From Lachnospiraceae bacterium (GTDB taxonomy: Bacteria > Bacillota > Clostridia > Lachnospirales > Lachnospiraceae), in the NCBI GenBank assembly GCA_017436865.1, contig JAFSCH010000101.1:1-35683 (forward strand): a DNA stretch of 35,683 nt, in the 5' to 3' direction. Shown piece by piece: positions 1 through 35,683 of this stretch. The notes beneath the pieces were generated by a model. The model saw nothing but the letters and a program-made list of their open reading frames with translations, searched no databases and was not told where the DNA came from. The translations under genes and the position numbers were made by a program. How positions within the stretch are numbered: the stretch's first letter is position 1; each line of letters begins with the position of its first letter.

Positions 1-65
1 CCAGCTTTATTAATCGACTTCCAAACTATATGAAAGATGCTCTTAATTGCGTGAGTATCGCATAA
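1..65 (+). CDS. Possible 3' end of an upstream gene
   Basis: One frame is open from the left edge to a TAA at 63-65 and would encode about 20 residues ending ...KDALNCVSIA. The other two + frames close earlier or carry no recognisable sequence. I do not recognise the protein. A terminator at 202-230 is consistent with a transcription unit ending here, but 20 codons are too few to prove coding. Confidence 0.3.
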   Translation, partial: SFINRLPNYMKDALNCVSIA

Positions 66-136
66 ATCAATAAAATATTGGCTGTAATATAGAGTTTTCA
101 AGGTGCAAACGTTAATTCACGTGTGGGAAGTTTGAG

Positions 137-170
137 TAAATAATAGGAAATTGCTGTAACGTAGTGGTAG
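137..170 (+). repeat. Flagellin-associated 31-nt box, copy A
   Basis: TAAATAATAGGAAA, two variable bases, then GCTGTAACGTAGTG. A near copy occurs at 2112-2140 before the second flagellin gene, differing at only a few positions and with the same TAAA-to-GCTGTA spacing. In both places the box is followed by a perfect hairpin with a GCTG loop. I do not know its function. Confidence 0.6.
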
Positions 171-175
171 TTAAT

Positions 176-200
176 AAAGAATTTACGAAGTAAATTCTTT
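176..200 (+). other. 11-bp hairpin upstream of terminator
   Basis: AAAGAATTTAC (176-186) pairs perfectly with GTAAATTCTTT (190-200) around a GAA loop. It directly precedes the terminator hairpin and has no T-run of its own. Confidence 0.6.
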
Positions 201-201
201 G

Positions 202-230
202 AGTGATTGCCGCTGGGCAATCACTTTTTT
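202..230 (+). terminator. Rho-independent terminator before flagellin 1
   Basis: AGTGATTGCC (202-211) and GGCAATCACT (216-225) form a perfect 10-bp stem with loop GCTG, followed by six T. It separates the upstream unit from the promoter of the first flagellin gene. Confidence 0.85.
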
Positions 231-282
231 ATGGTAAATGTATTATTTGAATAAATTATTTAAAAAATATATGTAAATCTAT

Positions 283-308
283 TAAATTTTCTGAATTAAT
301 GTCGATAT
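283..308 (+). promoter_or_regulatory. Sigma-28 (SigD/FliA)-type promoter of flagellin 1
   Basis: TAAA at 283-286, a 14-nt spacer, then GTCGATAT at 301-308. This matches the sigma-28 pattern TAAA-N14/15-GCCGATAT with one mismatch, and it lies about 100 nt upstream of a flagellin start codon, where such promoters are expected. Confidence 0.75.
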
Positions 309-345
309 AATTAATGTAAATGTTTTTAACATAAAAATAAGACAT

Positions 346-405
346 AACACAGAGAGTGAAGGAGAAGAGAGAACACGCTGTGTTACTAACAACAAGAGGG
401 GAGTA
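346..405 (+). promoter_or_regulatory. Structured flagellin leader, possible CsrA target
   Basis: AACACAG (346-352) can pair with CTGTGTT (378-384), placing an AAGGA motif (359-363) in the loop. A second GGA lies in the ribosome-binding site (398-402). A competing smaller hairpin, AACAC (372-376) with GTGTT (380-384), is also possible. Paired GGA sites, one over the ribosome-binding site, are the known arrangement in the B. subtilis hag leader that binds CsrA. That CsrA binds here is inference. Confidence 0.4.
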
Positions 406-411
406 AGAAAT

Positions 412-2061
412 ATGATCGTACAACACAATTTACAGGCAATGAATGCAAACAGAATGTTAGGAATCACAACGAAATCGGCATCTGGCTCTACTGAGAAGCT
501 CTCAAGTGGATACCGTATTAACCGTGCAGCAGATGATGCAGCAGGACTTGCTATTTCTGAAAAAATGAGAAAGCAGATTCGTGGTTTGGATCAGGCATCT
601 GAGAATGCGGAGGATGGTATTTCCTGTGTACAGACAGCAGAAGGTGCGCTGGCTGAGGTTCAGGATATGCTTCAGAGAATGAATGAGCTGGTAGTACAGG
701 CTGCAAACGGAACGAATTCGGAAACAGACCGTCAGTATATTCAGGATGAAATCGACCAGTTAATCAGTGAAGTTGACCGAGTTGCAGAGACAACCAAGTT
801 CAACGAGACATACCTGTTAAAGGGCGATGAATATAAGCCAACTACAAGTGTGTATATGACAAACTATTCTGTAACATATACCAAGAATATTACGAATAAC
901 GCCATTCAGGATGCGATTGAATATAAGACTAATTATACAGGAACCAATAATATCTATGTAGTTTCAACCTCTATTACATCATCAGGAGCAAATCTTGCTC
1001 TGACAGCTCATAATATCCAGACAGGTGATGATATCACCAATTTTATGATGAAGGGCGGAACTAATAAAGCTAATGCTACACTGAATACAAATTCATATGT
1101 TGCCTTTGTAAATGTAGAATTAAATTCTAATGTAAAGAATGGTACTGATTTGGAAATCAACACATCCACATCAGTGGTTCAGGCAAAACAGGCATTATAT
1201 ATCTATAATACAGCAAATGGAACAGCAACACGAATTCCGGCTGGAACAGATATGACTGAGTATTTGAATGGTGATAATACCATGAAGGATAAGTATCGTT
1301 TGATTGATTATGTGTCTGGTGGAACACCGGGTAGAAATGATGGATTCCTTGCTAATTTCCAGTGGAATGACTCTGTGCTTGAACGAGATATTTCTATGAA
1401 GAAGCTCTATGATGTAAATGGTAAGGAAGTTTCCGGTGTTGCATTGAATAAATATTTTGATGAGAATGGTAATTATATGGGAGGCTTATATACCACTTCT
1501 CAGGCTCGTGCAATTGACGAAGTATTTGCAAGTGCAGATTCTGCAGGTGCACAAGGCTTAGCAGGTCTTGGAGCTGGATACGCACCAGCAACTATTGGAG
1601 CTTATATTACACAGTCCTCACAGCAGGTAGCGGCAGCATTAGCTGTGAACCTACAGGCAGGTGCGGATTCTGACAGAGCAAATAAGATTTCCATTGATTT
1701 GGATGCCTTAACATCTGCAGGACTTGGAATTGACAAGCTTGCAAGCTATAACATCGGTATCGTGGATACCACCGGTGAAAATGCAACAGATGCCATCGAT
1801 GTGATTGCAGATGCATTGCAGAAGGTATCCAGACAGAGAGCGGCACTTGGTGCGGTTCAGAACCGTTTAGACCATACAATCAAGAATCTGGATAATATTG
1901 TTGAGAATACCACAGCTGCAGAAGCACAGATTCGAGATACCGATATGGCAGAAGAAATGGTTAAGTATTCGAATACAAATATTTTACAGCAGGCAGGACA
2001 GTCCATGCTTGCACAGGCTAACCAGTCTAATCAGGGAGTTCTTAGCTTATTACAGGGTTAA
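412..2061 (+). CDS. fliC: Flagellin (FliC/Hag family), copy 1
   Basis: Structural subunit of the flagellar filament, exported by the flagellar type III system. The 549 residues show the classic flagellin plan: a conserved N-terminal D0/D1 region (about 1-140, with [16 protein letters not shown] and [16 protein letters not shown]), a variable surface domain (about 140-455), and a conserved C-terminal D1/D0 helix ([25 protein letters not shown], ending VLSLLQG). The variable region is rich in Ser, Thr and Asn, giving many possible O-glycosylation sites, which fits the glycosyltransferase genes downstream. GAGGGGAG precedes the ATG by about 7 nt. One Cys (ISCVQTAEG) is unusual, because most flagellins have none. 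It is longer than the roughly 270-residue B. subtilis protein and close to long Lachnospiraceae flagellins. Confidence 0.97.
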
Positions 2062-2078
2062 TAGAAGGAGAATAGATA

Positions 2079-2107
2079 GCGCCAGACACCTGCATGGTGC
2101 CTGGCGC
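2079..2107 (+). terminator. Strong hairpin after flagellin 1 (weak terminator or mRNA stabiliser)
   Basis: GCGCCAGACACC (2079-2090) pairs with GGTGCCTGGCGC (2096-2107) with one mismatch in 12 around a TGCAT loop. It is followed only by ATTTTAAAT, a short T-run, so it may terminate partially or protect the 3' end of the first flagellin mRNA. Confidence 0.6.
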
Positions 2108-2111
2108 ATTT

Positions 2112-2140
2112 TAAATACTAGGAAAGAGCTGTAGCGCAGT
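2112..2140 (+). repeat. Flagellin-associated 31-nt box, copy B
   Basis: TAAATACTAGGAAA, GA, then GCTGTAGCGCAGTG. It is the partner of the box at 137-170, and the few changes include transitions (A/G, T/C) compatible with a conserved RNA. It lies in the short gap between the two flagellin genes. Confidence 0.6.
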
Positions 2141-2145
2141 GTACA

Positions 2146-2169
2146 TAGTGCGTGCGCTGGCACGCACTA
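2146..2169 (+). promoter_or_regulatory. 10-bp hairpin just upstream of the flagellin 2 ribosome-binding site
   Basis: TAGTGCGTGC (2146-2155) and GCACGCACTA (2160-2169) form a perfect stem with loop GCTG, the same loop as the terminator at 202-230. There is no T-run. It ends 8 nt before the GGGGAG (2178-2183) of the second flagellin gene, so it could influence translation or mark a processing site. Confidence 0.55.
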
Positions 2170-2192
2170 TTTATTAAGGGGAGAGACGAGAG

Positions 2193-3860
2193 ATGGTAGT
2201 ACAACATAATTTACAGGCAATGAATGCCAATAGAATGCTTGGTCTTACAACAAAAGTAGTATCAGGCTCGACAGAGAAGTTATCAAGTGGTTATCGGATT
2301 AACCGTGCAGCAGATGATGCAGCAGGACTTGCGATTTCAGAGAAAATGAGAAAGCAGGTACGTGGATTAACACAGGCATCAGCGAATGCAGAGGATGGTA
2401 TTTCTTGTGTGCAGACAGCGGAAGGAGCGCTGGCTGAGGTGCAGGATATGATTCAGAGAATGAATGAGTTGTGTGTACAAGCGGCAAATGGAACCAATTC
2501 AGAAACAGATCGTTTGTATATTCAGGATGAGCTCGATCAGCTTGTTTCAGAGATTGATAGAATTGCTGAAACAACCAAGTTCAACGAAACATTTCTGCTT
2601 AAAGGAGACCAGACGGGGCCTACCACAAGTGTCTATATTACAAACTATTCGGTTACTTATACTGAAAATATGCTTACCGAGTCTCAAAGAGCAAGTATGT
2701 TGCCAACGGAACCTACTACATACTGTATGAATTATACTGGTATCAATAACGTTTATTTTGTTGAATCAGATATTCTTACATCAGGCCCAAGTATAGCACT
2801 TGGGGCAAAGAAGGTAGGTTCTGGTGATGATGTAACCACATATATGATGAAGGATGAGAATGCAGATAATAAAGGAAAAGCAAGCTTGAATACAAGTTCG
2901 TATGTGGCATTTATCAATATGGAGCTTGATTCCAATATAGAGGGAGGAACAGACTTAACCGTTGATAGTTCGACTTCTGTTATTCGTGCAAAACAGGATT
3001 TATATGTCTATAATACGGCAAATAGTACCATTACACATATTACAGAAGGAACAGAGATGACTAAATATCTCGAGGATGATAATACGATGGATGAACAATA
3101 TCGTCTGATTGATATTTTAGATGCCAAGACAGGAACGAGTGATCGTGTAAAAGATTCCGTTACGAATAATGTTGATTTTGAATGGACGGATGATTATCTT
3201 GCAATTGATACCAGTCTCCAAAAGCTGTATAGTGCGGATGGCCAGGAGGTATCCGGAATTGCCTTAAATAATTACTTTGATGAGAATGGCAATTATAAGG
3301 GTGGACTTTTCAAGAGTGCAAAGGCAAGTGCAACGGATATGGTATTTGCATCTGAAAATTCAGACGGATTTGCTGATATTGATGGAGCGGTTACGATTGG
3401 AAAGTATATTACGCAGTCTTCCCAGCAGATTGCAGAGGGACTTACGTTTAACCTGCATGTAGGAGCACAGAGTGAGAGAAAAAATAAGATTTCAGCCACG
3501 ATAGATACCTTGACAGCAGCCGGATTAGGAGTTGACAAGCTGGCAAGTTATAACATAGGTATTGTGGATGCAACCGGTGAAAATGCAACCGATGCAATTA
3601 ATGTCGTGGATGAAGCATTGCAAAAAATATCCAGACAGCGTTCTGCATTGGGTGCGGTTCAGAATCGATTAGACCACACAATTAAAAATCTGGATAATGT
3701 TGTTGAAAATACAACAGCCGCAGAATCTGCTATTCGAGATACGGATATGGCAGAAGAGATGGTTCGATATGCAAATGCGAATATTCTGCAGCAGGCAGGA
3801 CAGTCAATGCTTGCACAGGCGAATCAGTCAAATGAAGGAGTTCTGTCATTATTACAATAA
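2193..3860 (+). CDS. fliC: Flagellin (FliC/Hag family), copy 2
   Basis: A second filament subunit of 555 residues, paralogous to copy 1 along its whole length, including the central domain (shared [14 protein letters not shown] and STSVI/VQAK segments). The ends are the most conserved ([28 protein letters not shown]). GGGGAG at 2178-2183 serves the ATG at 2193. No clear sigma-28 promoter is visible in the 131-nt gap, so it may depend on readthrough past the hairpin at 2079-2107 or on an unrecognised promoter. It has three Cys (ISCVQ, NELCVQ, TTYCMN); the second lies in the helix that in other flagellins carries the TLR5-recognised QRxRELxVQ segment. It probably co-assembles with copy 1 or forms part of the filament. 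Confidence 0.97.
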   Translation: MVVQHNLQAMNANRMLGLTTKVVSGSTEKLSSGYRINRAADDAAGLAISEKMRKQVRGLTQASANAEDGISCVQTAEGALAEVQDMIQRMNELCVQAANGTNSETDRLYIQDELDQLVSEIDRIAETTKFNETFLLKGDQTGPTTSVYITNYSVTYTENMLTESQRASMLPTEPTTYCMNYTGINNVYFVESDILTSGPSIALGAKKVGSGDDVTTYMMKDENADNKGKASLNTSSYVAFINMELDSNIEGGTDLTVDSSTSVIRAKQDLYVYNTANSTITHITEGTEMTKYLEDDNTMDEQYRLIDILDAKTGTSDRVKDSVTNNVDFEWTDDYLAIDTSLQKLYSADGQEVSGIALNNYFDENGNYKGGLFKSAKASATDMVFASENSDGFADIDGAVTIGKYITQSSQQIAEGLTFNLHVGAQSERKNKISATIDTLTAAGLGVDKLASYNIGIVDATGENATDAINVVDEALQKISRQRSALGAVQNRLDHTIKNLDNVVENTTAAESAIRDTDMAEEMVRYANANILQQAGQSMLAQANQSNEGVLSLLQ

Positions 3861-3911
3861 AAATATCGTAATTATTTCAGTACCTTTATAATTACGATGC
3901 AAAAATATATA

Positions 3912-3944
3912 AAAAAGTGATTGTCATTTTGGCAATCATTTTTT
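3912..3944 (+). terminator. Rho-independent terminator after flagellin 2
   Basis: TGATTGTC and GGCAATCA form an 8-bp stem (one G-U pair) around a short ATTTT loop, followed by seven T. It separates flagellin transcription from the glycosyltransferase genes. Confidence 0.8.
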
Positions 3945-3962
3945 TGGGTGAGAAATGTTGAT

Positions 3963-4009
3963 TAAATTATCAGAATAATATAGATAAAATAAAAAATATA
4001 TGATACAAT
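3963..4009 (+). promoter_or_regulatory. Candidate promoter of the glycosyltransferase operon
   Basis: Two weak candidates overlap. One is a sigma-28-like TAAA (3963-3966) with ATAGATAA 13 nt later. The other is a sigma-A-like TACAAT (4004-4009) with a poor -35 box. A promoter is expected here because a terminator precedes and an operon follows, but neither match is strong. Confidence 0.3.
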
Positions 4010-4058
4010 TATGCAAAATGAATGACATAATAAATAGACGGAAAAAGGGGAGATAATG

Positions 4059-5129
4059 ATGTCAAGAGTGCCAATATCTGTGTGTATCATAGCGAAAAAT
4101 GAAGAAAAATATATAGAAGAGTGTCTGAAAAAACTAAAGCCTTATGGTTTTGAAATCATAGTAACAGATACGGGATCTAGTGATAGAACGAAAGAAATTG
4201 CACAGAAGTATGCAGACAAGGTATTGGATTTTGTGTGGATAGATGATTTTAGTGCAGCACGAAACTTCTGTGCATCGCATGCATCTAATAATTGGATTCT
4301 GGCACTTGACTGTGATGAATATGTAAACAATATTGATATGAAGGTATTACGGATATTGATGCAGAAGCTACCGAAATATGTAGGTGTGATACGACTTAAA
4401 AATATTGTGATGAAGGCAAATGAGCAAATGGGGTATGGAGTGGATGATGTCACACGTTTCTATAATAGAAATTATTATACTTTCTGTTCGCCGATTCATG
4501 AACAGGTTACATTAATAGATGAAAATAGGCGTGATGAAACCATGCAGTGTTTTTTGATGCCGATGGAAGTGATTCATCACGGATATGCCCTAAGTGCCGA
4601 GGAGATGCGCAAGAAACAGGAGCGAAATCTTGAACTGCTGTACAAGCAGATAGAAAGTGGTGTACAGGATGCATATCCATATTTTCAGGCGGGACAGTCG
4701 GAGTATATATTAAAAAATTATGAGAAGGCTATAAACCTATTTGAGAAGGGACTTTTGATGCAGCCGTCACCAGAGAAGATATATGTACAGATGATGATTA
4801 TGACATTGGCAAAAGCATATTTGGTAAAAAAACGTTCACATGATGCGGTTGCGATTATGGAACAATATGCGACTGAGTGTAAAACAGCAAAATATATATA
4901 TATGCATGGGAATGCTTTATTTGAGGACAGGCAGACCTTAAAGGCGCTATTGTTGTATGTAAAGACGACCATGGCATCGGATGTGGATACATTAGGGGAA
5001 GAATTGATGCTTTGTTATGAACGCATTATCATGCTGTATACCAATATGAATAATTTGCAAATGGCAGAAATATTTAAACAACGCTATCAGGCATGTAAAA
5101 GAGAAAAAGAGAGAGTCTTAAACAGCTAG
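4059..5129 (+). CDS. GT2-TPR glycosyltransferase (SunS-like), paralogue 1
   Basis: A 356-residue family 2 glycosyltransferase fused to a C-terminal helical repeat region. The N-terminal half (about 1-180) has the GT-A start PISVCIIAKNEE, the nucleotide-binding DTGSSDRT and the DCDEYV metal-site motif, then IHEQ and EVIHHGY. The C-terminal half (about 190-340) is TPR-like (AYPYFQAGQSEYIL, ALLLYVKTT). Related proteins glycosylate peptides or flagellin directly (SunS for sublancin; fgt-type enzymes next to clostridial flagellins). Position right behind two flagellins makes flagellin the likely acceptor; this is inference. ATG at 4056 and 4059 are both in frame. The second has the better spacing to GGGGAG (4047-4052) and matches the MSKVPISV start of the next paralogue. 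Confidence 0.88.
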   Translation: MSRVPISVCIIAKNEEKYIEECLKKLKPYGFEIIVTDTGSSDRTKEIAQKYADKVLDFVWIDDFSAARNFCASHASNNWILALDCDEYVNNIDMKVLRILMQKLPKYVGVIRLKNIVMKANEQMGYGVDDVTRFYNRNYYTFCSPIHEQVTLIDENRRDETMQCFLMPMEVIHHGYALSAEEMRKKQERNLELLYKQIESGVQDAYPYFQAGQSEYILKNYEKAINLFEKGLLMQPSPEKIYVQMMIMTLAKAYLVKKRSHDAVAIMEQYATECKTAKYIYMHGNALFEDRQTLKALLLYVKTTMASDVDTLGEELMLCYERIIMLYTNMNNLQMAEIFKQRYQACKREKERVLNS

Positions 5130-5139
5130 GGGGGAGAAA

Positions 5140-6207
5140 ATGTCAAAGGTACCAATTTCGGTATGTATTATTGCAAAAAACGAAGAGAAATATATCGAAG
5201 AATGCTTAAAGAAATTACAGCCTTATGGTTTTGAAATTATAGTAACCGATACAGGCTCTACTGACAGAACCAAAGAGATTGCATTAGAATACGCGGATAA
5301 AGTGGTAGATTTTGAATGGATCGATGATTTTAGTGCAGCAAGAAACTTTTGTGCGGAGCAGGCAGCAAACAGCTGGATATTGGCATTGGACTGTGATGAG
5401 TATGTGAATCGGGTAGACGTTCAGGGAATCAGACAGTGTATAAAGCGTTTTCCAAAGGGAGTTGGTGCGGTGCGCTTGAATAATCTCGTATTTAATGAAT
5501 CGGGAGAAAAACAGTATGGAACAGAGCATGTCATACGTTTTTACCATAGAAGTTTTTACAAATTCGAGGCGCCTATTCATGAACAACTTGTAGCGAAAAC
5601 ATCCGATATTGAAAGACAAAAAGAGAGCTTCTTACTTCCTATGGAGGTGATTCATCATGGATATGCTCTAACGTCAGATGAGATGAGAAAGAAACAGGAA
5701 AGGAATTTGGAAATACTACATAAGAGCGTTGGAAAAGGTGGAGATGATGCTTATTTATATTTCCAGATAGGGCAGTCAAATTTTGTATTAAAAAATGATC
5801 AGGAAGCTATTGAAGCGTATGAAATGGCATTATCCTTAAATCCGCCAATGGATAGAATATATGTGGAGTATATGATTGTGTCATTGGCTATGTCGTATGT
5901 AAGACAAAGTAGGATAGCAGATGCGGTTGTGCTAATGGATAAATATGCGGAACATTGCAAATCAGCAAGATATGTATATACGCATGCAGGAGTATTGTAT
6001 GATAGTGGTCAAAAATTGAAGGCACTACTTCTTTATGTGACAACAACAACCTTGGAGGATTTTGACAGTATTGGACAAAGTAAACTACATTGCTATGAAA
6101 ATATTATAGAAATGTATCGTGAATTTGGGGAAGAAGATATGGCTGGCATCTTTAAAGAGAAATATGAACTATGTAAGAAAGAACGTGAGCGTGTGATCAA
6201 CAGTTAA
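5140..6207 (+). CDS. GT2-TPR glycosyltransferase (SunS-like), paralogue 2
   Basis: A 355-residue close paralogue of the gene before it, only 10 nt downstream and clearly a tandem duplication: PISVCIIAKNEEKYIEE, DTGSTDRTKEIA, WIDDFSAARNF and DCDEYV are shared almost word for word. The C-terminal TPR-like region is more diverged (SNFVLKNDQEAIEAYEMAL). GGGGGGAG lies about 6 nt before the ATG. The two copies differ most in the segment between DCDEYV and IHEQ, which in GT-A enzymes helps define donor or acceptor choice, so the copies may add different sugars or act at different positions. Likely co-transcribed with its neighbours and acting in the cytoplasm on flagellin before export (inference). 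Confidence 0.88.
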   Translation: MSKVPISVCIIAKNEEKYIEECLKKLQPYGFEIIVTDTGSTDRTKEIALEYADKVVDFEWIDDFSAARNFCAEQAANSWILALDCDEYVNRVDVQGIRQCIKRFPKGVGAVRLNNLVFNESGEKQYGTEHVIRFYHRSFYKFEAPIHEQLVAKTSDIERQKESFLLPMEVIHHGYALTSDEMRKKQERNLEILHKSVGKGGDDAYLYFQIGQSNFVLKNDQEAIEAYEMALSLNPPMDRIYVEYMIVSLAMSYVRQSRIADAVVLMDKYAEHCKSARYVYTHAGVLYDSGQKLKALLLYVTTTTLEDFDSIGQSKLHCYENIIEMYREFGEEDMAGIFKEKYELCKKERERVINS

Positions 6208-6229
6208 ACTGAAATGGAGGTAGTTAAGC

Positions 6230-7294
6230 ATGGATGCAAGAATTACAATTATTATTCCTTGTTATAATGTAGATAAATATATAGATCGGTGTATGCAATC
6301 CATCGAGGAACAGACACTGGGAATGCAGGCATTTCAGGTTATCATGGTAGATGATGGTTCAACAGACCACACCATGGATAAGCTGATTGCATGGCAGGCA
6401 AAGTATCCATTCCAGGTACAGATTGTTCACAATAGTAAGAACAAGAGACAAGGAACCTGTAGAAATATTGGCATGCAAAGAGCAAAGGGTGAGTATATTG
6501 GCTTTGTGGATGCCGATGACTGGTTAGAACCGGATATGTATGAGAAACTGTTAGAAGTAGCAGATATAGGAAAATGTGATGTGGTTCATTGCGATAGCAG
6601 TAAGGATACAGAATTCAAGTATTGGACTACCTTGCAGGAAAAATACACAGGGCGTTTAGATCGTTTAATTGCAATTGAACATGCGGAAGACAGAGGCAGA
6701 ATGATTGCATCGAATCTTCTTGGAACTTACGTGGTGACAAAGCTGTATCGTAGAAGCTTTTTAGAGCAAAATAGCATACATTTTCCAGAAAAATTGTTGT
6801 TCGAAGATATCTACTGGATGGGACTTTTGAATTGCTATGCACAAAAAATAGGAATCGTAGAAGAACGACTTTATCATTATTTCATGAATCCGGATTCCGT
6901 CTCTCGTATTAGAAATCAGGAACAGAACCGAGACATTATGCAGGTAAATCGTTTGTTGTGGGAAGAGTATGGAAAAAGAGGGCTGTTAGAGAGTGACTTT
7001 GCCGAGGCCCTTAAATACGAAATGCTTTGTACCTATTATCTGACAACTGTAAAAATGATATTCTTGCGTTATGATGAGATACCGTATGATATGTTTTATG
7101 AAACACAGCGGGATATTTTGGAAATGGTGCCTGATTTTGCAACCAATCCTTATGTGTCTGATTATACCAAGCAATTCAATATTTTGTTATTGGGCTTGAT
7201 TGATAAGCAAATCAGTCATGAGGAGCTTGACTCAGCAGCGGCTAGTATGCGAATGATTGCGAAGGTAACACAAAATACAGAAGTCTTAAGGTAA
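6230..7294 (+). CDS. Family 2 glycosyltransferase (GT-A)
   Basis: A 354-residue GT2 without the TPR region of its neighbours. It has the typical N-terminal core RITIIIPCYNVDKYI, MVDDGSTDHT, the CRNIGMQRAKGEYIGF segment and the DADD metal-binding motif at about residues 98-101, followed by the acceptor-side FEDIYWMGLL stretch characteristic of EpsJ/WcaA-type enzymes. GGAGG sits 9 nt before the ATG. No membrane segment is evident, so it is probably cytoplasmic. Lying between TPR-glycosyltransferase paralogues in one operon, it probably extends the sugar first attached by one of them. Donor and acceptor cannot be told from sequence. Confidence 0.88.
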   Translation: MDARITIIIPCYNVDKYIDRCMQSIEEQTLGMQAFQVIMVDDGSTDHTMDKLIAWQAKYPFQVQIVHNSKNKRQGTCRNIGMQRAKGEYIGFVDADDWLEPDMYEKLLEVADIGKCDVVHCDSSKDTEFKYWTTLQEKYTGRLDRLIAIEHAEDRGRMIASNLLGTYVVTKLYRRSFLEQNSIHFPEKLLFEDIYWMGLLNCYAQKIGIVEERLYHYFMNPDSVSRIRNQEQNRDIMQVNRLLWEEYGKRGLLESDFAEALKYEMLCTYYLTTVKMIFLRYDEIPYDMFYETQRDILEMVPDFATNPYVSDYTKQFNILLLGLIDKQISHEELDSAAASMRMIAKVTQNTEVLR

Positions 7295-7350
7295 GAGTAT
7301 CGAGGCTGATAATACAAAATTGCGATAAGGCGTGTAGAAAGGGGAGCAAC

Positions 7351-8427
7351 ATGGCAAAGCTACCGGTTAGTGTGTGTATCATTGCAAAAAACGAAGAAAA
7401 GTATATAGAACAGTGTTTAAGACACCTGTTACCATTTGGGATGGAAATTGTGGTGGTAGACACGGGTTCTACTGATAGAACAAAGGAGATTGCATTAAAA
7501 TATACGGATAAGGTATATGATTTTGTATGGACTAATAACTTTAGTGCAGCGAGAAATTTTGCAGCATCCAAAGCAAAAAACAACTGGATTTTGGTGGTAG
7601 ATTGCGATGAATATGTAAAAGAGCTGGATATACAGGCAGTAAGAATGTGTATGCAGAAGCATGCTCATCAGGTAGGAATGATGAAGATAAAAAATCTGCA
7701 TACGCAGTCAAATGGGGAGCAGACTTATCACATAGATGAGGTGCCAAGATTGTATAATCGGAATTTCTATGAATACCGTTTTCGTATTCATGAACAGATC
7801 ACACCAAAGGATGCGGCATTAGATGATAAGGTAGTACTATATACCTTCAAAATGCCGGTTATGGTAGAACATCATGGTTATGATTTACCAGAAGAGGAAA
7901 TGCTACAAAAACAGGAGCGTAATTTAGAATTATTACAGTCTGCGCTTGGGGAAAATGCTTATGATGATTATTTGTATTTTCAGATAGCACAGTCTAATTA
8001 TATTTTGCATCGATATGAAGAGGCAGCAGTAGCGATAGAACATTGCTTTAGCATGAATCCGGATATAAGGAAAGGATATATGAAGGTGGCAATTCCTGCT
8101 TATGCGAGAATTATGCGAAAAGTAAATCGAAGTGAAGATGCATTAAAACATTTGCTTCAATATCAGGAGTATGCTAATACAGCAGAATACAGTTATTTAT
8201 TAGGATGTTGTTATCAAGAGTGTGGGGAGAATCTGAAAGCGCTTCTTACTTTGGTAAAGGTAACACAGATGGCAGATATCGATATGCTTGGTGAAGAGGC
8301 CTATGATGTTTATGTAAGAATCGTGATTCTTCATAACCTATCCGGTAATCAGGAAGGTGTTATATTCTTCAAGCAACGATTAGTAGAATATGGACTTTCT
8401 CATGGGAGAAAAATTGTATTTGAGTAA
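7351..8427 (+). CDS. GT2-TPR glycosyltransferase (SunS-like), paralogue 3
   Basis: A 358-residue member of the same GT2-TPR set (PVSVCIIAKNEEKYIEQ, DTGSTDRTKEIA, NNFSAARNF, DCDEYV, RIHEQ, VEHHGY), but more diverged than the first two copies, with TNNF for IDDF and a different TPR tail (YLYFQIAQSNYILHRYEE). GGGGAG precedes the ATG at suitable spacing. It is the last gene of the operon and is followed by a strong terminator. Three related enzymes behind two flagellins suggest separate acceptor sites or sequential sugars. Confidence 0.88.
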   Translation: MAKLPVSVCIIAKNEEKYIEQCLRHLLPFGMEIVVVDTGSTDRTKEIALKYTDKVYDFVWTNNFSAARNFAASKAKNNWILVVDCDEYVKELDIQAVRMCMQKHAHQVGMMKIKNLHTQSNGEQTYHIDEVPRLYNRNFYEYRFRIHEQITPKDAALDDKVVLYTFKMPVMVEHHGYDLPEEEMLQKQERNLELLQSALGENAYDDYLYFQIAQSNYILHRYEEAAVAIEHCFSMNPDIRKGYMKVAIPAYARIMRKVNRSEDALKHLLQYQEYANTAEYSYLLGCCYQECGENLKALLTLVKVTQMADIDMLGEEAYDVYVRIVILHNLSGNQEGVIFFKQRLVEYGLSHGRKIVFE

Positions 8428-8434
8428 TATTGTG

Positions 8435-8489
8435 TAGGGTTAATTTTAAAACATGTTGATAAAGGTTTTAAGATTAACCCTATTTTTTT
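8435..8489 (+). terminator. Rho-independent terminator of the glycosyltransferase operon
   Basis: TAGGGTTAATTTTAAAAC (8435-8452) pairs almost perfectly with GTTTTAAGATTAACCCTA (8465-8482), followed by a run of seven T. It closes the flagellin glycosyltransferase operon. Confidence 0.9.
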
Positions 8490-8531
8490 ATGTCTTTTTA
8501 AAAAGTTTCTTCTCATTCTAAAAGAATTATA

Positions 8532-8591
8532 AAAGTACTTGCGCATGGGTAGAAAGTACTATAAAGTTTGAAACGTTCTGAGCGGCGGGAA
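8532..8591 (+). promoter_or_regulatory. Promoter/operator region of the surface-protein gene
   Basis: TTGCGC (8539-8544) and TATAAA (8560-8565) are spaced 15 nt. Two direct repeats of AAAGTACT (8532-8539 and 8553-8560) sit exactly 21 bp apart, flanking the -35 to -10 region on one face of the helix. GCGGCGGGAA at 8582-8591, near the expected start of transcription, recurs inverted at 13107-13116 before the regulator gene. The arrangement looks like a controlled promoter; which protein binds is unknown. Confidence 0.5.
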
Positions 8592-8642
8592 TCGGTCAGA
8601 GGATGAAGAAACAGATAATACAATATGATTTGAGGAGAAAAC

Positions 8643-11600
8643 ATGAAAGGAAAAGTAGAGAAAAAGGGACTGATAGCAGTCAATCGTTCTTTGACAGGAA
8701 TTCTTGCAGCTGCGATTGTTATGAGTCATTTGTCTGGAACAGGGCTTGTAGTGCAAGCAGCAGAAATGGAAAATGGTGATGTTGAGTCAATCATAGAGAA
8801 TGACGTAGAGACAGAAAAAACAGAAGAAATAAGAGAGGAAACTACCGAAGCATTCCGTACGACAGAGGAAGCAAGTGAGACAATACAGACAGAAGGAATG
8901 ACGGAGGATGTGTTTACCGAAGAGGCGGCGGTAGAAAATAGTACAGAAGTAGAATCAGAGCATGAAAGCTTGGAAGAGACAATAGAAGAAGACAGCACAT
9001 TGCAGGAAATGACAGCAGAAGAAGTAACACAGGAGATGATAAACAGTGAGGACGCCTTGTTTGCGAGTGTATATCTGCAATTTGATTCCAAAGGTGGAGT
9101 CTGTGATATTTCGATGATAGAGCTTACGCCTGAAAACATGAATCTAAACATGCCGATACCACAGAAAGCAGGATATCGTTTTACGGGGTGGTATATGGAT
9201 GAAGCATGTACCATTGCGTATGATGCAGAAAATATTTTGTGGGAAGCAGGGAATACATACATCTTATATGCAGGGTATGAACCGCTCGAACTGGAAGAAA
9301 TTACATTGATGGAACGTGTTTTACAACAAAGCATTCATGGTGTAACGATAACGGTAGAGGGAAATATGCCTCAGGATGCAACACTGGAGGTAAGAGCTGA
9401 GGCTTTATCCCAAGAGGAACAAATGGGTATAGCTGCAGAATCAGATCTTATTGATTCTCATGAGGAATTAGAGCTAGAAGAAAATACCTGTTACAGTTAT
9501 GATATCTCTATTTGCTATCAGGATGTGGAGTATGAGCCATATCTTTTTGATGAAAAGATAGAGGTAACCTTTTCCTTTACAGATACGCAGGAGCTTCAGA
9601 ATGCGGACCAAATGGAAGTGTTTCATATTGATGATCATGAAAATGTAGAAAAGATAGAGATTACAGATGTAACAGAGAATGAAGTCAGTTTTGAAGCAGA
9701 TGCTTTTTCGACTTATATCTTGATCACAAAGGTAGAATATACAGGAAATAAGAACTGGACATATACATTTACGGGTGATGTTCAGACTTTTTCAGCGCCT
9801 GTTTCTGGAGAATACATTTTTGAATGTTATGGAGCAGGAATTGACAAAAGTAAAGGAAGTTTTGCAAAAGGGACAATTGCATTGGATAAAAATGAAGTCG
9901 TTCAAATATACGTAGGAGGTCAGAATCATACTTTTAATGGAGGTGGTGAAGGAGGTGCTGTATGGCACTCAGCATCAAATAGTGGTGGTTCCTTCAATGA
10001 TAATGTGTATTCTGATCATGGTTGCGGTGCAACGGATGTGCGTATTACAGCAGAAATGGATACCAGACTGATTGTAGCAGGAGGTGGCGGTGGAAACGGT
10101 CATGAAGGTGGAGTTGCTTATTCTTATAATGGCTCAGATGTAAGTCATGGACCAGGTTATTCCAACGTATATGCCAAGAATCAGATAGAATCCAATGAAA
10201 CATTGGGAAAAGGAAGTGATTATGAGACATACGTGAATGCAGGTGTTTGGGGAAGTGGTTCGTATCCTAACAAGGGAACTTACAGTAAGAGAATTGTTAA
10301 AGGTGGCGGCGGTGGCGGCTACTATGGAGGAAAGGCTGGGTATGCCGGGACTTCCAAAGTAATCCCTGAGGTAACCAGTGGTGGAAAAGTGTATAAAGCA
10401 ACGGATAGTGTTGTGGAAAATTTGGTACATACAGGAAATGGTAAGTGCCTTGTTTCCTTGTATTCGATACAGGCTGATGTGATTACCTATTATGATTATA
10501 ATATGACTATATTAGGCGAATCAGCAGGACTAACAGGAACAACGGTAAGTTTTCCAGCATTATCAGCAAGACCGAATAGAGCAAGTGATGCAAAATATGA
10601 CTATACTTTTTTAGGTTGGGATGATATGGCGACAGATACGATAGAACATTATACAGATGCGCAGACAGTAGAAGCAGCATTAAATGGAGATAGAAATTAT
10701 ATTGCAGCTTATGACTGTATCGGAAAAAGCTATGCCGTTACATTAGACAGTGCCAATGCAGAGAATCCAGGAACCATAGGAATTACAGCTACATATCATG
10801 CTGTTTTACCGGATATTGTGATTCCAGTAAAAGCAGGTTCTGTTTTTGAAGGGTATTATACAGGGCAGAATGGAACTGGATCAAAGATATATTCTGCGGA
10901 TGGAAAAGGTATCGGAGTATCAGAAATCGAAGAAGACACGATACTATATGCGCACTGGGTTCAACCAATTGTGAAGATAACCAATCCGGAGAATAAGGAG
11001 GTATTAGCTGGTTACGCAGGAATTATCCTTAGCACAGAAGTGGAATTATGTAAACCGATGGAGTATTCGCTGGCATACCAGTGGTATATGAGTATGGATG
11101 AACAGGTAGGAAATGATGAACCAATCGAACTGGCAGACAGTAGAAAGTTAATTGTACCACAAGGACTTCAACCAGGTGAGTATTATTTTTATTGTAGTAT
11201 CGTTGCGACAAATGTTTTGAATGGACAGGCAGTAGGTGAGTATACGCTTCCGGCAAGGGTAATCGTTGAAAAGGGCATAATGGGTATGGAGCAGGTTGAA
11301 ATAGAAACATCACAAACTATATATGATGCCACACCTAAGGCTTTAAAGGCCGCTATTAACAGTAGCAACCCATATACCATTTATTACAGTGAAGAGCCTA
11401 TGACAGCAGAGAATTATCTTACAAAAGGAAAAACAGAACCAAACAGCTATAAGGATGCAGGAACATATACGAATTATATCTATGTGACGGGAACAGATTT
11501 TGCTGATTTTTCAGGAAGCATCAGCATGACCATTGATAAAGCAGAACCAAATGTTTATTTAGCAAGTAAGAATACATCATACAATGGGCAGGTACAGGAG

Positions 11601-13010
11601 ATAAGTGCAGCCAAGGTATATGGTGTGAATGATGAGGAAATGGAGATGTTAGTTGCATACGTGTATTTCATGGATGAAGCATGCATGAAGAAAACCGATG
11701 CAAGCTGTGGTGCAATGTCAGAAGGAGGAGCACCTTCCGCAGTAGGTACCTATTATGTACATGCAGTGACACAGGAAACAGCAAATTATCATGATGTAGC
11801 GACAAAAACACCGGCAATGTTTAATATTCTAGGAACTCATGTGAAATATAGTATTTCCGGTTATCATGGAAAATACGATGGAAAACCTCATGGTTTGCAG
11901 ATTGTAAATGAAGATACACAGAATGCTACCATTTATTTTTCAGACAGCATGGAATTGACAAAAGACAATTATCGTACGGCAGGAACCGTAGTTCCTTATG
12001 AATACATCGAGATTGGCGAATATCCAATTTATTATTTGGTTGTAACCAAGATTGCAGGTGGAATTGAGCAGTATGAAAGTGGAATGGCAGAAGTAATCAT
12101 AGAGAAAGCAAAGCAGAATGCAGGCGGAAACAACAATGGAAGTCATAGTGGCGGAAGTGGAGACAATGGTAATTCCGGTAGTGGTAATAATAGTGGAAAT
12201 GGTGGAGCTTCAGGTAGTGCAGGGAATACGACAAAACCAGGAACATCACAGACTCACAAGCATAATTATGAACTGATATCCTTTGAGCTGCCGACAGCAA
12301 CGAAAGAAGGAAAGGCTGTTTATCGTTGTACAGATTGCGGCCATGAACTGGTAGTGACTTATGCCGCAAATGGAAATACACAGGAAGAAGAAAAGAATGA
12401 GATAATAGAAAAGCCATCGCGAGGAGATCAGGCGGAGATAACGGATAAACCATTGCAGAAGGAAGAGGAAAATAACAAATCAGATAAAGATGCATGGAAA
12501 GAGGATAAGAAGGATAAAGAGAAGGAAAATAGCAGGGAGGATGGTAAGAAGAAGGAATTTAGTAATCTGACAGAGAAAGAAATGACAAAAGAAACGAATG
12601 AAAACAGTGCGAAAGAGTCAGAAGATGAGCTAAGAAAAGCAATGACAGAGGCAGAGCTTCTGAGAATGGCAGAAACGTTAAAAAATCTTACAGAAGAAGA
12701 GTTGAGAGAACTGTACCGAAAAGGCTTTCTCAATCTGTCAGAGGAGGAATTTGATAGATTGCTTGCAATGATTCGTACACAAATCATTATTGACGAAGAA
12801 AAGGTAAGTCTTTCCAAAGAGCTTCCAGCGTTAGAAGAAGATAAAACTGCTCATAATGAGATGGAAAAATATTGGAGCGTACTGTGGGCATTTTTGTTAG
12901 GAGCAATTGTTATGTTTTTCATAAGAGAAGTTATGCAGAAGGGCAAAAAGAAAGAAACAGGAAAACCAAAAACAGATAGAGCGACTACAAGTACAAGAAA
13001 ACTAAAATAA
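8643..13010 (+). CDS. Large secreted multi-domain surface protein, C-terminally membrane anchored
   Basis: 1455 residues. A basic N-terminus and hydrophobic stretch ending near VVQAAEM form a signal peptide (about 1-41). Then come a Glu/Thr-rich acidic spacer (about 42-135), an InlB/Listeria-Bacteroides-type repeat (about 140-213; YRFTGWY, YILYAGY), a glycine-rich domain (about 367-606; GGGEGG, VAGGGGGNG, KGGGGGG), two more InlB-type repeats (about 617-775), an Ig-like segment (about 778-875) and MBG-like beta repeats (about 880-1155). These are followed by a Gly/Asn/Ser linker, a His/Cys motif (THKHNYE...CTDCGHE), a long Lys/Glu-rich helical region (about 1246-1400), one membrane helix (about 1411-1427) and a basic tail. 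No LPXTG sorting motif is present, so anchoring is by the C-terminal helix. Likely a surface adhesin or wall-spanning stalk; the ligand is unknown. GAGGAG (8632-8637) supports the start. Confidence 0.85.
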   Translation: MKGKVEKKGLIAVNRSLTGILAAAIVMSHLSGTGLVVQAAEMENGDVESIIENDVETEKTEEIREETTEAFRTTEEASETIQTEGMTEDVFTEEAAVENSTEVESEHESLEETIEEDSTLQEMTAEEVTQEMINSEDALFASVYLQFDSKGGVCDISMIELTPENMNLNMPIPQKAGYRFTGWYMDEACTIAYDAENILWEAGNTYILYAGYEPLELEEITLMERVLQQSIHGVTITVEGNMPQDATLEVRAEALSQEEQMGIAAESDLIDSHEELELEENTCYSYDISICYQDVEYEPYLFDEKIEVTFSFTDTQELQNADQMEVFHIDDHENVEKIEITDVTENEVSFEADAFSTYILITKVEYTGNKNWTYTFTGDVQTFSAPVSGEYIFECYGAGIDKSKGSFAKGTIALDKNEVVQIYVGGQNHTFNGGGEGGAVWHSASNSGGSFNDNVYSDHGCGATDVRITAEMDTRLIVAGGGGGNGHEGGVAYSYNGSDVSHGPGYSNVYAKNQIESNETLGKGSDYETYVNAGVWGSGSYPNKGTYSKRIVKGGGGGGYYGGKAGYAGTSKVIPEVTSGGKVYKATDSVVENLVHTGNGKCLVSLYSIQADVITYYDYNMTILGESAGLTGTTVSFPALSARPNRASDAKYDYTFLGWDDMATDTIEHYTDAQTVEAALNGDRNYIAAYDCIGKSYAVTLDSANAENPGTIGITATYHAVLPDIVIPVKAGSVFEGYYTGQNGTGSKIYSADGKGIGVSEIEEDTILYAHWVQPIVKITNPENKEVLAGYAGIILSTEVELCKPMEYSLAYQWYMSMDEQVGNDEPIELADSRKLIVPQGLQPGEYYFYCSIVATNVLNGQAVGEYTLPARVIVEKGIMGMEQVEIETSQTIYDATPKALKAAINSSNPYTIYYSEEPMTAENYLTKGKTEPNSYKDAGTYTNYIYVTGTDFADFSGSISMTIDKAEPNVYLASKNTSYNGQVQEISAAKVYGVNDEEMEMLVAYVYFMDEACMKKTDASCGAMSEGGAPSAVGTYYVHAVTQETANYHDVATKTPAMFNILGTHVKYSISGYHGKYDGKPHGLQIVNEDTQNATIYFSDSMELTKDNYRTAGTVVPYEYIEIGEYPIYYLVVTKIAGGIEQYESGMAEVIIEKAKQNAGGNNNGSHSGGSGDNGNSGSGNNSGNGGASGSAGNTTKPGTSQTHKHNYELISFELPTATKEGKAVYRCTDCGHELVVTYAANGNTQEEEKNEIIEKPSRGDQAEITDKPLQKEEENNKSDKDAWKEDKKDKEKENSREDGKKKEFSNLTEKEMTKETNENSAKESEDELRKAMTEAELLRMAETLKNLTEEELRELYRKGFLNLSEEEFDRLLAMIRTQIIIDEEKVSLSKELPALEEDKTAHNEMEKYWSVLWAFLLGAIVMFFIREVMQKGKKKETGKPKTDRATTSTRKLK

Positions 13011-13106
13011 TAGGAACAATAGGTATAACAATGCGCTAGTAAAAAAATACAGTATGAACTACATTGACATGAAAAAATATTTATAGAAACTCTTCCTATT
13101 GACAGG

Positions 13107-13116
13107 TTCCCGCCGC
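13107..13116 (-). repeat. Inverted copy of the GCGGCGGGAA element
   Basis: TTCCCGCCGC on the + strand is the exact reverse complement of 8582-8591. It starts 2 nt after a TTGACA (13099-13104) and lies about 35 nt before the regulator start. Its GC content stands out against AT-rich surroundings, making a shared operator plausible but unproven. Confidence 0.45.
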
Positions 13117-13149
13117 AGATAGAAGAGAAATATAAAGAGAGGTGTTATT

Positions 13150-13902
13150 GTGGTTGATGTTATGAATGGACTAAATGATGCTGTTAATGGCAGTATACTC
13201 TTCATCATCAAGGATGATGGCAGAGATTTGAAGTATGAAAATGCATGCAGAATTTGGAAAATGGATGCTGTCATTGAACATGCATCTCAGAAGGGCTTTA
13301 AAAAAGCGATTGAGGAAGATTATGACATGGTTGTGGTAGATGATTATCTGGGTGATAAATCCGGCTACACCTTGTCTATTGAAATCCTTAATCGCAAAAA
13401 TGTCTTACTATATCTGTTAGGAAATGACAAGGATGACATTAGCGTAATCGGTGCATTCCGTGCAGGAATTACCGATTACATACGTTCTGATGTATCAGCA
13501 ATACAGTTGGCAGCGCGTTGTAATACGACCATTATGCGCAGTCATGCAATGAATGGAGGACATCGAAAACGAACCAAGAATGAGGATAAAATTGTCATAG
13601 AGGATTTTGTTCTTGATCTTTGGAACTGCTGTGTAGAGGCAAATGGCCAAAAGGTGATGCTCAACAAAATGGAGATGGAGGTTCTACGAGTTCTCATGGA
13701 GAATCCGGAAAGGGTTTTTACTAAGCAGGAAATCTATGAAAAGGCATGGAAGGCACATTATGTTCCCGGAGAAAATAGTGTAGCAACTCATATGCATAAG
13801 ATAAGAAAACGACTGGAAAAGATAGGGGCAGAAGGACACATTGAGACGAAATGGGGGATCGGGTATCGGTTTCGGGTAAAAGCGGCCCAAAGAAAAGGAT
13901 AA
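13150..13902 (+). CDS. Response-regulator-like protein with OmpR/PhoB winged helix
   Basis: 250 residues. The first about 125 resemble a receiver domain: acidic pair D22-D23 after the first strand (ILFIIKDDGRD), and a probable phospho-acceptor at D64 (DMVVVDDYLGDKSGY). The conserved Thr after strand 4 is replaced (LLYLLGNDKD) and the usual Lys-Pro is Arg-Ser (DYIRSD), so phosphorylation may be altered or lost. Residues about 148-245 are an OmpR/PhoB winged helix (LNKMEMEVLRVLMENPERVFTK, then THMHKIRKRLEKIG, ending KWGIGYRFR). The start is GTG with GAGAGG at good spacing; ATG at 13162 is an alternative. No histidine kinase is in the window. It may control the adjacent surface-protein gene or the glycan genes (inference). 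Confidence 0.85.
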   Translation: MVDVMNGLNDAVNGSILFIIKDDGRDLKYENACRIWKMDAVIEHASQKGFKKAIEEDYDMVVVDDYLGDKSGYTLSIEILNRKNVLLYLLGNDKDDISVIGAFRAGITDYIRSDVSAIQLAARCNTTIMRSHAMNGGHRKRTKNEDKIVIEDFVLDLWNCCVEANGQKVMLNKMEMEVLRVLMENPERVFTKQEIYEKAWKAHYVPGENSVATHMHKIRKRLEKIGAEGHIETKWGIGYRFRVKAAQRKG

Positions 13903-13954
13903 TGGCAAATAATCAGAAAAAATAGGAAAAAATACAATAATTACATGGCGATTT

Positions 13955-13974
13955 GTGAAAAACTGTGCTAAACT
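13955..13974 (+). promoter_or_regulatory. Candidate promoter of the cytidylyltransferase operon
   Basis: AAACTGTGCTAAACT contains an extended -10-like TG-N-TAAACT (13966-13974). The 11-mer AAACTGTGCTA is identical to that in the promoter at 18930-18958, and a GCGATT/TCGCAA-like block lies upstream in both. The -10 hexamer is poor, so this call rests mainly on similarity to the better members. Confidence 0.4.
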
Positions 13975-14125
13975 ATAGGTAGACATAATATATTAGCAAT
14001 ATGTGAACTGAAAAAGTTTGCTTTTTGCATAAAAAGGACATACAAAATATATAATTGTTTTATAGAAAAGGTCGATATAAATAAAAAGAGAAGCTGCTTG
14101 ATAAATGCCGATGGGGGGATTGCAA

Positions 14126-15508
14126 ATGAAAAAGGTTATCACATATGGTTCCTTTGATTTGTTCCATGAAGGACATTATAATATATTAAAAAGAGCAAAG
14201 GAATTAGGAGATTATCTCATTGTCGGAGTGACAACAGAGCAATTTGATGAATCAAGAGGAAAGCTTAATGTAGTAGACTCATTGGTTGATCGAATAGAGA
14301 ATGTGAAAAAGACAGGCTTTGCTGATTTGATTATTGTAGAGGATCATGTAGGGCAGAAGGCTGAAGATATTCAAAAATATGATGTGGATACCTTTGTGCT
14401 TGGCTCCGATTGGACAGGTCATTTTGATTATCTGAAGGATTTATGTGAAGTAGTATATTTGGAAAGAACAAAGGATATATCCAGTACTATGCTTCGAAAT
14501 GAAAAATATCCAATTATCCGAATGGGGGTTATTGGAACAGGTAGAATTGCAGCTCGTTTTGTCCCGGAAGCAAAGTATGTCAGTGGTGTGATTGTGACAA
14601 GTGTGTTTAATCCAAATGAGGAAAGTGCAGAAAACTTTGCAGACCGCTTTGATTTAGAGCTGTACACCAATGATTTGGATAAATTCTTAAATAATGTGGA
14701 TGCTGTTTATATTGCATCTCCGCATGAAACACATTATGAATATGCGAAGAAAGCATTGCTTGCTGGTAAGCATGTTTTGTGTGAAAAACCAATGACTTTG
14801 AAAAAAAGCTATGCAGAAGAATTGTTCCGTATATCGAAAGAGAGAAAGTGTGTCCTACTTGAGGCAATTAAGACAGCATTCTGTCCAGGATTTAAACAGC
14901 TTCTTGGTGTGGCACGAAGTGGCATTATAGGACAAATTCGAGATGTTGAGGCATGTTTTACAAGACTTGCAGCGGAAGGCGTACGAGAGAAAACAGATAC
15001 CAAATATGGTGGAGGTTTTCTGGAGTTTGGAAGCCATACATTATTGCCAATTTTTAAGCTCATGGGAACAGATTATGAGGACGTAAGATTCGATAGTATT
15101 TTAGATGAGAATGGTTTGGATATGTATACCAAAGTTTCTTTTTCCTATGAAAAGGGAATGGCATTGTCTAAAAGTGGTGTTGGCGTAAAGTCAGAAGGTC
15201 AGTTGTTGATTTCAGGAACAAAGGGGTATATTTTGGCAGAATCGCCATGGTGGTTAACGAAGTCCTTCGAGGTTCGTTTTGAAGATCCTAATATTAGGGA
15301 GACTTATTCAGCAAAGTTTCTTGGAGATGGTTTACGATATGAAATTAGTGAATTTATAAATATGATTCATAATGGAGAATTAAAGAGTTATAAATTTACA
15401 GAAGAAGAATCGATTGCCATTGCAGGAGTAGTAGAAAAGTTCCTAGAAGAACGTAAAAAAAAAGTCGAACGTATGGGCTTGAAGAGTGTAGATAAAAATA
15501 TTGCTTAA
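14126..15508 (+). CDS. Bifunctional TagD-like cytidylyltransferase / Gfo-Idh-MocA dehydrogenase fusion
   Basis: About 460 residues in two domains. Residues about 1-130 are a glycerol-3-phosphate-type cytidylyltransferase: YGSFDLFHEGH carries the HxGH signature, and RTKDISSTMLR corresponds to the RTxGISTT motif with Asp for Gly. Residues about 135-455 are an NAD(P)-dependent Gfo/Idh/MocA oxidoreductase: VIGTGRIA nucleotide-binding loop, CEKPM with the catalytic Lys, and GGGFLEFGSH. The likely role is to oxidise or reduce a sugar/polyol (phosphate) and activate it as a CDP derivative, analogous to the TarI-TarJ type fusion that makes CDP-ribitol, but built from different families. GGGGGG (14113-14118) fits the ATG at 14126; an in-frame ATG at 14105 lacks one. 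First gene of a three-gene operon. Confidence 0.87.
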   Translation: MKKVITYGSFDLFHEGHYNILKRAKELGDYLIVGVTTEQFDESRGKLNVVDSLVDRIENVKKTGFADLIIVEDHVGQKAEDIQKYDVDTFVLGSDWTGHFDYLKDLCEVVYLERTKDISSTMLRNEKYPIIRMGVIGTGRIAARFVPEAKYVSGVIVTSVFNPNEESAENFADRFDLELYTNDLDKFLNNVDAVYIASPHETHYEYAKKALLAGKHVLCEKPMTLKKSYAEELFRISKERKCVLLEAIKTAFCPGFKQLLGVARSGIIGQIRDVEACFTRLAAEGVREKTDTKYGGGFLEFGSHTLLPIFKLMGTDYEDVRFDSILDENGLDMYTKVSFSYEKGMALSKSGVGVKSEGQLLISGTKGYILAESPWWLTKSFEVRFEDPNIRETYSAKFLGDGLRYEISEFINMIHNGELKSYKFTEEESIAIAGVVEKFLEERKKKVERMGLKSVDKNIA

Positions 15509-15527
15509 TGTGTATTGTGGGGATGAC

Positions 15528-16700
15528 ATGAAGATTGGAATACAGACAGCAGGAGTACTAGAAGCGAAAAGTGTAGAAACAGATATTGCTATGTTAAAAA
15601 AGATAGGCATAGAGACAGTGGAATTGGAACTGAATAAGGAACATTTGTCAAAGAATTATTATCAGTCTTTGAAGAATGCATTAGAATTACAAAGGATTAC
15701 CATTTCACAGGTACATATGCCAGCCTTACCAGAGGTGTCTTTGGGAGGAGAAGGAACAGAAAAGATGTTGCATATTATGCAAGAGTGCATAGAATTATGC
15801 AGTTGGTTAGGATGCCCTTATTTTATTGTGCATCCTTTTTCTGTTGCAAGGAATTATACAGACAGAAGAATAGGAAAAGAACAGGAAAAAAATATAAATC
15901 AGGATTTTTTCAAAAGCTTGATTTCGTTTGCGAAGAAATACCAGGTTATGATATGCCTTACCAATGAACTCGATAATGTAAATGGACATTTATGTATGGG
16001 GTGCTGTAGTACAGTGCAAGAGGTGAAGGAATATATAGATACCCTGAATGCGATAGCAGGGGAAGAATGCTTTGGCTTTTGCTTACATATGGGACGCGCG
16101 CTTTTACTATCTACGGATATAAGAGAAATGCTTTTGATGTTAAATAATAGAGTAAAGACGGTTCAGCTGTGTGAAAACGATGGTATCAGGGATATGGCTA
16201 TGCCGCCATTTACAAGCTATACAGTTGCAGGACAGAAATATTGGGATGGGCTTATAAGAGGACTTCAGAAGATTGGATATGAAGGAGACTTAATTGTGAC
16301 AGTAAGGGGATTTATAGGCGGAATCCCGAGTACTTTGAAGTGGGATACTATACAATGGTTACAAAAGATATTATCACATATAAGAGAAAAAGTGGATTTT
16401 GTTAATGTATTACAATCGGATAAAAAGCTATATTTATTTGGTTCTGGTAACGGGTTTGATAATTTTATGAAGTATTATGGAAATGTATGTGAGCCGGTGG
16501 CGATTCTTGATAATAACCAAGCTAAATGGGGAACGAGAAAAAACGGTCTGGAAATCTGTAGCCCACAGATTCTTTTGCAGGAAAACCTAGAACGGATACA
16601 AATCGTGATATGTAATATATTTTTTCTTGAAATTGAAGAACAACTGCGAAAAATGGGGATTGAGAATATTTGTCGCTATGAAGAACTACAAGCTTTTTAA
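15528..16700 (+). CDS. TIM-barrel epimerase-like pseudoenzyme with C-terminal Rossmann-like module
   Basis: 390 residues. The first about 290 align clearly with the next gene (Xyl-isomerase-like/AP-endonuclease-2 TIM barrel): both have LxCPYxxVHPF, GEECFGFC and ENDG/DNDG. At the expected metal ligands it differs from its neighbour: FEN becomes LTN, FDVGHAN becomes LHMGRAL, LHLHDND becomes VQLCEND, and FETYPG becomes VTVRG. Classical metal-dependent isomerisation is therefore unlikely. From about 297 on, KLYLFGSGNGFDNF and VAILDNN start a Rossmann-like module seen in other genes of the locus. It may be a regulatory or scaffolding partner of the next gene. ATG at 15528 follows GGGG; the longer TTG start at 15501 would overlap the previous gene and lacks a ribosome-binding site. 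Confidence 0.78.
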   Translation: MKIGIQTAGVLEAKSVETDIAMLKKIGIETVELELNKEHLSKNYYQSLKNALELQRITISQVHMPALPEVSLGGEGTEKMLHIMQECIELCSWLGCPYFIVHPFSVARNYTDRRIGKEQEKNINQDFFKSLISFAKKYQVMICLTNELDNVNGHLCMGCCSTVQEVKEYIDTLNAIAGEECFGFCLHMGRALLLSTDIREMLLMLNNRVKTVQLCENDGIRDMAMPPFTSYTVAGQKYWDGLIRGLQKIGYEGDLIVTVRGFIGGIPSTLKWDTIQWLQKILSHIREKVDFVNVLQSDKKLYLFGSGNGFDNFMKYYGNVCEPVAILDNNQAKWGTRKNGLEICSPQILLQENLERIQIVICNIFFLEIEEQLRKMGIENICRYEELQAF

Positions 16701-16731
16701 GAGATGACTGGAAGAGGGGAGCTGAAAAGTA

Positions 16732-17694
16732 TTGAAGGTAGGAGTGCAGTCAAAGGGAATTATCATAGATACGAATATAGAAGAAGGCTTTCAGAGAATA
16801 AAGGAAGCAGGCTTTCAATGTATAGACTTTAGCTTAGATCAATATATGGTGAATTCTGATATATATGCAGGGAAAAATCTTCACTTTTTTGATAAAAGTG
16901 AAGATGAGATTAGGGACTATTTTTCCAAGCATCATGATTATGCAAAAAAGTATGGATTATCCTATTCTCAAATGCATATGCCATACCCGCTTTATGTGTA
17001 CGGAAAGGAAGAGATAAGCCAATATATGTGGGAGCAGGTCGTTCCGAAGAGCTTATTGGTTTGTGAAACATTGGAGTGTCCATATATTGTAGTACATCCG
17101 TTCAAAATAAGAACACAGCTTGGTATAGAAGCAGAGAAGGAAGAAAATATTCGCTTTTTTAAGAAGCTAATTCCTATGCTAAGAGGAAAAACATATAAAA
17201 TCTGTTTTGAGAATCTATATGAAAACAGGAATGGAAGACTAGTTCCGGGAGTGTGTGCCTATCCGGAAGAAGCTATATATTACCTTGATACCTTGAATGA
17301 GATGGCAGGTGAAGAATGCTTCGGATTTTGCTTTGATGTTGGTCATGCAAATCTGATAGGTATGGATATGTATCGAATGATAACGATGCTAGGAAATAGA
17401 TTGAAGGTATTGCATCTTCATGATAATGACGGAATCTATGATTTGCATCAGATTCCGTATACATTCACCAGAGAACGTGGAAAGGCATTGGCTACAGACT
17501 GGGAAGGTGTATTACAGGGATTGAGGGATATCGGATTTGGAGGAACATTGAGCTTTGAAACGTATCCCGGCATGAGCTGTTTTCCGGAAAGCATAAAACA
17601 AAAGGTTTTGGAATTGATTGCTGAAATAGGAAAAGAAATGCAGCAAAGAATTTTGATATTTCCTACGCCGGATTCAGAGGTTACTCTGTATTAA
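16732..17694 (+). CDS. Sugar (phosphate) isomerase/epimerase, TIM barrel
   Basis: 320 residues of the Xyl-isomerase-like/AP-endonuclease-2 family (D-tagatose 3-epimerase, inosose and hydroxypyruvate isomerase relatives). The four expected metal ligands are visible: Glu in ICFENLYE, Asp in CFDVGHAN, His in VLHLHDNDG and Glu in LSFETYPG. It probably interconverts keto and aldo forms, or C3 epimers, of a sugar that feeds the cytidylyltransferase-dehydrogenase two genes upstream; the exact substrate cannot be read. The start is TTG with AGGGGAG about 10 nt upstream; no better start precedes the conserved MKVGVQ. It is the active-looking paralogue of the preceding gene, and the operon ends in a terminator 27 nt later. 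Confidence 0.85.
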   Translation: MKVGVQSKGIIIDTNIEEGFQRIKEAGFQCIDFSLDQYMVNSDIYAGKNLHFFDKSEDEIRDYFSKHHDYAKKYGLSYSQMHMPYPLYVYGKEEISQYMWEQVVPKSLLVCETLECPYIVVHPFKIRTQLGIEAEKEENIRFFKKLIPMLRGKTYKICFENLYENRNGRLVPGVCAYPEEAIYYLDTLNEMAGEECFGFCFDVGHANLIGMDMYRMITMLGNRLKVLHLHDNDGIYDLHQIPYTFTRERGKALATDWEGVLQGLRDIGFGGTLSFETYPGMSCFPESIKQKVLELIAEIGKEMQQRILIFPTPDSEVTLY

Positions 17695-17720
17695 TAGTGA
17701 TAGTAAGTGAATAAAATGAG

Positions 17721-17766
17721 TCGTGGATTTTATTAAAGAATACTTGATGAAATCCACGATTTTTTA
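17721..17766 (+). terminator. Rho-independent terminator
   Basis: TCGTGGATTT (17721-17730) and AAATCCACGA (17750-17759) form a perfect 10-bp stem with a 19-nt loop, followed by TTTTTT. It ends the cytidylyltransferase/epimerase operon. Confidence 0.9.
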
Positions 17767-17826
17767 TTGTAGTATTTCGAAATTATAAAAAATATATAAA
17801 CTAGACACGAATTATTACATTTGAAT

Positions 17827-17904
17827 TTTACAGAACATTAACAATATGTTATAGTAAATCATCATTTCATGAAATGCATTTCAAAAAAAACCTGTATTCA
17901 CAGG
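17827..17904 (+). promoter_or_regulatory. Rpn leader module, copy 1 (promoter, palindrome, hairpin)
   Basis: TTTACA (17827-17832), 17 nt, TATAGT (17850-17855) is a good sigma-A promoter. Downstream come a perfect 14-bp palindrome TGAAATGCATTTCA (17870-17883) and a hairpin CCTGTATTCACAGG (17891-17904). The same ordered set with the same promoter hexamers and spacing occurs at 25307-25382 before the other Rpn-like gene, so it is a conserved unit and not chance. Confidence 0.75.
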
Positions 17905-17945
17905 GAAATTTCCAAAGATAAAACAAATGGTAAGGAGGATTGCCA

Positions 17946-18893
17946 ATGGCAATAGAAATACAATGTGATAACGTGGATGTTACAGAAATATATCCAGAAG
18001 GGTATACGTTTAATCTAAGTGATTTTGCACTATTTTTATCTGTAATGAAGGAGAAGAAAGCATATCAAAATGTACTTAGTATAATTTTGGATGAGCCGGA
18101 TGTAAAAGTAACTGAGGTAAAAGTAGAGCAAGTTATCCTGAATAAGTTTGGGAAACGTGCAATAAGATTGGATGCGTGGGGAAGAACAGAGGATGATAGA
18201 CAGGTAAATATTGAAATGGAAAATCATGCGGAAAAAGATAATATTCCAAAACGCTCCAGATTTTATCAGGGATTGATTGATACACCAATATTAAAAGCTG
18301 GTAAAAAAACGAAATATAAACAATTGCCCTCGACAATCATTATTTTTATTACTCAAGATGATATATTTAAGAAGGACTTGGCTATGTATACATTCACAGA
18401 ACAGTGTGAAGAAATTCAAGGTTTGCATCTCGGGGATGGTACAAAGAAGATATTTTTGAATATGTCTAGTAAAAATGGTTCCAAAGAACTTGTAAGTTTG
18501 TTACAATATATGAAGAATACAAGATTAGATAATCCTGAGATACAAGTGCAGGATGACAGAATTGTTGAACTGGACAAAATAGTAACAGAAGTAAAAGAAT
18601 CAGAGGAATGGGAGGAAGTCAAGATGAACATTTTGGAATTAGGAATGACAAAAGGTGTCGAACTTGGCATTCAACAAGGCATTCAACAAGGTATGCAAAA
18701 GGGAGAATATAAAAAGCTTATTGAATTGGTGGGTAAGAAACTTACAAAACAATATTCAATAGAAGAGATTGCTAATATATTAGATGAGGATGTGACAATT
18801 ATTCAAAATATCGTAGAAATAGCTCAGAAGTATGCACCTGAGTATGATACGGCTAAAATATTAAAGGAACTGTGGGAAAGTAATAAAAATTAA
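17946..18893 (+). CDS. Rpn-family nuclease (PD-(D/E)XK, 'putative transposase' family), copy 1
   Basis: About 315 residues. The N-terminal PD-(D/E)XK-like half includes FALFLSVMKEKK, the core IRLDAWGRTEDDRQVNIEMEN (Asp, then Glu-x-Glu) and RSRFYQGLID. The C-terminal part is a helical tail with short GIQQG repeats, then GEYKKLI and a YSIEEIANILDED segment. Rpn proteins (RpnA type) are DNA nucleases that raise recombination; in Lachnospiraceae they are numerous and often mislabelled as transposases. There are no inverted repeats or target duplications here. AGGAGG (17933-17938) fits the ATG at 17946 better than the TTG at 17940. It splits the biosynthetic genes into two operons and has its own promoter; it is probably an accessory insertion unrelated to glycan synthesis. 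Confidence 0.85.
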   Translation: MAIEIQCDNVDVTEIYPEGYTFNLSDFALFLSVMKEKKAYQNVLSIILDEPDVKVTEVKVEQVILNKFGKRAIRLDAWGRTEDDRQVNIEMENHAEKDNIPKRSRFYQGLIDTPILKAGKKTKYKQLPSTIIIFITQDDIFKKDLAMYTFTEQCEEIQGLHLGDGTKKIFLNMSSKNGSKELVSLLQYMKNTRLDNPEIQVQDDRIVELDKIVTEVKESEEWEEVKMNILELGMTKGVELGIQQGIQQGMQKGEYKKLIELVGKKLTKQYSIEEIANILDEDVTIIQNIVEIAQKYAPEYDTAKILKELWESNKN

Positions 18894-18929
18894 AGTAATC
18901 AGATAATTGTAAAAATATACAAAAACCTA

Positions 18930-18958
18930 TCGCAATTAACATAAAACTGTGCTATAAT
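18930..18958 (+). promoter_or_regulatory. Promoter of the aldolase-TagF operon
   Basis: TCGCAA (18930-18935), 17 nt, TATAAT (18953-18958) with an extended -10 (TGC before TATAAT). The block from TATCGCAATTAACATAA onward is repeated at 26514-26544 before the next operon, showing a shared promoter type. Confidence 0.75.
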
Positions 18959-19033
18959 AAGTTCAATATAATAATGCGCAGTTGGTATGTGTAAGTCGAC
19001 TGTTGGATGCGGTGCATGGAGTGGGGGTATATC

Positions 19034-19066
19034 AAAGGAAGCGGATACAATGCCGCTTCCTTTGTT
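19034..19066 (+). terminator. Leader hairpin/attenuator before the aldolase gene
   Basis: AAAGGAAGCGG (19034-19044) pairs perfectly with CCGCTTCCTTT (19053-19063) around loop ATACAATG, followed by GTTGT. It lies about 70 nt downstream of the expected transcription start and 33 nt before the start codon. Such a stem can terminate transcription within the leader, implying readthrough control. The T-run is short, so strength is uncertain. Confidence 0.65.
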
Positions 19067-19098
19067 GTATGGATAATGGAATAAAAAGGGATTTGACA

Positions 19099-19917
19099 AT
19101 GGAAAATTATTTATCAAATGAAAAAACAATATTTGCATTTAATATATGGGATATTAATTCTGCTAAAGCAGTAATCGATGTGGCGGCGGACGTAAATAAA
19201 AATATTATTTTACAAACTTCATCTAGCATTTTTCAGAGTATGCCAAAGCGGCAAATGAGGGATTTTGTAAGCAGTTATTCTGTAGATAAAAAAATAAAAG
19301 TATGGCTTCATTTGGATCACTGTAAAAAAGAGGAGCTGATTAAAGAAGCAATAAAATTTGGCTGGGATTCGGTAATGATAGATGTATCGGATAAAGAATT
19401 GTCGGAGAATATTAGGATTACGAATGAAATAACGGCATATGCACATGACCAAAAAGTGCTTGTGGAGGCAGAGGTTGGTCGGGTAAAAGGTGTAGAAGAT
19501 GATGTTGATGGACGTGATGGTGCGGTAGCATCAATGCAGGATATTACCAGATTTTTGGAAGAGACTAATATTGATATGATTGCAGTGGCATTTGGGAACG
19601 CACATGGAATATATCATGGAACACCCAAGCTTTGCTATGATTTGGTCGAGTATACTGTTGGACAGACAGATATTCCATTCGTTGTTCACGGGGGAAGTGG
19701 ACTGAGAGATGAAATCCTAAAAAAGCTGATGAAAATACACAATGTAAAAAAAATAAATATATCCACAGATGTGAAGCTTGCATACCGAAAAGGAATTATG
19801 CAGGCATATTATGATGGGAAAATGGAAGAGGATGGATTTCAGGCGGTTATAGTAGAGCAATATATTCATAATGCGATTAAGGAAATGGTAGAAAGCAAAC
19901 TTGCACTATTGAAATAA
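19099..19917 (+). CDS. Class II (zinc) ketose-bisphosphate-type aldolase
   Basis: 272 residues, the usual size for the FbaA/GatY/KbaY group. Conserved features: LHLDH with catalytic Asp and zinc His, VEAEVGRV, the second zinc His in GNAHGIYHG, the third in VVHGGSG, and the phosphate-binding NISTD. It reversibly joins DHAP with an aldehyde. In this setting it could make or cut the carbon skeleton of the polyol to be CDP-activated (inference). A longer frame from 18982 exists, but it would run through the promoter-proximal leader and attenuator stem. AAAGGG 8 nt before ATG 19099 and the family's usual N-terminus favour the short form. First gene of a five-gene operon. Confidence 0.87.
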   Translation: MENYLSNEKTIFAFNIWDINSAKAVIDVAADVNKNIILQTSSSIFQSMPKRQMRDFVSSYSVDKKIKVWLHLDHCKKEELIKEAIKFGWDSVMIDVSDKELSENIRITNEITAYAHDQKVLVEAEVGRVKGVEDDVDGRDGAVASMQDITRFLEETNIDMIAVAFGNAHGIYHGTPKLCYDLVEYTVGQTDIPFVVHGGSGLRDEILKKLMKIHNVKKINISTDVKLAYRKGIMQAYYDGKMEEDGFQAVIVEQYIHNAIKEMVESKLALLK

Positions 19918-19955
19918 AGAGCTTGTTGGAGATTTACATTTTGGGGGGAATGAGC

Positions 19956-21488
19956 ATGAGTAATGTAATGGTTGTTAATATGGGGTTGAAAAGTATACGT
20001 TGTATTATTTTTAGCCATCTTGGTACCAAACTTGGAAGTGCAGCGATAGCAATTAATACGGCAATCAATGATAAATGTGTAGAGCAGGAACCGACAGAGT
20101 GGTGGGAAAAAGCGAAAAAGGTTATGAGAAAGGCTTATGCTGATGCAAAGGTAAAAAGGGTAGATTATGTGACCGTTACAACATCAGCTTCCTGCCTTGT
20201 CTGTGTGGATACAGAAGGAGAAGCATTGGGGAAGGCTTTGATGATATCAGATAAGCGGGCGGAAGAAGAAGCTGATTGGATAGCAAAGTTACCTGAGTTT
20301 GAAAAAGTACATAAGTCAACAGGACTGGATATGGCAGTAAGCCTAATGCTTCCTAAGATATTATGGGTAAAAAGGAAAAGACCGGATATTTTTGATAAAA
20401 CAAGGTATTTTTTAACACCTAATGATTATTTGATTTATAAATTATGTGGTACATGTGTAACGGATTATTTTAATGCCACAAAATATCATTATGATTTGGA
20501 GGAAAAGAAATATCCAGATGCGCTATTACAAAAAATAGAGATTTCGTCCAACATGTTTCCAGAGGTTGTAAATACAGGAGAAGCAGTTGGAAGAGTATAT
20601 GCAAGTCTGTCACAGGAACTGGGAATAAATGATGACTGTAAAGTGGTAGTAACTTCTTATGATGCGATTTGTTCCTTTATAGGAAGTGGTGTTTCCGAAG
20701 AAGGAGAAGCAAGCGATGTGTCCGGTACAGTTACCGTATTTCGAACATTTAGTAAGAAAAAGGATATAGGAAAGAGTAATAAAATATATAACATGCCATT
20801 TTATCAGGAGAATGCGCAGATTGTTGGTGGTTCTAATAATTTGGGTGGCGGACTGATTGAATGGGTGAAACAGTGCTATTATTTGAAAGAGGAATATCCG
20901 TATGAGATTATGGAAAAGGACGCCAGAGAATCGGAAATTGGGGCACGTGGACTGATATTTTTACCATATCTTTTGGGGGAAAGAACTCCGCTTTGGGATG
21001 ATAATGCAAGAGGTGTATTTTTTGGATTGGAAAGAATGCATACACGTAAAGATATGACTAGAGCTGTGTTTGAGAGCACAGGCTTTATTGATATGGATAT
21101 TATTGAGGCCATTAGAGAAACTGGTGTTGAAGTAGAGTCAGTTCGTTTATCGGGAGGACTTGCGCGATTAAATCTCATTTCACAAATTAAAGCGGATATA
21201 TTAGGGCGTGATGTCATGGTTTTGGCAGAATTTGAAACAACGGCTTCCGGTGCTGCAATGATGGTATTGATGGGGCAAGGTGTGTTTAGCAATCAGAAGG
21301 AAGCAGCAGAGAAGTTTGCAATGGTGCGAATGATAATTAGACCGGATATGGAAAGTCACAAGCGCTATGAATATATGTATGAACTATACAAGGATACTTA
21401 TCAATCGTTAAAAGGACTGTTTGCAAGAAGAAAGCAAATAATTGAAGAAATACGAAGTGACCGTGAGGTTAGAATAGAGAATTTGTAG
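19956..21488 (+). CDS. FGGY-family carbohydrate kinase
   Basis: About 510 residues, the usual length for xylulokinase/rhamnulokinase relatives. The second half has the family signatures: catalytic Asp in VVTSYDAICSFIGSG, SGTVTV, the YLLGERTPLWDDNARG segment and the adenine-binding LSGGLARLNLISQIKAD. The N-terminal phosphate loop, normally xDxGTTS, reads VNMGLKSIRC, with the metal-binding Asp replaced by Asn, so activity may be altered. The likely reaction is ATP-dependent phosphorylation of a ketose or polyol that feeds the neighbouring aldolase or dehydrogenase. GGGGGG (19943-19948) is 7 nt from ATG 19956; the upstream TTG and ATG starts are too distant or too close. It starts 38 nt after the aldolase stop, in the same operon. 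Confidence 0.86.
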   Translation: MSNVMVVNMGLKSIRCIIFSHLGTKLGSAAIAINTAINDKCVEQEPTEWWEKAKKVMRKAYADAKVKRVDYVTVTTSASCLVCVDTEGEALGKALMISDKRAEEEADWIAKLPEFEKVHKSTGLDMAVSLMLPKILWVKRKRPDIFDKTRYFLTPNDYLIYKLCGTCVTDYFNATKYHYDLEEKKYPDALLQKIEISSNMFPEVVNTGEAVGRVYASLSQELGINDDCKVVVTSYDAICSFIGSGVSEEGEASDVSGTVTVFRTFSKKKDIGKSNKIYNMPFYQENAQIVGGSNNLGGGLIEWVKQCYYLKEEYPYEIMEKDARESEIGARGLIFLPYLLGERTPLWDDNARGVFFGLERMHTRKDMTRAVFESTGFIDMDIIEAIRETGVEVESVRLSGGLARLNLISQIKADILGRDVMVLAEFETTASGAAMMVLMGQGVFSNQKEAAEKFAMVRMIIRPDMESHKRYEYMYELYKDTYQSLKGLFARRKQIIEEIRSDREVRIENL

Positions 21489-21496
21489 GAGTAGAA

Positions 21497-22633
21497 ATGA
21501 TAGAATTCAGTATGGAATTGTCAACAAAAATCTATTTTGGGACAGGGATTACGAAGGAAGCTCTGGAAAAGGAAAAGCGCTGGTTTGATAAAAAAAATAT
21601 TTTACTTATTACAACAGGACGCTCTCTTATAAAATATGGTTATTTGGAGAGATTGGAACAAATATTAAAAAAGCTATCACCATGTAGTCGTATTGTGATT
21701 TATGACAAAATAAGTCCGAATCCCAGACTTTCAGAGGTAAGAGAAGCATCAGAGTTGGGGATAGAAAATGATGTACAAATTGTTATCGGTTTTGGTGGTG
21801 GAAGTGCATTGGATGCGGCAAAAGCGGTAGCAGCAGGCGTTGCGGATATTGATTTGTTGGAAAATTTTCTGTTGAAAGGGCTGGAACCAACGGAGAAAAC
21901 ATTACCAATGATAGCGATACCAACAACGGCGGGGACTGGAAGTGAATTGAGCAAAGCAGCGATTTTGTCGAGCCATGAGCATCATATAAAGAGTGGTATA
22001 CGCGGAAAATATATGCAACCTAAGGTGGCGATAGTAGATGCGGTTTACACATGGTCTGTTCCTGAAAGAATTACTATGGAAACGGGGTTTGATGTATTGG
22101 CACATGCAGCGGAAAGCTATGTGGCAGTAAAGGCTAATTTGTTTTCAGAAATGTTATCAGAGAAGGCGATTAAAATAGTTGGGAAAAGTCTTTCTACATT
22201 AAAAAAAGATTTAGATGATCACGAGGCTAGAGAGCAGATGGCTTTTGCGAGTATGATTATGGGAATGAATCTTGCGAATGTTGGGACTGCGTTACCACAT
22301 AGGATGCAATATCCGATTGGTATAGAAACGGACACTAGTCATGGAGCAGGACTGATTGCCCTATATCCGTCATGGATACAGCATGAACAGGAAGTTAATC
22401 CTCAGAAGGTTCGAACAATATTAGAATGGCTCGGATTAAAAAGTGCTTCTGCAAGTGATGCGTTTAAGGATTTACAAGAACAGTGGGATATATCCTATAC
22501 GTTGCAAGCGTTTGGTATAGAAAAAAATAGGTTAAATACATTAGCAGAACAAGTTACTGGGAATGTTGGAAATGATAAATTGGCAAATTGTTCGGGAATT
22601 ATAAACACTATATTAGAGGAATCATTTAGCTAA
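21497..22633 (+). CDS. Iron-containing (group III) alcohol dehydrogenase
   Basis: 378 residues, typical of the family of propanediol, butanol and phosphonoacetaldehyde reductases. NAD-binding motifs are GFGGGSALDAAK and PTTAGTGSE. Metal ligands are visible as Asp/His in GFDVLAHAAE and the two His in LPHRMQYPIG and DTSHGAG. It reduces an aldehyde or ketone to an alcohol, or the reverse. Between a kinase/aldolase pair and a nucleotidyltransferase, a likely job is to reduce an aldose or keto-phosphate to a polyol (phosphate) before activation. A phosphonoacetaldehyde reductase role was considered, but no phosphonate genes (PEP mutase, decarboxylase) are present. AGGAG precedes the ATG by 5 nt; 8 nt after the kinase stop. 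Confidence 0.88.
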   Translation: MIEFSMELSTKIYFGTGITKEALEKEKRWFDKKNILLITTGRSLIKYGYLERLEQILKKLSPCSRIVIYDKISPNPRLSEVREASELGIENDVQIVIGFGGGSALDAAKAVAAGVADIDLLENFLLKGLEPTEKTLPMIAIPTTAGTGSELSKAAILSSHEHHIKSGIRGKYMQPKVAIVDAVYTWSVPERITMETGFDVLAHAAESYVAVKANLFSEMLSEKAIKIVGKSLSTLKKDLDDHEAREQMAFASMIMGMNLANVGTALPHRMQYPIGIETDTSHGAGLIALYPSWIQHEQEVNPQKVRTILEWLGLKSASASDAFKDLQEQWDISYTLQAFGIEKNRLNTLAEQVTGNVGNDKLANCSGIINTILEESFS

Positions 22634-22650
22634 GTTTTAAGGGGGATGTT

Positions 22651-23391
22651 ATGCAAGCAGTTATTATGGCAGCAGGAAAAGGAAGCAGGTTGGGGAAGCT
22701 GACAGAGGATAAACCAAAGTCGTTTCTTGAAATAAACGGAATTAAATTAATAGAATATAATATTGCATTATTACATGCTTATGGTGTAAAAGACATAATC
22801 ATAGTGACGGGATACCAGACTGAAAAAATGGAAGAGTTTGCACATAAGATAGAAGGTGTCAGATGTGTGTACAATCCTTTTTATGAAATGGTAAATGTGC
22901 TTGGTTCATTCTTTATGGCTCAGGAGTATTTGCATGAAGATACGATATATATGCATGCGGATACACTGTGTGCACCGGAAATATTAGAGAAGATGATACA
23001 GACAGATGGTGATATGGTACTTCCTGTGGAGTATAAGCGCTGTGATGAAGAGGCAATGAAGGTGCTGACCGAGGGTGGAAGAGTAGTAAAAATCAGCAAA
23101 TTAATTCCATGCGAAAAAGCAGAGGGGGAATTTATCGGTATAGCTAAGATAGGAAAGGAAGTATTGCCGGAATTAAGAAAGGCTTCCAAAAGTGTCTTAA
23201 TGAAGAAAGAGTTCTCCTCATATTTTGAAGGAGCGATACAGGAACTGATTGACTGGGGAAATGATAGAATCGTAACAACAGATACAGAAGATTATTTTTG
23301 GGGAGAAGTAGATTTTCTGGAAGATTATCGATATGCAACAGAGAATATTTCAAGAAGGCTTGTTGAGATAGCAAAAACGTGGAAGGGGTAA
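22651..23391 (+). CDS. LicC-like sugar/polyol-phosphate nucleotidyltransferase
   Basis: 246 residues of the MobA-like NTP transferase family. It begins with the signature QAVIMAAGKGSRL, then KPKSFLEINGIKLIEY and a YMHADTL metal-site motif, and ends with GEVDFLEDY. The best-known close relatives are LicC (CTP:phosphocholine) and other CTP-dependent enzymes of similar size, so a CDP-linked product is likely. It sits directly before a TagF-like transferase that would use such a CDP donor. In C. difficile a nucleotidyltransferase/CDP-glycerol-transferase-like pair modifies flagellin, a useful parallel. GGGGG lies 6 nt before the ATG. Its substrate need not be that of the TagD-like domain upstream; two distinct CDP products are possible. 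Confidence 0.87.
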   Translation: MQAVIMAAGKGSRLGKLTEDKPKSFLEINGIKLIEYNIALLHAYGVKDIIIVTGYQTEKMEEFAHKIEGVRCVYNPFYEMVNVLGSFFMAQEYLHEDTIYMHADTLCAPEILEKMIQTDGDMVLPVEYKRCDEEAMKVLTEGGRVVKISKLIPCEKAEGEFIGIAKIGKEVLPELRKASKSVLMKKEFSSYFEGAIQELIDWGNDRIVTTDTEDYFWGEVDFLEDYRYATENISRRLVEIAKTWKG

Positions 23392-23399
23392 GAGTTTCT

Positions 23400-24596
23400 A
23401 TGGGGACAAAAACAGAAGAAGCATATATAAAGAAAAGAAAAAGAAAAGCTTTACGAGTGAATATGCTTTATCATTTAATGCGGATATTCCCTGTGAAGAA
23501 AAATAAGGTTGTATTTACAGCTTTTGAAGGTGATGGAGGCTATTGTTGCAATCCTAGATATATAGCAGAAGAATTACTGAAAAGAAAGAAAAACTATGAA
23601 ATAGTATGGCTTGTTAATAACATGAATCGACAGTTTCCGGAAGGAATTCGGAAAGTAAAAAATACTTTCCTGAATAGAGTATATCATCTCACAACTGCCA
23701 AGGTATGGGTGGATAACAGCAGAAAAGCTTATGGAACAGCCAAAAGAAAGAAGCAGTTATATATTCAGACATGGCATGCTGCGTTGGAATTCAAACCGGT
23801 CGGAAAGTTCAGAGGTGAATTGTTTCCAAAGATAGCATATTTGGTTAGTGAGTATGATTCTAAGTTGGCCAATTATGTTACTTCTAATTCGGAATGGTGT
23901 ACGAAATTGTATCCAGAAATGTTACTTTATGATGGGGAGATTATCAAAACAGGTTCGCCAAGGTGTGATGTTTTGATAAATAGACATGAGGAATTATACA
24001 GAGAAATTCGTGAGCGATATGGAGTACCGCAGGATTCGAAAATAGTAATGTTTGCACCAACCTTTAGAGGCGGTAGTCAGAAAGGAAAAAGGCAGGTGTT
24101 TGCAGAGGAGCCAACGTTGGATTTTGAACTATTAACCAAGACTTTACAGGAACGTTTTGGAGGAGAATGGTATGTGTTTTTGCGCCTACATCCACAGCTT
24201 GCGGCACAGTTAGAAAGTATGCCATTAGTTCATAAATCAAAGCATATGATTGATGTGAGCCAGGCTGATGATATGAATGAGGTGATGACGGCAGCAGATG
24301 TTTTTGTTACAGATTATTCCAGTTCAGCATTTGATGCTATTAATATACACATGCCAGTATTTTTGTATGCTGATGATTTGCAGGATTATCTAGGTGAGCG
24401 CGGAAAATTGATGTGGGATATGTTTTCGTTGCCATTCAGTGTTGCACAGACGAATGAACAGCTTAGGAGAGACATATTACAGTTTGATATGGAACAATAT
24501 AGAAAGGCTGTTGATGAATTGCTAGAAGAACATGGTGTGCTTGAAGATGGAAAGGCAAGTGAAAGAGTTGTGGATGTGATAGAAAGTGTTTTGTAG
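23400..24596 (+). CDS. TagB/TagF-like CDP-polyol phosphotransferase
   Basis: About 398 residues of the CDP-glycerol glycerophosphotransferase family. Typical motifs: QTWHAALEFK (family QTWHGTPLK, with the usual Gly-Thr replaced), TSNSEW, GSPRCDVL, MFAPTFRG, LRLHPQ, and VTDYSSSAFDA followed by LYADDLQDY. These enzymes move a polyol phosphate from CDP to a sugar or growing chain on the inner membrane face. No membrane helix is evident. The substrate is presumably the product of the preceding nucleotidyltransferase or the TagD-like fusion. GTG at 23379 overlaps the previous gene and has no ribosome-binding site, whereas AAGGGG lies 11 nt before ATG 23400. Last gene of the operon. The acceptor could be a flagellin glycan, teichoic-acid-like polymer or capsule. 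Confidence 0.86.
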   Translation: MGTKTEEAYIKKRKRKALRVNMLYHLMRIFPVKKNKVVFTAFEGDGGYCCNPRYIAEELLKRKKNYEIVWLVNNMNRQFPEGIRKVKNTFLNRVYHLTTAKVWVDNSRKAYGTAKRKKQLYIQTWHAALEFKPVGKFRGELFPKIAYLVSEYDSKLANYVTSNSEWCTKLYPEMLLYDGEIIKTGSPRCDVLINRHEELYREIRERYGVPQDSKIVMFAPTFRGGSQKGKRQVFAEEPTLDFELLTKTLQERFGGEWYVFLRLHPQLAAQLESMPLVHKSKHMIDVSQADDMNEVMTAADVFVTDYSSSAFDAINIHMPVFLYADDLQDYLGERGKLMWDMFSLPFSVAQTNEQLRRDILQFDMEQYRKAVDELLEEHGVLEDGKASERVVDVIESVL

Positions 24597-24628
24597 AATT
24601 TGTAATGGTGTTTGGATGTTTATTGGTA

Positions 24629-24763
24629 ATGGGAAACTATCTGAATCTTGGAAAGAATAAGTTTAAAGAGGCAATAAACTCAGAAATATATGTAGATAAA
24701 ACCATACTTATTACCGTGGCCAACAGGCTTATGTATATGATGCAAAAGAATAGCTGTATTTGA
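24629..24763 (+). pseudogene. Remnant of an AAA-ATPase/PD-(D/E)XK (DUF1703-type) gene
   Basis: The 44-codon frame starts MGNYLNLGKNKFKEAIN and continues with YVDKT. This is the characteristic N-terminus of the large AAA-ATPase-like plus nuclease proteins common in Lachnospiraceae (MGxYLNPGxxxFxxALNSxxYVDKT). It ends at a TGA before the expected ATP-binding motif, and nothing after it continues the protein. It is a dead fragment, probably left by deletion. Confidence 0.6.
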
Positions 24764-24802
24764 CTGGGATAAGTAGATGAGAAGATGGTGTGAAATATTG
24801 TG

Positions 24803-24831
24803 AAAAGTGATCCTAATCGGGTCGCTTTTTT
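24803..24831 (+). terminator. Rho-independent terminator
   Basis: AAGTGATCC (24805-24813) pairs with GGGTCGCTT (two G-U pairs) around a short loop, followed by TTTTTT. It probably ends transcription of the aldolase-TagF operon, 210 nt after the last gene. Confidence 0.75.
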
Positions 24832-24894
24832 AATTCTTTTCATAGATCATGTGAATGACATAAGTGGCGTAAATGTGATGTTCATCATAAAATT

Positions 24895-25245
24895 TCAAAA
24901 TTACTCAAAATGTACTAAGTATTATTCTTGATGAACAAGATGTAAAGGTATCAGAAGTGAAAATGGTTCAAAAGAGCTTGTAAGTTTGTTACATTATATG
25001 AAGAATACAACGTTAGATAATCCTGAAATTCAAGTAAAAGATGAAAGGATTATAGAACTGGACAAAATAGTAACAGAAGTAAAAGAATCAAAGGAAGTTA
25101 AAATGAATATTTTAGAAATAGGCATGGCAAAAGGCGAACAAATAGGCATGACTAAAGGCGAATATAAGAAACTTATCTCATAAACCTGTAAGAAACTTGA
25201 TAAAGGGTATACAGTGGAAACATTTCTAGTACTTATCCTCGTGTA
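24895..25245 (+). pseudogene. Rpn-family nuclease pseudogene
   Basis: The left part (24895-24965) matches the N-terminal region of the Rpn gene at 17946 (codons for QNVLSIILDE and DVKV.EVK). It then jumps to the sequence for NGSKELVSLLQYMKNT, so several hundred bases are missing and the frame is broken. The right part is intact for about 65 codons and then has a TAA (25181-25183) where the sister gene at 25482 has CAA in the LISQTCKKL stretch; homology continues past it (CKKLDKGYTVE). Deletion plus nonsense mutation make it a pseudogene. Confidence 0.85.
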
Positions 25246-25306
25246 AGAAAATAGAATTCAAAATATAAAAGATTTTTAAAATAGTAATGAGTTTTTACAT
25301 TTCAAG

Positions 25307-25382
25307 TTTACAAGATAATATGCCTGTGCTATAGTAAGTCGAAAGTTCAAGAAATGCATTTCAGAATACCTGTATTCACAGG
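25307..25382 (+). promoter_or_regulatory. Rpn leader module, copy 2 (promoter, palindrome, hairpin)
   Basis: TTTACA (25307-25312), 17 nt, TATAGT (25330-25335) with extended TGC; then palindrome GAAATGCATTTC (25351-25362) and hairpin CCTGTATTCACAGG (25369-25382) followed by GGAAATT, as in the copy at 17827-17904. It is about 100 nt from the start codon here against about 40 nt in copy 1, and the promoter hexamers are identical. Confidence 0.75.
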
Positions 25383-25481
25383 GAAATTCCATCAGTTAAT
25401 GACAAGTAAATAAAGTAAAAAGAATCAGATAATGAAAATGTCTTTGCACATGCATTATTTTGATTTATAATGGAGGTACGA

Positions 25482-26471
25482 ATGAAACGGAAAAAATGGA
25501 ATATCCACAGATTTTTAGGCATATTTTATCCGAATCGTAAATACAAGGATCGATTATTCCAGAGAGTATTTCGGGAAAAGGAAGATTTGCTGGACTTATA
25601 TAATGCAATGAATCAGACCGAGTATACAGATGCCAGTGAATTAAAGATTACGACCTTAGAGGATGCGATATATTTGTCGATGAAAAATGATATCTCATTT
25701 GTGATATCAGCGACCTTGAATCTATATGAACAACAGTCTACTTTTAATCCCAATATGCCAGTTCGCGGATTGATGTATTTCGCCAGATTATATGAGGCAT
25801 ATATCAATGAAAATAAGCTTGATATTTATGGAAGAAAATTAATCAAACTTCCGGATCCACAGTATGTGATTTTTTATAACGGACGAGAAGAACAGCCGGA
25901 TATGTTGGAATTAAAGCTGTCAGATGCATTTGAAGGAAAGGAAGGTATAGATTATTCCTTAGAATGTAAAGCAAAGCTTCTGAATATCAATATGGAGCAT
26001 AATCAGAGACTGTTACAAAAATGTAAGAGATTGTATGATTATTCGTATTTTATAGCAACGGTAAATGCAAATCTGGATCAAGGTATACGACTTGTAGAGG
26101 CTATCAGAAAAGCGATGGATATCTGTATTGAGCAAGGAATTTTGGAGGATATTCTTTTAAAGAGTAAAAGCGAGGTATTTCATATGTTGTTGACAGAGTA
26201 TGATGAGAAAAAACATTTGAAAAATACTTACAATGAAGGATATGAAAGTGGACAAAGAGAAGGATATGAACATGGGCAGCAGAGTGGCGAATATAAGAAG
26301 CTTATCTCACAAACCTGCAAAAAGCTGAGAAAAGGATATTCTGTAGAAGAAATAGCTGAGTTTTTAGAAGAGGATATAAGTGTTATTTGTAAGATTGTAG
26401 AAGCAGCCAAAATGTATGCGCCAGAGTATGACATAGAAAAGATTTTTGAACAGTTATGGTCAGATAAATAG
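25482..26471 (+). CDS. Rpn-like nuclease family protein, copy 2 (different N-terminal type)
   Basis: About 329 residues. The N-terminal half differs from the Rpn protein at 17946 and is the type with DRLFQRVFREKEDLLDLYNA and then MKNDISFVIS...LYEQQSTFNPNMP; the Asp and Glu-x-Gln residues are compatible with a PD-(D/E)XK core. The C-terminal about 75 residues (GEYKKLISQ, YSVEEIAEFLEEDIS, YAPEYDIEKIFEQLW) are closely related to the tail of the first copy and of the pseudogene. The same tail on two different nuclease heads suggests exchange by recombination. GGAGG (25472-25476) places the start at 25482; ATG 25470 overlaps that site. Probably a recombination-promoting nuclease; its role here is unknown. 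Confidence 0.8.
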   Translation: MKRKKWNIHRFLGIFYPNRKYKDRLFQRVFREKEDLLDLYNAMNQTEYTDASELKITTLEDAIYLSMKNDISFVISATLNLYEQQSTFNPNMPVRGLMYFARLYEAYINENKLDIYGRKLIKLPDPQYVIFYNGREEQPDMLELKLSDAFEGKEGIDYSLECKAKLLNINMEHNQRLLQKCKRLYDYSYFIATVNANLDQGIRLVEAIRKAMDICIEQGILEDILLKSKSEVFHMLLTEYDEKKHLKNTYNEGYESGQREGYEHGQQSGEYKKLISQTCKKLRKGYSVEEIAEFLEEDISVICKIVEAAKMYAPEYDIEKIFEQLWSDK

Positions 26472-26515
26472 TTAAACAAAATGTCAGAAAAATAAAAAAA
26501 TACACAAAATTCTAT

Positions 26516-26544
26516 CGCAATTAACATAATTATGTGCTACAATA
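26516..26544 (+). promoter_or_regulatory. Promoter of the GT4-to-fucosyltransferase operon
   Basis: TCGCAA (26516-26521), 17 nt, TACAAT (26539-26544) with an extended TGC. TATCGCAATTAACATAA is identical to the promoter at 18930-18958. It starts a 280-nt leader. Confidence 0.75.
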
Positions 26545-26824
26545 TATGTAGACTTACTAATCTGAAAAGGGTTAGCAGAAAAACGTATAAGGGTAATACA
26601 CATATGAATGGTTCCAATGATATACTGGGGAGTATGAAGGAATTAAGGCTGCGATAGGAAAGTGTGTAAATAGCAGCAAAAAGCAAATAATGACTTTGTA
26701 TGTAAGGCAGCAGCTATAAAGAATAGCAGGATGATGATAGTATAAGAAGATTTGGAAGCGGGCATATGTGCCCGCTTTTATTGTTGAGAAAAAGGCAGGA
26801 ATACAGGTATTGGAGAAGAGTGTT
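26545..26824 (+). promoter_or_regulatory. Long untranslated leader with terminator-like stem
   Basis: No convincing gene occupies this stretch. It contains a small TACT-GGGG-AGTA hairpin near 26623-26634 and ends with a 9-bp stem AAGCGGGCA (26756-26764)/TGCCCGCTT (26769-26777) followed by TTATTGTTG, which looks like an intrinsic terminator inside the leader. A terminator between promoter and first gene implies attenuation or antitermination. NusG-like LoaP control is known for Firmicute polysaccharide operons, but no such gene is in the window. Confidence 0.55.
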
Positions 26825-27964
26825 GTGAGAAAGGTTAAAGTGCTTAATTTCCCTATGGGAAATACCATGGGGGGGATAACTAGATACGCGCTTACAAATG
26901 GAGCGTTTATAAATCGTGATTTAATACAATTTGATTATGCAGCAATACAAAGAATTTCCAATCCTAGTATATTTATGAAAAATGGGAGTAGGTTCTACCA
27001 ACTTAGCTGCTATCCGTATGAAAATATTGAAAAATTTAGAGAAGAATTTAATGAGATATTGGATGAAAAATATGATGTAATTCATATTCATACTAGATAT
27101 TGGAGCGATTTTTTGGTTGAAGAAATTGCTAAGCAGAGAAATGTTCAAAAGATAATAGTACACGCCCATACGTCAGAAGTTATTTTAAATATGGATTTCC
27201 AAGATTCTGCATATCAAAGAAAAAAAGAGATGCTGACTCGAAAACATTATGAGGTGAGAAGCAGATTAACAGAAGAGGTTGCAACTGAATTTTGGACATG
27301 CTCTAAAGAAGCTAGCCAATGGTTGTATGGAGATAAGATTCCGGAAGATAAGATTTTTTTGCTAGAGAACTCAATAGATGTTTCTAAATTTGTATATCGA
27401 GAAGAATTACGTAATAAAATTCGTAAGGATATGAGTATTCAAGAAAAATTTGTTATTGGGCATGTGGGAAGATTTTCGCCAGAGAAGAATCAACAATTTC
27501 TAATAAAAGTATTCAAGAAATTAAGGGAGCAAGAAGATAATGTTGTTTTTATGTTTGTAGGAGATGGTCCAACTCAGAATACGATTAAGAAAATGGTAGC
27601 AGAGTATGAATTAAATAAAAATGTGCTATTTCTGGGACAGTGTGAGAATGTTTCAGAACTGTTGCAGGTAATGGATGTGTTTTGCTTACCTTCGATTAAA
27701 GAAGGTTTTCCAATTAGTTTAGTAGAGGCTCAATCAGCTGATTTATCATGTATAGCAAGTTCGAATATTACTAAGGATATTAATCTGTTAGGGAAGGTAA
27801 AATTTGTAGATTTGGAAATAGAACAGTGGGTAGAGGAAATTTTGAAAATAAAAAAAGAAATGGCAGTTCGAAAAGATATGTATAAAGAAATGACAATAAA
27901 AGGTTACAATATTCGTGAACAAATTCGAAAACTTGAAAAAAAATATGTAAAGGGAATAATATGA
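26825..27964 (+). CDS. Family 4 glycosyltransferase (GT-B)
   Basis: About 379 residues. The N-terminal half starts KVLNFPMGNTMGGITRY, the nucleotide-fold glycine loop of EpsF/WcaL-like GT4 enzymes; the C-terminal half has GHVGRFSPEKNQQF, FVGDGP, LGQCENVSELL and the donor-site SIKEGFPISLVEAQ (the EX7E region). It transfers a sugar from a nucleotide donor with retention of configuration, probably on a lipid-linked or protein glycan. GTG at 26825 with GGAG 9 nt before is preferred; the frame extends to a GTG at 26768, but that codon lies inside the leader terminator stem. The stop overlaps the next start (ATGA), so the two are translationally coupled. First gene of a long operon. Confidence 0.87.
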   Translation: MRKVKVLNFPMGNTMGGITRYALTNGAFINRDLIQFDYAAIQRISNPSIFMKNGSRFYQLSCYPYENIEKFREEFNEILDEKYDVIHIHTRYWSDFLVEEIAKQRNVQKIIVHAHTSEVILNMDFQDSAYQRKKEMLTRKHYEVRSRLTEEVATEFWTCSKEASQWLYGDKIPEDKIFLLENSIDVSKFVYREELRNKIRKDMSIQEKFVIGHVGRFSPEKNQQFLIKVFKKLREQEDNVVFMFVGDGPTQNTIKKMVAEYELNKNVLFLGQCENVSELLQVMDVFCLPSIKEGFPISLVEAQSADLSCIASSNITKDINLLGKVKFVDLEIEQWVEEILKIKKEMAVRKDMYKEMTIKGYNIREQIRKLEKKYVKGII

Positions 27965-28818
27965 AAACATTTGAACATTGGCAAATTGCATATCGGCAGA
28001 GTGGACAAGCAAAATTTCAATTAGTTCCTAATCCAACATGGGCATGGGCAGCAGACCCGTTTTTGGTGGATTATAGAGGAAAAAAAATGTTGTTTGCTGA
28101 ATTATTTCTATATAAATCTGAACGCAATGGAGTAATAGGGTATTGTGAATTTGATGGAAATAAATTTAGTGAATGGACAGTGTCGATGGATAAACATTGG
28201 CATTTATCATATCCTAATATTTGGGAAGATAATGGAAAACTATATATGTGTCCTGAGTCATATCAAGCAGAGGAAATAGCAATTTATGAATTGATTGAGC
28301 TGCCGAATAAATGGAAAAAAGTAAAGATATTGATGCAAAACGAAAAGTGTGTTGACAGTACTTTTTTTAGATATGCGGGAGAAGAATATTTATTTACATA
28401 TAGATTAACAAACTCCGGAATTATTGGAGAACTTATTTTGTATAAGGTTGGCAAAGATGGAAAATTAATAGAAGGAAAAATCGTTAGTGATAACATAGAA
28501 AATGCGCGTCCGGGAGGGAAAGTTATTGAGAATGATGGAAAGATAATACGTGTGTCGCAAGATAGTGGTAATGGGTATGGTAGCGGACTGGTGTTTAGTG
28601 TGATTGAAAACTTGTATCCTGTTTATCGTGAAACAGAAATTAAAAGAATAAAACCGAAAGATATATCAATAGACAATAGTTCAAAGTATCAAGGGATACA
28701 TACATATAATAAGCTTGGAGAATTAGAAGTTATAGATTTGAAATATAATGTGTTTTCTATAAGAGAGTTCCTAGCTCAAAAAAGGGTTAGAAAAGTGTTT
28801 TTGAATAAGTATTGTTAG
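27961..28818 (+). CDS. Beta-propeller glycan-transferase-like protein (GIPC-transferase N-terminal/GH43-like fold)
   Basis: 285 residues, starting within the stop codon of the previous gene. The motif WAWAADPFLVDYRGKKMLFAELF near the start, then HWHLSYPNIWEDNGKLYMCPES and DSTFFRYAGEEYLF, are the repeated blade signatures of the five-bladed propeller domain found in the N-terminal half of plant GIPC glucosamine transferases and in bacterial polysaccharide loci, often beside formyltransferase-like or GT domains. The Asp and Glu residues in these blades resemble the GH43/GH32 active-site layout. It may be a glycosyltransferase or glycan-binding partner; the function in bacteria is not established. 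No signal peptide is present, so it is cytoplasmic. Confidence 0.7.
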   Translation: MKTFEHWQIAYRQSGQAKFQLVPNPTWAWAADPFLVDYRGKKMLFAELFLYKSERNGVIGYCEFDGNKFSEWTVSMDKHWHLSYPNIWEDNGKLYMCPESYQAEEIAIYELIELPNKWKKVKILMQNEKCVDSTFFRYAGEEYLFTYRLTNSGIIGELILYKVGKDGKLIEGKIVSDNIENARPGGKVIENDGKIIRVSQDSGNGYGSGLVFSVIENLYPVYRETEIKRIKPKDISIDNSSKYQGIHTYNKLGELEVIDLKYNVFSIREFLAQKRVRKVFLNKYC

Positions 28819-28831
28819 TTGTGAGGTTAGA

Positions 28832-29998
28832 ATGGAAAGAACGATAGAAAAAATTGTGATATTTGGAGCAGGTAATGTTGGGAGAATGGCATTACAGATT
28901 TATAAAGAAAATGTAGTTTATTTTATTGATAACAATGAAAAATTATACAATAAGACAATTGATGGATTACTTATAAAAAGTGTGACAGAATTTGTCGGGG
29001 AAAAAGATAAATATAGGTTGGTAATTGCCAGTTATAATCAAAAAATGATGGAAAGACAAATAAGTGAATTAGGGATTACAAATTACGAGCTGTTTTTAGA
29101 AGAACGGCATGGTTATTATGAAACAGAAGAATTGATATTTAATCCATATATTGATAATGAACAACGATTGGTGACGGAACAAGAATATAATGAAAATGTT
29201 GAAAAAAGCTTTCTGCGAGAAGCGGTTAGACAGGAAGTAGATAGGATATATGGAAAACAAGAGATATTTTCACATATAGAAATTGAGACCGTTAATAGAT
29301 GTAATGGTAATTGCGATTTTTGTCCTGTTAGTAAAAAAAATGATACAAGAGAATATATGAAAATGTCTAGACAGTTGTTTGAATCAATAATTGAACAATT
29401 GGCAGAAATGGATTATAGTGGTAAACTAGCTTTATTTTCTAATAATGAACCTTTTTTAGATGATGACATAATAAGTAAGCATAAGTATGCAAGACAGCGT
29501 TTGCCGAAAGCAAGAATGCATCTTTTTACAAATGGAACGTTGTTAACATTAGATAAGTTTATTGATATTATTCCGTATTTGGATGAACTTGTAATTGACA
29601 ATTATCAGCAAGAGTTGAAATTGATTAAGCCTTGTGTGGAAATAGTACGATACTGTGAAGAACATTCTGAATTGAAAAAGAAAGTTACCATTGTTCTTAG
29701 AAAACCACACGAAATTCTGAGCAGTAGGGGGGGCGATGCTCCTAATAGAGAGGAAATGAGAACATATCCAAGTGATACGTGTGTTCTTCCATTTAAACAA
29801 ATGATAATTAGACCTGATGGAAAAGTATCTCTTTGTTGTTGCGATCCGTTAGGTAAAAATACATTAGCAGATCTTAATAAAGAAACATTGTTTGAAGCTT
29901 GGAATAATCAACGTTATAAAATGGTTCGTGAGTGTATACAAAAAGGAAGAAAAGAATGGAAACATTGTGAAAAATGTGATTATTTTTCTTTAGGATAA
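28832..29998 (+). CDS. Radical SAM/SPASM protein with N-terminal Rossmann-like module
   Basis: 388 residues. Residues about 7-90 form the Rossmann-like module (IVIFGAGNVGRMAL, VVYFIDNN). The radical SAM core follows, with the cluster-binding C157-x3-C161-x2-C164 in NRCNGNCDFCPV and FTNGTLLT. A SPASM-like C-terminal region carries more Cys (SDTCVLPF, VSLCCCDP, KHCEKC), likely holding an extra iron-sulfur cluster. It should generate a deoxyadenosyl radical and modify a sugar, polyol or peptide; dehydrogenation or epimerisation of a carbohydrate is plausible because all neighbours act on glycans. Fusion of the module at the N-terminus suggests it binds the same ligand or partner as the methyltransferase-like neighbours. 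GAGG lies before the ATG. An iron-sulfur enzyme in this anaerobe's glycan operon is notable. Confidence 0.85.
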   Translation: MERTIEKIVIFGAGNVGRMALQIYKENVVYFIDNNEKLYNKTIDGLLIKSVTEFVGEKDKYRLVIASYNQKMMERQISELGITNYELFLEERHGYYETEELIFNPYIDNEQRLVTEQEYNENVEKSFLREAVRQEVDRIYGKQEIFSHIEIETVNRCNGNCDFCPVSKKNDTREYMKMSRQLFESIIEQLAEMDYSGKLALFSNNEPFLDDDIISKHKYARQRLPKARMHLFTNGTLLTLDKFIDIIPYLDELVIDNYQQELKLIKPCVEIVRYCEEHSELKKKVTIVLRKPHEILSSRGGDAPNREEMRTYPSDTCVLPFKQMIIRPDGKVSLCCCDPLGKNTLADLNKETLFEAWNNQRYKMVRECIQKGRKEWKHCEKCDYFSLG

Positions 29999-30017
29999 AA
30001 TGTGAGAGGATTTTTTG

Positions 30018-31091
30018 ATGGAAAAAGTAATAGTATTTGGTCATGGAAGATATTACAAAAGCAAAAAGAAAAGTATTGAAGAAAAGTATCAGGTGTGTGC
30101 GTTTCTGGACAATTTAGTTAAAAGCGGAGAGGTGCAATATGATGGTGATATACCTATATACAATCCCTTGGATTTGGACAAGGAATTAGGTTGTCCAATT
30201 CTGATTATGTCTGTAAACTTTTATGAAATGTGTAAGCAACTGATAGAATTGGGGGTACATGAAAAAAGTATTCTGTTTGCAATAAATCTACATCCTTATT
30301 GGAATGAGATGGAGAGGATATTGAGCGAAAAACAATATGACATAAAAGTAAAAGAGAAGAAAGTTGTATTGGAAAACAAGGAGTCAATATATTCATTAGA
30401 ATGCGAAGAAGATTATAAAGTGATTGCTCGACAACTGATAAAAGACGATGATCCATATATTAGTTATATAGCAGAGATGCCTCTAAAACCTGTAAGTAGA
30501 AGATGGGGATTAGAGAGGGGGAAAGCGGTTGATCGCTATTATATAGAGAAATTTTTGGAACAGAATAAAGCAAGTATAACAGGCGAGGTTATGGAAATTG
30601 CAGAAAATACATATACCTATATGTTTGGTGAAAATGTTTCAAAGGCATATGCATTGCATGTCAATGGATGGGGAGAAGGTTGTATTAAAGGGAATTTAGA
30701 ATCTGGAGAAGGAATAATTGCAGAGAGTGTGGATTGTTTGATTTGTACACAAACAATGGAATTCATATTTGATTGCAAGTCGGTTGTTGATAATATTTAC
30801 AGATTATTGAGGAAGAATGGAACAGCATTGATTACGGTTGCAGGTATACGAAATTTATCATTATATGATTATTATAATTGGGGTGAGTATTGGAGGTTTA
30901 CGGCACAATCATTGAGGAAATTGTTTTTAGAGAGGTTTGATGAAAAAAAAGTTGATGTTTTCTCATATGGAAATATAAAAACGACGTTTGCTATGCTATA
31001 TGGAGTGTGTCAGGAAGAAATGCAAGAAAGTGATTTTGAGTATAATGATGAACAATTTCCGCTTATATTAGCTGTAAAAGTTATAAAGTAA
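30018..31091 (+). CDS. Methyltransferase-like protein with N-terminal Rossmann-like module
   Basis: About 357 residues. The N-terminal about 105 residues (KVIVFGHGRYYKSKK, VCAFLDN, ILIMSVNFYEM) are another copy of the Rossmann-like module. The C-terminal half resembles a class I SAM-dependent methyltransferase (GEVMEIAE in place of the usual glycine-rich motif I, DCLICTQTMEFI, GTALITVAG). The poor glycine motif leaves catalysis uncertain; it could also be a related transferase. AGAGGA is 7 nt before ATG 30018; the in-frame TTG at 30015 is less likely. It belongs to the operon between the radical SAM and the second methyltransferase genes, and may methylate a sugar of the glycan (inference). 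Confidence 0.7.
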   Translation: MEKVIVFGHGRYYKSKKKSIEEKYQVCAFLDNLVKSGEVQYDGDIPIYNPLDLDKELGCPILIMSVNFYEMCKQLIELGVHEKSILFAINLHPYWNEMERILSEKQYDIKVKEKKVVLENKESIYSLECEEDYKVIARQLIKDDDPYISYIAEMPLKPVSRRWGLERGKAVDRYYIEKFLEQNKASITGEVMEIAENTYTYMFGENVSKAYALHVNGWGEGCIKGNLESGEGIIAESVDCLICTQTMEFIFDCKSVVDNIYRLLRKNGTALITVAGIRNLSLYDYYNWGEYWRFTAQSLRKLFLERFDEKKVDVFSYGNIKTTFAMLYGVCQEEMQESDFEYNDEQFPLILAVKVIK

Positions 31092-31119
31092 GAAGAGATG
31101 GTCTAAAGGAGATATAAGG

Positions 31120-32328
31120 ATGAAAAAATGTATTATATGGGGAACTGGTATATGGGGAGAGAAAATATGGAATGCATTACAGTATTTTGATTATGAAATA
31201 TTAGTATATTGTGATAATGATATTTCTAAAAAGAAAATTAGAGTGAATGATTGTCCTGTTTTATCGGCTAATGAAGTTAAAGGGATATGCATAGAAAATG
31301 AAGAAGTGGAAATTGTGGTAGCAATTAAGAATGAGAAAGCTAGGCAACAGGTATCAGATCAAATTAGAAGTGAGCTAGGTTTGAAAAATGAAATAAAACG
31401 TGCAGATGAAATATTTGATATTTATTTTGAAATGATGTTAGGTGACATGCATAAAAAGTTAGTTTATAAATGGGATGTTAAGTTGGATGATTACATTGAA
31501 AACTGGTGTAATAATTTGATGAATGAAGTTAAGTCTTGGGTGATGACGGCTGTTAATTTAGATAATGCTTTACATTGGAAATATGATTCATATAGAAGAA
31601 ATCGGTATTTGAATATTGATGGAAAAAAAGAATTACCTATTCAATTAAAGGAACAATCAGTTGTAATGGATATTGGATGTGGATTGTTCTGTAAATATGG
31701 AGACTTATTACCGGATGGAAGCAAAGTAAAATTGATACCAGTGGATGCTTTGGCACATTTTTATAACAATATAAATGCAAGAAAGAGAGACGAAAACCGT
31801 AAAGACTATAGATGCTTTTTTGGCTTGTTTGAGTTTATGGGAAATTCGTGGGATAGAAATTATGCAGATTTGATTATAATTGGAAACGCACTTGATCATT
31901 GTATCGATCCATATAGAAGTTTGTTGGAATGCCTTTGGGTGCTGAAGTGTGGAGGGGTAATCAGGCTTGTGCATGCAAGAGCAGAAGGACTTTATGAAGA
32001 ATGGGAAGGATTACATAAATGGAATTGTGATTATATAGGAAATGATTTTGTTTTGTGGAATAATCAAAATGCAATAAATGTTACTAATGAACTAAATGGT
32101 ATTGCGGATGTACAGTTACATAATTATTTTGATATAGAAGAGGATTTTCGACGAGAATATATCACAGTTGATATAATCAAAAAAACAGATTTTGAATTGT
32201 CAGAATGGGTAGATACTACTAGAGATAATGAGCAGATAATGCGTTTGGCTGCGAATATTATGAATAAATGGGCATATGATAGTGCGACATTGAATGCTAT
32301 GGTTGAGAATATCAGAATGAATGAATAA
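31120..32328 (+). CDS. SAM-dependent methyltransferase with N-terminal Rossmann-like module
   Basis: 402 residues. The module is at about 1-100 (KCIIWGTGIWGEKIW, ILVYCDND, VEIVVAIKNEKA). The C-terminal methyltransferase has a clear motif I, VVMDIGCG, then PVDALAHF as the acidic ribose-binding strand end and DLIIIGNALDHCIDP with VLKCGGVIRLVHA, the post-motif pattern of class I enzymes. It probably methylates a sugar hydroxyl, amine or carboxyl group in glycan assembly. The domain order (module, linker, methyltransferase) repeats that of the gene before it, but the two catalytic domains are not close copies. 28 nt from the previous gene; good ribosome-binding site (AAGGAG) before the ATG. Confidence 0.8.
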   Translation: MKKCIIWGTGIWGEKIWNALQYFDYEILVYCDNDISKKKIRVNDCPVLSANEVKGICIENEEVEIVVAIKNEKARQQVSDQIRSELGLKNEIKRADEIFDIYFEMMLGDMHKKLVYKWDVKLDDYIENWCNNLMNEVKSWVMTAVNLDNALHWKYDSYRRNRYLNIDGKKELPIQLKEQSVVMDIGCGLFCKYGDLLPDGSKVKLIPVDALAHFYNNINARKRDENRKDYRCFFGLFEFMGNSWDRNYADLIIIGNALDHCIDPYRSLLECLWVLKCGGVIRLVHARAEGLYEEWEGLHKWNCDYIGNDFVLWNNQNAINVTNELNGIADVQLHNYFDIEEDFRREYITVDIIKKTDFELSEWVDTTRDNEQIMRLAANIMNKWAYDSATLNAMVENIRMNE

Positions 32329-32345
32329 AAATGGGAGAAAATGTG

Positions 32346-33608
32346 ATGATAAGAGTAAGTGTCGTAATTCCAACGTATAATATGGCAGAGTACATATCGG
32401 TATGTTTAGATAGTGTGATTGCACAAACATTAAATAATATAGAAGTGCTTATTATTGATGATGGAAGTACGGATAATACAAGTGATTTAGTGATGAAATA
32501 TTGCCAAGAGAATTCGAATATTCGATATATATATCAAAAGAATAGCGGTTCAGGAAATGCACGTAATATTGGAATTAGAGCAGCTATGGGGGAATATATA
32601 GCTTTTATGGATGCAGATGATTTTTATCATGCAAATGATATTTTGGAGACTTTGTATACAAAGGCAATTACCAAGAAAGCTGTTATGTGTGGAGGCGATA
32701 TATGCTATTTGAGAAATGGTAAGATTTCTAGCGATGGAATGCGAGAGGGGATGAAAGTAGAGAATGAGGGATGGGTTGAAAAAGAGAATTATCCTACAAT
32801 TGACGGATATGTGACATATATATATAAGAATAGTTTTTTGAAACAAAATAATCTGTTTTTTTTACCATATTTAAGAAATCAAGATGTTCCTTTTTTTCTA
32901 AACTGTATAGCAAAAGCAGGGCGAGTCTATCGCATAAAAAAAGATGTATATTGTTATCGAAAAGGACACAAAAATGTGAACTGGACTATTGAAAAGGTTT
33001 TGGGATACGCAGAAGGAGTAAGGGATGAATTGGAGATATGTAGGAATAATGGTCTCAAATTAATATATAGGAGTAGGTGTAAAGAATTACATGGGGAGTT
33101 TTCTGCACTATTGTATTTTTATGCTACTCAATCGGGTAAAGTGAAAAAACTTATATCAGAGATTAATAGATTGATTGATATAAAAAATGAAGAAAATGGT
33201 ACAAAATTTAAATTTTTGGAGCAGGAAGAAATTGGAGAGTATGTTAGAAGGATAGAAAAAGAAGAACATGAATTGACAAAAATATGTAAATTATTTGATA
33301 AAAAAATAATCTTTGGTGCAGGAGATTTTGGAAGAAGAGTTATAAAATATTTTAAAGAAGTAGATATTAGGGTAGAAGCAGTAGGCGTTTCTAACACAGA
33401 AAATAATCCACCGACTGTAGAAGGGGTAAAGGTGTGTAGTATAGATGATTTTGTACCATGTGCAGAGGAATATCTTGTTATTGTTGCGGTTTATCCGTTT
33501 TTACAGAATGAAGTAAAAGAGCTTTTGCAAAAGAAAAAATTTCATAATGTTTATTTTGCTGATTTAGAACAAATATGCTTATATGAATATGTCAAAAATG
33601 TGAAATAG
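32346..33608 (+). CDS. Family 2 glycosyltransferase with C-terminal Rossmann-like module
   Basis: About 420 residues. The N-terminal GT-A domain has RVSVVIPTYNMAEYI, IIDDGSTDNT, SGSGNARNIGI and the metal-binding DADDFY. From about 315 a Rossmann-like module is attached (KIIFGAGDFGRRVI, VEAVGVSNTEN, YLVIVAVYPFLQNEV), this time at the C-terminus instead of the N-terminus. Presence of the same module in enzymes of different type in one operon suggests a common ligand or docking role. GGGAG (32333-32337) fits ATG 32346; ATG 32331 would overlap it. The gene ends before a 286-nt gap, so it may close the first part of the operon. Confidence 0.86.
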   Translation: MIRVSVVIPTYNMAEYISVCLDSVIAQTLNNIEVLIIDDGSTDNTSDLVMKYCQENSNIRYIYQKNSGSGNARNIGIRAAMGEYIAFMDADDFYHANDILETLYTKAITKKAVMCGGDICYLRNGKISSDGMREGMKVENEGWVEKENYPTIDGYVTYIYKNSFLKQNNLFFLPYLRNQDVPFFLNCIAKAGRVYRIKKDVYCYRKGHKNVNWTIEKVLGYAEGVRDELEICRNNGLKLIYRSRCKELHGEFSALLYFYATQSGKVKKLISEINRLIDIKNEENGTKFKFLEQEEIGEYVRRIEKEEHELTKICKLFDKKIIFGAGDFGRRVIKYFKEVDIRVEAVGVSNTENNPPTVEGVKVCSIDDFVPCAEEYLVIVAVYPFLQNEVKELLQKKKFHNVYFADLEQICLYEYVKNVK

Positions 33609-33894
33609 TACTAGGATTTTGCGAAGTCCGTTTTAATAAAACATAAATGAGTTTAGATGAAAATATTGTTCTGGATAAAAATTAAATGATTATATAGTTT
33701 TTAGGGAGATATCAAATGTAGAGGAAGTCTTTATTGTTATGATGGTGTAATCTAAAGGTAATAATGGAATTTCTTAATACAAGAAATATAATTTTATGAC
33801 TAAATAATTCAGGGATTGCTAGAAATGGAGTTTAGAGGTCTTGTGTGTACTTGAATTAATCATTTTAGAGAGTATGTGAAAAGGGGGAAGAAAA
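33609..33894 (+). other. AT-rich gap without a gene
   Basis: No frame over about 20 codons with recognisable sequence. A 7-bp stem ATTTCTT (33769-33775)/AAGAAAT (33781-33787) could be a weak terminator. The length and lack of structure fit a deletion scar, but nothing proves it. Confidence 0.35.
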
Positions 33895-34383
33895 ATGCAA
33901 AAAAGAATTGTTTCAGTATTATTTATGGTGATAGGAGTACTGGTTGGAACAATAATCGGAGGTGGAATTGTAGGAAAAAAAATATCTGAAGTAACTGAGA
34001 AGATGCGAAAACTTTCAGATAAACATTTTGCGTTATTTATGATGATGAATCGATGGGTAAAAATTAAACAAGATGGAAAATGTTTGGAGTCATATTTTAT
34101 ACAGAATGGATATAAAAATATAGCAGTATATGGGATGAGCTATGTAGGAGAAACTTTATTAAATGAATTGTATAATAGTGAAGTGAAAATAATGTATGGC
34201 ATAGATAAAAATACATATGAAATTTGCTCAGATATAAACATTGTTTTGCCAGAGGATGTAACAGATGAGGTTGATGCAATTATTGTGACAGCAATTTCTT
34301 TTTTTGATGAAATAAAAGAAAATTTGAGAGATAGCATCAGTTGTCCAATTCTTTCATTAGAAGATATTTTGTATGAAATTTAA
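33895..34383 (+). CDS. Small membrane-anchored Rossmann-like protein
   Basis: 162 residues. The N-terminal hydrophobic helix (about 4-27; VSVLFMVIGVLVGTIIGGG) has no clear cleavage site and probably anchors the protein. A short helical linker leads to the Rossmann-like module standing alone (about 72-160; NIAVYGMSYVGETLL, VKIMYGIDKN, VDAIIVTAISFFDEI). Unlike the other five proteins of the locus that carry this module, it has no enzyme domain. It may tether or recruit enzymes with similar modules to the membrane, or bind the shared ligand; that is speculation. GGGGGAAG precedes the ATG at good spacing. A 286-nt AT-rich gap without clear genes lies upstream. Confidence 0.72.
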   Translation: MQKRIVSVLFMVIGVLVGTIIGGGIVGKKISEVTEKMRKLSDKHFALFMMMNRWVKIKQDGKCLESYFIQNGYKNIAVYGMSYVGETLLNELYNSEVKIMYGIDKNTYEICSDINIVLPEDVTDEVDAIIVTAISFFDEIKENLRDSISCPILSLEDILYEI

Positions 34384-34418
34384 ATTTTATAAAAGTTGCA
34401 ATGGGAGTTGTAGATGAA

Positions 34419-35300
34419 ATGCATGTGGTGAAGATAACAGATGGACTTGGTAATCAAATGTTTCAGTATGCTTTTGCGAAAAAACTGCAAATGATAACAA
34501 AAAAAGATGTGTTTTTAGATACACGATTTATTAATCATGAAGATATTATTAATAGAGGAGAAACTCCACGCTTTATAAAGAATTATGATATTAGAGAGTA
34601 TGGGTTAGCGAAGTATAAAATAACATTACCCATTGCGGATAAGAGAGTTTTATCAAGATGGAATTACTTAACAAACAATAAAAAAAACACAGTAGTATCA
34701 TCATTAGCTATAAACAATATGTGGATATGGCAGTATAGAAATGAGTGTATGCAAGAGACAAAAAATATATGTTTAAATGATAGATTTGTATTACCTACAT
34801 ATTTTGAGGGATATTTTTTTAATTTGAATTATTACAATGACATTTTAGATATTTTGAGAAAAGAATTTACCCTAGCACAACCTATAAAGTTACCAGTATA
34901 TTTGAAGCGGGAATTAGAGAAGCAAAATACAGTTAGTATTCATGTTCGTAGAGGAGATTTTACAAGATTGTCACGAGATATATCAGAAAAGCCATACTAT
35001 AGAAACGCAATAGAGTGGATAGAAAGAAGGGTACATGAACCACAGTATTTAGTTTTCTCAGATGATATAAGTTGGGTGCAAGAGAATTTAGACATACAAG
35101 GAAAAAAAATTTATATTAGTAATTCACATTTTGCTGATTATGAAGAGATGGCTATTATGAAACATTGTAAACACAATATAATTGCTAATAGTACATTTAG
35201 TTATTGGGCGGCTTACCTCAATTCGAATAAAAATAAGATAGTGATATATCCAAAAAATTGGAGAAAAACAATAATTCCTAAGGAGTGGATTGGTATATAA
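34419..35300 (+). CDS. Family 11 glycosyltransferase (alpha-1,2-fucosyltransferase-like)
   Basis: About 293 residues, normal for GT11. Diagnostic motifs are the N-terminal ITDGLGNQMFQYAFA, the HVRRGDF donor-binding motif and the C-terminal HNIIANSTFSYWAAYL. It is expected to transfer fucose (or a similar deoxyhexose) from a GDP donor to a galactose-like residue at the 2-position. No GDP-fucose synthesis genes are in the window, so they must lie elsewhere if fucose is used. GGGAG 11 nt upstream supports ATG 34419; the in-frame ATG 34401 has no ribosome-binding site. Last gene of the module; 35 nt after the previous gene. Confidence 0.9.
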   Translation: MHVVKITDGLGNQMFQYAFAKKLQMITKKDVFLDTRFINHEDIINRGETPRFIKNYDIREYGLAKYKITLPIADKRVLSRWNYLTNNKKNTVVSSLAINNMWIWQYRNECMQETKNICLNDRFVLPTYFEGYFFNLNYYNDILDILRKEFTLAQPIKLPVYLKRELEKQNTVSIHVRRGDFTRLSRDISEKPYYRNAIEWIERRVHEPQYLVFSDDISWVQENLDIQGKKIYISNSHFADYEEMAIMKHCKHNIIANSTFSYWAAYLNSNKNKIVIYPKNWRKTIIPKEWIGI

Positions 35301-35683
35301 GAGATAGAAAAAGTGTATAAAACAGTGAGATAGAAATGTTTAATTGTTGCTTGAATGCATTATTACAAATAAAAGAAAGAAAAGAAGTAATATATAATAT
35401 TTATATAAATAGTGATGTGGCTGGTTTTTTGCAATTCTGAGGAATGTAGCAGATTATATAAGTTATGCAGAGTAGCAAGGATGGATTCCATATGTAAGAT
35501 ATGGAAAAAAGTTCTTTATTCTGAGAAACAAATATTATTAGGTACTCAACTTTCCCACTAGTAAAGTTGGAGAATACGCTTAATAATTCAAGCAAAATAA
35601 TTTAACAAATTGGTGTATTGACATAAAAATAGCACCAAATCTTTGATATAATAAGTTCACCACAAACAACATTACACAAAGGA
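35301..35683 (+). promoter_or_regulatory. AT-rich intergenic end with promoter for the next unit
   Basis: No convincing gene. TATAAT at 35647-35652 has an extended -10 (TGA before it), followed by AAGTTCA as at 18959-18965. TTGACA at 35618-35623 is 23 nt away, too far for a standard -35. AAAGGA at the edge may be a ribosome-binding site or part of a leader. An imperfect hairpin (CAACTTT...AAAGTTG) lies near 35550-35570. Confidence 0.45.

Follow-up and report, generated by a model that had tools for sequence, protein, structure and literature searches.

The glycan genes of type A flagellin in C. difficile (cd0240-cd0244), as given in extracts of their description (PMC10714395), include CD0242, similar to CTP:phosphocholine cytidylyltransferase, and the TagF-like CD0244, and are proposed to make a CDP-linked small molecule and transfer it to a core GlcNAc; the activated compound has been proposed to be threonine, via the phosphoserine-phosphatase-like CD0241, and CD0243 is a methyltransferase. 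In C. jejuni HS:5 and S. pneumoniae 35A (CDP-6-D-glucitol / CDP-mannitol), a cytidylyltransferase and a reductase lead to a CDP-alditol for a surface polymer; the extracts (PMC10918830) describe a two-gene route, in which a PF01128-type cytidylyltransferase acts on fructose-6-phosphate and an SDR-fold reductase (PF01370) on CDP-fructose. For CDP-2-glycerol in S. pneumoniae, the corresponding passages describe gtp1-gtp2-gtp3 and wchX as a dehydrogenase, a phosphotransferase, a nucleotidyltransferase and a glycerol phosphotransferase (PMC3493582, PMC6332807).

The locus considered here lies in the window, by which we mean the whole analysed stretch of 35,683 nucleotides. An earlier note had named eight genes and an Rpn gene, and their coordinates and domain calls are borne out, with every gene on the plus strand, except that B lacks most of the metal-site residues expected of an epimerase. 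The noted start, 14126, is the ATG of fusion gene A, whose open reading frame begins at 14105; gene H ends at 24596:

14126..15508, + strand: gene A, TagD-like cytidylyltransferase fused to a Gfo/Idh/MocA oxidoreductase (Pfam); part of a second, separable module
15501..16700, + strand: gene B, xylose-isomerase-like TIM barrel (Pfam) with a C-terminal Rossmann-like extension (judged by eye)
16732..17694, + strand: gene C, xylose-isomerase-like TIM barrel with an intact metal site (Pfam, alignment)
17718..17762, + strand: terminator-like hairpin (19 pairs, T tail) closing the A-B-C unit
17940..18893, + strand: Rpn gene, PD-(D/E)XK transposase-like nuclease (PDDEXK_2, TIGR01784) separating A-B-C from D-H
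19096..19917, + strand: gene D, class II DHAP-type aldolase (F_bP_aldolase); open reading frame from 18982
19956..21488, + strand: gene E, FGGY kinase with a non-GlpK substrate-site signature (Pfam, alignment); open reading frame from 19923
21497..22633, + strand: gene F, iron-containing alcohol dehydrogenase (Fe-ADH; Pfam, motif alignment)
22651..23391, + strand: gene G, LicC/PntC-like nucleotidyltransferase, CTP use presumed (Pfam, structure matches)
23379..24596, + strand: gene H, predicted TagF-like CDP-alcohol phosphotransferase (Glyphos_transf)
24802..24830, + strand: terminator-like hairpin 3' of H

The best Pfam matches of A-H and of the Rpn protein, quoted here, exceed the gathering score: CTP_transf_like (67.9 bits) and GFO_IDH_MocA (97.2 bits) for A, whose C-terminal domain model GFO_IDH_MocA_C3 falls slightly under its cut-off (24.8 vs 27); AP_endonuc_2, the xylose-isomerase-like TIM barrel, for B (58.5 bits) and C (64.1 bits); PDDEXK_2 for Rpn (31.8 bits, with TIGR01784 at 61.8 bits against a cut-off of 52.1); F_bP_aldolase for D (228 bits); FGGY_N (134.7 bits) and FGGY_C (107.9 bits) for E; Fe-ADH for F (140 bits); NTP_transf_3 as the best family for G (52.5 bits); and Glyphos_transf for H (242 bits). 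The solved structures closest to G are PntC (6pd1, 2.5e-16) and LicC (1jyk, 2.1e-15). Judged from homologues, the start codons of D and E are probably those at 19096 and 19956. None of D, E, F, G and H reaches an NCBIfam cut-off among the matches listed; this is in keeping with a new specificity and also means that no function can be transferred from a named enzyme. A division into two operons by the Rpn gene, as first suggested from the sequence, is plausible, with terminator-like hairpins 3' of both C and H; terminator-like sites between 13850 and 25500 number 8, against 4.6 +/- 2.0 in shuffles.

The resemblance to C. difficile type A lies in the G and H pair, which is found near two flagellins (412-3860) and four family-2 glycosyltransferases (4056-8427) of the window. 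The difference, which had been anticipated in the earlier note and agrees with the cluster as the extracts describe it (PMC10714395), is that the type A genes include the nucleotidyltransferase/TagF-like pair without an aldolase, FGGY kinase or Fe-ADH; conversely, Pfam matched no CD0241-like phosphoserine-phosphatase-type protein in 26 plus-strand open reading frames of the window (412-35300). The two-gene CDP-glucitol/mannitol route, so far as the extracts go, differs from a block composed of a LicC-like enzyme, an Fe-ADH, a kinase and an aldolase. Likened by gene descriptions, gtp1-gtp2-gtp3/wchX shares with the block a logic of ‘reduce, phosphorylate, activate, transfer’, but no aldolase is listed for it in the passages cited. 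LicC and PntC, which serve choline and aminoethylphosphonate activation (PMC6697681), belong to the same nucleotidyltransferase superfamily as G, and LicD is a partner of the block in four loci, as in LicC-type systems; G differs from these by the company of D, E and F. A literature search for the D-E-F-G set found no description of it.

Conservation of the D-E-F-G block

Genes D to H (19096-24596) form a conserved unit. All of the 24 non-redundant loci carry E, F and G on a single strand; 22 of the 23 loci outside the window were recruited with G as bait and one (L162) with E, so that those presences arise by construction and the remaining ones are independent of the bait. A class II aldolase is adjacent in 21/24 loci, and in one more (L033) an unrelated class I aldolase of the DeoC/LacD family (135 bits) stands in place of D, 1 base before E. 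For D-H, the co-occurrence on which the earlier note had made its hypothesis depend is present (24 loci). Core genes mostly overlap the next core gene or lie within about 60 bases of it; L019 and L023 have E split across two open reading frames, and in L032 it is cut.

The transferase that adjoins the block is of the TagF type in 16/24 loci, LicD in 4/24 and CDP-OH_P_transf in 1/24. None is visible in three: L025 and L026 end 66 and 168 bases past G, and L029 is cut 246 bases before D, with a minus-strand open reading frame on its 3' side. Unrelated transferases of three families, and unrelated aldolases of two, are interchangeable around a constant core, and this exchange at both ends of the pathway provides good evidence for a CDP-activated phosphate ester.

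Active-site residues of D and F are kept. The motifs of D are retained in 22/22 aligned rows (20 distinct loci), and the aspartate and three histidines of the GFD, AH, LPHR and SH motifs of F are invariant across 25 aligned rows. Pairwise distances among D, E, F and G correlate (r = 0.68-0.89, with 0/2000 permutations as high for each of the six pairs; 18 loci for pairs with D and 19 for the others, leaving out L019, L023, L032, L033 and L162), a correlation that vertical inheritance alone would also be expected to produce. G and the non-block LicC-like genes listed are 25-36% identical, and in 24 weaker LicC-like loci (L036-L059, some short-flanked) E occurs in none and a 30% relative of F in one. 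The closest relative by G (L017, 65%) does not have D beside E, and its genome holds no close D (best 36%), which suggests that D may be replaceable.

Few genomes have the block: G occurs in 4/392 of the order, and E in 1/200 of the window's family (that of the window itself), in 4/189 of the family of L018's genome and in 1/286 of the phylum of L033's genome. The taxa named for block loci, which are mostly metagenome-assembled, are Lachnospiraceae, Selenomonadaceae and relatives, Treponema and one Patescibacteria contig.

Candidate products and acceptors

A kinase, an aldolase and an alcohol dehydrogenase together constitute the enzyme logic of deoxysugar breakdown, and D-E-F matches it, so that the genes might belong to a catabolic operon of the fucose or rhamnose type lying near surface genes by chance. 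That reading is scarcely credible. Among 123 neighbour proteins from 21 loci (a set that left out the window and L162), the 25 commonest of the 119 Pfam families matched are for the most part of the glycosyltransferase, nucleotide-sugar, LicD, flippase and Wzy kinds, and no transporter family, for sugars or otherwise, is among those 25; the catabolic operon with a sugar transporter that had been named as grounds for abandoning the hypothesis is not what these families suggest. Equivalog cut-offs are also far off (FucK 136.7/470.9, RhaB 70.5/527.95 and FucO (TIGR02638) 191.7/523.15 bits), and a CDP-dependent transferase adjoins the block in 21/24 loci.

An ordinary supply of CDP-glycerol or CDP-ribitol for the TagF enzyme would be in keeping with the TagF-like H, with the TagD-like first domain of A (112 bits to TIGR01518) and with a match of E to the glycerol kinase model (191/590 bits), but is improbable. 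Of the substrate-site positions of glycerol kinase given in an extract of PMC3245297 (R83, E84, Y135, D245 and F270), the window's E has A, S, S, D and V, keeping only D245; across 22 aligned rows, in which L108 and L116 duplicate L030 and L028, R83, E84 and F270 are found in 0/22, Y135 in 4/22 and D245 in 22/22. G groups with LicC/PntC rather than with TagD or IspD/TarI, and its match to IspD (PF01128), at 27.7 bits against a cut-off of 27 (0.7 over), spans residues 1-62 only, and so is not the full-length IspD-like cytidylyltransferase expected for CDP-ribitol or CDP-glucitol; nor is there an SDR-fold reductase in the unit, whose reductases are of the Fe-ADH (F) and Gfo/Idh/MocA (A) types. 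A special aldolase would moreover not be needed for glycerol phosphate.

The third alternative, which casts G as a CMP-phosphonate synthase of the PntC type and F as a reductase of phosphonoacetaldehyde, draws on PntC as the best solved-structure match of G, on a match of F to the phosphonate Fe-ADH model PsrA (186 bits), and on PEP mutase (TIGR02320), which is over its cut-off in 5/13 block genomes tested and also in the L162 genome. In the latter the mutase lies on the block's own contig, about 15 kb off, with phosphonopyruvate decarboxylase and aminoethylphosphonate aminotransferase between them. However, the window's own genome (G000, 99.66% complete) has no PEP mutase match (TIGR02320, 1e-10), 7/12 other block genomes have none over the cut-off, and in the five of the 13 that have it over the cut-off, mutase and block are on different contigs. 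A nucleotidyltransferase-like gene of its own (62-66 bits with two models, below their cut-offs) belongs to the phosphonate module of L162/L163. The match of F to PsrA is far under the cut-off (185.6 vs 423.7), and a phosphonate would require neither a kinase nor a DHAP aldolase. We regard this as very unlikely; the phosphonate, catabolic and glycerol-kinase readings all fit poorly.

The 24-locus co-occurrence and the neighbour families support instead, for D-E-F-G-H, the route to a CDP-activated compound with phosphodiester transfer that had been proposed: D-E-F-G probably form a dedicated pathway to ‘CDP-X’, from which H would link X-phosphate to a surface glycan through a phosphodiester. 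The domains, the kept active-site residues, the conserved block and the interchangeable transferase and aldolase families are results of computation; the individual reactions, their order, CTP as the nucleotide and the acceptor are inferred. X-phosphate would be a small polyol (or hydroxyalkyl) phosphate. In the most likely order, the DHAP-type aldolase D would yield an aldehyde, which the iron dehydrogenase F would reduce to an alcohol; E would then phosphorylate a primary hydroxyl, G would couple the phosphate with CTP, and H would transfer X-phosphate. With the same genes, E might instead act first (ketose phosphate to bisphosphate), followed by D, F and G. That G uses CTP and that H makes a phosphodiester has indirect support from the alternation of TagF, LicD and CDP-OH_P_transf, which would fit both.

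The acceptor in the window is probably a glycan on the two neighbouring flagellins. As a general target flagellin is not supported: a flagellin gene was found by profile in only 3/24 loci, with a fragment in L017; several block loci are polysaccharide loci with flippases. A broader and more tentative reading, to which we give slightly less than even weight, is that D-E-F-G represent an undescribed route to a CDP-activated metabolite in which aldol chemistry fixes the carbon skeleton, the activated compound being for instance the phosphate of a C2-C5 polyol (ethylene glycol, propanediol, erythritol or threitol); the route would have spread between phyla as a cassette and plug into the host's TagF, LicD or CDP-alcohol phosphotransferase, flagellin glycans included. 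If the proposed CDP-X pathway is right, it would bring a new activated building block to the surface chemistry of bacteria, along with a genetic marker for spotting it, and the alternation of three transferase families would offer a ready panel for matching transferase to donor. Flagellins of gut bacteria are a subject of antibody studies, and a phosphodiester-linked modification of them would be of interest there; this would bear on the window if it comes from the gut.

The A-B-C module

Gene A and the two TIM barrels (B and C) make up a module of their own, of related logic and often adjoining the D-G block. That A-H instead form one pathway to one CDP-activated polyol, with the fusion and the barrels feeding the same product, is unlikely, even though A is found within the fetched stretch in 10/14 block loci having at least 4 kb of 5' sequence, in the order A, GDPD, D, E, F, G, TagF in L020, L022, L034, L060 and L062, and in the order A, GDPD, TagF, E, G, D, F in L162. 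The other four of the 14 (L019, L024, L028 and L035) have the block without A in the fetched stretch. Across the order, A is the commoner gene (39/392 genomes, 37 full length and 2 partial or split, against 4/392 for G), and the two coincide only in G000 and G225. A also carries its own cytidylyltransferase domain, and in block-free genomes has TagF, LicD or GDPD neighbours of its own. The single pathway of the earlier note, with A and both barrels included, is accordingly unsupported.

The H..GH and RT..SS positions of A are invariant among 12 aligned homologues; with TIGR01518 below its equivalog cut-off (165.4), A does not register as a TagD-type enzyme of CDP-glycerol synthesis. The two ‘epimerase paralogues’ are indeed both TIM barrels, but are not an equal pair. 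At the positions which we take to be the metal ligands, C retains the conserved residues of the fold, whereas B keeps two early histidines and has the following E, D, H, H, H and E replaced; B is likely to be a non-catalytic or altered partner of C. Below their NCBIfam cut-offs, C matches the CbiR phosphodiesterase (43.7/105 bits) and IolE (21.2/290 bits). Barrels of the B/C type are missing from the other 23 block loci as fetched; a truncated B/C homologue lies at the extreme 3' end of L108, a longer stretch of L030's contig, and L099 repeats the order of A followed by a B/C-type pair.

Gene order in the window

The coordinates and family assignments that the earlier note had put forward for genes A to H are correct, and the layout is as follows.

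412-3860: two flagellin genes
4056-8427: four family-2 glycosyltransferases
Between the glycosyltransferases and A: a large surface protein, then a response regulator
14126-15508: A, a TagD-like cytidylyltransferase fused to a Gfo/Idh/MocA oxidoreductase
After A: B and C, xylose-isomerase-like TIM barrels
17718-17762: terminator-like hairpin, 3' of A-B-C
Between that hairpin and D: an Rpn gene
Then, in this order: D, class II aldolase; E, FGGY kinase; F, iron alcohol dehydrogenase; G, LicC-like nucleotidyltransferase; H, TagF-like transferase
24802-24830: terminator-like hairpin, closing D-H
Downstream of D-H: a second Rpn-like gene, then more glycan genes
34401: family-11 glycosyltransferase

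An Rfam scan of the window gave no match. The D-H operon is flanked on both sides by Rpn genes and an Rpn remnant (17780-18959 and 24905-26544), and these flanks share repeats of 107 nt at 73%, 61 nt at 82% and 141 nt at 89%, as if recombination had moved the operon or the Rpn units. Sigma-28-like matches lie at 283-308 (11/12, before the first flagellin) and at 14052-14078 (10/12, before A); because the 17 matches in the window do not exceed chance (17 to 21 in each of five shuffles), no sigma-28 promoter is claimed for A.

Conservation of the D-E-F-G block and its interchangeable partners

The use of G as a bait in species genomes recovered 19 close loci (47-65% identity, except for a Patescibacteria locus, L033, at 39%); whole-genome searches with G added three (L060, L062 and L115) and E as a bait one more (L162), for a non-redundant set of 24 loci with the window counted in. 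Left out of the counts were L108 and L116 (contigs of L030 and L028), L002 and L003 (inside L060 and L062), L064-L066 (inside L115, L116 and L108), L157 (L018), and L159 and L160 (same coordinates as L032 and L023). Most loci come from metagenome-assembled genomes, the window's own genome has an estimated contamination of 7.68%, and all functions are predicted from sequence and gene context.

Scanned with profiles built from the families, at score thresholds of our own choosing, all 24 loci carry E, F and G on one strand (including L019 and L023, where E is split over two reading frames and was scored as present, unmended), with a class II D in 21 and a class I aldolase in one; the core genes overlap or mostly sit fewer than 60 bases apart. 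The same scans found TagF in 16 loci, A in 10, GDPD in nine, LicD in four, flagellin in three and a CDP-alcohol phosphotransferase in one. The earlier note had proposed to look elsewhere for co-occurrence of the fusion, aldolase, kinase and TagF-like genes, and these genes do occur together in other loci, at the counts just given. L032 is cut inside E, and therefore D could not be seen there; L017 is without an adjacent D, and its genome (completeness unstated) has only distant class II aldolases, the best at 36%. No transferase is visible in three loci: the sequences of L025 and L026 stop 66 and 168 bases past G, and L029 starts 246 bases 5' of D, its next 3' reading frame being on the minus strand.

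Pairwise distances of the four proteins D to G are correlated over 18 or 19 loci, with r between 0.68 and 0.89 for the six pairs and 0 of 2000 permutations as high for any one pair, as expected of co-inherited genes. E was found in none of 24 weaker LicC-like loci used as a contrast set (L036-L059). Among plasmids, 190 records match G, with E and F absent from the four regions examined, and a search with E gave one record, at 30%. A phylum-wide search of 398 genomes returned the window and seven distant LicC-like loci, and the six of these that were examined showed no E, D or F; in the phylum of the L033 genome, L033 alone matched (1 of 286). Two loci from the phylum-wide search have an Fe-ADH_2 dehydrogenase (90-96 bits) adjoining the LicC-like gene (L140:8695-9753, plus strand; L144:6953-8002, minus strand), possibly an analogous ‘reduce-and-activate’ pair.

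The TagF, LicD and CDP-alcohol phosphotransferase families are not related to one another but have in common the use of a CDP-linked donor. LicD lies 5' of D in L024, L028, L030 and L035 (136-150 bits), where no TagF was seen, and in L035 a flippase-family gene (Polysacc_synt) stands between LicD and D; in L033, 36 bases separate G from a downstream CDP-OH_P_transf protein (48.9 bits against a cut-off of 22). That these transferases alternate next to a single conserved block is the strongest indication that G would make CDP-X, where X is the compound whose phosphate H is proposed to transfer. In L033, a DeoC/LacD-family aldolase sits 1 base before E, and this unrelated enzyme in place of D argues that the aldol step belongs to the pathway, a point against which L017 stands.

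The surroundings of the block were surveyed in 123 proteins of at least 120 residues within about 6 kb of it, drawn from 21 loci (22 examined), with the window and L162 set aside. They matched 119 Pfam families, and the 25 commonest consist for the most part of glycosyltransferases, nucleotide-sugar epimerases, radical SAM proteins, flippases, LicD, GDPD, Wzy ligase and flagellin, with a transposon-type domain in three proteins; no transporter family is among these 25. A purely catabolic operon with a sugar transporter, the reading that the earlier note had set against its own, was dropped on this content.

The CDP-alditol pathways used for comparison pair an IspD-like or TagD-like cytidylyltransferase with a simple reductase, unlike D-G. 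As the earlier note held, the C. difficile type A flagellin system, in the part of its description available, has only the G/H-type pair in common with the window (PMC10714395). No description of the D-E-F-G gene set was found, either in general or in work on CDP-erythritol, -threitol, -ethylene glycol, -propanediol and -xylitol, a weak negative given that most subscription papers fall outside the literature covered. We rate the block as a putative, unrecognised donor pathway, CDP-activated glycan decoration itself being already known.

Active sites and the nature of X

In the alignments of D, E and F, the duplicate rows L108 and L116 are counted, and L162 is not. In all 22 aligned rows, D has the DHAP-aldolase motifs LDH or IDH, GxxHG, HGG or HGA, and STxxK, whose residues we presume to have their usual roles, together with an additional invariant Trp (FN-I/V-W) and a Leu-Gln-x-Ser. 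The top model for E is xylulokinase, at 278.6 bits (below the cut-off of 380.25). The five substrate-specificity positions of glycerol kinase are R, E, Y, D and F (PMC3245297). The kinase E has the same D at the fourth; its first is A or S, its second and third are mostly S (with Y at the third in 4 of 22 rows), and its fifth is mostly V. Such small residues indicate that E is not a glycerol kinase, and a supply of plain CDP-glycerol was dropped on the same residues; the substrate of E is perhaps larger or phosphorylated. F retains the residues that we take to be the metal ligands of iron alcohol dehydrogenases, and scores highest against a lactaldehyde reductase model (191.7 of 523 bits). Collectively, these features would allow X-phosphate to be a short polyol phosphate, without naming it. 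The order of steps in such pathways can vary, on the precedent of C. jejuni HS:5, where activation by CTP is reported to come before reduction (PMC10918830).

A phosphonate product of the block was considered, as 5 of the 13 block genomes tested have a PEP mutase that scores above its cut-off, and the L162 genome has a phosphonate module on the same contig as the block. That module comprises a PEP mutase (404.8 bits, cut-off 319.55) that carries a cytidylyltransferase-like domain at its N-terminus, a phosphonopyruvate decarboxylase (463 bits, cut-off 312.5) and an aminoethylphosphonate aminotransferase (295 bits over the 247 residues scanned), and it has a nucleotidyltransferase-like gene of its own. 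In the window's genome, G000, no PEP mutase was found, and in the five of the 13 genomes with a PEP mutase the enzyme and the block are on different contigs (respectively C237 and C213 in G034, C1 and C2 in G023, C2 and C3 in G822, C50 and C65 in G821, and C15 and C30 in G826). The block can therefore have a phosphonate module next to it, as in L162, but is considered independent of one; the phosphonate reading was dropped on the lack of PEP mutase in the window's genome.

The A-B-C genes as a separate module

Among 392 genomes of the window's order, A is found in 39 (E <= 1e-60; 37 full length, G058 in split pieces, and G277 with the oxidoreductase part only) and G in four (E <= 1e-40), the two occurring together only in G000 and G225. 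The single A-to-H pathway of the earlier note was dropped on this rarity of co-occurrence. In genomes without the block, A stands beside GDPD, LicD, TagF, TIM barrels or an aminotransferase; it is also present in 10 of the 14 block loci that have at least 4 kb of 5' sequence. The nearest match to the window, L034, reads flagellin, glycosyltransferase, A, GDPD, D, E, F, G and TagF, with GDPD in the position held in the window by B, C and Rpn. The A module and the D-G block are read as two putative donor-making modules that often serve one glycan. In L162/L163, from the family of the L018 genome, a long glycan island brings together on one contig the D-G block, the A fusion and an aminoethylphosphonate module that includes PEP mutase.

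C retains metal-site residues most of which are missing from B, for which reason ‘two epimerases’ is an unsafe description of the pair, and B was rejected as an active epimerase. The best named match of C is the phosphodiesterase CbiR (43.7 bits, under the cut-off of 105), and we would guess at a phosphodiesterase role comparable to that of GDPD. In L099, A is followed by a B/C-type pair, as in the window; directly 3' of these genes, L099:4930-6723 (minus strand) joins a Gfo/Idh/MocA oxidoreductase and a GDPD phosphodiesterase in one protein, a fusion that suggests a dehydrogenase and a phosphodiesterase acting in one pathway. Within the window, radical SAM, methyltransferase and glycosyltransferase genes at 28832-33608 have at one end a small Rossmann-like ‘FGAGN’-type domain that resembles, by eye, the C-terminal extension of B; the gene at 31120 has a Pfam match to PglD_N.

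An Aminotran_1_2 aminotransferase adjoins or lies near the A-type fusion in L106 (7949-9010, minus strand), L126 (10126-11184, minus strand) and L112 (7479-8546, plus strand), and could yield an amino-polyol such as serinol. Finally, a protein family of about 720-860 residues occurs beside or near the fusion (L017:2444-5020, L020:1527-4097 and L060:1826-4402) and also in L111, L120, L122 and L123. A Pfam scan of one member alone gave no match; profile comparison found a TagF-like segment at 82.6% probability, and the family is possibly A's own transferase.
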